Source of the DNA: Desulfuromonadaceae bacterium
GTDB taxonomy: Bacteria > Desulfobacterota > Desulfuromonadia > Geobacterales > Pseudopelobacteraceae
Length of the DNA stretch: 64,000 nt
Assembly (NCBI GenBank): GCA_028687585.1
Contig: JAQTZV010000018.1
Span: 50,448 to 114,447, forward strand
Reading direction: 5' to 3'
The position numbers and the translations under genes were made by a program. Positions within the stretch are counted from its first letter, which is position 1, and the number at the start of each line of letters is the position of its first letter. This document shows positions 1 to 64,000 of the stretch, piece after piece. The notes under the pieces were generated by a model, which was not told the origin of the DNA, ran no database searches, and saw only the letters and a list, made by a program, of their open reading frames with translations.

Positions 1-506
1 TTTCGGCGGTCATGAAGTAGCGACGCGACTCACGGGGGCCGAGAGCAGCAATCACGTAAGGAGATATGACGGCAGGAATGAGTCCCAGCTTGACTTCTGA
101 AACACAGAATGTTGCTCGCGCGGTTGCAATGGCAATGTCACAGCAAGCTGTCAGGCCAACCCCGCCTCCGTAGGCGGCCCCTTGGATCAACGCGATGGTC
201 GGCTTGGTGAGTGAATTGAGTGTCCGCATCAACTCCGCGATCCCTTTGGCATCAGCCATGTTCTGTTCGCGAGAATTATCGGCCATGCGCCGCATGTCGT
301 TCAGGTCGGCGCCGGCGGAAAAGCTCTTTCCATTGGCCGCAAGTACAATAATTCGTACGGCAGGGTCTGCCTCACATTTCCGTAGTGAATCGGTTAGAAT
401 GGCAACAAGGTTTTCGTTAAAGGCGTTGTGCAACTCGGGGCGGTTCATGGTAAACGTGGCTCGCCCATGATTATCTACATTTATAAGAACATCAGTTTCG
501 TTCATT
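1..506 (-). CDS. enoyl-CoA hydratase/isomerase family protein (partial, runs off left edge)
   Basis: Minus-strand translation from ATG at 506: MNETDVLINVDNHGRATFTMNRPELHNAFNENLVAIL...FSAGADLNDMRRM...GAAYGGGVGLTACCDIAIAT; crotonase oxyanion-hole motifs. Confidence 0.9.
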
Positions 507-564
507 GTCTGTTTTCCTGTAATAATTTATGCCACCCTCAAAAGTTCGTCTTTGGTTGAATCTA

Positions 565-2175
565 TTACATCCTGAACACCCCGAACTCCGTTTTCTCAAT
601 CGGTGCATTCAGCGTCGCCGACAACCCAAGACCAAGGACCATCCGGGTATCGGCCGGGTCGATGATGCCATCGTCCCAGAGACGGGCGCTGGCGTAGTAG
701 GGATGCCCTTGGTGCTCGTACTGGTCCCGGATCGGTTGTTTGAACGTTTCTTCGTCTTCTTTGGACCAACTTTCACCTCGCGCCTCCATACCATCCCGCT
801 TTACCTGGGCAAGGACGCTGGCTGCCTGTTCACCACCCATGACAGAAACGCGGGCATTGGGCCATATCCAGAGGAAACGCGGACTATAGGCGCGACCGCA
901 CATGCCGTAGTTGCCCGCGCCGAAACTACCACCGATGATGATAGTGAATTTGGGAACCTTGGCGCAGGCGACGGCGGTTACCAATTTGGCGCCGTCTTTG
1001 GCAATGCCACCCGATTCGTACTTACTGCCAACCATGAATCCGGTGATGTTCTGGAGGAATATAAGTGGAATGCCCCGCTGGCTGCAGAGTTGGACAAAAT
1101 GGGCCCCCTTGAGGGCCGACTCGGAGAAGAGGATGCCGTTGTTGGCAATAATGCCGACCGGGTATCCCCAGATATGGGCAAAGCAACAAACGAGGGTCGT
1201 GCCGTAGAGTTGTTTGAATTCGTCGAATTCCGTGCCGTCAACGATTCGGGCGATCACCTCACGCACATCATAGGGTTTGCGGGTGTCGTTCGGGATGACG
1301 CCGTAGATTTCTTCTTGATTGTAGAGCGGTTCTATTGGTTCACGTACGGCAAGCTTGACGTCTTTACGCCGGTTAAGGTTGCCGACCAGCCTCCGGGCTA
1401 TGGCAAGGGCATGGGCGTCGTCCATGGCGTAGTGGTCGGTAACCCCAGATGTTCTGCAATGAACGTCGGCGCCACCGAGATCCTCGGCGTTCACCACTTC
1501 ACCGGTGGCCGCCTTGACCAGCGGCGGGCCGCCGAGGAATATGGTGCCCTGTTTCCGGACGATGATGCTTTCATCCGACATGGCCGGCATGTAGGCGCCA
1601 CCTGCGGTGCACGATCCCATGACGGCTGCGATCTGGGGAATGCCCCTTCCCGACATATTGGCCTGGTTGTAAAAGATCCGCCCAAAGTGGTCACGGTCGG
1701 GAAAGACCTCTTCCTGTCGGGGAAGAAATACCCCGCCGGAGTCAACCAGGCAGATGCAGGGAAGATGGTTGGCTTCGGCAATCTCCTGGGCGCGGATATG
1801 TTTTTTGACGGTCAGCGGGTAGTAGGTGCCACCTTTTACCGTCGCGTCGTTGACGAAGATCATGCATTCCTGCCCCATAACCCGACCGATGCCGGTGATG
1901 ATTCCGGCAGCCGGAACTTCATCGTCTCCATAGACTTTGTAAGCAGCGAATTGGGACAATTCCAGAAATGGTGATCCGACGTCGAGCAGTTGACGGAGCC
2001 GCTCGCGCGGCAGCAGTTTTCCCCGTTCGATGTGCTTGGCCCGCGACCGTTCGTCACCACCAAGGCAGATCTTTGCGGACTTCTCACGAAGATCTGCAAC
2101 CAAGTCTGTCAGCGACCTGGAGTTTTTTAGAAACTCTTCAGACGTGGTGTTAACCAAGCTTTTAAATACACTCAT
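565..2175 (-). CDS. acyl-CoA carboxylase carboxyltransferase (beta) subunit, methylcrotonyl-/geranyl-CoA carboxylase type
   Basis: 536 aa; [74 protein letters not shown]. Confidence 0.92.
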
Positions 2176-2207
2176 CTAATTCCCCACTTATAAAAACCTA
2201 AACAACG

Positions 2208-3944
2208 CTACCAGTTAAAAAACTCATCTATTTCTTCATCCTTCACCAGAAAGGTCAGATTATGCGGTGCAACCGGCTCGGCGTAGAAAAAGCGCGGCAG
2301 CCGATCATGATGTTTGTTGAAGCCGCCACGAACGTTAAAATCGCGCTCCGCAGAGAGTACTTTCTTACCCAATGCCACGAAATCGTCGCCGGTCATGGTG
2401 CTGCCGTGAAAGGAGCTCAGCAGGTCAAGCAGCGCCTGGAAGGTTTCCGGTTGATCCATGATGGCGAAGGCAATAAACAGACACATGCCGGTGGAGTCGA
2501 TGGCGGCAGTGGCGATCTGCAGGTTCCGGGAGAGTTCCACCTGCCCTTCTGGTTTGAGCGGATCGACGTCCCCGCCGATCTTGAGGATGTTGGTGGCGAT
2601 TGCATAGCCCATCGTATGGTCGGCCCCCTGGGTCGAGGCGGCATAGGTGACACCAATACCTTGAACGGCGCGCGGATCGTAGGCAGGCAGGGCTTGATCC
2701 TTGACAATCGGTACCCGCTCGACGCCGAAGACTTTGCCGGTGACTGCGGCTCCGCTGCCGAGTATACGTCCCAGCGGTGTGCCTTTCTGGACCTCTTCCA
2801 CCAGTCTGATGGCGGCCGCATCGTCGCCAAATGCGGCCAGACCGGCTTCCATGGCCACTCCGACAGTAACACCCATCTCTATGGTATCGACACCAATGTT
2901 GTCGTCCAGATAGTCTAGCGCTGCGATCGTATCCAGGCTGGAGATGCCGCAATGGCCACCATGCGACCAGACCGTCTCATATTCCGGCTGTTTGGTCAGG
3001 TAATTGCCGTCTTTGTCATTGTAAATTCCGGAGCACTGGATCACGCAACCACGGTGGCAGCCGTGGGTAGCGGAGCCGCCGCGTTCGATTTCAAGAGCGG
3101 CTTGGGTTTCGCCGCTTAAGCTGGCTGAACCTTCAAACTGCCCCGTTTTAAAGTTCCGGGTCGGATATCCGCCGGCTTCGTTGAGGACATTGGTCATGAC
3201 GTTGGTGCCAAAGGCAGGCAGGCCTTCACCAGTGACCGGATGCTTGCGCAGCCCTTCGACAAATTTGCGGTTGGCATCACGGTAAGCGTCTGGGTCTTTT
3301 GGGGGACGCATCTTCATGCCGGCGTCATCAATGATGATCGCCTTGACGCGCTTGGCACCCATAACGGCGCCGACGCCACCGCGACCGCAATGTCGGGTCG
3401 GACGCAGTTCCGGGTCGGTACAGGCAATGGAGGCGGCCAATAGCTTGCGCTCTCCGGCTGAGCCAATGGTTATGTATGCGACCTTGTCGCCGTTCTCCTC
3501 GCGAAGCTTGGCTACCAGCGGATAGTTATCCATCAGCTTGAGGCTGTTATCGACTATGACCTTGATACCGTCTTTGTTGATAACGATTTTATACAGGTCG
3601 TCACCTTCCGGCTTACCTTCCAAAATGACGGCCGCATACCCGAGCCTGGCCAGAACCTGCGCGGCCTGGCCGCCGGCGTTGGATTCCTTGATGGTGCCTG
3701 TAAGGGGACTTTTGCAGCCAACCGACAGACGGCCGGTCATGGAGCCGGTAGTACCGCTGAGCATGCCAGGGGAGATGACCAGTTTGTTTTCAGCGCCCAG
3801 AGGGTGAGCCAGAGGATGAACTTCGGTCGCGACTACCAGAGAGGTCATTGCCCGGCCACCCAGGCCGACATAGTTACCCAGGTCGCCCACGGTCACCTTG
3901 GGACCGCCTGCGGCCCCCATGTCAATACGTGCAATTTTGTCCAT
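2208..3944 (-). CDS. aldehyde:ferredoxin oxidoreductase (AOR) family protein
   Basis: 578 aa; GLGGRAMTS..., RHCGRGGVGAVMGAKRVKAI, C-rich HGCHRGCVIQCSG; AOR family layout. Confidence 0.9.
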   Translation of the reverse strand: MDKIARIDMGAAGGPKVTVGDLGNYVGLGGRAMTSLVVATEVHPLAHPLGAENKLVISPGMLSGTTGSMTGRLSVGCKSPLTGTIKESNAGGQAAQVLARLGYAAVILEGKPEGDDLYKIVINKDGIKVIVDNSLKLMDNYPLVAKLREENGDKVAYITIGSAGERKLLAASIACTDPELRPTRHCGRGGVGAVMGAKRVKAIIIDDAGMKMRPPKDPDAYRDANRKFVEGLRKHPVTGEGLPAFGTNVMTNVLNEAGGYPTRNFKTGQFEGSASLSGETQAALEIERGGSATHGCHRGCVIQCSGIYNDKDGNYLTKQPEYETVWSHGGHCGISSLDTIAALDYLDDNIGVDTIEMGVTVGVAMEAGLAAFGDDAAAIRLVEEVQKGTPLGRILGSGAAVTGKVFGVERVPIVKDQALPAYDPRAVQGIGVTYAASTQGADHTMGYAIATNILKIGGDVDPLKPEGQVELSRNLQIATAAIDSTGMCLFIAFAIMDQPETFQALLDLLSSFHGSTMTGDDFVALGKKVLSAERDFNVRGGFNKHHDRLPRFFYAEPVAPHNLTFLVKDEEIDEFFNW

Positions 3945-4178
3945 ACGTGTTCTCCTTCCCTTTGTTCTGTGATTGTCACAGTAAAATTCTCCTTCTCAAA
4001 GGAAGGCTGCACCGTTTCCAGCACAACCCAATGGCCCGGCGCCGTGGGAATGTTCCTTTAGGCACCTGAGGCTCGGAGTAAAGTATCTGCTTCTTCTTTC
4101 GGGAGTGCCGTTGCTCGGCAACAATGCCGGATCCGTTTCACTTGATCCGGCCTATGAAGAAATAAGGGTTACAAGGTA

Positions 4179-5720
4179 CTAGGCCGCGTCCAGCGTCTTC
4201 AACTGCCTGCGCATGATCTTTCCTGTGCTGGTTTTGGGAAGATCCTCGACGAACAGCACCTCACGGGGCACCTTGTAGGCCGAAAGATGCTGCCGACAGA
4301 AGTCGAAGATCTCCTGCTCACCGGCCGAGTGACCCTGCTTCAGAACAATGTATGCCTTGGCGATCTCACCCTTCATCTCGTCCGGCTTCGGGCCGACCGC
4401 GACCATGGCCACCGCCGGATGGGCCGCTATCACGCGTTCCAGCTCCGCCGGGTAGACATTGAACCCACCGGTTATGATCATGTCCTTCTTGCGGTCCACC
4501 ACGAAGATGAAACCGTCCTTGTCCATGCGCGCCAGATCGCCGGTATGGAGCCAGCCGTCAGGTTCGATTGTCTGTCTTGTCCCCTGCTCGTTGCCGAAGT
4601 ACCCCTGCATGACGATCGGACCGCGCACCATCAGTTCACCCACCTCTTCGGCAGACATGGTACGGGCCGCATCTTCCACTGCGGCGATGCGGCACTCCAC
4701 CCCCGGCAGGGCCACTCCGATAGAACCATGGCGGTTTTTGCCGTAGTAGGCATGGGTGGTGCCCAGGCCAGCTATCTCGGTCATCCCCCAAAGCTCCAGA
4801 AGCGGGCAGCCGAACTCCGCCTCGAACGCCTCCATCTTGGCGACCGGCATGGTCTGGCCGCCGACGGTGCACCGTTTCAGGGAGGAGACGTCGTATTTGC
4901 TGCGTTCCGGGTAGGCAAGCAGGTACATGTACATGGTCGGAACCCCTTCGAACATGGTGGCCCTGTGCTCCTGGATCGCTTCCAACACCTGCCTTTCCTC
5001 GAATTTGGGAAGCAGGACCAGGGTCATGCCGTACCAGAATGAAGAGTTCATGACCACGTTGCCGTAGACGTGGGAACAGGGAAGCGCCGAGACCACGGTG
5101 TCCCGGTCGTCGCGGGCATGCATCACCGCCGTCATGGCTGTGGAGGTGAGCACGTTGCGATGGCTGGTCATGGCCCCCTTGGGATGCCCGGTGGTGCCCG
5201 AGGTATAGCCGATGGTGGAAAGGGTGTCCGGCTCGACCTCGACCGCCTGGAAGGTGGGGGCGCCCTCTTCCAGCAAGTGGTCGAAGCCAACGGCGCCAGC
5301 GGGGATGTCTTGGCCGAAAAGGACGATGTGCTCGATGGGGGTCTGCTTGCGGATGGCGAGCAGGGCCGGCCCTTTGTCGCCGGAGGCGATGATGGCCTTG
5401 GCTCCGCAGTCGTTGGCAACGAAGACCACCTCCTCCGGGGTCAGCATGACGTTGATCGGGTTCACCACCGCGCCCACTTTCAGAATGCCGTAGTAGGCTA
5501 CGATCCATTCCCAGCAGTTGCTGGAATACAGGGTAACACGATCCCCCCGCCCCACGCCCCGCTGCGCAAGGCCGTTGGCCGCGCGGTTGGAGAGTACGTC
5601 CAGATACCTGAAGGAGAAGGAAGCGTCGCCGGATATCAAGGCAACCCGGTCACCGAAGGCCGCCGCCGCATAGGGAAGTACTTGTCCGATCGTCCACTTG
5701 CGCACTAAAGTCGTCATCAT
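4179..5720 (-). CDS. AMP-dependent acyl-CoA synthetase/ligase
   Basis: YTSGTTGHPKGAMTSHRN, GWLHTGDLARMDKDGFIFVVDRKKDMIITGGFNVYPAELE; start chosen at MMTTLVRKW because the longer ORF overlaps etfA. Confidence 0.92.
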   Translation of the reverse strand: MMTTLVRKWTIGQVLPYAAAAFGDRVALISGDASFSFRYLDVLSNRAANGLAQRGVGRGDRVTLYSSNCWEWIVAYYGILKVGAVVNPINVMLTPEEVVFVANDCGAKAIIASGDKGPALLAIRKQTPIEHIVLFGQDIPAGAVGFDHLLEEGAPTFQAVEVEPDTLSTIGYTSGTTGHPKGAMTSHRNVLTSTAMTAVMHARDDRDTVVSALPCSHVYGNVVMNSSFWYGMTLVLLPKFEERQVLEAIQEHRATMFEGVPTMYMYLLAYPERSKYDVSSLKRCTVGGQTMPVAKMEAFEAEFGCPLLELWGMTEIAGLGTTHAYYGKNRHGSIGVALPGVECRIAAVEDAARTMSAEEVGELMVRGPIVMQGYFGNEQGTRQTIEPDGWLHTGDLARMDKDGFIFVVDRKKDMIITGGFNVYPAELERVIAAHPAVAMVAVGPKPDEMKGEIAKAYIVLKQGHSAGEQEIFDFCRQHLSAYKVPREVLFVEDLPKTSTGKIMRRQLKTLDAA

Positions 5721-5818
5721 TTTTTCCTCGCATCTGCGGTGCCGGTTGCCGGCACACGCGCATCTCTTTTGGGTTGGTCCCCGGCCGCCGAGCGGAGGGT
5801 CAGCCTGAGTTACCGGTA

Positions 5819-6820
5819 TCATTTCCTGCCAAGGTGTTCTCTCAGGCACTCTTTGAAGGCCGGCAGGACTTCCTTGAAATCTCCCACCACGCCGTAATGA
5901 GCCTCATTGAAGATGTTTGCTCCAGCGTCCTTGTTTATGGCCACGATGGTCTTGGCGCCGATGGCGCCGGCTATGTGCTGCACCGCTCCGGAAATGCCGA
6001 CCGCGATGTATAGCTTGGGGCTGACCTTCACTCCGGTGAGTCCCACCTGAAAGCGCTGCTCGACCCATCCTTTCTCCACGGTGGGCCTCGACCCTCCCAC
6101 AGCGCCGTCCAGAAGCTCCGCCAGCTCGGTCAGCTGCGCAAAGTTGTCCATGCTCTCCATCCCTCTTCCGCCGCTCACGATTATTTCAGCATCTTCGAGT
6201 CTCTTGCCCGCGTACTCGGCAACCACCCTCTTTAGACATCTTGCCCTGGGAACCGGCAGTTCCACCTCCGGGAGGAAGCAGGTGATCTCCCCTTTTCTCG
6301 CGCCATCCCTTTCCAGCGGCTCGAAGACCTTCTCCCTCACCGACACGATCTGCGCCCCAGAGGCGCTGGAAAAGGTCGCCCGAATGTTGCCGCCGTAGGT
6401 CGACCTGGTCCCCCGGAGCCGTCCAGTGTTCTGGTCGATAGCGAGGGCTGTACAGTCGGTGATCGGGCCGGTCCCCAAACGGAAGGCCAGCCGACATGCC
6501 AGGTCCGCTCCCTGATGGTTGTGGGCGAAAAGCACCAGAGCCGGATTGGTCTTTCGGCAAAACATCTCCATGACCGGCAGGTAAAGCTCCGGTTCGTACT
6601 CACCAAGTTGCGGTATTTGCACGCTAATTACCGCGTCGGCACCGCGTGCTATGGCCTCGGCGCCGGTCTCGTTGCTTCCATTGATAAATACGGCGACCAG
6701 CTCAGCCGACGACTCCCTGCTCAATCTGCTCCCGACCGCCAGCAGCTCCGCAGTGGATGTTGTGATTCCCCCGCCCTCCGCCTCACCATATACGACCACT
6801 TTGTCAGCCATTTCGGTCAT
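5819..6820 (-). CDS. etfA: electron transfer flavoprotein alpha subunit
   Basis: SGGRGM..., [22 protein letters not shown]-type C-terminal FAD signature ([39 protein letters not shown]). Confidence 0.95.
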
Positions 6821-6825
6821 CTCCC

Positions 6826-7623
6826 TTAAACGAGCTTCGCTTCGATCAGCCGCAGGGCCAGATTAGCCCCCGCCTCAGCTGCGGTCTCTCCCTTTATCAT
6901 CTCGCAGGTCGTATCGGAGACCTGCGCCGCCAAATCCACAACCGTGATCCGCCTGGCCGACGCGACGTCGATCGCCAGATCGGCTGCGCCCATAAGCTCC
7001 GCAGGCTGTTTCTGGGCCGCACGGATGGCAGGGAACGGAGGGTAGCGCAGGGTAAAGGCCTCGCTGTTCACCGTCACCACCGCAGGGAGGGTCACCTCGA
7101 TCTCGGCCGACCCATCAACAGTGGCGCACTCGAGCTTCAGCTTCCCTTCTCCAAGCTCGAAGCTTCTGGCAAGACTCACGCAGGGGAGACCGAGAAACTC
7201 GGCGATGCCGATGCCGGTCTGCCCGTTATTGGAATCGGCTGCCTGCCCCCCGCAGAGGATTAGATCGCCCCCACCCAGCTTGCCAATGGCGGCAGCCAGC
7301 ACGTTGGCCACCGCATACCCGTCCAGTTCGTCGAAAGCCTCGTCCTGTAGCAGGACGAGGCGGTCAGCTCCACTTGCCACCGCCCGGTCCAGCACTCTTT
7401 TCGAGGGCGCCTTCCCCATGCTCACCACGGTCACTTTGCCGCCATGCTGGTCCTTGATGCGCAGGGCGGCCTCCAGGGCGTTTTCGTCGAAGGGACTGAT
7501 AAGCGGCGCTACCCCTTCCGGGACGACCCGCTTTCCGCTCGCATCGATGCGGAACGACTTGGGGGGCGCATCGGGGTCGAATACCTGCTTCATGCATACA
7601 ACGATGTTTGGTTCAATTGCCAT
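6826..7623 (-). CDS. etfB: electron transfer flavoprotein beta subunit
   Basis: MAIEPNIVVCMKQVFDPD..., DENALEAALRIKD, ILCGGQAADSNNGQTGIGIAEFLGLP; GAGGT RBS upstream of ATG at 7623. Confidence 0.94.
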   Translation of the reverse strand: MAIEPNIVVCMKQVFDPDAPPKSFRIDASGKRVVPEGVAPLISPFDENALEAALRIKDQHGGKVTVVSMGKAPSKRVLDRAVASGADRLVLLQDEAFDELDGYAVANVLAAAIGKLGGGDLILCGGQAADSNNGQTGIGIAEFLGLPCVSLARSFELGEGKLKLECATVDGSAEIEVTLPAVVTVNSEAFTLRYPPFPAIRAAQKQPAELMGAADLAIDVASARRITVVDLAAQVSDTTCEMIKGETAAEAGANLALRLIEAKLV

Positions 7624-7730
7624 TTTTGTGACCTCATCCCTTGAAAGCTTCATGGGTTGACAAACCCCGACACTGCTCCACCCTTTGGAAATCCACTCGG
7701 ATATGCGGGTGGCCCTCTAGCGCGTTTTCA

Positions 7731-7748
7731 TGACTGAATTTTCAGTCA
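7731..7748. promoter_or_regulatory. perfect palindromic operator TGACTGAA-TT-TTCAGTCA upstream of the etfBA operon
   Basis: 8+8 bp perfect inverted repeat with 2-bp spacer; same sequence recurs at 24163, 34801 and (imperfect) 15692, 34945. Confidence 0.8.
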
Positions 7749-7844
7749 ATAATAATTTACAATACGCACCTAATTTGTGTCAAACGTTTTCTACTATTTC
7801 AGCGTCAATAGGGTTAGGATCTGAAAGAGCCCGTAGGGGCGGGC

Positions 7845-8144
7845 TTAACCGCAGACCCTTACCCCTTCAAGCTTCGAGGTTCCGAGCGGAGTTTTTATCG
7901 TTCCGGTCATGGAGTCACCGTCGAAGGTCGCATTCACCGTCACTAAGATGGGTCCCATGGGGGTGTGAACCTTCATGCTCCAGACTGCGGAGTTGCCGTC
8001 GACGGTCCCTTCAAGGGGCTCGTCGCCTTTTTTACTGCTGGCGGTACCGGTCAGTACCGTCCCTTCCGTCTTGAAGGTGATGGGGTTGGTTTCCTTTCCC
8101 ATGGGGGTTTGCACCGTGATGTTGTAAGTCCCGTTAATCGACAT
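7845..8144 (-). CDS. small (99 aa) protein with internal two-fold repeat, function unknown
   Basis: MSINGTYNITVQTPMGKETNPITFKTEGTVLTGTASSKKGDEPLEGTVDG / AVWSMKVHTPMGPILVTVNATFDGDSMTGTIKTPLGTSKLEG; good RBS, operon position. Confidence 0.75.
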   Translation of the reverse strand: MSINGTYNITVQTPMGKETNPITFKTEGTVLTGTASSKKGDEPLEGTVDGNSAVWSMKVHTPMGPILVTVNATFDGDSMTGTIKTPLGTSKLEGVRVCG

Positions 8145-8220
8145 TGCACTCTCCTTTTCTTCGCTTTTTACTTCACCGGGCGGTGAAGGTTGTTGTTGTT
8201 CTGCCCCTGGGCGTCATTTC

Positions 8221-9519
8221 CTACCCGGTTTTCTCCATCGCTTGCAGCACCAGTTCCATGATGTCGTAGACAACCATGGCGTCGCCGGACTCGGCCGCGG
8301 CGTCCTTGAAATTGCGCTCGCACCAGGGGCAGGCGGTGACAAGTGCCTGGGCGCCGGTGGAGTGCGCTTCCCGCAGCCGCTCCCGGCCAGTCGTCAGGGC
8401 GAAGTCGGGGAATGCCTCTTTGGCCCCTCCCCCCGATCCGCAGCAATAGGTCCATTCCCGTATTCTGGGCATCTCAGTCAGGGTGACCCCGGGGATCGCC
8501 TGCAGGATATTGCGAGGGGAATCGTAGACCCCCTTGTTCCCGAAGTTCACCTCCCGGACCGGATCGGTGACGTACATGCGGGGGTCTTCAGCCATCTTAA
8601 TCTCGCCCTTCCAGGCCTTGAGAGGTTCTCCCAGTCGCCCTAGGTGACAGGGATCATGGAAGGTGACCTGCAGCGGGACCTCACGGGTGAACTTAATTTT
8701 CCCTTTACCGATCAATCGCTCGATGTATTCCGTGATGTGCAGCACCTCTATGTCCAAGTTGCAGTCCGCCGCCTGCGGATAGAGCTGCTTGAAGGTGCCG
8801 TTGCAGTCCGAGCAGCAGGTAAGCAGTATCTTCGAGCCCGCATCCTTGAGCCTTCCCGTCAGGCTTTCCGAATAATTCTTCAGTTCCTGCTGGTAACCCA
8901 TTTCGTAGGCTCGGCCGCCGCAGCAGATCTCCTCTTTCTTGGCAAAGCCGAAGTCCACCCCGGCCGCCTGCAGGATCTTGGCGGCGGCGCGGATCACCGG
9001 CCACTGTTCCTCGTCATAGGAAAAGTGACAGCCCACGTGCAGGTAGACTTCGGTCTTTTCCTCCAGCGCGTCCTTGATATCGAGTCCTTCCGCCCACTTG
9101 GACCGATCCGCCTTGGGCTTGCCGAAGATGTTGTCTTCGCGTTTCAGGTAGTCGATCAACATCATGTGGGCCGGGTCGCTCTGGCCGTCTTCCACGGCCC
9201 TCGACCGCAATTCCCGCATATTTTCCATCGGCTCCACATTGCCGCCGTAGTTCAGGTTGCACGATATCTGGCAGGAACCGCACATGCTGCAGGTGAAGAC
9301 AGCTTCCAGCATCTCGTCCGTGTAGCCGATTTGCCCATCCTCCAGCGCTGCAGCCATGATGGTCTTACCCCCTCCCGAATAGGAATGGAATTCTCCGTAC
9401 TCCATGCTCGGGCAGCCGGTGGCGAAGTCCCAACCGGATATCCGCGGCGTCGTCACCCACTTGCAGGCGGAACACCTGATGCACTGCATCATCTGATGCT
9501 TTCTCTCGCTCAATGACAT
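8221..9519 (-). CDS. Fe-S oxidoreductase with 4Fe-4S motifs and two CCG domains (GlcF/HdrD-like)
   Basis: QCIRCSACKW..., CSMCGSCQISC, HVGCHFSYDEE...EICCGGRAYEMGY, HDPCHLGRLGE...YCCGSGGGAKEAFPD. Confidence 0.9.
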   Translation of the reverse strand: MSLSERKHQMMQCIRCSACKWVTTPRISGWDFATGCPSMEYGEFHSYSGGGKTIMAAALEDGQIGYTDEMLEAVFTCSMCGSCQISCNLNYGGNVEPMENMRELRSRAVEDGQSDPAHMMLIDYLKREDNIFGKPKADRSKWAEGLDIKDALEEKTEVYLHVGCHFSYDEEQWPVIRAAAKILQAAGVDFGFAKKEEICCGGRAYEMGYQQELKNYSESLTGRLKDAGSKILLTCCSDCNGTFKQLYPQAADCNLDIEVLHITEYIERLIGKGKIKFTREVPLQVTFHDPCHLGRLGEPLKAWKGEIKMAEDPRMYVTDPVREVNFGNKGVYDSPRNILQAIPGVTLTEMPRIREWTYCCGSGGGAKEAFPDFALTTGRERLREAHSTGAQALVTACPWCERNFKDAAAESGDAMVVYDIMELVLQAMEKTG

Positions 9520-9542
9520 TTATCTCTCCTCCCTGGTAGATA

Positions 9543-11021
9543 TTAGAAACACAGCCTGCCGGGGTTCAGGATGCCCTCGGGGTCCAGCATCTTTTTCACC
9601 CGTTTCAAAAGGGCCGTCGCTTCCCCGTTTTTGCCGTACACCAGGTCGGCCCACGGCCCGTACGGCCTGCTGAAGAAGGCTTCGTTACCGGCAAGTTTTG
9701 CACCCGCGTCCAAGTACAGCGCTTTCAGATTCGACGTCTTCGCCCTGTCGGTGGGATCGTAGGCTAGGTTGAATTCGCAGTGGCATGAGCTTCCCTGCAC
9801 CATCGGCTGCAGGTAAATGCCGATCTCGTTGCTCGGGTAGTGGTGCCGGACAACTTCCTCCATGACAGCGACGTGGCCGGGGGTCTTGTCCAGGGTGGTG
9901 GTGAAGAAGATGTCCTGAAAGGCACCCCGATGCTTCATCTTGTAGAATTCTTCCGGCGGATTATCCAAAAGCTCGGCCAGCGCCTTGCCGGAAATCCCCA
10001 TCACTGCTGATTTCAGTTCCACGCCCCGCGCCTGCGCCAATTCCCGCAGGTCCTTCTCCTGGTAGGCCATCTGTTCTTCCGGCAGCATGCCGCCGGCGGT
10101 GAGCTTCACAGTCAGGATCCAGGCCGGCAGTTTTTCGGCAAGAGCCGCGATCTCTCCCTTATCAGCCATCATGGTGGCGAACTGGAAAGCGTTCACTAGG
10201 AAGTGCTCCTCGCCCAGCCGCCGCCGGGAAAGCTGGTAGCTCAGGTCGATCAGCGGCTCAGGTGTGGCGGCGGTCAGAAACCAGGTATTATCTATCTCGG
10301 GGAGGATGCCGCAGATTACCGACCCCCAGGTCACCACCCCCATTGTCCCCTGGGAACCCTGCACCACCCGCGAAAGGCTGGTGGAGCCGGGGCCGGCGGC
10401 AAAGCACTGCCTGAGGCCGGCGTCCAACTGTTTCTGGAGATCGGCCGGCGGGCTGGATGCCGAACCGGTGCGGAACAGATCACCGGTTCCGAAGATGACC
10501 TCCATGGTGACGAGCGGATCAATGGCATCCCAGTGGTCCCTGGGCACGACCACCGGTTCCCGCTCCAGGTAGCTTGCCAGAACCGATTTGGTCCGCCGCG
10601 GCAAAAGCGGCTTGAAGGCCCGTAGGCCTTTCTGGCGCAGCGCCTGCTCCAGCTGGTCAAAGGTCACCCCCGGCTCGATCACGGCGATCTTGTCCATACG
10701 GTCGACGTTCAGTATCCGGTCCATTCCGCTCAAATCCAGGATCATTCCTCCCTGGGAGGCGATGGTGTCTCCGCGCAACCGCGGCCCCCCCGGAGAACTG
10801 ACCGGTATCACCGGCATCCGTTTCTCCTTGGCGTAATTGATGATCTGCTGCACCTGCTGCGCGGTTTTCACCTTGACCACGTAGGCGGGCAAACCCGGTG
10901 AGACAAAGCTCTCGTCACTCCCATACGCGGATAGTATTTGCTCGGCATCGGACACCTGGTCCTTGCCGACGATCATTGCCAAATTCTCTTTTGCCATCGC
11001 TCCTCCTTTGATTCCGTTCAA
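9543..11021 (-). CDS. FAD-binding oxidoreductase (GlcD/GlcE-like), module 1 subunit B
   Basis: 492 aa; PVIPVSSPGGPRLRGDTIASQGGMILDLSGMDRI, EPGVTFDQLEQALRQKG, C-terminal KKMLDPEGILNPGRLCF. Confidence 0.88.
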   Translation of the reverse strand: MNGIKGGAMAKENLAMIVGKDQVSDAEQILSAYGSDESFVSPGLPAYVVKVKTAQQVQQIINYAKEKRMPVIPVSSPGGPRLRGDTIASQGGMILDLSGMDRILNVDRMDKIAVIEPGVTFDQLEQALRQKGLRAFKPLLPRRTKSVLASYLEREPVVVPRDHWDAIDPLVTMEVIFGTGDLFRTGSASSPPADLQKQLDAGLRQCFAAGPGSTSLSRVVQGSQGTMGVVTWGSVICGILPEIDNTWFLTAATPEPLIDLSYQLSRRRLGEEHFLVNAFQFATMMADKGEIAALAEKLPAWILTVKLTAGGMLPEEQMAYQEKDLRELAQARGVELKSAVMGISGKALAELLDNPPEEFYKMKHRGAFQDIFFTTTLDKTPGHVAVMEEVVRHHYPSNEIGIYLQPMVQGSSCHCEFNLAYDPTDRAKTSNLKALYLDAGAKLAGNEAFFSRPYGPWADLVYGKNGEATALLKRVKKMLDPEGILNPGRLCF

Positions 11022-11097
11022 TTAGTTCCCGCCGGGTTTTCTCTCACGCTGTCTCGCACCCGTTCCCGGAATTAGGTAGATTCCCAGTGCACCGAGG

Positions 11098-12672
11098 TTA
11101 TTCGGTCGGCATCAATACCACGGGCTCCGGGAAAATGTAGGTAAAGTGATCCGCCACGTTATCGGGATCCACCACCTCGTACTTCACCTTTCTCATCCAT
11201 TCGTTGGCGTTGAAGTTCGCGGGTCCCAGGCTGTCGGCAAAGATCCCCATGTAACCGGGAAGGATCTGAACACCAAGAGCCTCGCTGTTGGTGACCCGGC
11301 AGCTCTCCATCACGTACGCCATGTTTGCCGCCTGGACTCCCGGTTCCTCGGTGACGGCGAAGGCATTTTCGGAATGAAGCGACCTTCCTTCGTTGAGCCA
11401 GGCCCAGAATCCTTCCCGGCCGTGATCGGGAAGTTTTCCCGGCCCGATGTACTTGCCTAGCAGGTTTTCACCGGTCCGGTGGAGTTTGCCCATCAGGTTG
11501 ATGGATTCCTCCATGCCGAAACTGGTGCTGAAATCCCCGGTAGGCCGGAACACCCGCGGTATGTAGGAGATCCGAACGTTTGCCGCGAACAGGATCTCGT
11601 TCTGCTCGACAGTCAGTTGCAGAAATTTACCGCCGGTGTCTTTTACGATCTGCTCGAACACCTTTTTCCGGTACTCGAACTCCCTTTCGGAATGGCCGGC
11701 AATGATCGCCTGCCAGGCATGCAGGTGCTCCTCGCGGTCGATGGGCACGCTCCCTTTGTGGAAAGCTTCCTGGTACTCATCGTTGGTCGAGGTAAGCATC
11801 CAGTTCATGCAGTCCGGCGGCACTCTCAACACGGAAAAAGCGACGTTGTTGTCGACGATCTTGTAGGCCGCAGCCGTCATGTCTTCCCAGTTTTTCCAAT
11901 ACGGGAGACTGAAATGCATTCTCTCCGGTATCTTCAAGCCAATCTGGGGCTGGCTTCCGGTGCATTCCATACGCTCGTCGCCCACCCACGGGTACAACTT
12001 CAGGCCGATGCGGGTGAAGATACCGTTACCGCCGTAGGCCCCGTTGGTCCCCCTGACAATGCCGCGCAGGCCGGGGCCGGGACCGTCGCCTGAGAACCAG
12101 CCGGCGCCGACGCCGGGAGAGCCGAGCCTCGCCACTTCGCCGGTGGGAAGCACCCACTCGACCCCGAAAAGGTTGCGCTCGTTCCAGCTCTGGCTTAACC
12201 CTTTCGAGCCGATGCCCCAAACCGAGGTGGCGGAGGCCAGCGGCGAATGGGTCGGGCCAGCGGAGACTATGTGGCAATCGAGCCCCCGCTTCATCGCCTC
12301 CGCCTGTATCTGGGCGGCGATAGCGTAGGGCTCTATCACCGCGAACATGTTCTTCTCATCGATTTCCACGATCCGGTTCATGCGCCGCAAGTCCACCATG
12401 ATGGTGTCCTCGACCCCGGGGAACGCCAGGGAGCAAAACCCGGTGGAGTGGGCTTTGAATCTCAGTTTGTACCGGTTGCAGACCCTCACCACTCCCTGGA
12501 CCTGGGAGGTGTCCTCCGGAAGGACCACTGCCAGCGGCACGAAGGGCTGCCACCTCCCGTTGGGGCCGCCCCAACTGTAGTGATACCCCGCCAAGGTCCC
12601 GGGGTCTTCGGAAACGTATTTGGAACCGACCACCGCTTGCAGCGCTTTGTACGCGTCTCTCGAAAGAGCCAT
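11098..12672 (-). CDS. FAD-binding oxidoreductase (VAO/GlcD-like), module 1 subunit A
   Basis: 524 aa; VDLRRMNRIVEIDEKNMFAVIEPYAIAAQIQ, PLASATSVWGIGSKG, GGNGIFTRIGLKLYPW. Confidence 0.87.
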   Translation of the reverse strand: MALSRDAYKALQAVVGSKYVSEDPGTLAGYHYSWGGPNGRWQPFVPLAVVLPEDTSQVQGVVRVCNRYKLRFKAHSTGFCSLAFPGVEDTIMVDLRRMNRIVEIDEKNMFAVIEPYAIAAQIQAEAMKRGLDCHIVSAGPTHSPLASATSVWGIGSKGLSQSWNERNLFGVEWVLPTGEVARLGSPGVGAGWFSGDGPGPGLRGIVRGTNGAYGGNGIFTRIGLKLYPWVGDERMECTGSQPQIGLKIPERMHFSLPYWKNWEDMTAAAYKIVDNNVAFSVLRVPPDCMNWMLTSTNDEYQEAFHKGSVPIDREEHLHAWQAIIAGHSEREFEYRKKVFEQIVKDTGGKFLQLTVEQNEILFAANVRISYIPRVFRPTGDFSTSFGMEESINLMGKLHRTGENLLGKYIGPGKLPDHGREGFWAWLNEGRSLHSENAFAVTEEPGVQAANMAYVMESCRVTNSEALGVQILPGYMGIFADSLGPANFNANEWMRKVKYEVVDPDNVADHFTYIFPEPVVLMPTE

Positions 12673-12745
12673 TTTACTTACCCTCCTTTTTCCCTATTTC
12701 CGGCCGTGATGCGCCGGTACCCGACCTGGCCGCACCAACAACTTG

Positions 12746-13801
12746 TCACTGAACAAAGAGATGCTGCTGCGTCATACATAACTCCATATGCCGAACAACC
12801 GGTTCAAGCTCTTTCTGGTACTCTTCCAGGGCATCGCACCCCTCTTTTATACTTCTGGAAATCGCTTTACCCGCTTTGTACCCGGTATCGATGGCGGGAG
12901 CAATCCCTTCGCCATCGAGGTAGATAATTCCCGCCGCGCCCCCGGCAATCAGAACTCGATCCTTCCCGAAGTAAGGGGGCTGTATTTTTATGGCACACCC
13001 CTCATCCCATTGCATGGCTCCGAGAACCACCCGGAACTCATTCGCCAGAAACGCTTCCAAATTTTTCATGCAGACCTTGAGATTGCGCCCTTTCAATCCG
13101 CCGACGCACAAAGCAAGCGTATCATCCTTTCGATGAACGATGGACATGATGTCCCCAAAGTCGCGATCGCGAAAGACATAGCAGATGCTGTCCTGAAGGC
13201 TTCCCATATCTGCAACCCAGTAATACCTCTGATAGTTCCCGAGAATGGGAGAAGGTTGCTCCGCGAACGAGGGTTCAAGAACATTCTTTACCCGTGAGTC
13301 GGGACCGTCCGCTGCCACCAGGTAGGAGCAGTAGACATGACTGTCCCCTTTGGAACTCTCGGACAGTCGCACCTTGTACTTGCCGTTTTCCTCGGAGAAG
13401 TCGATTAGTTCACAGTTGTCCCTAAAACTTGCTCCCGATTTCTGCAGCAGCCAGTAATCGAATTTGTCTCGCCAGGCATTCAGATATTCCTGAGGGAAGC
13501 TCTGCCCGTCCTTTGGAATTTCCATGATATTGGTGGAAAATCCCTCTTCCCTGTTCCATTGCACTACGTCACAAGCCTGCACCCTGGCCGGATTGGAGAG
13601 CACGTTATCGGGAGGTGCCTCGCCGAAATACTGCTCGATCAGCTGCCGAGCCTGTCCGAGAACCACGGCGGTACATGGTTTGCGGCGCGGCAACGCCTTC
13701 TTTTCCACCACCAACACCTTGATACCTTCTTCATGGAGTGCCCTGGCACAAGCGGCTCCGGCCGGTCCCGATCCGACCACGATTACCTGATACTCATCCA
13801 T
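12746..13801 (-). CDS. FAD-dependent oxidoreductase, geranylgeranyl-reductase-like
   Basis: MDEYQVIVVGSGPAGAACARALHEEGIKVLVVEKK; start at 13801 with GGGGAG RBS (the ORF-track start at 13861 is longer). Confidence 0.85.
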   Translation of the reverse strand: MDEYQVIVVGSGPAGAACARALHEEGIKVLVVEKKALPRRKPCTAVVLGQARQLIEQYFGEAPPDNVLSNPARVQACDVVQWNREEGFSTNIMEIPKDGQSFPQEYLNAWRDKFDYWLLQKSGASFRDNCELIDFSEENGKYKVRLSESSKGDSHVYCSYLVAADGPDSRVKNVLEPSFAEQPSPILGNYQRYYWVADMGSLQDSICYVFRDRDFGDIMSIVHRKDDTLALCVGGLKGRNLKVCMKNLEAFLANEFRVVLGAMQWDEGCAIKIQPPYFGKDRVLIAGGAAGIIYLDGEGIAPAIDTGYKAGKAISRSIKEGCDALEEYQKELEPVVRHMELCMTQQHLFVQ

Positions 13802-13873
13802 TGTTCTCCCCTTTTCGAATCTACTCATGAATAGATAAGGCCGGTTGCAGCAGCAGGCCATGCCGATCTCACT

Positions 13874-13889
13874 TCAACAATAATGCCAA
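13874..13889 (-). promoter_or_regulatory. possible sigma54 -24/-12 element (TTGGCATTATTGTTGA)
   Basis: Minus strand; GG-N10-GA spacing similar to consensus TGGCAC-N5-TTGC with 2 mismatches, upstream of the 13801 operon and divergent from a sigma54 activator. Confidence 0.4.
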
Positions 13890-14098
13890 AAATTATAAAC
13901 GTGTATAATCGTATAGTTATAGATACCATAATTTCTACGACAACAAAATTATGCGACATTTGGTAGATTATATGCTAAATACAGTAGCCAGTTAGATTAA
14001 TACCGTATTTTGTAGATACACTTAGTTCGACTCCCAGAGAGCGGTTTGGCACATCCGCGACGTCGACCTCATGCGGCACGAGAGAGGGAGGAGGTAAC

Positions 14099-15631
14099 AT
14101 GAAAGTGGAAATATTGCCGGACAAGGACGAATTCTTCCGGGAATTCACCGTCAGAATCTGTAGTTGCCTGACGATCAAACCAGCACTCGAAAGTGTGTGC
14201 AACTATCTGAAGGAAATAGTGCCGCTCGATATGATGATTCTGGCCGAACGCGATGAGTCATTGGGATCGTTTCGCACCGTTGCCGAAGCCGCCGTCGACG
14301 CGAGCCTGCCTACACCGACCATTCTTGCCATTCCTAAGGACCTCTGGATGAGAATACGGTCCTTAAACTACCGTTCGACCTTTCTGGCCGATGATAGTGT
14401 AAGCAACGACGTGAGGGAGTTGAATGCGATCAGCAAGCTGTACGGACTATCGCACATGTGCATTCCGCTTTGGCGCGACGACAACATGATCGGCTTTCTC
14501 TCACTGTTCGCCAAGGGAAGCGGCAAGTACCATCAGGCACACGCCGACCTATTCGACACCATAATCCACCCGGCCACCATCGCCCTCTCCAATGCCCTGG
14601 CGCATGAGGAGTTGATGCGCTATCGCGACACCCTGATCGACGAAAACCGCTTCCTGAACAAGGAGCTGCTCAACGCTACGACCCGGATTATCGGGGAAAC
14701 GACAGGCCTGAAACAGGTCATCGAGATGGTTAAACAGGTCGCCCCGCTCAACAATACGGTCCTGCTTCTGGGGGAGACCGGCACCGGCAAGGAGATCATC
14801 GCCAACGCCATACATTCCGCCTCCCCCCGCAAGAACGGCCCATTCATCAAGGTCAACTGCGGAGCGATTCCAGAACACCTGATAGACAGCGAATTGTTTG
14901 GTCACGACAAAGGAGCCTTTACCGGGGCTATCAGCGAGAAAAAAGGCCGTTTCGAACGTGCCAACGGCGGCACCATCTTTCTCGATGAAATCGGAGAGCT
15001 GCCGCAGTTGGCCCAGGTTCGCCTGTTGCGGGTGCTGCAGACACGGGAGTTCGAACGCGTCGGGGGGACGCGCGCGATCAAGGTGGATATCCGGATCATC
15101 GCCGCGACCCACCGCAATCTTGAAAACATGGTGACGGAAAACAGGTTCCGCGAAGATCTCTGGTTCCGCCTGAACGCGTTTCCGCTGTTCATTCCTCCCT
15201 TACGGCAGCGAAAGGAAGACATTCCCATGCTTGCCCGGTACTTTTTGCAGGTAAAATCACGGGAACTGGGGCTGAGAATGCCGCCCTCCATCGCCCCCGG
15301 CGTGCTCAGCCGCCTGGCCGAATACGCCTGGCCGGGCAACGTGCGCGAGCTTGAAAACTTGGTGGAGCGCGAATTGATCCGGCACAGGGAGGGCCCACTT
15401 TCCTTCGACACCCTGGAACCCAGGACCCCACCGACTGCAATAGCCGCTCGGAACCCGGGCGCGATCACCAACCTGGACCAGGTGAATTTCAACCATATCA
15501 GTGCGGTGCTGGAGATGACCGGGGGAAGAATCCAGGGACCGCACGGGGCTGCGGCACTTTTGGGCATTAAGGCGACTACCCTCAGGGGACGCATGGACAA
15601 ACTGGGGATACCGTACGGCAGAAAAAACTGA
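14099..15631 (+). CDS. sigma54-dependent transcriptional regulator (N-terminal GAF-like, AAA+, Fis HTH)
   Basis: 510 aa; GETGTGKEIIANAIH, GAFTGA motif, GGTIFLDEIGELP, C-terminal HTH AAALLGIKATTLRGRMDKLGI. Confidence 0.93.
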   Translation: MKVEILPDKDEFFREFTVRICSCLTIKPALESVCNYLKEIVPLDMMILAERDESLGSFRTVAEAAVDASLPTPTILAIPKDLWMRIRSLNYRSTFLADDSVSNDVRELNAISKLYGLSHMCIPLWRDDNMIGFLSLFAKGSGKYHQAHADLFDTIIHPATIALSNALAHEELMRYRDTLIDENRFLNKELLNATTRIIGETTGLKQVIEMVKQVAPLNNTVLLLGETGTGKEIIANAIHSASPRKNGPFIKVNCGAIPEHLIDSELFGHDKGAFTGAISEKKGRFERANGGTIFLDEIGELPQLAQVRLLRVLQTREFERVGGTRAIKVDIRIIAATHRNLENMVTENRFREDLWFRLNAFPLFIPPLRQRKEDIPMLARYFLQVKSRELGLRMPPSIAPGVLSRLAEYAWPGNVRELENLVERELIRHREGPLSFDTLEPRTPPTAIAARNPGAITNLDQVNFNHISAVLEMTGGRIQGPHGAAALLGIKATTLRGRMDKLGIPYGRKN

Positions 15632-15691
15632 TGTAGGCCGCAACGCGATGGCCGCCGCAGTCACAAGCTTAAATCGATAGGTATTATTTAT

Positions 15692-15709
15692 TGACTGAAC
15701 TTTCGGTCA
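15692..15709. promoter_or_regulatory. operator-like palindrome TGACTGAA-CT-TTCGGTCA upstream of TetR gene
   Basis: One mismatch to the family consensus TGACTGAA-N2-TTCAGTCA. Confidence 0.75.
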
Positions 15710-15759
15710 GCGATAAACTCCCTTGTCAGAGCAAAACGCGAAACAAGGAGGTGTCTCCA

Positions 15760-16392
15760 TTGAAACAAACAGAATCGACGCCGCACGCGAAGACCCCAGC
15801 GCTGGAACCGGAACCGCAGAGGCGCCGGCACATCGAGGAGGCCGCGATAAGGCTGTTTTCAAAGAACGGCTACGGTAGCGTGAAAATCGGGGATATCACG
15901 GAGGCGGCGGGCATTGCCAAGGGGACCTTCTACCTTTACTTTGCTAATAAAAAAGAGCTTCTTAACTACTGCTTCACGCACATGCAGGAGTCCATTCTGG
16001 CGTACGATAAGAGCGACTCGGTCCAAAAAGAAGCCGACATCGTCATGAGGATGAAAAAGCGATGGCTCGACGTCAGGGTTTTACATCCGCGTTTCGAGGA
16101 CTTCACCTTGTTGCTGCAAGTGGCCTCCAACTCCGAAGACGCCGAGATACAGGAGAAAGCGCTGGAATGCTACACCTCCATCGTCGGCATGATAATCGCG
16201 GATATTGCGCAAACACGGGAAAGGGGGTTGCTGCCGAGCCACCTACAGCCCGAGTTGGCCGCATATGCCCTGGTCGGGACCTTCCAGTCGGTTGCCTTCT
16301 GGTTAGGACAGGGGAACAATTTCTCCACGAAAGACACGATTTGCTCGGTCGAGAAGTTCATCAGGGGGGTACTCTTCCCACCCAAGCCATGA
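15760..16392 (+). CDS. TetR/AcrR family transcriptional regulator
   Basis: TTG start with AAGGAGG RBS; AAIRLFSKNGYGSVKIGDITEAAGIAKGTFYLYFANKKELL HTH. Confidence 0.92.
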   Translation: MKQTESTPHAKTPALEPEPQRRRHIEEAAIRLFSKNGYGSVKIGDITEAAGIAKGTFYLYFANKKELLNYCFTHMQESILAYDKSDSVQKEADIVMRMKKRWLDVRVLHPRFEDFTLLLQVASNSEDAEIQEKALECYTSIVGMIIADIAQTRERGLLPSHLQPELAAYALVGTFQSVAFWLGQGNNFSTKDTICSVEKFIRGVLFPPKP

Positions 16393-16420
16393 CCGCACTC
16401 CTTTCTCCGAGTCTCCGCCG

Positions 16421-16476
16421 CCTTGCCAGGGGTCGCTGCCGCCGGCGCGTCCCTGGCAAGGGGCGCCGGCGGCAGC
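16421..16476. repeat. interlocked inverted repeats (A-B-A'-B' topology) between convergent genes
   Basis: A CCTTGCCAGGG 16421-16431 / A' CCCTGGCAAGG 16451-16461; B GCTGCCGCCGGCGC 16435-16448 / B' GCGCCGGCGGCAGC 16463-16476. Confidence 0.75.
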
Positions 16477-16522
16477 TCGGCCCGGTCGGTCAGCCGGCCT
16501 CGCTCCGGTTGACGCTATCGCT

Positions 16523-18157
16523 TCATTTGAATTCCGGCACCGGTGGCATCGGCATGGGCGGAGGAGGTTCGGGCGAGATGTAGGTGCTGTGATCGGACAC
16601 GTTACGCGGGTCGAAGGCGTTTTTTATCTTCCGCATCCAATCCTGCACGTTGCCAAGCTGGGGACCGAATATATCGTTTACCCCCCCGATCATCAGCCTC
16701 TGGTCGAAGGCAAGCGACCCCCTGTCCTTCATGATGGACCCGAGGACTTTCCCGGCGTACTCGGTGGCTCCGGCCAGCGACTCTGGGGTTTCGTCGAGGA
16801 AGTGTACCGATTCCGTCCAAAGCTTCCGGGGCTCGGAAGGCCAGGCCCAGGTTCCGTCCGGTCCGGCGGCCATCAGCGCTCCTCCCGGCTTCACATACTC
16901 CTTCATGCAGTCGATGTCCGTCTCGTAAAGCTTTTTCAGAAGCGACATCGACTCCATCTGCGCGAGGGTCGGCCCTCCCATCCCCAGCGCAGATTTCTTG
17001 GCGCGCATCAGCCTCTGCGTGTACATGGGGGAGATCATCTGAAGCAGCAGGACGGCCTCGTCCTCGGCCGGCAGCTCCAGCAATTTCCCGTTCGTGTCCG
17101 CCACGATCTTTTGGAATACCTTGTTCTTGTACTCGAAGTCCGTTTTGGTACGGCCGGCGATCAGGGTCGCCCAGTGCATCCCGTGCTCTCTTGTTATCGG
17201 CAGGGTGCCGTCCTGGAATCTACGGTAGAACTCGTTGTTGGTCGGGGTCAGGAACCAGCCCCACCAGTCCTGCGGGATTCTCACCGTGCTGTAGGCGACC
17301 TCCGATTCCATGATGTGATAGGCCGCCTCCGTCATCTCGTCCCAGCTTTCCCAGTAGGCAAAGTGAAACTTGTAGTTTTCCGGCGTCTCGACCCCGACCA
17401 CGGGAAGTTTCCCCGTCTTTTTCAACTTCTCCTTGGCGGGCCACGGGTACAGCTTGTAGCCGATCCTGGTGAAGATGCCCAATCCTCCGGCCGCACCGGT
17501 GAACCCCCTGAGAAGGCCCCTGAAATCCGGGCCCGGCCCGTCGCCGCAAGACCAGCCGGCGTCGCTTCCCGGCGAGCCGATCCGGTGCAGGTCTCCGGTC
17601 GGACTGACCCACTCCGCCCCCAGGAGGTTTCGCTGGTTACAGGAGGTGGTGAAGCCGGTGGGGCCTTGTCCCTGGAAGGAAGTAGCCGAAGCGAGCGGGG
17701 AATGATTCCCGCCGGCGGTGATGACGTGACAGTTCATCCCCCTTTTCATCACCTCGGACTGAAGCTGATGAGCGGTAACGTACGGTTCGATCACGGCATA
17801 CAGGTTCTTTTCGTCGATCTCGACGATCCGGTTCATCTTCCTCAGATCGACCATGACGACGTTTTCGACCCCCGGCATCGCGTGCCCGCCATAACCGGTG
17901 CTCTGCGCTTTGCAGTGTATCCGGTAGCGGTTGCAGATCCTGACGATCTCCTGTACCTCCTCGGCGCAGGAGGGAAGGACGACCGCGATCGGTTTCGGGC
18001 CGCCGAACGGGTCGAAAGCGGCAGATCGGTCCACCAGACTTTCGATGAAGGTGATCCCGGAAAACCGGTATCCCATCAAGACGGCGGGATCCACGGAAAT
18101 GTTCTCCGCCCCCAGCAGAGATTGGAGCGCGTCGTACGCGTTCTGGTCGATATTCAT
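16523..18157 (-). CDS. FAD-binding oxidoreductase (VAO/GlcD-like), module 2 subunit A (paralogue of 11098-12672)
   Basis: 544 aa; VDLRKMNRIVEIDEKNLYAVIEPYVTAHQLQ, GAAGGLGIFTRIGYKLYPW closely parallel to module 1 subunit A. Confidence 0.88.
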   Translation of the reverse strand: MNIDQNAYDALQSLLGAENISVDPAVLMGYRFSGITFIESLVDRSAAFDPFGGPKPIAVVLPSCAEEVQEIVRICNRYRIHCKAQSTGYGGHAMPGVENVVMVDLRKMNRIVEIDEKNLYAVIEPYVTAHQLQSEVMKRGMNCHVITAGGNHSPLASATSFQGQGPTGFTTSCNQRNLLGAEWVSPTGDLHRIGSPGSDAGWSCGDGPGPDFRGLLRGFTGAAGGLGIFTRIGYKLYPWPAKEKLKKTGKLPVVGVETPENYKFHFAYWESWDEMTEAAYHIMESEVAYSTVRIPQDWWGWFLTPTNNEFYRRFQDGTLPITREHGMHWATLIAGRTKTDFEYKNKVFQKIVADTNGKLLELPAEDEAVLLLQMISPMYTQRLMRAKKSALGMGGPTLAQMESMSLLKKLYETDIDCMKEYVKPGGALMAAGPDGTWAWPSEPRKLWTESVHFLDETPESLAGATEYAGKVLGSIMKDRGSLAFDQRLMIGGVNDIFGPQLGNVQDWMRKIKNAFDPRNVSDHSTYISPEPPPPMPMPPVPEFK

Positions 18158-19464
18158 TGTGCCCCCTCCTTTTTAACTGTTCCCATCCCTTTAAGGACAA
18201 GCTCCACCAGATCGTAAACCGGGAATTGCTGGCCGCTCTCTTCGAGGGCATCCCTAAAGTTGCGCACGCACCAAGGGCAGGAAGTCACCAGCGCCTCGGC
18301 CCCCGTGGACCTCGCTTCCTCGATGCGCTCCAGGGCGGTTTTGAGAGCGAAATCGGGGTAGGCCTCCTTGGCGCCCCCGCCTGCCCCGCAGCAGAAGCTG
18401 TACTCTTTTATCCTTTCCATCTCGACGAGCTCTACCCCCGGGATACCCTGCAGCACGCTGCGCGGGGCGTCGTACACTCCGCCTACCCCGAAACTGACAT
18501 CCTTGGGAGGATCGGTGACATCCATCATGTTCAGCACCTTCTTCACAGTGCCGTGCCACGGTTGAGAGGGCTCGCCCAGTCTCCCCAGGTGGCAGGGGTC
18601 GTGGTAGGTCACGCGCAGCGGCACCTTCTCGCCGGTGGAAAGCTTCCCCTCCTTTGTCAAGCGCTCCAGGTACTGGGAGATATGGAGCACCTCCACGTCC
18701 GCAAGCCCTTGACCGGCGATGGGGTAGAGCTGTTGGAAGGAGCCGTAGCAGTCCGAGCAGCAGGTGAGCAGGATCTTGCAACCCGCCTCTTTCACCCTCC
18801 CCTTTAAACTCTCCGAGTAGCTCGCGAGTTCCTGCCTGTATCCCATTTCGTAGGCGCGCCCGCCGCAGCAGATCTCTTCTTTCTTCGCGATGCCGAAATC
18901 AACGCCCGCTTCTTGAAGGAGCCTTGCCGCGCCGCGGATGATGGGCCAGAGAGTTTCATCGTAGCTATAGTGGCAGCCGACGTGGAGCAGAACCTCGGCC
19001 TTCTCTTCGAGCGCGTCCTTGATCCCCAACCCCTCGGCCCATGCGGATCTGTCCGCTTTGGGCCCGCCGAAGATGTTGTCCTCGCGCTTAAGATAGTTGA
19101 TGAGCTGTATATGGGCAGGATCGCTTTGCCCGTCTTCGACGATTTTGCAGCGCAACTCCCGGATGATCTCCAAAGGCTCCACTTTTTCGGCGTAATTGAA
19201 CTTGCAGGAAACCGCACAGTTGCCGCACATCGAACAGGCATGGACGGTTTTCAGCATCTCTTCGCTGTAATCGATCACCCCGGAGGTCAAGGCCAGGGAG
19301 GTGATCACCTTCCCGCCGCCTGAATAGGCGTGAAAATTCCCGTAACCGATGCTCGGACAACCGATCGCATACTGGTAGCTTTCGACGTACGGGGGAGCCA
19401 CGAATTTACAACAGGAGCACCGCGCGCACTGCTCCATATTCTGTTTGTATTCGGACAAAGCCAT
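18154..19464 (-). CDS. Fe-S oxidoreductase with CCG domains, module 2 (paralogue of 8221-9519)
   Basis: MALSEYKQNMEQCARCSCCKFVAPP..., CSMCGNCAVSC, EICCGGRAYEMGYRQEL, HDPCHLGRLGEPSQPW, FCCGAGGGAKEAYPD. Confidence 0.9.
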   Translation of the reverse strand: MALSEYKQNMEQCARCSCCKFVAPPYVESYQYAIGCPSIGYGNFHAYSGGGKVITSLALTSGVIDYSEEMLKTVHACSMCGNCAVSCKFNYAEKVEPLEIIRELRCKIVEDGQSDPAHIQLINYLKREDNIFGGPKADRSAWAEGLGIKDALEEKAEVLLHVGCHYSYDETLWPIIRGAARLLQEAGVDFGIAKKEEICCGGRAYEMGYRQELASYSESLKGRVKEAGCKILLTCCSDCYGSFQQLYPIAGQGLADVEVLHISQYLERLTKEGKLSTGEKVPLRVTYHDPCHLGRLGEPSQPWHGTVKKVLNMMDVTDPPKDVSFGVGGVYDAPRSVLQGIPGVELVEMERIKEYSFCCGAGGGAKEAYPDFALKTALERIEEARSTGAEALVTSCPWCVRNFRDALEESGQQFPVYDLVELVLKGMGTVKKEGAQ

Positions 19465-19478
19465 TTGATATCTCCTTA

Positions 19479-20939
19479 TTAGTAGCAGAGCCTGCCGGGA
19501 TTCAGGATCTTGTTGGGGTCGAAAATCGTCTTGATTTTCCTCAAAGCCGCTGTGGTTTCCGCATCCCTTCGATAGACCATTTCGGCCCAAGGCCCGTAGG
19601 GGCGGCTGAAGAAGGCCCCCGCATCGGCTAGCCGCCTGCTGGCCGCGGGAAGCAGGGTACGAAGACTCTCCTTCTCCGCCGCATCCGCCGGGTCATACGG
19701 GAAGGAAAACTCGCAGTGGCAGGAGCAGCCCTGAACCCGCGGCTGAAGGTAGATCCCGATGTCCGCTGCCGGATATCGGTGTCCTCCCAGTTCGCTGCGC
19801 ATTTGTGCGATGAGACTCGGACTCCTGTCCAGAGTGGTGACGAAGAATATGTCCTGGCTGGCCCCTTTCAACTTCGTTTTGTGCTGCGGCTCCGGAGGGG
19901 TATCGAGGATTTTCATGAGCGAATTGGCCCTGACCCCGGCAAGCGCGGGAAGAAGCACCAGGCCCAGGTTCCGCGCGAAATCGCCCGTCTCTTTCTCCAG
20001 GGAGCGCATCTTCTCCTCGGGGAGGTAGTCGGGCGCGCTTAGGTTGAGGAAAAGAATCCACGGCGGCAGTTGGGCGCTCAACTTCGCGATCTGCTCCGGT
20101 CCGGCCGCCAGGATGCTTGCTAGGCTGACGCCGTTTAAGATGAAGAGCTCATCCCCGATACGGCTGCCGGTGAGCTTGTAGCTGAAATCGATCAACGGCC
20201 CCGGCTGGTCGGAAGCCACGAAAAAGGCGTTTTGCAGGGCGGGAAGCCTCGCGCAGGCGACCGACGCCCAGGTGACGATCCCCAGCGTTCCCTGGGCCCC
20301 TTGAAGGACGCGCGAGAAGTTCGTCTGCGACGGGCCGAGGTCGCTTAAGAGAGTAGCCCCCGCTTTTAATGCATCGTCTACCGACCCGGGGGCTTGGGCA
20401 GCCGACCCGGTGCGGAACATGTCTCCGGTTCCGAATACCACTTCCACACAGATAAGCGGGTCGGTGGTGTCCCACTGTTCCCTCGGCGCGACGATCGGCT
20501 CCCTTTCCAGGTACGAGGTGAGCACCGACTTGCTCTTTCTGGGCAGAAGCGGCTTCAGAGCCCGCAAGTTCTTTGTCCTGAGTTCCGCTTCCAACTGGTC
20601 GAAGGTGACCCCCGGTTCGACCATGGCCACCTTGTCACGCTCGCTGACGAAGAGTATCCTGTTCATGCCGCTTAGGTCCACAACCACGCCACCTTGCGAC
20701 GGGACGGTATCGCCGCAACGCCTCGGGCCGCCGGGAGAACTGACCGGGACGAGGGGAGTGCGCGTCTCGTTGGCGAGCTTCACGAGGCGCTGCACTTCCT
20801 CCGAGCTGTTAGTCCTGACCACAAGCGAGGGAAGGCGCGTAACGGCAAAGCTCTCATCGCTTCCATAGCTCTGCAGGGTCTTTTCGTCGTTGAAAACGTT
20901 CTGGTCGCCGACTATCTTTAACAAATCCTCTTTTAGCAT
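19479..20939 (-). CDS. FAD-binding oxidoreductase, module 2 subunit B (paralogue of 9543-11021)
   Basis: 486 aa; PLVPVSSPGGPRRCGDTVPSQGGVVVDLSGMNRI; same C-terminal DPNKILNPGRLCY. Confidence 0.88.
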   Translation of the reverse strand: MLKEDLLKIVGDQNVFNDEKTLQSYGSDESFAVTRLPSLVVRTNSSEEVQRLVKLANETRTPLVPVSSPGGPRRCGDTVPSQGGVVVDLSGMNRILFVSERDKVAMVEPGVTFDQLEAELRTKNLRALKPLLPRKSKSVLTSYLEREPIVAPREQWDTTDPLICVEVVFGTGDMFRTGSAAQAPGSVDDALKAGATLLSDLGPSQTNFSRVLQGAQGTLGIVTWASVACARLPALQNAFFVASDQPGPLIDFSYKLTGSRIGDELFILNGVSLASILAAGPEQIAKLSAQLPPWILFLNLSAPDYLPEEKMRSLEKETGDFARNLGLVLLPALAGVRANSLMKILDTPPEPQHKTKLKGASQDIFFVTTLDRSPSLIAQMRSELGGHRYPAADIGIYLQPRVQGCSCHCEFSFPYDPADAAEKESLRTLLPAASRRLADAGAFFSRPYGPWAEMVYRRDAETTAALRKIKTIFDPNKILNPGRLCY

Positions 20940-21004
20940 CTGTTTTCTCCTATTCAGATTCAGACCGGTTTGAAAAGCTTACTTTTTGAAAAAATCCGTT
21001 AACC

Positions 21005-21133
21005 TTACAGTTCCTTCTTTTCGGCGTCTCCGTTCAGCCTCCACGCTCTCCCATTGTTGATGTCATGGCGATCCTCAGTGACGAATTCCCGCCCCGGCGC
21101 CCACTTAATTTCTTTGTTAGCCATAATTTTCAT
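21005..21133 (-). CDS. candidate small protein (42 aa), unknown
   Basis: MKIMANKEIKWAPGREFVTEDRHDINNGRAWRLNGDAEKKEL*; GAGGG upstream of ATG; fills the gap between operon genes; below the ORF-track length cutoff. Confidence 0.5.
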   Translation of the reverse strand: MKIMANKEIKWAPGREFVTEDRHDINNGRAWRLNGDAEKKEL

Positions 21134-21283
21134 TTTGAGCCCTCATTTCTTTGCTCGTAACCAGACGCATCGAGAATTGACCCATAACCAGCTATTTCTT
21201 TCCGCTTGTTTCCGGCATCATCCCTTCTTCTGGATGTAAGACTGATCCTTTCTGGTCGTGTGCCGGCTGCAGCCAGGTACCGG

Positions 21284-21733
21284 CTACCAGGGCCGGACGT
21301 CGATGACCCGTCGCCGGTTGGCCTCGGTCAGAAAGGCCCACAGGTCGCGTCTGAGCACCTGAGCATCCGCCTCGCCCTCTTCCTCCAGCCAAACATGGAG
21401 CTTGATGACAGCCTGGCGCAGCTCGTCCAGGGTGGCTTCCAGCGCCGAAATCCGCAGGTTCCGTCGTCCGGCTTCGGCCCGGGCCACGGCTACCATAAGG
21501 GGGCCGCGCAACTCGTCGGGCGCAAGCTGCGCGCCTCGCTTAAGCAGCGCCGACAGGCGATCGATCTCTTCCGCGCGCAGGCTCGCCGCATCGTCCCAGT
21601 CGCGCCGCAAAAGGCCGATCAGCATTTTCATCTGCCACACTTCGCCCATCTGCGGGCCGGGAGGCATCGATGCAAATTTTTCCTCCAGCCCAAGCAGGGC
21701 CCGTTCCAGTACCTTCTCGACAAGCGGCCTCAT
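21284..21733 (-). CDS. DUF6285-like protein
   Basis: MRPLVEKVLERALLGLEEKF...LLRRDWDDAASLRAEEIDRLSALL...; adjacent to APH-like kinase, a pairing typical of this family. Confidence 0.65.
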   Translation of the reverse strand: MRPLVEKVLERALLGLEEKFASMPPGPQMGEVWQMKMLIGLLRRDWDDAASLRAEEIDRLSALLKRGAQLAPDELRGPLMVAVARAEAGRRNLRISALEATLDELRQAVIKLHVWLEEEGEADAQVLRRDLWAFLTEANRRRVIDVRPW

Positions 21734-22764
21734 CTCAGCTCCTCCATCAACTCGATCATGTAGGATTCTTGCGCGTGCAGCGCCGCCCAGCTGATCACGG
21801 CATAGGTAAGATCGGTGCTGTCCGCGCTCAGGAAATTGTAGCCGCCGGTGGTGAAGATCCCGATCGACTTCACATGGGAGAAAAGCGCCCACCACTTGAG
21901 CGCCGCGGGATCGGCCCTCAGCCCGCTGGCGGCCTCCCAGGCCCCGACCGCCTCGCCGTACTCCAGATGCCCCGCGACCTTGTCGAGGGCCGCGCTAGGG
22001 CGCCAGTCGCGCATCAGCGCCCAGGCCAGGTCTTCCAGCGGATCGCCCAGGTGTGCCATCTCCCAGTCCAGGACGCCGGCAATCGATCCGTCAGGGAGGT
22101 AGAGGCAGTTTCCCAGGCGATAGTCCCCATGCACGACGCTGACGCGCCGGGCGGGCGGAGGGGGGTTGCGCTTCAGGTAGCGGATCGCCGCCTGGGTGAT
22201 TGGAGACGGGCCGAGGCTGTACCGCTGCAAGGTCGTTTCCCAGCGCTTAAGTTCGTCGGACCAGGCGGTGGCGCAGGAGGTGGTCGGTACGACCGACTCC
22301 AGGTTCTTCTCCCGGGGATCCACCAGGCTTACCCTGCCGAGGATCTCGAAGAGCGCCCTCCCTATCCCGGAGCCCACCGCGCTGAACGGGGGGAACAGGA
22401 TCGCCGGGATGTCGGCGACCCCCGGCAGCGCCGCGGTCACCATGAAGGGCGCCCCCAGAAAGGAGGGATCGTCCTCGTTGCAGATCACCTCCGGCACCGG
22501 TACGCCAGGCACCTCCGCAAAGGCGCGGCACATGGCGCACTCTATTTTGCGGCCGCTGGAAAGGAGCGACGCCTCGGGATCCACGCGCACGATCAGGTCG
22601 CGCTCGACCTTGCGGCCGCCGTCAGACAGCATCTCCAGGGAGACCTTCCAGGTCGCCCTGGAGATGCCGCCGGCAAGCTGCCTAGCGTCGTGTATCTTCA
22701 CTTGTCTCCAGCCGAGCCGCCCGCTCAAGTAGCTCTCAACGTCTTGGATAAATTTTTGTATCAT
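21730..22764 (-). CDS. phosphotransferase family protein (APH/ACAD10-kinase-like)
   Basis: 344 aa; VSVVHGDYRLGNCLYLPDGSIAGVLDWEMAHLGDPLEDLAWAL kinase motifs. Confidence 0.9.
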   Translation of the reverse strand: MIQKFIQDVESYLSGRLGWRQVKIHDARQLAGGISRATWKVSLEMLSDGGRKVERDLIVRVDPEASLLSSGRKIECAMCRAFAEVPGVPVPEVICNEDDPSFLGAPFMVTAALPGVADIPAILFPPFSAVGSGIGRALFEILGRVSLVDPREKNLESVVPTTSCATAWSDELKRWETTLQRYSLGPSPITQAAIRYLKRNPPPPARRVSVVHGDYRLGNCLYLPDGSIAGVLDWEMAHLGDPLEDLAWALMRDWRPSAALDKVAGHLEYGEAVGAWEAASGLRADPAALKWWALFSHVKSIGIFTTGGYNFLSADSTDLTYAVISWAALHAQESYMIELMEELR

Positions 22765-22812
22765 CTAGCTCTCCTCGCGTTCTTTCGCATCGGTCCGGCC
22801 CCGGCAGGTGGC

Positions 22813-23955
22813 TCAATCCCCCAAGAGGGAAAACTTGATCCCCCGGGACGCCATGGCGTAGATACCCGGGTTCTGGCACTCCAGGATGCCTACCGTGGTC
22901 TCGCCGTTGCAGGTGGCGCAGACCAGGTGATCCTCGAAGCCCGCGATCCGCATCCGAACCTCGGGGTCGTTCAGGTCGTAGGTTTCGCCCTCGACCCGCT
23001 CCCCCACGTCGTTTCCGTGGTGCAAGCCGCTATCCGGCGTGCCCCGACCGTCGCATCCCGGATACATGCCGCAGCGCAGGTAGGCGCACTGGCGGCCGAT
23101 CTGCTCGTAGGTCACTTCGCGCAGTTCCCCGCCGGGCAGGCGGTTCACGATCACCGCCCCCACCAGATGTTTGGTCACCGGGTCGAAGCGCAGCTTCTCC
23201 TCCACCTGCTCGATCGCGGTGGCGCCGGAATGGGGATCGCCCAGGTTGTAAAGCACCCGGCCTCCCCAGATGGACCACTCCTTGAACTCAACCCATTGGC
23301 CCAGATGGGAAGGCCCCACCGGCTGGTCCATATGCGTGAACGGCATTTTGGAGTCGAGCGCGATCCCTCCCACCATGTCGCGCGTCCCCCAGTGATGGTC
23401 GCGGCTGCCTCGGGTGCTTTCTGCATGGACGGTAAAGGTCTTTCCCCGGCAGGTCACCGTGCCCGCGATGCGCCCGAAGGTCTCGTAGCCCGCCCAGTTG
23501 TGCAGCAGGCGAAAATCGATCACGCCGGGAATCTGGAAATCCCCCACGCGCTGGAACATGGCCCGCTTGGTGTCGAGCCAGCGCAGGTCGAAAGTGAATC
23601 CCTGTGCGTTGTCCCCAAGCGTCAGGCGCCACTCGCGAAACGGCTCGACCAGCTCGAAGCGGATGGGCCCCGCGCTCAGGTCGGTGCGGTCCTGCCCCAT
23701 CGGCCGATGCGCGCGAATCGTGGTCTGCTTGCCGTCCTGGATGATCATCGCGTAGGCGTCCACGGTGCCGAGGTTCGGATAGGTGCCGATACCGGCGATG
23801 ATAAAGAAAGCGCCCTCGTCATCTTGTGCCGTGAACCAGTAACGCTCGAAGGCCCGCGGATCGGTGGTGGCCACCAGACGGACCGGTTCGTTCGACTGAT
23901 GGATGGCAAGCTCGTCGTAGCGGCTTAGGGGAAAATGCTCCTTCAGGTTAGTCAT
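22813..23955 (-). CDS. CrtC/hydroxyneurosporene-synthase-like (DUF7064/7065-type) protein
   Basis: 380 aa from MTNLKEHFP; GSRDHHWGTRDMVGG motif; lipocalin-like CrtC fold expected. Confidence 0.65.
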   Translation of the reverse strand: MTNLKEHFPLSRYDELAIHQSNEPVRLVATTDPRAFERYWFTAQDDEGAFFIIAGIGTYPNLGTVDAYAMIIQDGKQTTIRAHRPMGQDRTDLSAGPIRFELVEPFREWRLTLGDNAQGFTFDLRWLDTKRAMFQRVGDFQIPGVIDFRLLHNWAGYETFGRIAGTVTCRGKTFTVHAESTRGSRDHHWGTRDMVGGIALDSKMPFTHMDQPVGPSHLGQWVEFKEWSIWGGRVLYNLGDPHSGATAIEQVEEKLRFDPVTKHLVGAVIVNRLPGGELREVTYEQIGRQCAYLRCGMYPGCDGRGTPDSGLHHGNDVGERVEGETYDLNDPEVRMRIAGFEDHLVCATCNGETTVGILECQNPGIYAMASRGIKFSLLGD

Positions 23956-24162
23956 TGCCCTCTCCTTTCCTGCAAAATATACAAACAACGGTTTATCTTG
24001 GGTCCTCATAACTTTATCCGGTAGAAGGACCGAACTTCCCAGGTCATTCACATCGAACAGGTCGTCTCCATTGTCGGATACAGCCTTTTTCCCTCACGGT
24101 TCTCCGGCAGCACTCGCGCTAACATGACTCGTGTAGTCCGAGCATGTTATCTATTTTTACTT

Positions 24163-24180
24163 TGACTGAATCTTCAGTCA
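24163..24180. promoter_or_regulatory. perfect palindromic operator TGACTGAA-TC-TTCAGTCA upstream of CrtC-like/kinase operon
   Basis: Perfect 8+8 inverted repeat; minus-strand TTGACA-N18-TATATT promoter lies immediately upstream. Confidence 0.8.
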
Positions 24181-24610
24181 CTATCAATATAGAATGCGTA
24201 CAGCAATATTGTCAAACATTTTTTTATAAAAATTTACACAGGGAGAGAAAGCAGCGCAGGGTAGAGAGATTGTGGAGCTACTGATCCGGATTGGGCGCAG
24301 TTTTTTCGGTAGAGACTTGCGGAAAATGCGAGGCAGGATCGAAGGCCGTTCAGAAAGAGCGGCCAACGTCGCCGTTAAGGCCGGCTACCAGAGCCTCGAA
24401 GCTATGACTGAATGTTAGCCATCAAAAATATACTTACGCACACATGACGGGACGGACCCTCGCACGAGTAACATTCACCTTGAGCCGTCAATAACGAACG
24501 AGCCTGCATGGGACGCGACCTACTCCCAGGAGAAGGCGACGGTGGCGATATCGGAATTGATGGGACAGGCGCTGGCGCCGCACTCTTCAGCCATGGTTCT
24601 CAAACATACC

Positions 24611-25996
24611 TCAATCAAGGCTTCCTGAACAGGCGCGGTTCTTCCTGCTCCGGTTGCGCACAGCTTGTACCGCAACCGTTTCCAGCAGCCTTTTTTGATT
24701 CGCGGAAATCGAGGGACCTTCGACGTCGATCGCTGCAAAGGGCATCTCCATCTCGTTGGCCGTAGCGCTCAGTATCGCGGTGGTTCCTCCGGCAATCGGA
24801 CAATTGAACACCCTCATGCTGACAATGCCGTCGTATACCTCGCTCTTGGCTACCGTGAGAAGTTTCCCGAGCAAGGAACACGACTCGTTGATGCAGACCG
24901 GATTGATGATGTGACTGCCCGCCTGGAAAACCTCTTCGAATTCTTCCGTATCGTCGAAGAGCGCTCCCGAGGTCACGGCGATACTGCGCAGCCACTTTAT
25001 GAAGTGTTCTGTCATCCAACTCCGGGACATAACATCCAGTGCAATTTCTCCCTCAGCCTTTTCAGCAGGTGAAGCCCGGTGCCCCACTTGACGCTCAAAA
25101 ATGCCGTCAAGCTTGAAACCCTGATCGGCTGGCCCCTTGCCGATCTGGAAATTATTCATTGTCACCATGGTGCGCTCCGCAAAGTACATGAACTCTGTCG
25201 ACTCGGCCAATTTCGGGACTATCCCCCTCTCGACGAAGTAATCCGTCACAGGGTAATGAAGCCAGAAGATGTTCCCGCCCCCGGAAATCAGCACCTTGGG
25301 AGCCTCTTCGAGAGGCATCTTCAATTCGATGTCGCGTACCGCAGCCGCCCACTCGCGAAGAGCGGGTTCAATGGCGACGTACCCCCGCGAGGCGGATTTC
25401 AATGCCTTGCCACACGCCTCCTTGAACGCCGGCAGCGCCCGTTGCGGATCCTTGGCCAGCACACGGATGGTGTTTTCCGCCTCGTCCATTATGTCGCCCA
25501 TTGCATAACCCAGCGTCAAAAGGAAGCTCCAAAGATATCCATTGCCGAGATAATTATTCATCGGTGTCGCCGCAGCCATGAAGATGACGTTTTTCAACTT
25601 CATGCGCTCGAGGAATGTGTCGAACATGAGTATCCATCCCCCATGCTGGCATGGACCCGGACCGTAGAATATGTAGTAAATGGTGATCTCATCTTCACGG
25701 CGCTTGGTGGTCAGATCCTCATAGACTTCACCAAGCATCGCGACGACCGGAATACACTCTCGTCCGTTGGACAACCCTTTGGCCGAGTTCAGGGTATCCG
25801 GGGACGTTCTCGACGCGACCCGGCAGCGCATCCCGCGGTTTTCGTAGAAGTGCCTGATGTATTCGAGCCCGTAAGGGGTCATGTCGGTCGGCCAGACGTG
25901 CGCCACCCTCGGGTCATCCAATGCCACCTGTTCGCCCTCACTGGTTATGACAGATTTGAAGTCGGGCGAAAAAACAGCGCGATCGGCTTTGTTCAT
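24611..25996 (-). CDS. 2-hydroxyacyl-CoA dehydratase (HgdB/BcrBC-like) family protein, activase-related
   Basis: 461 aa; GRECIPVVAMLGEVYE, GPGPCQHGGWILMFDTFLERM, ISGGGNIFWLHYPVTDYFVERG; ATGA overlap with upstream gene. Confidence 0.82.
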   Translation of the reverse strand: MNKADRAVFSPDFKSVITSEGEQVALDDPRVAHVWPTDMTPYGLEYIRHFYENRGMRCRVASRTSPDTLNSAKGLSNGRECIPVVAMLGEVYEDLTTKRREDEITIYYIFYGPGPCQHGGWILMFDTFLERMKLKNVIFMAAATPMNNYLGNGYLWSFLLTLGYAMGDIMDEAENTIRVLAKDPQRALPAFKEACGKALKSASRGYVAIEPALREWAAAVRDIELKMPLEEAPKVLISGGGNIFWLHYPVTDYFVERGIVPKLAESTEFMYFAERTMVTMNNFQIGKGPADQGFKLDGIFERQVGHRASPAEKAEGEIALDVMSRSWMTEHFIKWLRSIAVTSGALFDDTEEFEEVFQAGSHIINPVCINESCSLLGKLLTVAKSEVYDGIVSMRVFNCPIAGGTTAILSATANEMEMPFAAIDVEGPSISANQKRLLETVAVQAVRNRSRKNRACSGSLD

Positions 25997-28944
25997 AGTG
26001 ATCTCCCCTCTTGCGAATCTCTGGTATTGCGGGCGGAGCTGCCGATGATGTCGAGGAAGGCTCCAACCCGAGTCTCGACCCCTGCGTGAGCGGTGTGGGA
26101 ATCAATTTCGAGGTAACAGTAGGTGGTTCCCGCCAACTCCTGCCGGACGCCGTGATAGATGCTCACGTCCGGCGCACAGTTGTAGGCGGAGACCAGGCAA
26201 ACATAGAAATTCGGGGTGCTCTTCGCATAGGTCACCGCTTTCATGATCTGCTGCGTGAAACGCCAGGTGTTCATCGGGTGCATCCCCGGCGGAGGGGTCG
26301 GCAGCATATCGGCCGAGATCACGTGGTAGCCGCGGCTGGTGATCTTTTTCGGCAGCGCAAAGTTCACCTCCTGGGCGCATACCGTGTACGGCCGCCCTGC
26401 AAGAATGACGGTGGGCTCACCGGCGATTTTCGCGAGCTCGCTGCTCCCCCTTTGCTCAAGTGCTGCCATGAAGGCGCGCTGGTGGGCGATGGCCTTGTGG
26501 AAAGCGGCGACAACCTCCTCAGCCGGGATGTTTAGCGCCGGGGAGAGGTGCCGTACCAGTTCCGCCGCCGTGCCTTCGATTTGCAGCGGGGTGGCAAAAA
26601 GCAGCGCCGGAGCAAATATCTTCTGCTGGATGTGCTTGTACTGATTCCTCACCATGTCGCCGACCATGCCGGTGGTCCCGCAGGCAAACGAGAACGGGAA
26701 TCCGGGTTCGGCAATCAGCGTGACGACGTTGGGCAGGAAAATGAAATCGACCCCCTTGTCCTTCAGGTCGTGTAATGCCCCGTGCGCAATCTGGGCCGGA
26801 TAGCACACCGTTGCCATGGTCTTCTCGTTGCCTTCCTTGCAGATATCGGACATTACCAGCTCATAACCGAGCCCGTTGATCAAGCTGGCGAAGAAGGGAA
26901 ACATTTCGTAGGCGGTAAGAGCCATTGCCAAGCCTATTTTCCCTCTGGGCCTTACCGGCTGTCGCACGCCGAACTCCTTGAAGATAAGATCGTTTCGTAT
27001 CGCCACCAGATCGGTCCCCTCCTTCAGGCCCTTGGTCTTATGGCGTTCGTTGTCGTATTTGGAACAAAGCCCTCCGAAGGGGAATCTGTTCCCCCGAACG
27101 CTGATCATCTGGATCTCGCAGAAGTTATCGCAGGTTTTGCAGGTGAATGTAGTGTCGATACCGATCTCACCCTCAAGCAGGCTTTCCATGCGATACGCTC
27201 TTCGCTCCAGTTCGTTCTTGTCCAAAAGATCCTTTACCATGAGGCAGGTGCCGACCGCGCCCATGAGTTCCGGATAGGGCGGGACGATGATGTTCTTGCC
27301 GAGCCTTGCCGCCATCGCCAGGCCGACGGAGCGATTGAGCGCCACCCCCCCCTGGAAGAGGATGTGCTTACCAACGGCGCGCGCTCCGACGATACGACTG
27401 ATGTAGTTGTCGGCTATGGAGTACACCAGTCCGCCGATGACATCTTCGGTCTCTCCGCCTTGCTGCAGGGCGCTGCGCAGATCGGTATTGATGAAGGCGG
27501 CGCAACGCTCTCCGAAGGCGATCGGCTGGCGGCTTTTTTCGGCCAGATCGCTGATCCGTGTGACAGGAACGTTCAGATCCGCCGACGCCGCCTCCTCCAG
27601 AAAGCTTCCGGTGCCGGCGGAGCATCCTTCGTTCATGGCATAATCCACCGGTATCCCCTTGGCAAAGGAGATGAACTTGGAGTCCTGGCCACCGATCTCG
27701 AAAACGGTATCGACCTCCGGCGCCTCCTTAGCCGCTGCCCTGGCATGGGAGAGAATCTCGTTCAAACTCGGGCAGCCGTCCAGATACACGGAAACCATTT
27801 CGCGTCCCGACCCTGTCGAACCAGCTTGCACGATGTTGGGCCGGATTCCCTTTGCCTGACTGAGCAGCTCCTGAAGGCAGTTTTTGGTGGCCAGCACCGG
27901 GTTGCCGTGCGTTCTCAGGTAGACACTGGCATCGACGGTATCTTTGGCGATGTTGTACAGGACGGCCTTGGTCGTGGTCGACCCCGCGTCCACACCGAGG
28001 ATGTACGAGTCCTCAGCCGAGACCGTGCGCTCCCCCCTTGGCTTGACCCGGTAGTCGAGCAGACCGGATGCATCCTCAAGTGGTTTGAGGAAGGCAAGGG
28101 AAAACTCCTTCAAGCGAAGCCACTGCCCTGCCGGCGGCGCGAGCTCGGCATCAGCAAGCTCCCTGGCTAAAAACGCACCGCCGAATGCTTCCAGGAAGGG
28201 GCTCTGCTCAAGTACGGTGATTTCCTTGCCACCCAAAAGCTCGGAGAGTTTGGCGATAAACGGTCCGTTGCCGGACACCCCCCCGATGACCACAATCCTT
28301 TCCGAGGGCCACTGGGAACTTTCGATCATGCGCTGAATCTTTCGCGCCAGGTCGTAGACCAGCGAGGCCGCTATATCCGCCGTGCCGCACTCGCCCTTGT
28401 TCAGCTTGTGGGTCGCGTCGGACTTGCAATGAACCGAGCATCGTGTAGCAAGCTTCACCGTTTTTCCGCTACGACTTTTTTCTATGCCTTCTTCAAGGGT
28501 GAGATCCATGCGGTTGAACTGCTGCACCAGAAATTCACCCGTTCCGGCGGCACACTTGTCTGTGGAAGATATGTTTTTTATGATGCCGTTTTTTACCGTA
28601 TACAAGCTGAAGGTCTCTCCCCCCAGAGACAGGAGGATATCCGGCCTCATGTCCAAGGAGGCCAGCGCCTTCTCTATGCACTCCGTCTCCGAACGACCGG
28701 CAACGTCGAGAAGCGACTGTGCCGTCTCACCCACTGCGACAACGTGTCTATCCGCGTTGGAGCCTTTTGCCGAAATGATCTCATGAAGCACACTGTGGGG
28801 ATCTCCGGCATGGCGCCTGACATCGACCGAGCAACTACCGTCCGCATGCAATTCGATCCATTTTATCGATACCGCTCCAATCTCCACACCGGTACAGCTC
28901 CCTGTCGTCAGACAGCAATCTTCCTTGCTCATGTCAACCGTCAT
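25993..28944 (-). CDS. large acyl-CoA dehydratase activase with tandem BadF/BcrA ASKHA ATPase domains and DUF2229-like region
   Basis: 983 aa; LGVDAGSTTTKAVLYN, FEIGGQDSKFISF, NEGCSAGTGSFLEE, second ATPase-like N-terminal half, CDNFCEIQ. Confidence 0.9.
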   Translation of the reverse strand: MTVDMSKEDCCLTTGSCTGVEIGAVSIKWIELHADGSCSVDVRRHAGDPHSVLHEIISAKGSNADRHVVAVGETAQSLLDVAGRSETECIEKALASLDMRPDILLSLGGETFSLYTVKNGIIKNISSTDKCAAGTGEFLVQQFNRMDLTLEEGIEKSRSGKTVKLATRCSVHCKSDATHKLNKGECGTADIAASLVYDLARKIQRMIESSQWPSERIVVIGGVSGNGPFIAKLSELLGGKEITVLEQSPFLEAFGGAFLARELADAELAPPAGQWLRLKEFSLAFLKPLEDASGLLDYRVKPRGERTVSAEDSYILGVDAGSTTTKAVLYNIAKDTVDASVYLRTHGNPVLATKNCLQELLSQAKGIRPNIVQAGSTGSGREMVSVYLDGCPSLNEILSHARAAAKEAPEVDTVFEIGGQDSKFISFAKGIPVDYAMNEGCSAGTGSFLEEAASADLNVPVTRISDLAEKSRQPIAFGERCAAFINTDLRSALQQGGETEDVIGGLVYSIADNYISRIVGARAVGKHILFQGGVALNRSVGLAMAARLGKNIIVPPYPELMGAVGTCLMVKDLLDKNELERRAYRMESLLEGEIGIDTTFTCKTCDNFCEIQMISVRGNRFPFGGLCSKYDNERHKTKGLKEGTDLVAIRNDLIFKEFGVRQPVRPRGKIGLAMALTAYEMFPFFASLINGLGYELVMSDICKEGNEKTMATVCYPAQIAHGALHDLKDKGVDFIFLPNVVTLIAEPGFPFSFACGTTGMVGDMVRNQYKHIQQKIFAPALLFATPLQIEGTAAELVRHLSPALNIPAEEVVAAFHKAIAHQRAFMAALEQRGSSELAKIAGEPTVILAGRPYTVCAQEVNFALPKKITSRGYHVISADMLPTPPPGMHPMNTWRFTQQIMKAVTYAKSTPNFYVCLVSAYNCAPDVSIYHGVRQELAGTTYCYLEIDSHTAHAGVETRVGAFLDIIGSSARNTRDSQEGRSL

Positions 28945-29172
28945 ACCTGTCTCCTCGCCGAAAAATAGAGAGTGGCCGAACGACCATACGACCAGATTCC
29001 GGTAAAAGTTTTAGCAGCTTTGCACATTGGCGGCTACGGAGGTTCGTCCGGAATTGCGTAGTTTTCGTCCAAAAGATGTCTTTTCTATGCTAGGATAAGC
29101 ACTCGGCATTCTCACCCGATCTACGGGTGACAGCGGCCGTCAAACTTACCTTTACTGTCGGGAGGACTCCAG

Positions 29173-30132
29173 GTGGACGTGCTAAGTGACATCCTCGCTT
29201 CCGTATCGATGAAATTCAGCATGATTGGGACGGTACGTCTCTCGGAACCTGTAGCGCTCCAATGGTTTGGCGCACACCCGGACGAACCGACGGCGACCTG
29301 CCTCAGTCTGGTCGAGGGGGAACCCCTCTGGTTGTCCGATCGCAGTCGAGTTCGGCTGCAGATGAAGGCAGGGGACACCCTCTTTCTCACCAAGGATGCC
29401 GACATCGTCTTGTCCAGCCACGGTGAAGCGGAACCAGCCAACATACCGTTCATCTGGGAAAAACTCGGCCTCCCCCCTCCTTCCCTTGACAACAGGCAGC
29501 CCGCCCCCGTGCGTATCAAGTGGGGTGGAGGCGGCAGAGAATCGCTACTCCTCGTCCTTGCTTTCGGCATGGACGGCGGCCAAGAGCACCCTCTCGTGGG
29601 CGCCTTGCCGGCCGTCTCTCTCTTACGCGCCGAAGAAGGGCACTTTTCCCCATGGATCGCTCCAGCCACAGAGTTCCTCGCCTTGGAGGAACACAGCGCG
29701 CAGCCGGGTTTCGCAGTCACTGCGCGTGTGCTGGCGGAGTTGATTTTCGTAAGTTATGTTCGCACTCTGGTGCTAAGAACCGACACCGCGCCAATCGGCT
29801 GGCTCAAGGGACTGACGGATCAGAGGCTGGCACGGGCACTGGCCGCCTTGCACAGAAACCCTGCGAATCAATGGACGGTAGCAAGTTTGGCTGAGGTAGC
29901 GTGCATGTCGCGCAGCTCATTTGCCTTGCGTTTTGCCGATCTCGTCGGTCAGTCACCCATCGAATATCTCACTTCCTGGCGCGTGTATTTGGCGCGCCAG
30001 CGTCTAAAAGAAGGCAATTGCAAGGTAGCGCGATTGGCCGAAGAGCTCGGTTACACCTCGGAGGCCGTCTTCAGACAGACCTTCAAGAGACACACAGGGG
30101 TCTCCCCCAGTCGTTTCGCCGCCGATCGATGA
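29173..30132 (+). CDS. AraC family transcriptional regulator (cupin-type N-terminus)
   Basis: 319 aa; C-terminal WTVASLAEVACMSRSSFALRFADLVGQSPIEYLTSWRVYLARQRL...FRQTFKRHTGVSPSRF. Confidence 0.93.
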   Translation: MDVLSDILASVSMKFSMIGTVRLSEPVALQWFGAHPDEPTATCLSLVEGEPLWLSDRSRVRLQMKAGDTLFLTKDADIVLSSHGEAEPANIPFIWEKLGLPPPSLDNRQPAPVRIKWGGGGRESLLLVLAFGMDGGQEHPLVGALPAVSLLRAEEGHFSPWIAPATEFLALEEHSAQPGFAVTARVLAELIFVSYVRTLVLRTDTAPIGWLKGLTDQRLARALAALHRNPANQWTVASLAEVACMSRSSFALRFADLVGQSPIEYLTSWRVYLARQRLKEGNCKVARLAEELGYTSEAVFRQTFKRHTGVSPSRFAADR

Positions 30133-30243
30133 GCGCGGTCGGCAGTCTGCTGGGCAAACAGAGATTAGATTGGATGAGGGTGACAGCGTGCCGCCCGAGT
30201 GACCGACATGATGAACGGCGGACTGGGATTCGTTGTCGGGAGG

Positions 30244-30275
30244 CTGCCCCTGAACCGCTCAGGGTTCAGGGGCAG
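30244..30275. terminator. probable bidirectional terminator hairpin between convergent genes
   Basis: CTGCCCCTGAACC-gctcag-GGTTCAGGGGCAG 13-bp perfect stem; weak U tract. Confidence 0.5.
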
Positions 30276-30304
30276 GTTAAGGTAGTGACGGCGGCGATCG
30301 TTCG

Positions 30305-31069
30305 TCAGGCCTTAGCCGCCTTCACCGTCCAGTGGCGCCTGAGGTGGCGGGGATTTTCCAACTCGTCCACGATCGCGACTGCCAGGTCCTCGATGGAAAT
30401 CCCTGCGGGGACTCCGTCCTCCATGAGGAGCTCTTCGCCACCGAGTACGTAGCGCCCCGTCCGCTCTCCCGGCATCAGGTTTGCCGCAGGCGACAAAAAG
30501 GTCCAGTTGAAGCCGGTGTCGTGCTCGAACAACAGCCAGGCGATGCGCGCCGCCTGCGGGACGACCTTCAGGTGGTCTTCGATAAAGCGCCGGTAATCCT
30601 CCTCGGAAGAAAGGCTGAGGTTGGTGGCTTTGGTGAACCATTCCTTCAGTTCCGCAGGAGCGGAGTCCAACATCTTCCGCATGGCCTGTCCATCGTCGAC
30701 CAGCTGAACTCCCGGCGCGACGTACAAGCTTCCGCATCCACCCACGTACAGGAACTGTTTCAGGCGGGCCTGCTTCGCGGCGGCAATCATGACGCGGGTC
30801 GCTTCCACGATGGCCTTGTAGGGGTTGGCATCCACACCAGGGTCGTGCCCTACGTTGTAGGCGCTGACCACAGCCTCATGAGGTGCCAGTACTCCGGTCA
30901 GAGCCGGCAGGTCCATAACATCCGCCGCGCGCAGCGTCAATCCCGGCTGCGCCTTCAGCTTCTTTTCAGGGTTGCGGGCAATCGCGGTCACCGCGTGACC
31001 GCGCCGCAAGGCTTCCGATACGACCCGCGAACCTACGTTGCCGGTCGCTCCAATTACTGCCAGTTTCAT
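30305..31069 (-). CDS. NAD(P)-dependent oxidoreductase, atypical SDR/NmrA-like
   Basis: MKLAVIGATGNVGSRVVSEALRRGHAVTAIARNPEK. Confidence 0.88.
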   Translation of the reverse strand: MKLAVIGATGNVGSRVVSEALRRGHAVTAIARNPEKKLKAQPGLTLRAADVMDLPALTGVLAPHEAVVSAYNVGHDPGVDANPYKAIVEATRVMIAAAKQARLKQFLYVGGCGSLYVAPGVQLVDDGQAMRKMLDSAPAELKEWFTKATNLSLSSEEDYRRFIEDHLKVVPQAARIAWLLFEHDTGFNWTFLSPAANLMPGERTGRYVLGGEELLMEDGVPAGISIEDLAVAIVDELENPRHLRRHWTVKAAKA

Positions 31070-31111
31070 AACATCTCCTCCTTATTCTTCATCTTTAGTT
31101 CGCACATCTCT

Positions 31112-31393
31112 TCAACTAAATCCGTTCCTTTCGAATCGACCAAAACCGGTGGCGATCAGGCATGGTATTTGCGGACAGAGTGGAACATCGCGCGCGTTTT
31201 CAACCGGAGCCCTCAGGACGTCGCCGGTCATGTTAACGGCCGGGAAATATCGGCCTTCTTTCCTCGCTAAATCGAGCATCACTCCCTTCCGACCTACCGT
31301 TGTGCGGAGCGCGGTAAAGAGAGCCGCCTCATGGCTCACTCCGTCCGCCTCGCTCATGTCATGGTTGATTTTGACCGCCTCTTACCGTGCACG
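31112..31393 (-). pseudogene. probable remnant of enoyl-CoA hydratase C-terminus
   Basis: *EAVKINHDMSEADGVSHEAALFTALRTTVGRKGVMLDLARKEGRYFPA resembles crotonase C-termini (K-AVN-G--M---DGL--EA-LF--L--T---KEGM-AF--KR-P-F); N-terminal part absent. Confidence 0.4.
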
Positions 31394-31512
31394 ACCGCGA
31401 TGACACCGTTTCGGCTCATGGTACGGCAGGGCCAGCAACCTTTTCCAGCCATTGGATCCGGCGCCCCCCCTCGACCAGGCACTGCCTCAGGAGCAATGAC
31501 CCCGGCATAAGT

Positions 31513-32763
31513 TCACACCGAGTACTTATGAACCGACTGAAACATGGCTCGTACATTCTCTACCGGAGCTTCATCGGGTATTCCTATTGATCCATCCAGA
31601 ATAAATCCGCCATCCTTGCCGACCTTCTCGATAAGGCGGCGGCATTCCGCATCGACCTGCTCGGGAGTCCCTGTCGTCAGCAGCGAAGCCGGGACGTTTC
31701 CGCGTAGACAGACCGTTTTACCCAGCACCTCTTTGGCTTTGACAAGATCGGTGTGCTCAAACCAGTAGACGGCCTTGCCTGCCGGGATATCACCTATGAT
31801 TTCCAGACGGCTGGTGCAGTTCGCTTCCCACAACACGACCGGAATCAGATCATTCTCGATTAAACCGAGTAGCAGCCGCTGAAATGTCGGCCACCAAAGA
31901 GTTTTAAACTGCTGCACAGACATGAATCCATCCGGCCCCCAGTGGATGGGGATAAAGACAAATTTGTTGCCGGTCATCCGTGCCGCGCCGATTGCTCCGC
32001 GCAGCAAAAATACCAACACCTTTTCCATCGCTTCGATTAGTTTCTCAGGACGACGGCGAATATCGGTCAATATCCCTTTGGCCCCACGGAAATAATCTCC
32101 GAAAAAATCGAGCGGTGCAGGCGCTACTGCACCGAATGACTCGGGATACCCCTGAGCGGTCATTTCTTGACCAAAAGTCATACATTTCATCATCAGACTT
32201 TGAGCTTCCTGAGCCGCCTTCTGAATAGCTTCAAAAGAGCGGGCAATCTCTGGATTGGCCAACTGGGCGACAAGCGGGCCTGAAGCTATAGTCACATACA
32301 TGTTGCCGGGCAATACCGGGAAATGCGCAAACCCCTCATAAGCCTCGGCAACGCGAGGCATGTATTTGTTAAGATAGAATCCGGTCGGGTCAAAGATGAA
32401 ATCATCGTACTCATCTGCCGTCATATACTCCTTATCCAGAAACTGAAAAGAGTGGTTGTCGCTGACTCCATGCCCCGGCCACTGCAACTGTTTATAGCCG
32501 GTAGCGTCAAGCGACGGTCCCAGCATGGTCAGAAACGGCGAGATATATGAATCAGGATCCAATTCGATTACCGCTTTGCGCATGAGGTTGCAGGAGGTGT
32601 TATAGTCGTAGAAAAGATCTCGACAGCTGACGCCGCCATATTTTGCCAACCAGAAGGTGGCGAAGAAGGAGGTGGGGACCCGATCGGTCGGACGCAATTC
32701 AACGGCATCCATGATGCGTTTCGATTTTTCGGTGTAACGGGTTTCTCCGGTGATATCGGACAT
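31513..32763 (-). CDS. uroporphyrinogen decarboxylase-family (UROD/MtbA-like) methyltransferase
   Basis: 416 aa; VIELDPDSYISPFL, HWGPDGFMSVQQFKTLWWPTFQRLL, GGFILDGSIGIPDEAPVENVRAMFQSV. Confidence 0.85.
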   Translation of the reverse strand: MSDITGETRYTEKSKRIMDAVELRPTDRVPTSFFATFWLAKYGGVSCRDLFYDYNTSCNLMRKAVIELDPDSYISPFLTMLGPSLDATGYKQLQWPGHGVSDNHSFQFLDKEYMTADEYDDFIFDPTGFYLNKYMPRVAEAYEGFAHFPVLPGNMYVTIASGPLVAQLANPEIARSFEAIQKAAQEAQSLMMKCMTFGQEMTAQGYPESFGAVAPAPLDFFGDYFRGAKGILTDIRRRPEKLIEAMEKVLVFLLRGAIGAARMTGNKFVFIPIHWGPDGFMSVQQFKTLWWPTFQRLLLGLIENDLIPVVLWEANCTSRLEIIGDIPAGKAVYWFEHTDLVKAKEVLGKTVCLRGNVPASLLTTGTPEQVDAECRRLIEKVGKDGGFILDGSIGIPDEAPVENVRAMFQSVHKYSV

Positions 32764-32766
32764 GGA

Positions 32767-33417
32767 TTATTCTCCTCCTGTGGTGGATTTACGACAAAAA
32801 TTGACTGCATCGACTGCATTCAAACCGTATGCATCAGCCCCGGTATAGGCACGGATCGTCTCGTCGATCTGACCGCCACCAATCTGAATCTTCAAACCAT
32901 TTCGCAGGCCAGAGACCTCGATGGCCTCGATGGTTTCTTTCATGGAATCGAAGGCCAATGTCAGGAAACCGCTCAGGCAGATCACCTGCGGTTGGAAGGC
33001 TTGTATCTCGTCCAGGAAGGTGGACACCGGCACATCGATGCCGATATCCTTTACCTCGAAGCCGTTGATATCCAGCATAAAGGTAACAATATTCTTGCCG
33101 ATGTCGTGCAGGTCACCATGCACCGTTCCGATCAGTACCTTACCGAGTTTTCGGGACGGTTTGTTAGGTGAATCGATGATAAGCGGTTTTGCCATGACAC
33201 CGATCTGATCGAGCACTTCACCGGCCAGGATCAATTCTGGCAGAAAATACTCACCCTCCTCGAAGCGTTTACCGACGATGTCCATTGCCTCCCGGCAGAG
33301 TGCAAGCACCTGTAATGGGTCTACACCGCAATCCAGCAGCTCTTTCGCTAATGCCAGTGCATCGTCTTCCTCCATGTCAGCTACCAGGTCAATAAGACGC
33401 TTTTCATTTTCATCCAT
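32767..33417 (-). CDS. corrinoid (B12-binding) methyltransferase protein, MtbC/MtaC-like
   Basis: GTVHGDLHDIGKNIVTFMLDINGFEVKDIGIDVP (DxHxxG); B12-binding-2 helical N-terminus. Confidence 0.92.
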   Translation of the reverse strand: MDENEKRLIDLVADMEEDDALALAKELLDCGVDPLQVLALCREAMDIVGKRFEEGEYFLPELILAGEVLDQIGVMAKPLIIDSPNKPSRKLGKVLIGTVHGDLHDIGKNIVTFMLDINGFEVKDIGIDVPVSTFLDEIQAFQPQVICLSGFLTLAFDSMKETIEAIEVSGLRNGLKIQIGGGQIDETIRAYTGADAYGLNAVDAVNFCRKSTTGGE

Positions 33418-33425
33418 GCTCAACC

Positions 33426-34748
33426 TCACTTTAAGTTTATTTCCATCCTATGCACTGGCGCCGCCACGCACAGCAAGCAGACCAGGCCGACGGCAGCGGC
33501 GCAGAGCGCGAGCAAAAAGGCGATATGATAGCTTCCGGTGGCATCGTAGATCGTCCCGGCAATGAAGGCCCCGAAGTTACCGAGGGCACTGACAATCATC
33601 ATGAGCCCCATGATCTTCGGGTACTCCCTACGCCCGAAATAGGAGGAGGTAAGCGTCATCCACCCCACCATGGTGGCGCCGTTTCCGAGACCGAAGACGA
33701 TGGAGTAGACAAAGGCGACAGGTGCGGTGACGGTGAAGCGCAGCATCACCATGCTCAGGAGCAGGACACCAGCGGCGACAACCGCGAGATGTTTCATGTC
33801 GAAGCGTAACGCCAGGGCTCCGATGACGACGTTTCCCAAGGTCCCGGTCCCGGCCATAACGCCCAGAGTGGCGGCCGCGGTCCCGGCGCCGATCCCGATT
33901 CCCTCCAGGAAGGCAACCTGGTGGGTAAAAATAACCGACATAATGAACATCGACATGGTGGCGGCTGTCACCACCAGCCAGAAGGCTCGCGTCTTCACCG
34001 CCTCCTGCACGGAAAAATCAACTGATGTCAGGTACTGCTGCGTCCTCAGGAGCGCCCTCGGCTCCTCGACTTCTGCAACGACATTCCCGTCCGGAACCTG
34101 ACCGAGTTCCTCCGGGGTATCTCTGACAAACATGAAGGGAACGACGACGGCCAGCACAAGGGCGAGGCAGGCCAGGGCCTGGTAGGCCACGCGCCAGCCG
34201 AGGTTGGTAATGATCGCCATGAGTGCCGGGATCAAGATAATCCCCCCGCAGCCCCCGGAAGCTACGATCCCCCCCAAAGCCACCGCCACCTTCTTCCGAA
34301 ACCAGTTGGTAGCGACTGTGGTCGCCGCAAGCGTTCCTCCGAGGCCGGTTCCGATCCCGAGGAGCCCACCGTAGGCCAGGTACAGTTGCCAGGGTTTATT
34401 GTGAAAAGCCAGCAGCAGTAACCCCATCACCGTCAAGATGTTGCCGAGATAGAGCGCCTTGCGGGGACCGTATTTTGCGATAAACATGCCGGCCAGCGGA
34501 GCGGAGAGACTCATTACTACCGTAAGTGCAGTTGCGGCACCGGAGACCACCCCCCTGCTCCAGCCGAACTCGCGACAGATCGAAGGAATGAAGGCACCGA
34601 AGGAGAAAAGGACTCCCCCAGCGACCACGAAAATTACAAGTGAGCTAGCCGACAACGATTTCCAGCCGTAAAATCTAACCGCAGCAGCCTGATTCGCCAC
34701 CAGTGCAACTTCGCCGGCAGTGTCACCACCAACAGATGGTTTCTCCAT
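33426..34748 (-). CDS. MFS transporter (OFA/monocarboxylate-like)
   Basis: 440 aa, 12-TM pattern, YGPRKALYLGNIL, FGLGNGATMVGWMTLTSSYFGRREYPKIMGLM. Confidence 0.9.
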   Translation of the reverse strand: MEKPSVGGDTAGEVALVANQAAAVRFYGWKSLSASSLVIFVVAGGVLFSFGAFIPSICREFGWSRGVVSGAATALTVVMSLSAPLAGMFIAKYGPRKALYLGNILTVMGLLLLAFHNKPWQLYLAYGGLLGIGTGLGGTLAATTVATNWFRKKVAVALGGIVASGGCGGIILIPALMAIITNLGWRVAYQALACLALVLAVVVPFMFVRDTPEELGQVPDGNVVAEVEEPRALLRTQQYLTSVDFSVQEAVKTRAFWLVVTAATMSMFIMSVIFTHQVAFLEGIGIGAGTAAATLGVMAGTGTLGNVVIGALALRFDMKHLAVVAAGVLLLSMVMLRFTVTAPVAFVYSIVFGLGNGATMVGWMTLTSSYFGRREYPKIMGLMMIVSALGNFGAFIAGTIYDATGSYHIAFLLALCAAAVGLVCLLCVAAPVHRMEINLK

Positions 34749-34800
34749 AAGCTCTCCCCCCTTTTTTGCCCGCGCCCAGCGTGACCCGAATGGCTTTTTA

Positions 34801-34818
34801 TGACTGAAATTTCAGTCA
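34801..34818. promoter_or_regulatory. perfect palindromic operator TGACTGAA-AT-TTCAGTCA upstream of MFS/corrinoid operon
   Basis: Perfect 8+8 inverted repeat downstream of a minus-strand TTGACA-type promoter. Confidence 0.8.
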
Positions 34819-34944
34819 TACTGATTTTTACATCACACATAGACAACTTGTCAAACGTTATTTTATATTCGCCTATCTATAAGGTCGCTTACTGCTGCTG
34901 TCGTACCTGACCGGACCACACTGGCTACAACGTGCATTTTATAT

Positions 34945-34962
34945 TGACTAAGTTTTCAGTCA
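34945..34962. promoter_or_regulatory. operator-like palindrome TGACTAAG-TT-TTCAGTCA upstream of MerR-TetR gene
   Basis: Two mismatches in the left arm; right arm perfect. Confidence 0.65.
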
Positions 34963-35020
34963 CTGCTATGCACGATACGTATTGCGCAGGCCAGACCAAA
35001 ATGCAGGGGAGGTGCCTCTT

Positions 35021-35944
35021 TTGAAGAAAAAACAGCCGTCGCCGATGAAAATCGCCGAATTGTGCCTTGACTCGGGGTTAAGCAAACCCACCATCCTTAA
35101 TTACCTCAAGATGGGACTGCTGCCTCCGGCAGTGCAAGTTGCCTCCAATCTGCATCTCTACGATGCTACCCACCTGGAAAGACTCAGGGAGATTCGCCGT
35201 TTGCAGGAAGAGAAGGGCCTCTCCCTTCCCCAAATCAAGGAAGCCCTGGAGACCGGCCGTATCCCGGAGAAACCGAGATTCCTCAATTCCAAGCTCCCGA
35301 CACCCGAAAGCCCATCTCAGGAGGTTGATCCAGAGACCCAGAGACGGCTGCAAATTCTGGATATCGGTATCAGGCTGTTCTCAAAGCACGGCTATGGGAG
35401 CGTGAAAATCGGGGACATCACCGATGCAGCGGGTATTGCCAAAGGAACCTTCTACCTTTACTTTCTCAACAAAAAAAATCTCCTTAACCAGTGTTTCTCG
35501 CACATCAGGGAACTGCTCATCGCGGAGAACAGCAGCGAACCGGTGCTAAAGGAACCTGACATCGTCCTAAGGATGAGAAACCGCTGGCTCGATATCCGGA
35601 TAGCCTACCCGCATATAGAGCAATTCACACAATTGCTACAGGTGAGTTCAAACTCCGACGATGCCGAGATACGGGAGAAGGCGCTGGAGTGCTATAATGC
35701 GCTGGTCCAAGGCTTGATCAGCGACATAACGGAAACCAAGGAAAATGGATTGCTGTCTGCCGACCTGGACCCGAAGCTGGCCGCCTACGCAGTAACCGGA
35801 GTTTTTCATTCCATGTCCTTCTGGATGGACAAAGGAAGTATTTCCATGGAAGTCGCGGCCGTCGCTGTCGAGAAGTTCACCAGGGGGATTCTGTTCCCAC
35901 CGGCCAAGTCCCGAGTTCCTGAGCAAACGGTAATAAAGCGATGA
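35021..35944 (+). CDS. hybrid regulator: N-terminal MerR-like HTH plus TetR/AcrR domain
   Basis: TTG start with GGGGAGGTG RBS; MKIAELCLDSGLSKPTILNYLKMGLLPPAVQVASNLHLYDATHLERLREIRRLQEEKGLSLPQIKEAL then IRLFSKHGYGSVKIGDITDAAGIAKGTFYLYFLNKKNLL. Confidence 0.88.
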   Translation: MKKKQPSPMKIAELCLDSGLSKPTILNYLKMGLLPPAVQVASNLHLYDATHLERLREIRRLQEEKGLSLPQIKEALETGRIPEKPRFLNSKLPTPESPSQEVDPETQRRLQILDIGIRLFSKHGYGSVKIGDITDAAGIAKGTFYLYFLNKKNLLNQCFSHIRELLIAENSSEPVLKEPDIVLRMRNRWLDIRIAYPHIEQFTQLLQVSSNSDDAEIREKALECYNALVQGLISDITETKENGLLSADLDPKLAAYAVTGVFHSMSFWMDKGSISMEVAAVAVEKFTRGILFPPAKSRVPEQTVIKR

Positions 35945-36153
35945 GGGCGGCACGGAACCGCGGAACTACAGAGGGTTAAGCCCGCTCAGTAGAGAACCGG
36001 GGGTAACCTACTACAGGAAAAACCGGCGAGGTGATAAAGTGGCAAGCACAGCGCGGCCCGGAGACGACAGTCCCCACGGCCGCAGCTTGTCTCACCTACA
36101 CTACCGTCGCCTGCTGCGGAACCGTCCCGCCGCGCGCTGCGGCGGTTGCCTGG

Positions 36154-36545
36154 CTACCAGAGAAGGGTGTCCGAAAGCCGCCGTCGATTGGCTCCCAAGA
36201 GGAAAAGCCAGCTATCATCAAGCAGGGTCCGCGCATCGTCCCCGGACGTTTCCTCCAGCCGGCTTTGCAACTCGATCAGCGCTTCCCTCAAACCGTCGAG
36301 GGTTTCCTCCAGCGCGCTGACATGCAGATATCCTCGTTGTGCCTCGGCACGGGCCAGCGACGCCGAAAGTCTCGACTCAAGCGTCTCGGGGACCAACTCC
36401 GCCCCCCGGCGCAAAAGTCCCATCAACTGCTCAATCTCAGAGGCCCGCATACTTGCAGCCTCGTCCAAGTCGCGCCGCACGCGGACGCCAGTCAGGCAGT
36501 AAGGCCCAGGCCAGATCCTCCAGGAATCTGATCTGGTATGCCAGA
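36154..36545 (-). pseudogene. degraded DUF6285-like gene with remnant of APH-like kinase
   Basis: RRDLDEAASMRASEIEQLMGLLRRGAELVPETLESRLSASLARAEAQRGYLHVSALEETLDGLREALIELQSRLEE parallels 21284-21733; other frame HLAYQIRFLEDLAWALLPDWRPRAA parallels kinase HLGDPLEDLAWALMRDWRPSAA. Confidence 0.7.
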
Positions 36546-36890
36546 TGATGAAACGATGGCTCTCATTCCAGACGAAGTACCCGCATTTCCCCGGCATCAT
36601 CGGGCTCCTTCAGACCTACCAGCAATCCGAGGATCCCATGATCCGAAAAAGAGCTGTGAATGCCCACACCGAAATCATCAAGCCAGTCAGAGAGGACATA
36701 AAAAAGGCCCCAGATGAAGGCGTCATTGCGCCGTTGGACCCGGAGTTGGTCGCCCACGCGGTTCTTGGCATCATGCAGAATACCGCCCTGAGGCTGAATT
36801 AGGACAGTACCTATACGTTAGAACAGGCCACTGATGTCTTGAAAGAGCTCATAAGACGAGTGCTCCAGCCGCTAGTCAGAAAGTCTTGAA
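36545..36890 (+). pseudogene. TetR C-terminal (ligand-domain) fragment with frameshift
   Basis: MMKRWLSFQTKYPHFPGIIGLLQTYQQSEDPMIRKRAVNAHTEIIKPVREDIKKAPDEGVIAPLDPELVAHAVLGIMQNTALRLN then +frame DSTYTLEQATDVLKELIRRVLQP, parallel to the C-terminus of 35021-35944. Confidence 0.7.
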
Positions 36891-36949
36891 ACACGGGCAG
36901 ACCCAGAGGTCTCCCTTCAACTCACGCTGGGAAACGCGCTTGAGGATAC

Positions 36950-37262
36950 CACCTGTACGTCGCTGAAGGCGAGCAGGGTCATTGAGGAGGGCACCGACGT
37001 CATCCGGAAAAAGTCGATTGAATCGTATAATGCGGTTATAATGCCGACAATGGATGATCAACGGGAAGCACAGAAAGAAGTATCGCGTTGGCAATGGAAC
37101 CGGAAATTGTCGCTTATGCCATAATTGGCATTATGGAAAACATCACTTTTCGTTTAAACCAGGATAATAAGTATTCGATTGAAATGGGTGCGAAGGCTAT
37201 CGAAGATTTATTTCGACTTATTCTTATGCCACAACCATACGTTGCAAGTGATGGCCTATAAG
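36950..37262 (+). pseudogene. second TetR C-terminal fragment with frameshift
   Basis: GTDVIRKKSIESYNAVIMPTMDDQ... then shifted frame ALAMEPEIVAYAIIGIMENITFRLNQDNKYSIEMGAKAIEDLFRLILMP. Confidence 0.65.
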
Positions 37263-37383
37263 TACAGCAACCCACAACGGAGAAAGTTGAGTTACAACTA
37301 ATTTTACACCATAATCTGTTCCTCCCATTATCCGATTTGGGGAGCCAACAAAAATAGCGTTTTTATTTGGCATTGGTTCCCGA

Positions 37384-39222
37384 TCAGCTAAGCCCCTTCC
37401 TGATCTGATACAGCTCCTCAATATTCAAGCCGTTTTTCTCGTAATACTCGCGCTCAAGCTCTTCAACGTAGAAACGGTCCAGCCCCGAATTTTCGAGAAA
37501 ATCCTCCCGCAGGCCGATGTTGCGTTCAGCGATTATCTGCGGCAACAGAGTTTGCAGGTACATGGCTTCTTTCTTGATGGTGACTATCGCCTCGTTAAAG
37601 AGATGATCGGGGATATCAGTGCTGACCAGTTTTTTTGTTTTCAGCTCTTCGGTTACTTCTCTGCGCAAGGCCTCCTGGTCGGCCTTTGTGGTGAACTTTG
37701 AGTAAAAATTCCGAATGCGATCACGAACATGTTCTAACAGCACAATCGCTATGCGCTCCTCCTGATCAATCTCAGTCAACTTTAGATACAGCTCTTCGAT
37801 CGACGAACGCCGTGCCTCAATCGAGGTCAGACCTTCCATCAGGTTTTTTACCTTGCGCCGGCCGAAAGCTCCAAGGTAGGCATCGGTAAAAAGTTCCCGA
37901 ATAAACAGCTCATGAAAACTGTCCGCATGCAGATTGTCAAACGCAGCCTTATGCTCCAGCAGACCACGAAGCATCTCTTCGTTAATCTTGACATTTTCCA
38001 TAAATGCCAGCTGGTTGATCAAATTTGAAACGGAATCATAGCGATCAAGGTACGTAATAACATACGAAAAGCCATCCAATAAGGAGGCATCAGCACCGTC
38101 ACGGATTTTTTCATCACACTCCTTGCTGGCGTCCAGCATCAACTGGTCAAAACTGTGATCACGGTTTTCCATCGCTTTTTTCTTGGCCTGAATCAGCTTA
38201 AGCATATCAGCCCGGTCGATACGGCTTTCAATATCAATTTCCCGAAAAAATATGCCCTCAAGCACCTCACGTGTTGCGGCAACGTAATCCCGTTCCTGAA
38301 AGTTTTTGAGCTGTCGCCCTTTTTTCAACATTTCATCAAGAGTATAAAACAGTGCTCCCGGGATTTTATTACGTACCGACAACGTTTTCAGGCGGGTAAG
38401 GCGCGCATTGTCAAGATTACTAATCTCGCCCCTGGCATTACACGCCAGCAGGATATTCCGGTATTCATCAACGATGCGCTTGTTGGTAGGACTGCGATAC
38501 ATGGTATCTATTCTGATGCGTTCCTGCTGATAACGATCGATTTTATAGGTGGCAGCGAGAGTAACAAGCCGTGAGAAATCCTCATCAGATATTTTTTTGT
38601 TCTTGAAATAGAAGCTGCGAAAGAGATCACGATATTCGCGATGGTGGCGATTGATTAATTTAACCACGAACAGTTGGGAAGAGTCATCATTCAACAGCGG
38701 GAACAGTTCGGAAACGAGAATATCATCCCGCTCCTCTCCAATGGCCTCGGAGCGCTTGATGCTCTTACCGAGCCGCTTGACCAGCTCTTCCTGCTGACTT
38801 TTTAATTTTCGTGACAGCAGGCTGGAGTGAACGAAGAAAAAATAATTGCATACCGCATTCCCTTCAAAAAAGATGTTGTCGTATGTATCAGTCACAGAAG
38901 TGCGATCGCTGAAGCGGACGGCGCCGTCATCCTCGGAGCGGGCTCCATACATAACCAGTCGATTGATGATTTCCGGTTTGGACATATCTGCGGACGGCTG
39001 GTCTACCCCGAACATATATTCGCAAAAATTACCGCCGTTTCCCTGGCAACTGATTCCCTCGGGTGAAATAATCATTTCATTGCCGGGAGAAAAAATACGC
39101 AGCTGATCCTCCTCCTGTACGATATTGAAAAAGTAGCGCTGATATGCATCGTTGCCGGCTACCATGACAAAATACTCAGTCTGCTCCCGCATAATGCCGT
39201 GCAACCGGATGTCTTTGTGCAT
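37384..39222 (-). CDS. TIGR04442-like conserved protein of unknown function
   Basis: 612 aa from MHKDIRLHGIMREQTEYFVMVAGNDAYQRYFFNIVQ; recognised by style only. Confidence 0.6.
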   Translation of the reverse strand: MHKDIRLHGIMREQTEYFVMVAGNDAYQRYFFNIVQEEDQLRIFSPGNEMIISPEGISCQGNGGNFCEYMFGVDQPSADMSKPEIINRLVMYGARSEDDGAVRFSDRTSVTDTYDNIFFEGNAVCNYFFFVHSSLLSRKLKSQQEELVKRLGKSIKRSEAIGEERDDILVSELFPLLNDDSSQLFVVKLINRHHREYRDLFRSFYFKNKKISDEDFSRLVTLAATYKIDRYQQERIRIDTMYRSPTNKRIVDEYRNILLACNARGEISNLDNARLTRLKTLSVRNKIPGALFYTLDEMLKKGRQLKNFQERDYVAATREVLEGIFFREIDIESRIDRADMLKLIQAKKKAMENRDHSFDQLMLDASKECDEKIRDGADASLLDGFSYVITYLDRYDSVSNLINQLAFMENVKINEEMLRGLLEHKAAFDNLHADSFHELFIRELFTDAYLGAFGRRKVKNLMEGLTSIEARRSSIEELYLKLTEIDQEERIAIVLLEHVRDRIRNFYSKFTTKADQEALRREVTEELKTKKLVSTDIPDHLFNEAIVTIKKEAMYLQTLLPQIIAERNIGLREDFLENSGLDRFYVEELEREYYEKNGLNIEELYQIRKGLS

Positions 39223-39250
39223 CTGACTATTCTCCTCACGTTGTGCGTTA

Positions 39251-40006
39251 TTACAGGTCAAACTCCATGCCATCATACGCCAATTCAAAGCCGGGCGGGA
39301 GCTTGTCTTCTTCAGAATAGGCAATCTGATGGGTAAGATGTGTCAGGATTGTGCGGAGTGCGCGTATCTGGCGAGCGGCAGCGATTGCTCCGTAAATATT
39401 AAAATGACACGGATGCTCGATCCAGCGCAGGCCGTCTATGACGAGCAATTCAACCCCCTGCAGCAATGCAAGTGATGGTTCCGGAATGGCGCTGCAATCG
39501 GTCAGGTAGGCGAAATTGCCTATCCGGTAACCGAGCGCGGAGGTTTTGCCATGCAGCAGCGGTATCGGAATGATGGTCTGCCCGAACAGCTCAAAGGCCG
39601 CGCAAATCTCATGCGCAGCCAATAGCGGCGGGTAACCGGAACCATCATGTTCGTTAAATATGTAACTGAAACCACTCTGCAAGGTTTCAAGTGTTGTTTT
39701 CGAGGCGAAGCAGGGGATAATTTCTCTGTGGAGAAAATGAAACCCGCGCAGGTCGTCAATGCCGTTGACATGGTCAGCGTGGGAGTGGGTGAAAAGGACG
39801 GTATCGATGCGTTTGATATGATGCCGCAACGCCTGTTCCCGCAAGTCGGTGGAGGTGTCGATCAGCACGGTACGATCGTTGTAGCTGATCAGAAGCGATG
39901 CGCGGGTACGCTTGTCCCGGGGGTCATCCGAAGTACAGACCGGGCAGTCGCAGCCAACCATCGGCACCCCGGTAGAGGTGCCGCACCCCATAATAGTGAT
40001 CTTCAT
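39251..40006 (-). CDS. MBL-fold metallo-hydrolase (PhnP-like)
   Basis: MGCGTSTGVPMVGCDCPVC, LFTHSHADHVNGIDDLRGF, LTHLTHQI. Confidence 0.9.
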   Translation of the reverse strand: MKITIMGCGTSTGVPMVGCDCPVCTSDDPRDKRTRASLLISYNDRTVLIDTSTDLREQALRHHIKRIDTVLFTHSHADHVNGIDDLRGFHFLHREIIPCFASKTTLETLQSGFSYIFNEHDGSGYPPLLAAHEICAAFELFGQTIIPIPLLHGKTSALGYRIGNFAYLTDCSAIPEPSLALLQGVELLVIDGLRWIEHPCHFNIYGAIAAARQIRALRTILTHLTHQIAYSEEDKLPPGFELAYDGMEFDL

Positions 40007-40107
40007 GCTCGTCAACTTTCACGTGTAATGTGCTCAAAAATAGCAGAATAGGGTCACGCAGGCAAGGTGGTTTTCGGGGCGGTGAACACGCCGGGAATTG
40101 GTTCGTT

Positions 40108-41364
40108 TTACCGGGCCATATCAACTAATAAGGCGATATTCAGCCCGATAACGACCAACCCGACGATCCAGAGAACGGTAGCGCCATACGGCTTGTTGGC
40201 ATAAGCACCCATGACTTTTTTCGAAGATGTCAGCATGATCAGCGGAATAATAGTGAAGGGGAGCTGCAGCGAAAGCGCAATCTGGCTCCAGAGGATTCCC
40301 TTGAAGGGATTGGAAAGCAGCATGATCGCCGCTAACGCACCGACCAAGGTGATGGTCAGACCAATACGGGAGTGCGGATCATGTATGTCGAACGGCTCGA
40401 TGAATATTCCGGCAAAAACGCTGCCGCCTGCCATAGCTGCCGTTACTGACGAGGAGAGACCGGCAAAGAGCAGCCCCAGAGCAAATACCACGGCCGAAGC
40501 CCGCCCGAAAATCGGCTCAAGGGTCAGGGTAACCTGCGGTAAATCGTTGACGGCAATGCCCTGTTTATAGAAGACCGCCGCCGCCATGATTATCATGGCG
40601 CTGTTGATGGCCCATCCGGCGCCCATTCCGGTCAGCGTGTCGAAAAATTCATATTTGAGCTGCTTTTTGATAACATCATCACCCTGCTCGTTCCACTGCC
40701 GGCTCTGGATAACCTCCGAGTGCAGAAAGATATTATGCGGCATGACGACAGCACCCAACACTCCCATGATAACCGGCAGCGCACCGGCAGGAAATGCCGG
40801 TGTTGCCCAGCCGACAAACGTCTGGGCCCACGAGACATCCGCCAGGCAGATCTCAAAGACAAATGCCAGGCCGATGAGCGAAACGAAGCCCATAATCCAT
40901 TTTTCAAGCCGTTGATAGTTTTTAGAGAAGAGCATCCACGCCGAAAAAAGTGCCGAGATAATTGCGCCGAAAATCAGCGGCAGACCGGTCAGCATGTTGA
41001 GGCCGATGGCGGCGCCCAACAGTTCAGCAAGGGCAGTAGCAATGCAGGCGATCATGGCACTGCCGAGCATGACGATGCGCAGCCAGGGTTTGAAGAATTT
41101 TGATGCCGCTTCAGAAAGGCATAGCCCGGTGACAATACCGAGGTGGGCTGCGTTGTGCTGCACAATGATCAGAATGATCGTGGAGAGAGTTACTACCCAG
41201 AGGAGCTTGTAGCCGAACTGCGAACCGGCAGCCACATTGGTGACCCAATTACCCGGATCAATGAAGCCTACCGTGACAAAAAAGCCGGGGCCGATATAAC
41301 GGAACAGTTCCAGCGATGCCAGGCGCGAAGCCTGCTTGCCGATGTGGGAGAGCCAGTTCATCAT
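40108..41364 (-). CDS. Nramp family divalent metal transporter
   Basis: FVTVGFIDPGNWVTNVAAGSQFGYKLLW (DPGN motif), GAVVMPHNIFLHS. Confidence 0.93.
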   Translation of the reverse strand: MMNWLSHIGKQASRLASLELFRYIGPGFFVTVGFIDPGNWVTNVAAGSQFGYKLLWVVTLSTIILIIVQHNAAHLGIVTGLCLSEAASKFFKPWLRIVMLGSAMIACIATALAELLGAAIGLNMLTGLPLIFGAIISALFSAWMLFSKNYQRLEKWIMGFVSLIGLAFVFEICLADVSWAQTFVGWATPAFPAGALPVIMGVLGAVVMPHNIFLHSEVIQSRQWNEQGDDVIKKQLKYEFFDTLTGMGAGWAINSAMIIMAAAVFYKQGIAVNDLPQVTLTLEPIFGRASAVVFALGLLFAGLSSSVTAAMAGGSVFAGIFIEPFDIHDPHSRIGLTITLVGALAAIMLLSNPFKGILWSQIALSLQLPFTIIPLIMLTSSKKVMGAYANKPYGATVLWIVGLVVIGLNIALLVDMAR

Positions 41365-41384
41365 TTGAGAGGGGTCGCTTCCTG

Positions 41385-41954
41385 TTACGGCAAGTCGGCA
41401 CCACGGGCAGCTGCAGCGCGTTCTTGCGCATCGTTGATGTACTGCAATGAATATTTTACATAATTCCCGGGGGATTTTTTCAACCAGGCAACTTCGTCCG
41501 CGGTCAGATCCCGCTTGTACCGGGCAGGCGCACCGACCCACAGGGTATGCGGCGGAATAATGGTACCCTCTGTGACGAGCGCACGCGCACCGATCAGTGC
41601 CCCTTCACCAATTACAGCACGATCCATGACCATCGCCTGCATGCCGATAAAGCAGCCATTATGCAGGGTACAGCCGTGCAGGGTGACGCTGTGGCCGATG
41701 GTAACATCATCACCGATAATCAGCGGCGCACCCGGGTCATCGGCATGTTTTCTGTGCGTGACATGCAGCATGGAGAGATCCTGCACGTTGCTGCGGGCTC
41801 CGATACGAATGTGGTTTACATCACCCCGAACTACGCAGTTATACCAAACGCTCGCTTGCGCCCCTATCTCGACATCGCCGATGATCACGGCAGTTTCAGC
41901 AATAAAGGCGCTCTCATCGATCTTCGGATGGAAATTCTGAAATGATCTGATCAT
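41385..41954 (-). CDS. gamma-carbonic anhydrase family protein
   Basis: Left-handed beta-helix hexapeptides; VVRGDVNHIRIGARSNVQDLSMLHVTH, IGHSVTLHGCTLHNGCFIGMQAMVMD. Confidence 0.93.
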   Translation of the reverse strand: MIRSFQNFHPKIDESAFIAETAVIIGDVEIGAQASVWYNCVVRGDVNHIRIGARSNVQDLSMLHVTHRKHADDPGAPLIIGDDVTIGHSVTLHGCTLHNGCFIGMQAMVMDRAVIGEGALIGARALVTEGTIIPPHTLWVGAPARYKRDLTADEVAWLKKSPGNYVKYSLQYINDAQERAAAARGADLP

Positions 41955-41961
41955 AGCACTC

Positions 41962-43011
41962 TCACCCTTCTGCCCGTTTCTCACGCTCTGCAAACGTTAA
42001 GTCGGCATCGGTCATCATATTTACCAGCTGCTCAAAACTGGTCCTGAGCTTCCAGCCCAGCTGCTTCCGTGCCTTGGTTGGATCGCCGAGCAACAGGTCA
42101 ACTTCAGCCGGGCGGAAATATTTTGGATCAATCCGGATAACGGTCCGGCCGCTTGTCGTATCGATCCCTGTTTCATTAACACCGCTTCCCTGCCACTCCA
42201 GCGACATACCGAGGCGTGAAAACACCATTTCGGCAAAAGTACGGACCATATAGGTCTCGCCGGTAGCGATCACGTAATCTTCCGGCTGGTCCTGCTGCAG
42301 CATCAGCCACATCGCTTCGACGTAATCACCGGCGAACCCCCAGTCACGCTTGGCATCGATATTGCCCAGATAGAGACATTCCTGCAGTCCGAGCTTGATG
42401 CGGGCGGCGGCGCGGGTGATCTTGCGGGTAACGAAGGTCTCGCCGCGACGAGGGGATTCGTGGTTGAAAAGAATGCCGTTAGAGGCATGCATGCCGTAGC
42501 TTTCACGGTAATTCTGCGTAATATAGAACGCGTATGCTTTGGCACAGGCGTATGGCGAGCGGGGATAGAAAGGGGTGGTTTCCTTCTGGGGGGTCTCGAC
42601 GACCTTGCCGTACAGTTCGGACGATGATGCCTGGTAGAATTTGGTATTCAGTCCGGTTTCACGGATACCTTCCAGAATACGCACCGCACCAAGGCCGTCA
42701 ATTTCAGCAGTATATTCCGGGACGTCAAAGGAGACGCGGACGTGGCTCTGGGCTCCAAGATTATAGATCTCTTCAGGCTGAATGGCCCGGAGCATCGAGT
42801 TGATAGAGCTGGCATCGTTCAGGTCACCGTAGTGCAGGAACATGCGCACATTTTTTTCATGCGGATCGCGGTACAAATGATCAATACGGCCGGTGTTGAA
42901 GGACGAAGAGCGACGAATCATGCCGTGGACTTCGTACCCTTTTGAGAGAAGGAGTTCCGCAAGATAGGAACCGTCCTGACCGGTGATGCCGGTGATAAGT
43001 GCTTTTTTCAT
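41962..43011 (-). CDS. gmd: GDP-mannose 4,6-dehydratase
   Basis: [59 protein letters not shown]. Confidence 0.95.
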
Positions 43012-43033
43012 CGGTGGGCTCTCCGAGGTAGCT

Positions 43034-43055
43034 CCCCTCCTTAATTAAGGAGGGG
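43034..43055. repeat. perfect 22-bp palindrome CCCCTCCTTAATTAAGGAGGGG
   Basis: Direct reading; intergenic between gmd and PiT. Confidence 0.7.
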
Positions 43056-43064
43056 GTGGTTAAT

Positions 43065-44066
43065 TTATTTTCCCAATAGTGGGTTCATAACCTGATAAGT
43101 CATGTATGCCATCAGGCCGGAGGCCGGAATAGTCAACACCCATGCGGTCAAAATCCGTTTTGCGACATTCCAGTTGACCGCATTGAGCCTTTTGGAAAGG
43201 CCGACACCCAGAATTGTAGAGGTAATGACATGCGTGGTGCTGGTCGGCATACCGAAGGCCGAAGCCCCCAGGATAACTCCGGCCGAGGCGGTTTCCACGC
43301 AAAAACCATGCACCGGCTGCAGTTTGACAAAGTCGCGGCCAACCGTTTTGATAATCCGCCAGCCACCGGCCGCCGTGCCTAAAGCCATAGCCGTTGCGCA
43401 GGCAACCATGACTTCCCAGGGGACGTCAAAGGTTTTGATAGTACCATAGCTGACCAATGCCATGGTGATGACCCCCATCGACTTCTGGGCATCTGCGGTG
43501 CCGTGCGAGAAGGCCATCAAGGCGGCAGAGGCGACTTGAAGACGCCGGAAGTTCTTATTGAGAAGGCTGGGGGAGCTGTTACGAAAAATCCGGTACAGGA
43601 TTATCATGAAAACAAAACCGACGAAGGTGCCGAGGATTGGTGAAAAAACTAAACCCATGACAATTTTTTTGAGTCCGGCCCACTTCAATGCAGCGACGCC
43701 TGCATGGGCAATAACCGCCCCGCAGATACCGCCGATAATGGCATGAGAAGAAGAGGATGGCAGTCCGTAGTACCAGGTGATCAAATTCCAGACAATCGCT
43801 CCGATGATACCGGCCAGGACAACTGTCTGGGTCACATTGGAGCCGTCTACGATTCCTTTGCCGATGGTCGTGGCAACTTTGGTGGAGATCATGGCGCCGG
43901 CAAAATTCAGCACTGCCGCCATTATGATGGCCGACCTTACCGAGAGGGCGCGGGTTGAAATACAGGTGGCAATGGCATTGGCGGTGTCATGGAACCCGTT
44001 GATATAGTCAAAGACCAATGCTGCCAGGATCACCAGGCAGAGCATCAGGAAGGCCGGATCAAGCAT
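43065..44066 (-). CDS. inorganic phosphate transporter (PiT family)
   Basis: FDYINGFHDTANAIATCISTRAL, GLPSSSSHAIIGGICGA, GMPTSTTHVITSTILGVG. Confidence 0.94.
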   Translation of the reverse strand: MLDPAFLMLCLVILAALVFDYINGFHDTANAIATCISTRALSVRSAIIMAAVLNFAGAMISTKVATTIGKGIVDGSNVTQTVVLAGIIGAIVWNLITWYYGLPSSSSHAIIGGICGAVIAHAGVAALKWAGLKKIVMGLVFSPILGTFVGFVFMIILYRIFRNSSPSLLNKNFRRLQVASAALMAFSHGTADAQKSMGVITMALVSYGTIKTFDVPWEVMVACATAMALGTAAGGWRIIKTVGRDFVKLQPVHGFCVETASAGVILGASAFGMPTSTTHVITSTILGVGLSKRLNAVNWNVAKRILTAWVLTIPASGLMAYMTYQVMNPLLGK

Positions 44067-44685
44067 TCTTTACCACCACGCTTTCCAGAATATTCGAGGC
44101 ATCCTCACACCGGTCGGTCGCCTTTTCGAGGGTCTCAAAAATTTCTTTCCATTTAATCAGCTGGATCGGATCCTTCTCCTCATCGAACAGTCGGCTGATA
44201 GCCTCACGCGAGACACGGTCAGCCTCATTCTCCAATGAATTAATCTCCACGCATGCCTCAAAGATCTGCTCGTTGGTCTTCTTTCCAAGCATGGCAACCG
44301 CCTTGTCGACCGCAATGCACGACTGCAAAATAATGAAACCGAGTGATTTGGCTTCAGGGGGAATCGCTTCGACGTTATACATGATGATTCGCTGGGCGGA
44401 GGCGTCAATCAAGTCGAGTATATCGTCCAACTTGGAGGCGAGATTGTAGATATCTTCCGGGTCCAGAGGTGTTACAAAGGTCTTGTGCAGTGTCTTGATG
44501 ATTTCATGGGTGATTGAATCGCCTTTGTGTTCCACATCCTTGATGCTGCGCTGGCTTTCGAGCGGAGATTCAAAATTGTCGAGCATGTCTTTCAGAAGCT
44601 TGGCGCCTTCTATGATGTTCTCGGTCATCTCTTTGAAAAGTTTGAAGAATTTTTCTTCCTTTGGTTTCAATCCAAACATGAACAT
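44059..44685 (-). CDS. DUF47/PhoU-like protein
   Basis: MFMFGLKPKEEKFFKLFKEMTENIIEGAKLL...VEHKGDSITHEIIKTLHKTFVTPLDPEDIYNLASKLDDILD; partner of PiT. Confidence 0.92.
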   Translation of the reverse strand: MFMFGLKPKEEKFFKLFKEMTENIIEGAKLLKDMLDNFESPLESQRSIKDVEHKGDSITHEIIKTLHKTFVTPLDPEDIYNLASKLDDILDLIDASAQRIIMYNVEAIPPEAKSLGFIILQSCIAVDKAVAMLGKKTNEQIFEACVEINSLENEADRVSREAISRLFDEEKDPIQLIKWKEIFETLEKATDRCEDASNILESVVVKNA

Positions 44686-44851
44686 GCCTCCGTTAATTTT
44701 GGTGCCGACTACTGTGTAAAGCGTGACATCAATAGCATACTTTTACCCCTGTTCACAGAGTAAATTTCTTATTTCTACCGCCAAAATGTCAACATGGATT
44801 GCCTTTGCCGGTGAGTTGCAGTATCCTTCAACCCTCTCAATTCAAAGGAGT

Positions 44852-45679
44852 ATGTCCATGAATCTTTTCCACGCCGCCGCCCTCGGAGCCATTCAGGGTT
44901 TTGCCGAAGTGCTCCCGATCAGCAGTTCGGCACACCTGATTCTCATTCCCTGGCTGCTCAAATGGCCCGAGTCCGGTCTGACGTTCGATGTTGCGCTGCA
45001 TTTGGGAACATTTCTGGCGTTGTCTCTCTATTTCTGGCGCGACATTATAGATATAACCGTTTCTTTCTTTGATGCCATCGCCGCACGCAGATTGAACAGT
45101 ACCGCCCGCAGGCTGCCGTTCCTGATTATTGCTGCCACTATACCGGCCGCAGTGGCAGGCAAACTGTTTGAAGCCCAGATAGAGGCGATCTTTCGCTCGA
45201 ATCCGCTGCTGATCGCCTCCGTTCTGGTCGGTTTCGGCCTCCTTCTGGGTTTAACGGATATGTTCGGGCGTAAACGCTTGATACTGGATGAAATTACGCC
45301 TGCCAGCGCCGTGACTGTCGGGTTGCTGCAATGCCTGGCACTCATTCCGGGAGTTTCCCGTTCCGGTATCACGATCACCGCAGCTCTGATGCTCGGCTTT
45401 ACCCGCGAGAGCGCCGCCCGGTTTTCATTCCTGATTTCGCTGCCGATCGTTGCAGGCGCCGCGCTGCTCAAAACCGTGCATCTGTTCAAACATGGCATTC
45501 CGGCCGGAGAAGGATTGCCGATGCTGGTCGGGATTATCTTTTCCGCTGTTACCGGCTACATCAGCGTTGCCTTCCTGCTCCGCTTTGTGCAAAAGCAGAG
45601 CCTTTCACCGTTTGTCTGGTATCGGGTGATCGTAGGCGGCGGATTGATTGTTGCCATTCTGATGGGATTCAAGGGGTAA
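44852..45679 (+). CDS. uppP: undecaprenyl-diphosphate phosphatase
   Basis: AALGAIQGFAEVLPISSSAHL, LIPGVSRSGITITAALMLGFTRESAARFSFLISLP. Confidence 0.95.
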   Translation: MSMNLFHAAALGAIQGFAEVLPISSSAHLILIPWLLKWPESGLTFDVALHLGTFLALSLYFWRDIIDITVSFFDAIAARRLNSTARRLPFLIIAATIPAAVAGKLFEAQIEAIFRSNPLLIASVLVGFGLLLGLTDMFGRKRLILDEITPASAVTVGLLQCLALIPGVSRSGITITAALMLGFTRESAARFSFLISLPIVAGAALLKTVHLFKHGIPAGEGLPMLVGIIFSAVTGYISVAFLLRFVQKQSLSPFVWYRVIVGGGLIVAILMGFKG

Positions 45680-45746
45680 CATGTCTTATTTCGGCACTTA
45701 AACTGGCCCGGTAAGAATGAAGCGATAACGGCCAACGGAGAACGGA

Positions 45747-46943
45747 ATGAAGCTCACGAAAATACCCAATACAGGCCCGAAGAATTCTCTGCTTGATCGA
45801 GTTGTCCTGATCCTTGAGCAGGCTCGCACCAATGTTGTCAGAGCGGTCAACAGCAACATGGTGACTGCCTATTGGCTGATCGGGCGTGAAATAGTGCAGG
45901 AACTCCAAGGCGGCGATGAACGGGCGGAATATGGTAAGCAGGTAATTAAAAACCTCTCAAAGCAACTGGCTGACAGGTACGGTAGCGGGTTTTCTATAAC
46001 AAGTTTAAAATACTTCAGAACCTTTTACCTTGCATACCAGAACCGTCCTGTCGAGATTGGTCGCCCCGTGGGCGACCAATTGGAAGATCTGTCAATACGT
46101 CGCCCTGCGGGCGACGTATCTGCCGCAGTAATTACCCCTGTTGAAATACCACGCCCAATTGGTGATGAATTGACAATCACCCCTGAAAGCATAACAGGCT
46201 TTTCGTCACAACTCTCCTGGTCGCACTATCGGGCACTTATGCGAGTTGTAAAACAGGATGCCCGTGATTTCTATGAGCGGGAGGCAATTGAATGCTGCTG
46301 GGATAAACGGTCGCTGGAGCGACAGATTCATTCGCAATTTTACGAACGTATGCTGGTAAGTCAGAATCCCCAGAAAATGATAGAAACTGCACGTCAGGAA
46401 ATTGTACCACGCACAGAAAATATTGATTCTTTGAAAAATCCGTATGTCCTGGAATTTTTGGGGCTTCCGGAAGTGTCTGTATTGCATGAGAAGCAGCTTG
46501 AATCCGCAATTATCACCCACCTGCAAACCTTCCTTCTGGAGCTTGGCAAGGGCTTCGCTTTTGTGGCACGTCAGAAACGCATGCGCTTTGAGGATACCGA
46601 CCTTTATGTTGATTTGGTGTTTTATAACTGTATCCTCAAATGTTACCTGCTGATTGACCTTAAAATGGGTGAACTGTCATACAAGGATGTAGGGCAGATG
46701 GACGGCTATGTTCGTATGTTTGAGGATCTATACACTGCTCCTGATGACAATCCCACAATCGGCCTCATACTCTGTGATAAAAAAAATGAAGCTGTAGCAA
46801 AGTATTCTGTGTTGAGTGATCGTAAGCAGATTTTTGCCTCGAAGTATATGCTGTACCTGCCAACCGAACAGGAATTGGCGATTGAACTGGAACGGGAACG
46901 AAAGCTGATTGAAGCATATTTGGCTGAACAGGAGGAAAAATGA
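45747..46943 (+). CDS. DUF1016/YhcG-type PDDEXK nuclease family protein
   Basis: YWLIGREIVQELQGGDERAEYGKQVIKNLSKQL; FVARQKRMRFEDTDLYVDLVFYNCILKCYLLIDLKMGEL. Confidence 0.92.
   Translation: MKLTKIPNTGPKNSLLDRVVLILEQARTNVVRAVNSNMVTAYWLIGREIVQELQGGDERAEYGKQVIKNLSKQLADRYGSGFSITSLKYFRTFYLAYQNRPVEIGRPVGDQLEDLSIRRPAGDVSAAVITPVEIPRPIGDELTITPESITGFSSQLSWSHYRALMRVVKQDARDFYEREAIECCWDKRSLERQIHSQFYERMLVSQNPQKMIETARQEIVPRTENIDSLKNPYVLEFLGLPEVSVLHEKQLESAIITHLQTFLLELGKGFAFVARQKRMRFEDTDLYVDLVFYNCILKCYLLIDLKMGELSYKDVGQMDGYVRMFEDLYTAPDDNPTIGLILCDKKNEAVAKYSVLSDRKQIFASKYMLYLPTEQELAIELERERKLIEAYLAEQEEK
46056..46170. repeat. three 25-nt palindromic units in the DUF1016 CDS linker
   Basis: ATTGGTCGCCC-cgt-GGGCGACCAAT (46056-46080), ATACGTCGCCC-tgc-GGGCGACGTAT (46095-46119), degenerate ATACCACGCCC-aat-TGGTGATGAAT (46146-46170). 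Confidence 0.8.
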
Positions 46944-46988
46944 CGTTTACGGTTCAGATGGATATTGTGAAGTAACAGGAGGGAATTA

Positions 46989-47678
46989 ATGCCAGGTGGC
47001 ATCAAGGAGTGGCCAGAGGACGAACGCCCGCGCGAGAAGATGCTCAAGCAGGGTGCTGCAACGCTCTCCGACGCCGAACTGCTGGCCCTGATCATTAGGG
47101 TCGGCGATCACGGATCAGGGCAAAGCGCCATTGACTTGGGTCGTGGACTGATAAAACATTTCAGCGGCAATCTGCGGGAGTTGGCGGGGGCAGATCTCGG
47201 TGAACTGTGCGCCATCAAAGGAGTCGGGCTGGCAAAGGCCACCAGCATCAAGGCCGCTTTCACCCTGGCATCACGATTTCAGTCCCGCAAACTGGAACGC
47301 CTCGACCGCTTCACCTCGCCGCAGCAGGTCTTCGACTATTTCCATCACGAGTTCCGAGACAGCCGCAAAGAGTACTTTCTCGTCCTGCTGCTGGACGGTA
47401 AAAACCGCATCATCAGGCGGGTGCAGATATCAGAAGGCAGTTTGAATCAGTCTATCGTGCATCCGCGTGAGGTATTCAGCCCGGCGGTGAAGGAGTCCGC
47501 CGCCGCCGTGATTCTGGTACACAACCACCCCACCGGCGACCCCGCCCCCAGCAGTGAAGATATCGCCATCACACGCCGCCTGAAAGAAGCCGGCGAGATC
47601 ATGGGAATCAAAGTACTGGATCACATCATTGTGGGGGATGGGGAGTACTTGAGTTTTGTGGAGCGGGGTCTGCTCTGA
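46989..47678 (+). CDS. radC: RadC family protein (JAB/MPN domain)
   Basis: IKEWPEDERPREKMLKQGAATLSDAELLALIIRVG; VHNHPTGDPAPSSEDIAITRRLKEAG. Confidence 0.95.
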   Translation: MPGGIKEWPEDERPREKMLKQGAATLSDAELLALIIRVGDHGSGQSAIDLGRGLIKHFSGNLRELAGADLGELCAIKGVGLAKATSIKAAFTLASRFQSRKLERLDRFTSPQQVFDYFHHEFRDSRKEYFLVLLLDGKNRIIRRVQISEGSLNQSIVHPREVFSPAVKESAAAVILVHNHPTGDPAPSSEDIAITRRLKEAGEIMGIKVLDHIIVGDGEYLSFVERGLL

Positions 47679-47701
47679 CCGTTTGGAATTAGATCCTGGC
47701 C

Positions 47702-49507
47702 TCACTCCCCCCGTTGTTTGTGTTTCTGCAGCCGGTAGGCCAGCTGGGGGCGGGTGAGCCCCAGGAGGCGGGCGGCGCGGGAGAGCTTTCCCCCGCTCTG
47801 TTCGATGGCCAGGTCCATGAGGGCAACATCGACGCTATCAATGGAAATACGTTCCGTATCGGAGCTGCCGGTCAGCTCGGCCAGCATCCGGAAGAGGTCC
47901 GAAGTCTCTGACTTACTACGTGCCCCGCCGGTGCGCTCCGAAAGCCTGCCCCCCTCGGCGACGGCGAAGAGCGCTATACTCGATGCCTCGCCGCTCACAA
48001 AGAGATGGTGCAGGTCGATGGGGCTCCCGTCTTCTGCGGAGATCACCCCTCGTTCTACCAAATTCTGAAGTTCCCGAATATTCCCCGGATAATTGTAATT
48101 CAGCAGTGTCGAGAAGGCCCGCGGGGTGAAGCTGGCGACGTTTCTGTCGTGCCGAAAGTTGTAGCGGTGGAGGAAGTAGTTGAGCAGCAGCGGGATGTCT
48201 TCACGCCGCTCCCGAAGGGGGGGGAGGTGGACGGGGAAGACGTTCAGCCGGAAGTACAGGTCTTCGCGAAACCGTCCCGCCTCCACCTCTCTTCTCAGAT
48301 CCACGTTGCAGGCGGCTACCACCCGTACATCGATGCGAATGGTTTGAGTGCCGCCCACCCGCTCCACGTCTCCTTCCTGCAGGGCGCGCAGAAGCTTCCC
48401 CTGGGCGACGAGACTCAGAGAACTTACTTCATCGAGAAAGAGGGTGCCGCCGTTGGCGCGTTCAAAACGACCGGCCCGGGAAGAGACGGCTCCGGTGTAG
48501 GCGCCGCGCTCGACGCCGAAGAGCTCCGATTCCACCAGGGTCTCCGGAATGGCGGCGCAATTCACCGACACGAATGGCTTGCTCTTCCGCGGGCTGATCT
48601 CGTGCAGCATCTGGGCGAACAGTTCCTTGCCGACGCCCGACTCCCCCAGAAAGAGCACCGTGGCACGAGTTGGCGCGACCCGCCGCAGCCGGTGGCAGGC
48701 AGCGGTAAAAGCCGCTGAGACTCCCACCATCAGCTTTTTCCCCGGATCGAGTAGGGCCGGGTCCAGCTCCGGCAACGAAACGCCCGCCGCCGGAGCCGGT
48801 GCAAATCCTCCTGCCACGAAACTCTCCGCGCTCAGGTAGCGAAGGTCTTCGCTGATATCACCCCACTGTTCCGCCGTTTTTCCCACCACCCGGCAATTCG
48901 GGTGCCCCATGGAGCAGCATTCGACCTCGCGAAAAATTACCGGCTTCACGAACAGCGTGGTCACATACCCCATGGCGTAGCCGAGTTGCATCCAGCAGAC
49001 CGGATGTGTACCAAGCCCGAACTCGGAGATGTGGGCATCCGCCTCGCTCGAGTTGTGCCAGATGAACTCACCGTCGTAGACCCCTTTTGCCGCGTCAAAA
49101 CTGATGTGTACGGTCTCGACCTGGACAGCGCCCTCCAGGGAGTGCAGCCGCGTGCCTGCCGAGAACAGGGTAATCGGCTCCGCGTTGGGCCACTGATCCC
49201 GCACAAGCCGCGCCCCCTCCACGCCGGAGATATATCCGGTCCGCGTCATCACCCCCCGCGCCCGCTCCACCCCCAGCAGGTCTACCAGTTCCCGCCGCAA
49301 CGTACCCATCGTCAAATTATGCATAAGTACCATACGCACATTATTCAGCCAGATACGTCCGTCTCCCGGCGAGAAGAAAAGGCACTCCGTAAGGTCGCGA
49401 AGCGTTGGCGACGCCCGGTCATCGAGTTCGTCGCTGTCGCCACGGAGCAACTTATGTTTGTTTTTATCGGTCACCTCTGCAAGAGAGATTCGTCGTTCTT
49501 TTGCCAT
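47702..49507 (-). CDS. sigma54-dependent activator with XylR_N/V4R sensor (XylR/DmpR type)
   Basis: 601 aa; V4[43 protein letters not shown]-terminal [21 protein letters not shown]. Confidence 0.93.
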
Positions 49508-49711
49508 ATCTCGTGCTCACTCCCCCGAAATTTACCAACTAGATCAAAATTGGCTGCATGAGAACACTGAAATTCATCACCTTCATTAACTATGGTGATT
49601 TTGCCATGACTCGCAAAATGTATAACACTGTTACCCAAAATATTTTGAAACGCCCTGAACATGAGGCATTGCGATGGCATAAACGCCTGTATAATGCTTC
49701 TTTTACTGGCT

Positions 49712-49727
49712 TGGCACAGCGTTTGCG
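49712..49727 (+). promoter_or_regulatory. sigma54 -24/-12 promoter TTGGCACAGCGTTTGC
   Basis: Matches TGGCAC-N5-TTGC with exact spacing; divergent from V4R activator, upstream of DUF1302 operon. Confidence 0.8.
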
Positions 49728-50016
49728 TAGCAAGTAGTAAGTTTGAATGTATCGAATACCAGACGTAATAAATATCCCGGTTACACATGACCCATGCAGT
49801 GCAAGACACAATACCACCCAGGACGAGTTGCCGTCAAAGACAAACAGGAGAACAGCGGTTGTTTTTGCACAGTTACCTGTTGTGGCAGCCAGAACGAAGG
49901 CGAGGTTGTTTTCCATATACGGAGTTTATTTCCAGGAAAGGAGACGCTGAGAACAACAGATGTTTTGATTGGTACGGTTCACAAAATTGCAGTAAAAATC
50001 TAACAGGAGGTGTTGA

Positions 50017-51771
50017 ATGGAAGTGCAAGAAAAGAGAGTAAGACCATCACTGCTGCTTCAGTGTGCCAAGCCGGGCCGACTGGCATTGGTTGTAGCGTCA
50101 ATGATGGCGGCAGCCGGCAGCGCCAGAGCATTCGAAATTCCGACAGGAAATGACGATGTTAAATTACGCTGGGACAACACGTTCCGCGTGACGGTGTCTG
50201 ACCGCCTGAAGGGACAGAACAAAGATATTCTCAGAACTGAACAAAATGACGACGGCGACCGCAATTTCAACGTGGGTATCGTCTCCAACCGTCTCGACAT
50301 CCTTTCAGAACTGGATGTGGCCTACAAAAAGAACTACGGGGCCCGTTTGAGCGCGGCCGGCTGGTATGACCCCCGGTACAATTCAGTAGATAACAAATCA
50401 GCCGCCGCCTCGAACCATCTGGTAAACGGAGAGCCGGCAACCGGCCTTAACTCATATACCAAGAATCGTTTCGGCGGTCCGGATGGCGAGATTCTGGATG
50501 CCTTTGCCTATGCCAAAATCGAAGCGGGCGAGGTGCCTATCAACCTGCGCGTGGGGCGTCACACGGTGTACTGGGGTGAAAGCATGTTTGGCTATGGCGG
50601 CACTAACGGCATCTCCTACGCCCAGTCGCCGCTTGATCTCGGAAAAGCCCTGGCACAGCCGGGAATTGATCTGAAGGAATTGTTCCGTCCCCTGAACCAG
50701 GTTTCCGCTCAGGTGCAGGCCACCCCGACACTCACCTTCGCGGGACAATACTATCTGCAGTGGGAGTCGAACATCCTTCCTGAAACAGGCACCTATCTGG
50801 GCTTTGCGGATACGTACATGAATAGCGCCGAATCCATATACACCGGGGCTCCGGCAATTGCCGGCGGCCCTATCCGCTATGGTGGCGATATCAAGCCGAA
50901 GCAAAGCGGAGACTGGGGTCTTTCCGCCCGCTGGAGTCCCGAATTGCTTGACGGCACCGTCGGTTTCTACTATCGCAGATTTTCCGAGAAGATGCCGCAA
51001 TTTCTCCTGGATCTGAGTCACGCCACTCCTCCGGGTACTATACCGGGCGTCATGCCCACATATCATTTTGCTTATGCCGAAAACATAGATTTATACGGAA
51101 TCAGCTTGTCGAAGAACATTCTCGGTGTCAGCGTCGGGTCGGAGATTTCGTATCGCAAAAACATGCCTCTGGCAAGTCAGGTGGCAATACCGGTCGGTAT
51201 CCCCGGTTCACCGATCCCCGGTTCCGGAGACACCGCCGGAGCGCGCGGCAATACCATGCATGCACTGGTTAACTTTCTGGGCCTTATTCCAAAAACCCCG
51301 TTGTTTGACTCCGCAACATGGATTACGGAATTTACCTATAGCCGCTATAATAGTGTCACGCAGGGGAACGATGTTTTTGTCGGCAGACCTGGCTATACCG
51401 GCCTGGATCGTGCCACAAGAAACAACGTCACCGGAGCTTTAAACTTTGCGCCGCAATGGTTCCAGGTCTTCCCCGGCATCGATCTTACCATGCCGCTCAG
51501 CATCGCCATGGGTTTGTCCGGAACCCCCGCAGCCCATGCAGCCACCGGCGCCAAGGATAACGGCAGTTACAGCGCCGGGCTCTCTTTCGATATCTATGCC
51601 AAATACAAGGTGGATCTCACCTATGCCAGCTTCTTCGGAACCTATGGAACAGATGCTACCGGTCAGATTTCCGCGCCCGGAGCCGGTACTAACGGATCCG
51701 GAGCGAGAGATATTTTCGGCCTGCTCAAGGATCGCGACCTGCTTTCCTTAACGTTAAAGGGTACATTCTAG
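50017..51771 (+). CDS. DUF1302 family outer-membrane protein
   Basis: 584 aa, signal-like N-terminus, beta-rich; FEIPTGNDDVKLRWDNTFRVTVSDRL, GRHTVYWGESMFGYGGTNGISYAQSPLDLGKA. Confidence 0.88.
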   Translation: MEVQEKRVRPSLLLQCAKPGRLALVVASMMAAAGSARAFEIPTGNDDVKLRWDNTFRVTVSDRLKGQNKDILRTEQNDDGDRNFNVGIVSNRLDILSELDVAYKKNYGARLSAAGWYDPRYNSVDNKSAAASNHLVNGEPATGLNSYTKNRFGGPDGEILDAFAYAKIEAGEVPINLRVGRHTVYWGESMFGYGGTNGISYAQSPLDLGKALAQPGIDLKELFRPLNQVSAQVQATPTLTFAGQYYLQWESNILPETGTYLGFADTYMNSAESIYTGAPAIAGGPIRYGGDIKPKQSGDWGLSARWSPELLDGTVGFYYRRFSEKMPQFLLDLSHATPPGTIPGVMPTYHFAYAENIDLYGISLSKNILGVSVGSEISYRKNMPLASQVAIPVGIPGSPIPGSGDTAGARGNTMHALVNFLGLIPKTPLFDSATWITEFTYSRYNSVTQGNDVFVGRPGYTGLDRATRNNVTGALNFAPQWFQVFPGIDLTMPLSIAMGLSGTPAAHAATGAKDNGSYSAGLSFDIYAKYKVDLTYASFFGTYGTDATGQISAPGAGTNGSGARDIFGLLKDRDLLSLTLKGTF

Positions 51772-51787
51772 AAAAGGAGATATACAT

Positions 51788-53140
51788 ATGAAGATTTGCA
51801 AAAAATTAATCACGGTCGGCCTGGTGCTGGCCTGTGCGGGAACCGCTCTTGGGGCGGTTACCCCCGAGGAAGCAAAGAAGCTTGGCACAACCTTGACACC
51901 ATTCGGCGCCGAAGTGGCAGGTAACAAGGACGGCTCGATCCCTGCATATACCGGCGGGCTTACCACACCCCCGGCAAATTACAAAAAGGGTTCCGGCATC
52001 CGTCCCGACCCGTTCGCGTCAGAAAAACCGCTCTACTCCGTCAATGCCCAAAACATGTCTCAGTATGCCGACAAACTCACCGATGGCACCAAGGCATTGA
52101 TGAAGAAGTATCCGTCGACCTACCGCATCGACGTTTACAAGACGCACCGAACCGTGGCCTTCCCCAAGTTTGTCCTTGACAACACCGCCAAGAACGCCGT
52201 GAAGGCGAAGACCGCCAGCGGGGGCATATCGATCTCCGGCGCCCATGGCGGAATCCCGTTTCCCATTCCGAAAGATGGCTATGAAACGATGTGGAACGCC
52301 CTGCTCCATTTCGGCGGAGTGGCTGTCGAAATGAAATACCGCTGTTATACCATGGACAAGACCGGCACACCGACCATGCAATCAGAGGGATTGGTATGGC
52401 AGGAGTTTCCGTATTACGAAGCAGACAAGGTCGATACTACGAACTTCTACATGCTGAAGCTCATGTATCTGAACCCCGCCCGTCGCGCAGGTGAGGGTAT
52501 CCTCCTGATCGATCCGATCGACCCGTCAAAGCATTCACGGCGCGCTTGGCAATACATGCCTGGCCAACGGCGGGTGAAGCTCGCCCCGGATATCTCTTAC
52601 GACACCCCCAACACGACCACCGGAGGAGTTGCAACCTGGGACGACCTGTTGCTGTTCGCCGGTGCTATGGATCGTTACGACTTCAAGCTTGTCGGCAAAC
52701 GGGAGATGCTCATCCCATATAACGATTACCGAATGGCCTATCAAAGCAATGCCAAGGAACTGATCAAGCCGAATCACATGAACCCTGATGTCGTCCGCTG
52801 GGAACTCCATCGTGTCTGGGTCGTGGAAGCAAACCTGAAGCCGGGCAAGCGTCACATTTATAAGAAGAGAACCTTTTATCTGGATGAAGACAGTTGGGGC
52901 ATCGCCGCGAGCGATCAATACGACGCCCGCGGACAGCTCTACCGGGCCGGTTTCTCCTACATTACCGCCAGCTACGACGTGCCCGCCCCGTACATTGATG
53001 TTCATGGCCACTATGACCTGATGACCGGTATGTACGTCCTGAACGCCTGGGGGGCCGAAACCGGTGGCTATCACTACACAAAGCCGATGCCGGCGCGGGA
53101 GTGGACCGGCGATGCCCTGGCCGGATCGGGTGTCCGTTAA
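51788..53140 (+). CDS. DUF1329 family protein
   Basis: 450 aa, signal peptide; VTPEEAKKLGTTLTPFGAEVAGNKDGSIPAYTGGL; RRAWQYMPGQRRVKLAPDISYDTP. Confidence 0.9.
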   Translation: MKICKKLITVGLVLACAGTALGAVTPEEAKKLGTTLTPFGAEVAGNKDGSIPAYTGGLTTPPANYKKGSGIRPDPFASEKPLYSVNAQNMSQYADKLTDGTKALMKKYPSTYRIDVYKTHRTVAFPKFVLDNTAKNAVKAKTASGGISISGAHGGIPFPIPKDGYETMWNALLHFGGVAVEMKYRCYTMDKTGTPTMQSEGLVWQEFPYYEADKVDTTNFYMLKLMYLNPARRAGEGILLIDPIDPSKHSRRAWQYMPGQRRVKLAPDISYDTPNTTTGGVATWDDLLLFAGAMDRYDFKLVGKREMLIPYNDYRMAYQSNAKELIKPNHMNPDVVRWELHRVWVVEANLKPGKRHIYKKRTFYLDEDSWGIAASDQYDARGQLYRAGFSYITASYDVPAPYIDVHGHYDLMTGMYVLNAWGAETGGYHYTKPMPAREWTGDALAGSGVR

Positions 53141-53161
53141 GAGTGAGTGAGTTAGTGAGTT

Positions 53162-53195
53162 GTTTCCCCCGGCGGCTTTGTCCGCCGGGGGAAAC
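53162..53195 (+). repeat. strong hairpin GTTTCCCCCGGCGG-ctttgt-CCGCCGGGGGAAAC inside operon
   Basis: 14-bp perfect stem, 6-nt loop, no U tract. Confidence 0.8.
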
Positions 53196-53234
53196 TGGTG
53201 ATTCATGTGTATCTTTAGAAGTAGAGGAGAAGAG

Positions 53235-54281
53235 ATGTTTTACCGAACTATTTTAGCGATGTTGATGACGGCGACTCTTTCGTTTCCACCCTTTGCCTCC
53301 GCCGCTGTTCCTTTCCAGGATGTTCTCGATGTTCCGGCAGCCAAGAGCGCGCTTGCCGCGCAATCCCTGTTCAACGGGGTTGCCCTGGCCGGTAAGCGCA
53401 TTGTCGGAGTCGGCCAGCGCGGCCATATCGTCTATTCGGACGATATGGGGAAAAACTGGATCCAGGCCAACGTGCCGGTCAGCTCCGACCTGACGGCAGT
53501 TTACTTCCCGACAGCGCAAAAAGGGTGGGCCGTGGGACATGACGGGGTGGTGCTGTTCAGCGGCGACAGTGGCGTCACCTGGAGCAAACAGTTCGACGGT
53601 CGCGCTGCGGCAAAGAGCATGGAGAGCAGCTACAAAGACGCTTCTTCAGCAAGTTTGATTGATGATGTCAAAAGATTTGTAGAGCAAGGTCCGGACAAGC
53701 CGTTTCTTGATGTCTGGTTTGAAAACGAAACAACCGGTTACATTGTCGGCGCATTCAGTATCATCTTTCGTACCACTGATGGCGGCAAGAGCTGGGCCCC
53801 CTGGTACGACAAGATCGACAACCCGAAACGCTTGCACCTGTACGCAGTCCGTCCGGTGGGCAACGAGCTGTTCATCACCGCCGAGCAGGGAATCGTTTTT
53901 AAATTTGATCCAAAATCGGAACGCTTCAAGGAAATCAAGACACCCTATGCCGGCACCTTTTTCGGGGTAACAGGAAAAGCGGGAGCGGTGGTTGCCTTTG
54001 GTATGCGCGGCAATGCATTTATCAGCCGGGATGGAGGCGCCAGGTGGCAGAAGGTTGAGACCGGGGTGCCGATGGGGTTGACCGGAGGCGCCGTGACCGA
54101 GGATGGGCAGATTGTGCTGGTGAGCCAGGGAGGACTCGTGCTCGTAAGTAATGATAACGGCGCAAGTTTCAGCAAGGTCAAGATTGAACACCCGGCTCCC
54201 GCATCCGCAGTCACCGCTCTTGACAAGAATACTCTTGCGCTGGCCGGACCGCGAGGCATGTCGGTACATTCGTTCAAGTAA
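53235..54281 (+). CDS. YCF48/photosystem-II-stability-factor-like beta-propeller protein
   Basis: IVGVGQRGHIVYSDDMGKNWIQANVPVSSDLTAVYFPTAQKGWAVGHDGVVLFSGDSGVTW. Confidence 0.9.
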   Translation: MFYRTILAMLMTATLSFPPFASAAVPFQDVLDVPAAKSALAAQSLFNGVALAGKRIVGVGQRGHIVYSDDMGKNWIQANVPVSSDLTAVYFPTAQKGWAVGHDGVVLFSGDSGVTWSKQFDGRAAAKSMESSYKDASSASLIDDVKRFVEQGPDKPFLDVWFENETTGYIVGAFSIIFRTTDGGKSWAPWYDKIDNPKRLHLYAVRPVGNELFITAEQGIVFKFDPKSERFKEIKTPYAGTFFGVTGKAGAVVAFGMRGNAFISRDGGARWQKVETGVPMGLTGGAVTEDGQIVLVSQGGLVLVSNDNGASFSKVKIEHPAPASAVTALDKNTLALAGPRGMSVHSFK

Positions 54282-54403
54282 CTAAGGCAGAAGACTGAAG
54301 GCTATTGATGGAATTTTTGAGTTTGGTGATTGTGAAGGGTTTTCCCTGACACTCTTCAGCCTTCAGTCTGACAACCTGCAGTAAAAACAGAGGGAGAGAA
54401 GAA

Positions 54404-56875
54404 ATGGCAGTGGGAACAGGAAAAATAGATGAAATGCCGGTCGTGAAGGATCTGCAGGATTTCAACCAAAAATCAGGCAATCTGCTGGAACGGTTGATCT
54501 TCAACAACCGGCTGGTAGTGATGGCCATATGCGTGGCCGTTACCTTGCTGCTCGGTTACCAGGCGACAAAGCTCGTCTTCAACGCAAGTTTTGAAAAGAT
54601 GCTCCCCCAGAGTCATCCCTATATCAAGAATTATCTTGCCAACAAGGAGGCCTTGAATGGCCTCGGCAACTCGATCCGGGTGGTGGTGGAAAATACCGGG
54701 GGGGACATCTTCGATCCGGCATATCTGGAAACACTGAAGCAGGTTAATGACGAACTCTTTCTTACTCCTGGAGTGGATCGCGCCTGGGTCAAGTCGGTAT
54801 GGTCACCGGCGGTACGCTGGACCGAAGTCACCGAGGAAGGCTTCGTGGGCGGGCCGGTCATGCCGGACAACTTTGACGGTTCGGAACAGAGCGTGGCACA
54901 GCTCAAGCAGAACATTGCCCGCGCCGGAATCGTCGGAAATCTTGTGGCCGCAAATTTCAAGTCGGCCATGATCCTTGTGCCGCTTCTGGACGTTGATCCC
55001 GGCACCGGCAAACGGATCGACTACAACGCATTCTCCAAACAGATCGAGGAAAACGTCCGGAAAAAAATCGAAGCTGCCGGCGCGGGCAAGGTTCGCATCC
55101 ATATCATCGGTTTCGCCAAGCTGGTCGGTGACCTGATAGACGGCCTGATGCAGGTGATGACCTACTTCGGAATCGCCGCCCTGATCGCTGCCATCGTCAT
55201 CTTCCTCTATACCCGCTGCATCCGGAGTACGTTGCTGGTAATTCTCTGCTCTGTGGTGGCCGTCATATGGCAGTTGGGACTTGTGGCCACCTTTGGCTTT
55301 GAAATGGATCCTTACTCCGTCCTGGTGCCGTTCCTGGTCTTCGCCATCGGGGTCTCTCACGGCGTCCAGAAGATGAACGGCATCATGCAGGACGTGGGGC
55401 GCGGCACCCATAAGCTGGTGGCGGCGCGCTATACCTTTCGCAGGTTGTTCCTGGCCGGCCTGACCGCACTGATGGCCGATGCGGTCGGTTTTGCGGTATT
55501 GATGCTGATCGACATCCCGGTGATCAAGGATCTGGCGATGACCGCTAGTATCGGCGTGGCCGGACTGGTGATCACCAACCTGCTGCTATTGCCGGTATTT
55601 CTCTCTTTCACCGGTGTCAGCCTTGCGGCCGCGAAACGGAGTCTCAAGGAGGAGAGTGAAGAGACCCACGGCAAAGGGATCGGAGCGCTCTGGAGCCTAC
55701 TGGACCACTTTACCGAGCGGCGCTGGGCAACCCGCGCGGTGGTCATCTCGCTGCTGCTGGCCGTTGCCGGTTTCGTGGTCAGCCTCAACCTGAAGATCGG
55801 CGATCTGGATCCCGGCGCGCCGGAACTGCGGCCCAACTCCCGCTACAACAAGGATAATGCCTTCATTACGGCAAACTACTCACTCTCCAGCGACCAGTTT
55901 GCCGTGATACTCAGGACGGAACAAGAGGGTTGTTTGAAATACGAGTCACTAATCGAGTCGGATCGTCTGGCTTGGGCGCTGCGGCAGGTGCCGGGGGTAC
56001 AGACCACGGTTTCCATGGCCGACTCGGTACGCATGGTGACGGCCGGCACCTACGAGGGAAGCCCCAAATGGTACACACTCAACCGCAACCAGAAGGTGCT
56101 TAACTTCGGTGGGCAACAGACCGTGGTAAATACCCCGGATATTGCCAATGCCGCGATCTCGGTCACTCCGGTAATCGCCTACCTCTCCGACCACAAGGCC
56201 GAGACTCTGGACCGGGTGCTGAATGTGGCGGAAGAGTTCGTTAAAAACCACAGCACCCCGGAACGTCAGTTCCTGCTGGCGGCCGGCAGTTCCGGGATCG
56301 AGGCCGCCACCAACATCGTGGTCAGGGAGGCCAACCGTACCATGCTGCTCTATGTGTACAGTGCGGTGATCATCCTATGCTTCATTACATTCCGCAACTG
56401 GCGCGCGGTAGTGGTTGCGGTGCTGCCGCTGGTCCTGACCTCGATCCTCTGCGAGGCGCTGATGGTAGCGCTCGGCATCGGCGTCAAGGTGGCCACCCTG
56501 CCGGTGATCGCCCTGGGGGTCGGGATAGGGGTCGATTACGCCCTGTATCTGTTGAGCATGCAGCTTACCTACCAGCGTCAAGGGCTGCCGCTGGGTGAAG
56601 CCTACAAGAAGGCGGTCCAGTTTACCGGCAAAGTAGTCGGTCTGGTAGGAATCACCCTGGCCGGCGGTGTTGTCACCTGGGTGCTGTCGCCAATCAAGTT
56701 CCAGGCCGATATGGGCATCCTGCTGACCTTCATGTTTCTCTGGAACATGATCGGAGCCCTGGTCCTGATCCCGGCTCTGTCACATTTCCTGCTCAAAAAG
56801 GAATATGTGGTGGTGGAGGAAACGGAGGAGGAGACACCTCTGGCGAAAGATGAAACGTGTGGTTGCGCAACGTAA
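54404..56875 (+). CDS. RND/MMPL family efflux transporter
   Basis: 823 aa; tandem TM-loop architecture; VPFLVFAIGVSHGVQKMNGIMQDVGRG, IALGVGIGVDYALYLLS. Confidence 0.9.
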   Translation: MAVGTGKIDEMPVVKDLQDFNQKSGNLLERLIFNNRLVVMAICVAVTLLLGYQATKLVFNASFEKMLPQSHPYIKNYLANKEALNGLGNSIRVVVENTGGDIFDPAYLETLKQVNDELFLTPGVDRAWVKSVWSPAVRWTEVTEEGFVGGPVMPDNFDGSEQSVAQLKQNIARAGIVGNLVAANFKSAMILVPLLDVDPGTGKRIDYNAFSKQIEENVRKKIEAAGAGKVRIHIIGFAKLVGDLIDGLMQVMTYFGIAALIAAIVIFLYTRCIRSTLLVILCSVVAVIWQLGLVATFGFEMDPYSVLVPFLVFAIGVSHGVQKMNGIMQDVGRGTHKLVAARYTFRRLFLAGLTALMADAVGFAVLMLIDIPVIKDLAMTASIGVAGLVITNLLLLPVFLSFTGVSLAAAKRSLKEESEETHGKGIGALWSLLDHFTERRWATRAVVISLLLAVAGFVVSLNLKIGDLDPGAPELRPNSRYNKDNAFITANYSLSSDQFAVILRTEQEGCLKYESLIESDRLAWALRQVPGVQTTVSMADSVRMVTAGTYEGSPKWYTLNRNQKVLNFGGQQTVVNTPDIANAAISVTPVIAYLSDHKAETLDRVLNVAEEFVKNHSTPERQFLLAAGSSGIEAATNIVVREANRTMLLYVYSAVIILCFITFRNWRAVVVAVLPLVLTSILCEALMVALGIGVKVATLPVIALGVGIGVDYALYLLSMQLTYQRQGLPLGEAYKKAVQFTGKVVGLVGITLAGGVVTWVLSPIKFQADMGILLTFMFLWNMIGALVLIPALSHFLLKKEYVVVEETEEETPLAKDETCGCAT

Positions 56876-56907
56876 CAATCAAAAAAACTTTCAGAGGAGA
56901 ATGCACC

Positions 56908-58356
56908 ATGGATTTACAAGAGTACAAGTTATTTATTGGCGGTCAATGGATACCTTCATCGACTGGCAATGTGGTTGACGACATCAATCCGGCGACCGGG
57001 GCGGTCTATGCCAGGGTACATCAAGCGAGTGCGGATGATATTGAAGCGGCTATTGCCGCTGCCTACACTGCAAAGGATGCCTGGGGGAAAACTCCTCCGG
57101 CGTTCAGGGAAGGCATTTTGATAAAGGCCGCCGCTATTCTTGAGGAGCGCTTCACCGAATTTGCCGATGTGCTTATCGATGAAGGTGGCGGCACATTCGG
57201 CAAGGCGATGTTTGAGGTTTCTGTTGTCGTTACCACGCTGCGCAGCGCCGCCGGTGAGTGCCGCCGCATTTTTGGCGAGACCATCCCTTCCGACTCCCCT
57301 GGGGTATTCTCCATGACAGTGCGTCAGCCGCTTGGAGTTATCGCAGGGATTGCGCCCTTCAACTTTCCATTTGTACTGGCAATGAACAAGGTCTGTCTGG
57401 CGCTTGCCGCCGGCAACACATTTGTCCTTAAGCCCGCCTCGCCTACCCCGGTTATCGGACTCAAAATCGCTGAGCTTTTTGAAGCGGCCGGACTGCCGCA
57501 TGGCGTTCTGAACGTCATTCCGGTCAAAGGGAGTATCCTCGGAGACCGGCTGGTTGTCGATCCTCGCATCCGCATGGTGACCTTTACCGGATCAACCGAT
57601 GTCGGCAAACAGTTGGCTGAGGTTGCAGGGCGTCACCAAAAGAAGATCACCCTTGAAATGGGGGGCAAAAGCCCCATGATAGTACTTAAGGACGCGGATC
57701 TGGATTACGCCGTGGATGCAGCCGTATTCGGAATTTTCCTGCACCAGGGGCAGGTCTGCATGGTCAACTCGCGCCTGATCGTGGAAGCCGGCATCTATGA
57801 CCGCTTCTGCGAAAAACTTGCCGCAAAAGTCAAAACCCTTAAAGTTGGTAATCCGCATGAGCCCGATACGGTTATCGGTCCTCTGGTTGAAAGCAAGCAA
57901 TGCCCGTTTATCAAGGGACAGGTGGATGATGCCGTATCGGATGGGGCACGTTTGCTGTACGGCGGTAATTATGATGGCGCTTTCTTTCAGCCGACAATCG
58001 TTGCCGATGTAACCGAAAAAATGCGGATTTTTGATGAAGAGAGTTTCGGCCCGGTTGTCTGTGTCGTTAAGGCCGCCGACAGCGAGGATGCGCTGGCAAT
58101 TGCCAACAACTCTTCCTTTGGACTCTCCTCGGCAATAATGACCAACGACCTTCAGAAGGCGTTCGATCTCTCTTTGCGGCTTGAGGCGGGCATGGTGCAC
58201 ATCAATAACTGCACCATATGCGCCGAGCCGCACGTTCCCTTTGGCGGAATCAAGGAGAGCGGGGTCGGTCGGGAGGGGGGGCATTATTCGATAGAGGAGA
58301 TGACCGAAGTAAAGTGGATCACCGTTCAACTGGGTAAGAGACAGTTTCCGTTTTAG
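56908..58356 (+). CDS. aldehyde dehydrogenase (benzaldehyde/vanillin DH-like)
   Basis: TLEMGGKSPMIVLKDADLD, FLHQGQVCMVNSRLIV, FGGIKESGVGREGG. Confidence 0.93.
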   Translation: MDLQEYKLFIGGQWIPSSTGNVVDDINPATGAVYARVHQASADDIEAAIAAAYTAKDAWGKTPPAFREGILIKAAAILEERFTEFADVLIDEGGGTFGKAMFEVSVVVTTLRSAAGECRRIFGETIPSDSPGVFSMTVRQPLGVIAGIAPFNFPFVLAMNKVCLALAAGNTFVLKPASPTPVIGLKIAELFEAAGLPHGVLNVIPVKGSILGDRLVVDPRIRMVTFTGSTDVGKQLAEVAGRHQKKITLEMGGKSPMIVLKDADLDYAVDAAVFGIFLHQGQVCMVNSRLIVEAGIYDRFCEKLAAKVKTLKVGNPHEPDTVIGPLVESKQCPFIKGQVDDAVSDGARLLYGGNYDGAFFQPTIVADVTEKMRIFDEESFGPVVCVVKAADSEDALAIANNSSFGLSSAIMTNDLQKAFDLSLRLEAGMVHINNCTICAEPHVPFGGIKESGVGREGGHYSIEEMTEVKWITVQLGKRQFPF

Positions 58357-58380
58357 TTCACTAAATTAAGGAGATAACAA

Positions 58381-59481
58381 ATGAAAATTACCGCTGCAGT
58401 GGCGCGGACGATCCACGCCCCCCTTACTATGGAAACACTAGACATCGAAGCACCGCGCGATGACGAAATTCTGGTTCGAGTCGTGGCAACCGGCGTCTGC
58501 CACACCGACCTGGTCGTCCGCGACGGCCTTCTGCCAACTCCCCAACCTGTGGTACTGGGGCATGAAGGGGCAGGAATCGTCATGAAAGTCGGGCGCTCGG
58601 TGCGCAAAGTAACCCCCGGCGATCATGTGGTCATGACATTCAACTCCTGTGGTGCCTGTCCGAGCTGTGCCGACCATGAGCCATCCTACTGCTATGAGTT
58701 CTTTCCGCGAAACTTCTTCGCCGTTCGCCCGGACGGCACCAGTGCTCTCTCGCGAGATGGCGAGCTGATCCATGGCAACTTCTTCGGCCAATCCTCCTTC
58801 GCCACTCATGCCATCTGTCACGAAGCAAATGTGGTCAAAGTGCCGAATGACGCTCCCCTTGAAATATTAGGGCCGCTCGCCTGCGGCGTACAGACCGGCG
58901 CCGGCGCGGTTATGAACGCGCTGAAGGTGACGGCGGGAAAATCATTTGCCGTCTTCGGCACCGGCTCGGTCGGGCTCTCGGCCGTGATGGCCGCCAAGGT
59001 GGCCGGCGCCACAACAATTATCGCCGTGGATACAAACGACGAACGTCTCGCCTTTGCCCGTGGGGTCGGAGCCACCCACACAGTAAACCCGAAGAGAGCC
59101 AACGCAACCGACGAGATCCTGGCGGTGACCAGCGCGGGCGTGGACTTTGCCCTGGATACGACCGGCCTTACCGAGGTTATTCGCGGCGCCGTGCTCAGCC
59201 TGGCGCCGCGCGGCGTCTGCGGCATTCTGGGGGCATCGCCGATGGGGAGCGAAATCAACCTCGACGAGGTGCATTTTATGAGTGGCGGCCGCCGCCTGAT
59301 CGGTATCGTCGAAGGCTCGTCAAACCCTGACGAGTTCATACCGATTTTGGTGGATCTGCATACCAGAGGCCTTTTCCCGTTCGACCGGATGATCAGCTTC
59401 TACCCCTTCGACAAGATCAACGAGGCCATTGCCGATTCGGAAAACGGTCGGACGATCAAACCCATTGTTCGCATGGGATAA
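58381..59481 (+). CDS. zinc-dependent alcohol dehydrogenase (aryl-alcohol DH/XylB-like)
   Basis: GVCHTDLVVRDGLLPTPQPVVLGHEGAGIV, NSCGACPSCADHEPSYC, FGTGSVGLSAVMAAKVAGA. Confidence 0.92.
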   Translation: MKITAAVARTIHAPLTMETLDIEAPRDDEILVRVVATGVCHTDLVVRDGLLPTPQPVVLGHEGAGIVMKVGRSVRKVTPGDHVVMTFNSCGACPSCADHEPSYCYEFFPRNFFAVRPDGTSALSRDGELIHGNFFGQSSFATHAICHEANVVKVPNDAPLEILGPLACGVQTGAGAVMNALKVTAGKSFAVFGTGSVGLSAVMAAKVAGATTIIAVDTNDERLAFARGVGATHTVNPKRANATDEILAVTSAGVDFALDTTGLTEVIRGAVLSLAPRGVCGILGASPMGSEINLDEVHFMSGGRRLIGIVEGSSNPDEFIPILVDLHTRGLFPFDRMISFYPFDKINEAIADSENGRTIKPIVRMG

Positions 59482-59551
59482 CTGTTGGATCGGCATTTAC
59501 AGAACGAATGTTGCTTTATCAGAAGGTGTCATTTTTTGCAGAGGTGTCAAC

Positions 59552-60826
59552 ATGAGCAGTGTGGGAAAAAAAGGATTCTTCAGATATGAGAATTTTATCG
59601 TTATTGTGATGTTCATGGCCTATGGATTGATCATGATGGATAGACTTACTCTCGCGTTTCTGTTTCCATTTTTAGGACCTGAGCTTCATATGGACGGGAA
59701 ACAGTTCGGCCTGGCGATGTCGGTTCTCGGAATCTGCTGGGCGGTATCAAGCTATGTTTTCGGCAGCATATCGGATTTTGTCGGTGGTAAAAAGTGGATA
59801 TTCATAATATCGACGTTTGTTTTCTCACTGGCGTCCGTTTTCACCGGTATGTCCCATCTGTTTTTATTCCTGTTATTGACAAGAGCCGTTATGGGCATTG
59901 CCGAGGGTCCTGCTATTGGCTTGACGCAGGTGTTTACCGCTGCAAACTCCTCGAATGAAAGAAGAGGGCTGAATATGGGCATCGTTCAGAGCGCTTCCCT
60001 GCTGGTCGGAACTTCGCTCGCACCGATGCTTGTTATATCGGTTACCATGGCATATGGCTGGAGATCCGCTTTCAGCTTTGTTGCCATTCCCGGCATTATC
60101 CTTGCGCTTGTATGTGTGAAATACCTCAAGGAACCGGTTATGACGACTAAAGGTCATGCCGGGCAGACACACCAGAAGATTACCATGGCCGATTATGCCG
60201 TTGTATTCAAACAGAGGAATACCTGGGTATGCCTCATTACTGTAGTCGGGATGATGACATGGTATCTCACCAGCAATATGTTCTTCACTTCATTCTTTAT
60301 TAACGTAAAACATTTCTCTGCGGGACAGGTTGCAATATTGATGGGTATTCTGGGATTTGCCAGTTTCCTGTCACAGTGGTCGATATCTGCGATATCGGAT
60401 CGTTTCGGCCGCAAACCTGTCATGGCGATATCCGGATTTATTACTGTTGTTGCGGTATTTGCATTACTTCAAATATCTGATTTTACGGTGGCGTGTGTTG
60501 TAGGAGGACTTCTGTACCTGGGAACAGGGTTCCCGCCGTTGATGATGGCAATTATTCCTTCGGAATCGGTGCCACGGCCGCTTATTGCTACGGCTATAGG
60601 ATTGATTATCATGGGTGGCGAGGTAATAGGTGGCGTTCTGGTTCCGACTTTTGCAGGCATTATGGCTGACAAATTCGGTCTTGCCGCACCCGTCTGGATT
60701 TCAATGTCGGGAGCTGCGCTTGTGTTTGTGTTCTCCTTTGCATTAAAGGAATCCGCACCGCAGAAACTCGAACAGATGGGCCTTGTTAATGAGTTTCTGG
60801 AAGAGGCTGCTCCGGAAGCTGCCTGA
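59552..60826 (+). CDS. MFS transporter
   Basis: MSSVGKKGFFRYENFIVIVMFMAYGLIMMDRLTLAFLFPFLGPEL; DRFGRKPVMAISG. Confidence 0.9.
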   Translation: MSSVGKKGFFRYENFIVIVMFMAYGLIMMDRLTLAFLFPFLGPELHMDGKQFGLAMSVLGICWAVSSYVFGSISDFVGGKKWIFIISTFVFSLASVFTGMSHLFLFLLLTRAVMGIAEGPAIGLTQVFTAANSSNERRGLNMGIVQSASLLVGTSLAPMLVISVTMAYGWRSAFSFVAIPGIILALVCVKYLKEPVMTTKGHAGQTHQKITMADYAVVFKQRNTWVCLITVVGMMTWYLTSNMFFTSFFINVKHFSAGQVAILMGILGFASFLSQWSISAISDRFGRKPVMAISGFITVVAVFALLQISDFTVACVVGGLLYLGTGFPPLMMAIIPSESVPRPLIATAIGLIIMGGEVIGGVLVPTFAGIMADKFGLAAPVWISMSGAALVFVFSFALKESAPQKLEQMGLVNEFLEEAAPEAA

Positions 60827-60848
60827 TTATGGGTAGTACGGAATCACA

Positions 60849-61073
60849 TTATTGCGGGGGATCGGGGGCAGTTGAGTGTTGTGGAACGGCTGTTGTCACA
60901 GAATCTGCCAATGCCCGTTCCCTGGCGCTTTTCAGCGCCTTGCGCCGCTGCCTTCCGCCAAGAAACGTCTCTTCGATGATAATAGCGATAAAGCAGATGA
61001 CGAACAGGGTAAAAATAATCCCCAACACCACGCGCATGCTTGCGCCGATACTGAAAAGATGTTCATAGGTCAT
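60849..61073 (-). CDS. small membrane protein (74 aa) overlapping hemY stop
   Basis: MTYEHLFSIGASMRVVLGIIFTLFVICFIAIIIEETFLGG; one TM; 4-nt overlap with upstream gene. Confidence 0.6.
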   Translation of the reverse strand: MTYEHLFSIGASMRVVLGIIFTLFVICFIAIIIEETFLGGRQRRKALKSARERALADSVTTAVPQHSTAPDPPQ

Positions 61074-62470
61074 TGCAGTGCCTCATCCGCCGCCCGTTCG
61101 GCCGCGGCGACACAGTCATTCAGGCCGATACCTCGGTAGGAATTGCCGGTCAGGATCAGCCCCGGATGTGCGCGGAGCAACTCCGCCAACTTTTGCAAGC
61201 GTGCGCCGTGCCCGACAATGTACTGCGGGATGGCCTGCGGATGCCGGAATATCCGGACAAATTCCGGGGCAGAGTCAATCCCCATGGTCATCTTCAAATC
61301 CTGCCTGACCCGTGCGACTACTTCATCATCACTCAGCGTGACGTATTGGGGAAAGCAGGCGCCACCCATCATGCTGCGCAGCAGCACGTTATTCTCCGCA
61401 GCCCGATTTTCAAACATGCTTGAATCCCATAGAGTTCCCAGGGTGTTACGCCCCTCCTTTTTCGGAATCAGATAGCCGAATCCGTCCAGAGAACGTTTGA
61501 TCTGCTCACGGCGGTAGCCGAAACAGACGACCGTCATGCTGGCGTATGGAATCTGCCGCAGAACCGCAGATATACTGTCATCCAGAGAAGTCAGCATCTC
61601 TGCCGCCGCAAAGGCCGGTGACGCCATAATAACCTGATCCGCCTCATACCTCGTGCCGTCACTGTCCTTCACCTGATAGCGCTCCCCCTCGTCTCTCTGC
61701 ACGGCAGTAACGGTAACTCCTGTCTTCACAATCCCGCCCAGCGACGCGGCAAGAGCATCAGAGAGATACTGAATCCCTTCCCGGAACGACGTGAGCACCC
61801 CCCCCGGACCGGCAGCGCTGGAGACAACCTTGCCGTCGGCAATATCCTTTTTCTTCTTTTTCCCCAGCATGATCATTGCCCTGATCAACCCGCCGTATTC
61901 CCGCTCCAATTCGGCAATGCGCGGAAAACAGGACTCCAGCGACATGGTTTCCGGATCGCCGGCAAAAATGCCGGAGACCATCGGTGCGATCAGTTTGTCC
62001 AGCGCCTCCCCACCCAAACGGCGCCGCCCGAAGTCAGCGAGGGTTTCATCGACACCGGCCGGTGCAGAGGTGATAAACGGGGTCGGCTCCAATGCCAGCC
62101 GCAGCTTGCCCGGCCAGGAGATCAAACGGCTCGTGAGGAAGGTCGGGGCGCCATCCGGCAACTGATGCAGTTCACCTCCCGAATAGATGAAGCGTTTGCG
62201 GGCGTTGTCGTTGCTGCGGTGCAGGTTCCCTTCTACGCCGATGGCCCGGCAGAGATCCAGCGTCTGCGGCTTGCTGTCCAGAAAACCGTTCGGTCCCCAT
62301 TCACAGGTATAGCCCTCCGTCTTGATGCTCCGAATTTTCCCGCCTGCCCGATCTTCCTTCTCCAGCAGGGTGATCTCAAGCTCTTTTCCGGCTGATAACG
62401 CCTTGGAACGGAGCAGCCAGGCAGTTGCCAGGCCGGATATACCGCCGCCGATGATGATGATTTTTTTCAT
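61070..62470 (-). CDS. hemY: protoporphyrinogen oxidase (FAD-dependent)
   Basis: MKKIIIIGGGISGLATAWLLRSK...LLEKEDRAGGKIRSIKTEGYTCEWGPNGFLDSKPQTL. Confidence 0.93.
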   Translation of the reverse strand: MKKIIIIGGGISGLATAWLLRSKALSAGKELEITLLEKEDRAGGKIRSIKTEGYTCEWGPNGFLDSKPQTLDLCRAIGVEGNLHRSNDNARKRFIYSGGELHQLPDGAPTFLTSRLISWPGKLRLALEPTPFITSAPAGVDETLADFGRRRLGGEALDKLIAPMVSGIFAGDPETMSLESCFPRIAELEREYGGLIRAMIMLGKKKKKDIADGKVVSSAAGPGGVLTSFREGIQYLSDALAASLGGIVKTGVTVTAVQRDEGERYQVKDSDGTRYEADQVIMASPAFAAAEMLTSLDDSISAVLRQIPYASMTVVCFGYRREQIKRSLDGFGYLIPKKEGRNTLGTLWDSSMFENRAAENNVLLRSMMGGACFPQYVTLSDDEVVARVRQDLKMTMGIDSAPEFVRIFRHPQAIPQYIVGHGARLQKLAELLRAHPGLILTGNSYRGIGLNDCVAAAERAADEALQ

Positions 62471-62885
62471 ATCTGTGAATTCCTTTCTTTGTGGGGAGCG
62501 GAACTGACCCGTTACTGCGGGGCCAAGGTATGCTTCAGCAGGAATGTACCGCGCGGCGAGGTTTGGTGCAAGAAGTTTGGTGAGAATGTCAGTTTCAGTG
62601 CCGGTCACCGATCTCTTTACGTCGTGCGCCGCTATGGTATACCGTTGAGGTTGCGTCTCTCTGCACTGTCCCTTCAGGTTGACAACAAGCGCATGCAGCT
62701 GTTATGGTGGCCGCATGTACAAACCAACCTTCAGCATATTACCCCCACCACCCGCCACACTAGCCTAGCAGGGCAGTCTGGTTTTCTGTTCACTCCCCGT
62801 TCGCCTGATCGCGTTCTCACTTGAATTGTGCCGTTCTGCCCTCATCTCGAATTACGATGTTCATTCTTGAGGTCAAGGAGGCGTT

Positions 62886-63821
62886 ATGCACTCTACTATA
62901 AATACCCGTGCCGAGGCGCGCAACGGGCTGTTACGTATTATGATTGCCGCAGTTATGTGGGGCACTGTCGGCATAACAACAAAGACTCTGTATGGTTTAT
63001 CGGCAACAAACCCGTTATCAATCGGGTTTTTCCGGCTCGCGTTGTCTCTCCCCGTACTGTTTACCGTCTGCTGGGCTACGCAAAAACGGCGAATGTTCAT
63101 TGTTGCCCGGCAAGACCTTTTGCTCATGCTGCTGATCGGTATGATGACGGCACTGTACCAGGTCTGTTATTTTGGCGCCATTGAGCGAACCGGAGTAGCC
63201 GTGGCAACAGTCGTCACCCTTTGCACCGCTCCCATCATGGTCGCTGTTATTTCGGTATTCATATCAAAACAGCGGCCGTCCGCGTATGTTTTGCTGGCGT
63301 TGACAGGCGCGCTTACCGGAACGGCACTGCTTGTCGGTTTTCAGGAAAATGCCGGCGGGCAGAGTACTGATACGGGCGGAATTCTGCTGGCATTGGGTTC
63401 CGCGTTCGGCTATGCCATAGTTACCCTGGCTTCGCGCAAATTGGCCGGGCGCTATCATCCCTTTCAGTCAATTGCCATCAGTTTCAGTTTTGGCGCGATA
63501 ATCCTCTTTGTTTTTGCTGTTAGCCAGGGGCTTGTAATGAATTACACCCCCGTTGGCTGGTCTTTGCTCTTCTATCTTGGTACCTTTCCGACGGCATTGG
63601 CGTATGTGCTCTTCATTGCCGGTATGCGCGCTACCACCGCAACGGTTGCCAGCATCAGCACGTTGATGGAGCCGCTTGTCGCCACTTTATTGGCATGGCT
63701 GATCTTTGGAGAACGCTTCAGCGAAATGGGTTTTGCCGGAGTTGCTCTGTTATCCGGTTCATTGGTGGTTTTGTTTATAGGCGGGACAGGAGCTCTGTCC
63801 AGGATTGTGCGGACGGGGTAA
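62886..63821 (+). CDS. EamA/DMT family transporter
   Basis: 10-TM pattern, two EamA repeats; GTVGITTKTLYGLSATNPLSIGFFRLALSLP. Confidence 0.9.
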   Translation: MHSTINTRAEARNGLLRIMIAAVMWGTVGITTKTLYGLSATNPLSIGFFRLALSLPVLFTVCWATQKRRMFIVARQDLLLMLLIGMMTALYQVCYFGAIERTGVAVATVVTLCTAPIMVAVISVFISKQRPSAYVLLALTGALTGTALLVGFQENAGGQSTDTGGILLALGSAFGYAIVTLASRKLAGRYHPFQSIAISFSFGAIILFVFAVSQGLVMNYTPVGWSLLFYLGTFPTALAYVLFIAGMRATTATVASISTLMEPLVATLLAWLIFGERFSEMGFAGVALLSGSLVVLFIGGTGALSRIVRTG

Positions 63822-63835
63822 CATCTGCAGTATTG

Positions 63836-63877
63836 AAAAAGGGGAAAGGCGCTAGCGAGCCCTTCCCCCTTTCTGTT
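63836..63877 (+). terminator. probable rho-independent terminator of the DMT transporter
   Basis: GGGGAAAGGC...GCCCTTCCCC stem followed by CTTTCTGTT. Confidence 0.65.
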
Positions 63878-64000
63878 GTGCGCCAGGCATGGCGCGTGGC
63901 GCGTAAGCGCCATCCAATCAGCTATGGTGGCTGATTGGTGACTTGGAGGTGCAAGTCCTCTTCGGACCCTGATGGTGGGAACCGATAGCCGGACGGCAAG
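63878..64000 (+). mobile_element. 5' end of a group II intron (truncated by window edge)
   Basis: GTGCGCC start, paired AATCAGC...GCTGATTGG, GGAGGTGCAAGTCCTC and GAACCGATAGCCGGACGGCAAG segments typical of group II domain I. Confidence 0.7.

Follow-up and report, generated by a model that had tools for sequence, protein, structure and literature searches.

The window, a stretch of 64,000 nucleotides of a Desulfuromonadaceae contig, carries on its plus strand (35021..35944) a gene for a regulator of 307 amino acids, in which a MerR-type winged helix-turn-helix (HTH) is followed by a TetR repressor. The longest open reading of this gene begins at a TTG codon at 34982 and has 320 amino acids; we favour the TTG at 35021 because a ribosome-binding site of the Shine-Dalgarno type, GGGGAGGT, precedes it at 35006-35013. 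A putative target operon diverges from the fusion gene on the minus strand. It encodes an MFS transporter (33426..34748; Pfam MFS_1, 1.3e-39), a corrinoid protein (32767..33429; Pfam B12-binding; NCBIfam methyltransferase-cognate corrinoid protein at 1.5e-41, below the cut-off of that model) and a methyltransferase of the URO-D/MtaA type (31513..32763; Pfam URO-D, 1.4e-20).

Two close relatives of the fusion gene are found on the same contig. The first, a TetR repressor on the plus strand at 15760..16392, contains TetR_N only (Pfam, 6.2e-15) and so lacks the MerR part, as the initial annotation had noted. The likeness which that annotation saw between the two genes is also real: their TetR parts are about 57-58% identical, and the promoter, operator, Shine-Dalgarno sequence and TTG context of the sister gene are all similar to those of the fusion gene. 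The second relative (C35:45269-46225, L025) lies just left of the window and is a full-length MerR-TetR paralogue, 47% identical to the first fusion.

Behind the fusion gene, the interval 36154-37262 resembles a gene graveyard, which starts with a minus-strand fragment similar to the protein at 21284-21895 and continues (~36545-37262) with two decayed pieces of TetR ligand domains on the plus strand, of which one is very like that of L025. Elsewhere in the window, the intervals 8221-13861 and 16523-20939 contain similar sets of FAD_binding_4 oxidases and CCG/Fer4_8 iron-sulphur proteins, as if a catabolic module had been duplicated.

Domain organization of the fusion protein

The initial annotation had read the protein as a MerR HTH joined to a full TetR repressor and had proposed a domain search and a structure prediction. 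Both domains proved to score above the curated Pfam cut-offs, MerR_1 at 3.7e-14 (53 bits against 21.6; residues ~9-77) and TetR_N at 2.2e-13 (50.2 bits against 24). As in the MerR family, the winged HTH is N-terminal (residues ~9-78; 35045..35254, plus strand, as are all parts of the gene). However, no dimerization helix or effector domain follows it. In the place where the MerR dimerization helix would be, there is an unconserved linker of ~28 residues (~79-106; 35255..35338), variable in length among relatives, with a mean pairwise identity of 9% and with residues 82-101 at a pLDDT below 50. The TetR HTH (residues ~107-160; 35339..35500), with the helix AAGIAKGTFYLYF, is internal rather than N-terminal and is succeeded by an all-helical C-terminal ligand and dimerization domain (35501..35911), as is usual for TetR proteins.

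The best MerR model among those of NCBIfam is CadR-PbrR (TIGR02047; 9.6e-7, score 28.9 against an equivalog cut-off of 151), and the best TetR model is that of Bacillus FadR (1.3e-12), where the 47.9 bits of the fusion protein fall short of the 200 required for an equivalog. The AlphaFold model, which was built on an alignment of two sequences, has a mean pLDDT of 66; its MerR part is poorly modelled (~35-64), whereas the TetR part is usable. For the latter, the top-ranking fold match in the PDB is Bacillus subtilis FadR (3whb; Foldseek, TMt 0.82), in agreement with the top sequence match, FadR 5gp9 (phmmer, 1.5e-11). Judged from its sequence and fold match, the fusion protein is a TetR regulator of the FadR-like kind that carries an additional HTH of a different family.

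Distribution and evolutionary history of the fusion

The search turned up no fusion in the rest of the genus (36 genomes) or in 21 genomes of the order. A match spanning both domains is present in at least 16 of the 394 other genomes of the phylum (a sample of 395 with the source genome), distributed over nine other families, in at least 28 of 397 genomes of Actinomycetota, many of which encode several paralogues, and in at least 2 of 399 genomes of Bacillota; these are lower bounds, as scoring was limited to the five top candidates of each genome, and the last two labels follow the named genomes used as search centres. All ten relatives that were scanned have both MerR_1 and TetR_N over the Pfam cut-offs. 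A scan of genome contigs gave two distant TetR matches and nothing else, and the plasmid records searched with the window protein gave no match. Two plasmid matches of a relative (H1 and H16) seemed to cover the MerR part and turned out on inspection to be TetR-only; the same was true of open frames in two genomes of the genus (G005 and G015), which had seemed to cover both parts. The absence of the fusion from the rest of the genus suggests that the region was acquired horizontally or was retained in one lineage only.

The initial annotation had called the combination of two families in one protein unusual and had proposed to count such fusions. The counts, made here in genome samples, leave that view only partly intact. 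The architecture is lacking in the related genomes, and we found no description of MerR-TetR fusions in the open-access literature and no NCBIfam model for them (other domain databases may list the architecture). On the other hand, at least ~4% of the genomes of the phylum and at least ~7% of those of Actinomycetota encode it, often in several copies, which go back essentially to one old fusion. The MerR-TetR fusions are apparently an old and undescribed protein family.

In a maximum likelihood tree of 94 TetR domains, 50 rows from fusions, that of the present protein included, fall into one clade together with four TetR-only rows (support 98/75 for the 54-row clade and 99/97 for a 52-row clade contained in it); of these four, L061 is cut short by a contig end and may or may not carry a MerR head. 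This topology suggests that the fusions descend from essentially one old fusion event. The gene at 15760 is the sister of the fusion gene (100/100) within a group that also contains L025 (100/99). Since it is nested inside the fusion clade, a secondary loss of its MerR head is the simplest reading.

Pairwise comparison of 23 fusions gave a mean identity of 42% for the MerR part, almost as high as the 49% for the TetR HTH, against 25% for the ligand domain and 9% for the linker. The divergence of the MerR part correlates with that of the TetR part (r=0.73). These values suggest that selection maintains the MerR head and that it has been inherited together with its TetR partner. The best-conserved positions of the family include residues of the MerR HTH and its wing (I25, Y28, G32, L34, Y47, H51 and L55), and the fusion and L025 are 63% identical in the MerR part as compared with 39% in the ligand domain.

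In two genomes, G402 (L105:5628-7324) and G103 (L096:11261-12942), two fusion genes follow each other in tandem, their ends touching or overlapping, and in a third, G086 (L106:5562-7334), their counterparts form one protein of 591 amino acids with the order MerR-TetR-MerR-TetR. The two halves of this protein group in the tree with the first and the second genes of the tandem pairs, respectively, which argues that a gene pair, presumably encoding a heterodimer, became a single chain in G086.

Predicted operators and target genes

The 5.47-Mb genome contains six copies of an 18-bp palindrome, TGACTGA-N4-TCAGTCA, that differ from TGACTGANNNNTCAGTCA at no more than one position, and all six are confined to 42 kb (C35:43511-85409); by a rough estimate, the chance of such clustering is ~1e-10. 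Promoters bearing the box include those of both regulators, of the MFS/corrinoid/methyltransferase operon and of an ETF operon. A putative operator, TGACTAAGTTTTCAGTCA (34945..34962, plus strand), overlaps the -35 element of the fusion's own promoter (TTGACT-N17-TATGCA), and another, TGACTGAAATTTCAGTCA (34801..34818, minus strand), is situated just downstream of the -10 element of the divergent MFS operon promoter (TTGACA-N18-TAAAAA). These two boxes, 144 bp apart ahead of the fusion gene, are palindromes at the own and the neighbouring promoter, as predicted operators of a TetR-type repressor should be. Further putative operators are TGACTGAACTTTCGGTCA (15692..15709, plus strand) at the promoter of the sister gene, TGACTGAATTTTCAGTCA (plus-strand reading; 7731..7748, minus strand) upstream of ETF, acyl-CoA ligase and AOR genes that run leftward from 7653, and TGACTGAATCTTCAGTCA (plus-strand reading; 24163..24180, minus strand) upstream of a minus-strand gene that starts near 23956 and has no Pfam match, and of an APH-type kinase gene. 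Variants of the TGACTGAC/TGACTGG type are present in promoters at and near L025, at positions 43511, 44973 and 45232 of the contig.

The type of box goes with the TetR helix, whether or not a MerR head is present. An identical helix, AAGIAKGTFYLYF, and the same TGACTGAA-type box are common to the fusion and its MerR-less sister, and L025, with its different TetR helix ISIGKGTFYLYF, goes with the shifted box. For this reason, the specificity for the palindrome would be set by the TetR half. Bacillus FadR recognizes an operator of the form TGAnTGA-N4-TCAnTCA, and the boxes described here have the same form. Comparable palindromes are found upstream of fusions in other clades, namely GAATGA-N4-TCATTC in six of eight loci, TGAGTGA-N4-TCATTCA in five of seven and ATGAATGAACATTCAT in two of four, with a shuffled expectation near zero. 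A FadR-type operator read by the TetR half is thus predicted for the whole family. By visual inspection, the promoter spacers measure 17 or 18 bp and not 19-20 bp as in MerR promoters. Five promoters, with boxes at 7731, 24163 and 34801 in the window and at 44973 and 45232 of the contig, are unusually uniform: in each, a spacer of 18 bp separates TTGACA from the -10 element, and the box follows the latter closely.

The gene content of the divergent operon suggests that it serves the use of methylated substrates, perhaps methoxy-aromatics. The genes behind the box at 7731 have Pfam matches to ETF, AMP-binding and AFOR, and, apart from the divergent operon, the genes that the boxes would serve encode ETF, acyl-CoA ligase and AOR as well as a CoA-transferase and an Oxidored_FMN protein. 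Related fusions have thiolases, enoyl-CoA hydratase, ferredoxin-nitroreductases, AMP-ligase and Oxidored_FMN proteins as neighbours. Together with the FadR fold, these genes point to an acyl- or aryl-CoA as the ligand of the TetR half, and the regulator probably switches a local gene set for acyl- or aryl-CoA breakdown.

Candidate sites for the MerR head

No second motif common to eight promoters of the source genome rose clearly above shuffled sequences. Just one set of words exceeded the mean of the shuffles, namely TGTCGAAC with its complement (2 words against a mean of 0.2 and a maximum of 4), and it is unconvincing; GTTTGACA, which stands beside four boxes, is the -35 element. An inverted repeat, CGTGCAT...ATGCACG, surrounds the box at 34945 and is absent at the other boxes.

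One sub-clade of relatives offers a candidate. The 4.5-Mb genome G424 contains ACTCTATAGA-N7-TCTATAGAGT twice (at most three mismatches), each time upstream of one of its two fusion genes, and the CTATAG-N9-CTATAG within this pair has been kept between diverged flanks. Exact copies of CTATAG-N9-CTATAG number just two in three genomes (15 Mb), both upstream of fusions (in G424 and G387). The dyads lie upstream of L094 (G424:C1:566014-566040), L104 (G424:C1:546240-546266) and L098 (G387:C28:60584-60604); the promoters of the window have no such dyad. Metal-sensing MerR proteins bind dyads of 21-22 bp within spacers of 19-20 bp (PMC5045206, PMC3431237), as compared with which CTATAG-N9-CTATAG is wider and otherwise placed. 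We consider it a candidate site of the MerR head in this sub-clade.

Discussion

Several known systems resemble the fusion in part. It shares with Bacillus FadR (3whb, 5gp9), an acyl-CoA-responsive TetR repressor, the TetR fold and HTH and, as predicted here, target genes related to acyl-CoA; in contrast, FadR has about 190 amino acids, one HTH and no MerR head, and another base stands inside the box here. The N-terminal winged HTH, with MerR_1 over the cut-off, is like that of MerR regulators of the CadR-PbrR subfamily, which, unlike the fusion, have a coiled-coil dimerization helix, a metal or drug domain and promoters with 19-20-bp spacers. More than one HTH per chain is also known from Mce3R (9b7y), where two TetR repressors form one chain in parallel to the 591-amino-acid protein of G086; however, both HTHs of Mce3R are of the TetR type, whereas the extra HTH of the fusion comes from another family. 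In Sulfolobus, the TetR-family regulator FadRSa has few genomic sites, all of them serving one catabolic cluster of ~30 kb (PMC6449355). The confinement of the boxes to one region, of 42 kb here, is similar, although FadRSa is archaeal and has a single HTH type.

We think it fairly probable that the protein, taken as a whole, is a FadR-like one-component regulator of the TetR type to which a functional MerR HTH has been added. The TetR half would form the dimer and recognize TGACTGA-N4-TCAGTCA. Through the operator over the -35 element, the fusion would repress its own promoter, and through the one close behind the -10 element, the divergent MFS/corrinoid/methyltransferase operon; it would probably also repress the other promoters of the 42-kb catabolic region that have the same box. 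The repressor would be released when its TetR ligand domain binds an acyl- or aryl-CoA thioester. The MerR HTH, having neither its own dimerization helix nor an effector domain, would make a second contact with DNA, which could add affinity, select among the boxes shared with the MerR-less sister or bridge two sites, for which the pair of boxes 144 bp apart ahead of the fusion gene is a candidate. Two findings count against this proposal, namely the persistence of the sister without a MerR head and the lack of a second motif at the eight promoters, and the poor model of the MerR part weakens it further.

The same two findings, together with the variable linker that replaces the MerR dimerization helix, could instead be taken to mean that the MerR-type domain no longer binds DNA and has become a structural or protein-contact module (recruiting, for instance, RNA polymerase or a partner regulator), with the TetR half doing all the recognition. 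This seems to us unlikely, if well worth considering, as HTH and wing positions are among the best conserved of the family and one sub-clade has, beside its fusions, a further dyad that bears no relation to the TetR box. The good conservation of the MerR HTH might even suggest that the MerR half is the main reader of DNA and acts as a MerR-like activator that untwists the promoter spacer, while the TetR half senses the ligand. Several target promoters with 18 bp between TTGACA and the -10 element would fit such an activator, but a spacer of that length is normal and MerR promoters have 19-20 bp (PMC3431237). Moreover, the palindrome changes with the TetR helix and also serves the MerR-less sister, and there is no MerR-type dimerization helix; we find this alternative quite improbable. 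That a misassembly or a misread start has joined two unrelated genes has nothing in its favour except that the rest of the genus lacks the arrangement, and we give it almost no credence: both domains are in one frame behind a ribosome-binding site at the TTG start, a second fusion is present on the same contig and dozens exist in other genomes. The paralogue and the independent homologues exclude chance, sequencing artefact and misassembly alike.

A bolder reading can be tentatively extended to the whole clade, which we put forward while suspecting that it is somewhat more apt to fail than to hold. Its members would be bivalent repressors, whose dimer grips the FadR-type palindrome with its TetR heads and, with its MerR heads, a distinct dyad of the MerR type (for example CTATAG-N9-CTATAG), and which can bridge or loop promoter DNA; some lineages would have fused two chains and so acquired four HTHs.

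TetR and MerR proteins are among the largest families of bacterial regulators, and each is normally described with one HTH per chain. With a recognizable TetR operator, a natural MerR-loss paralogue with the same type of operator in one genome and single-chain tandem relatives, the fusions lend themselves to the study of what a repressor gains from a second DNA-binding head that is unrelated to its first. Our results also suggest that records labelled simply 'TetR family' may conceal a MerR head. Some relatives are extended at their C-terminus: in a sub-clade of fusions (L087, L089, L090, L092 and L095) and in the TetR-only L073, ~110 additional residues follow the TetR domain, which look beta-rich by eye and gave no Pfam match in the two fusions that were scanned (L087 and L095).
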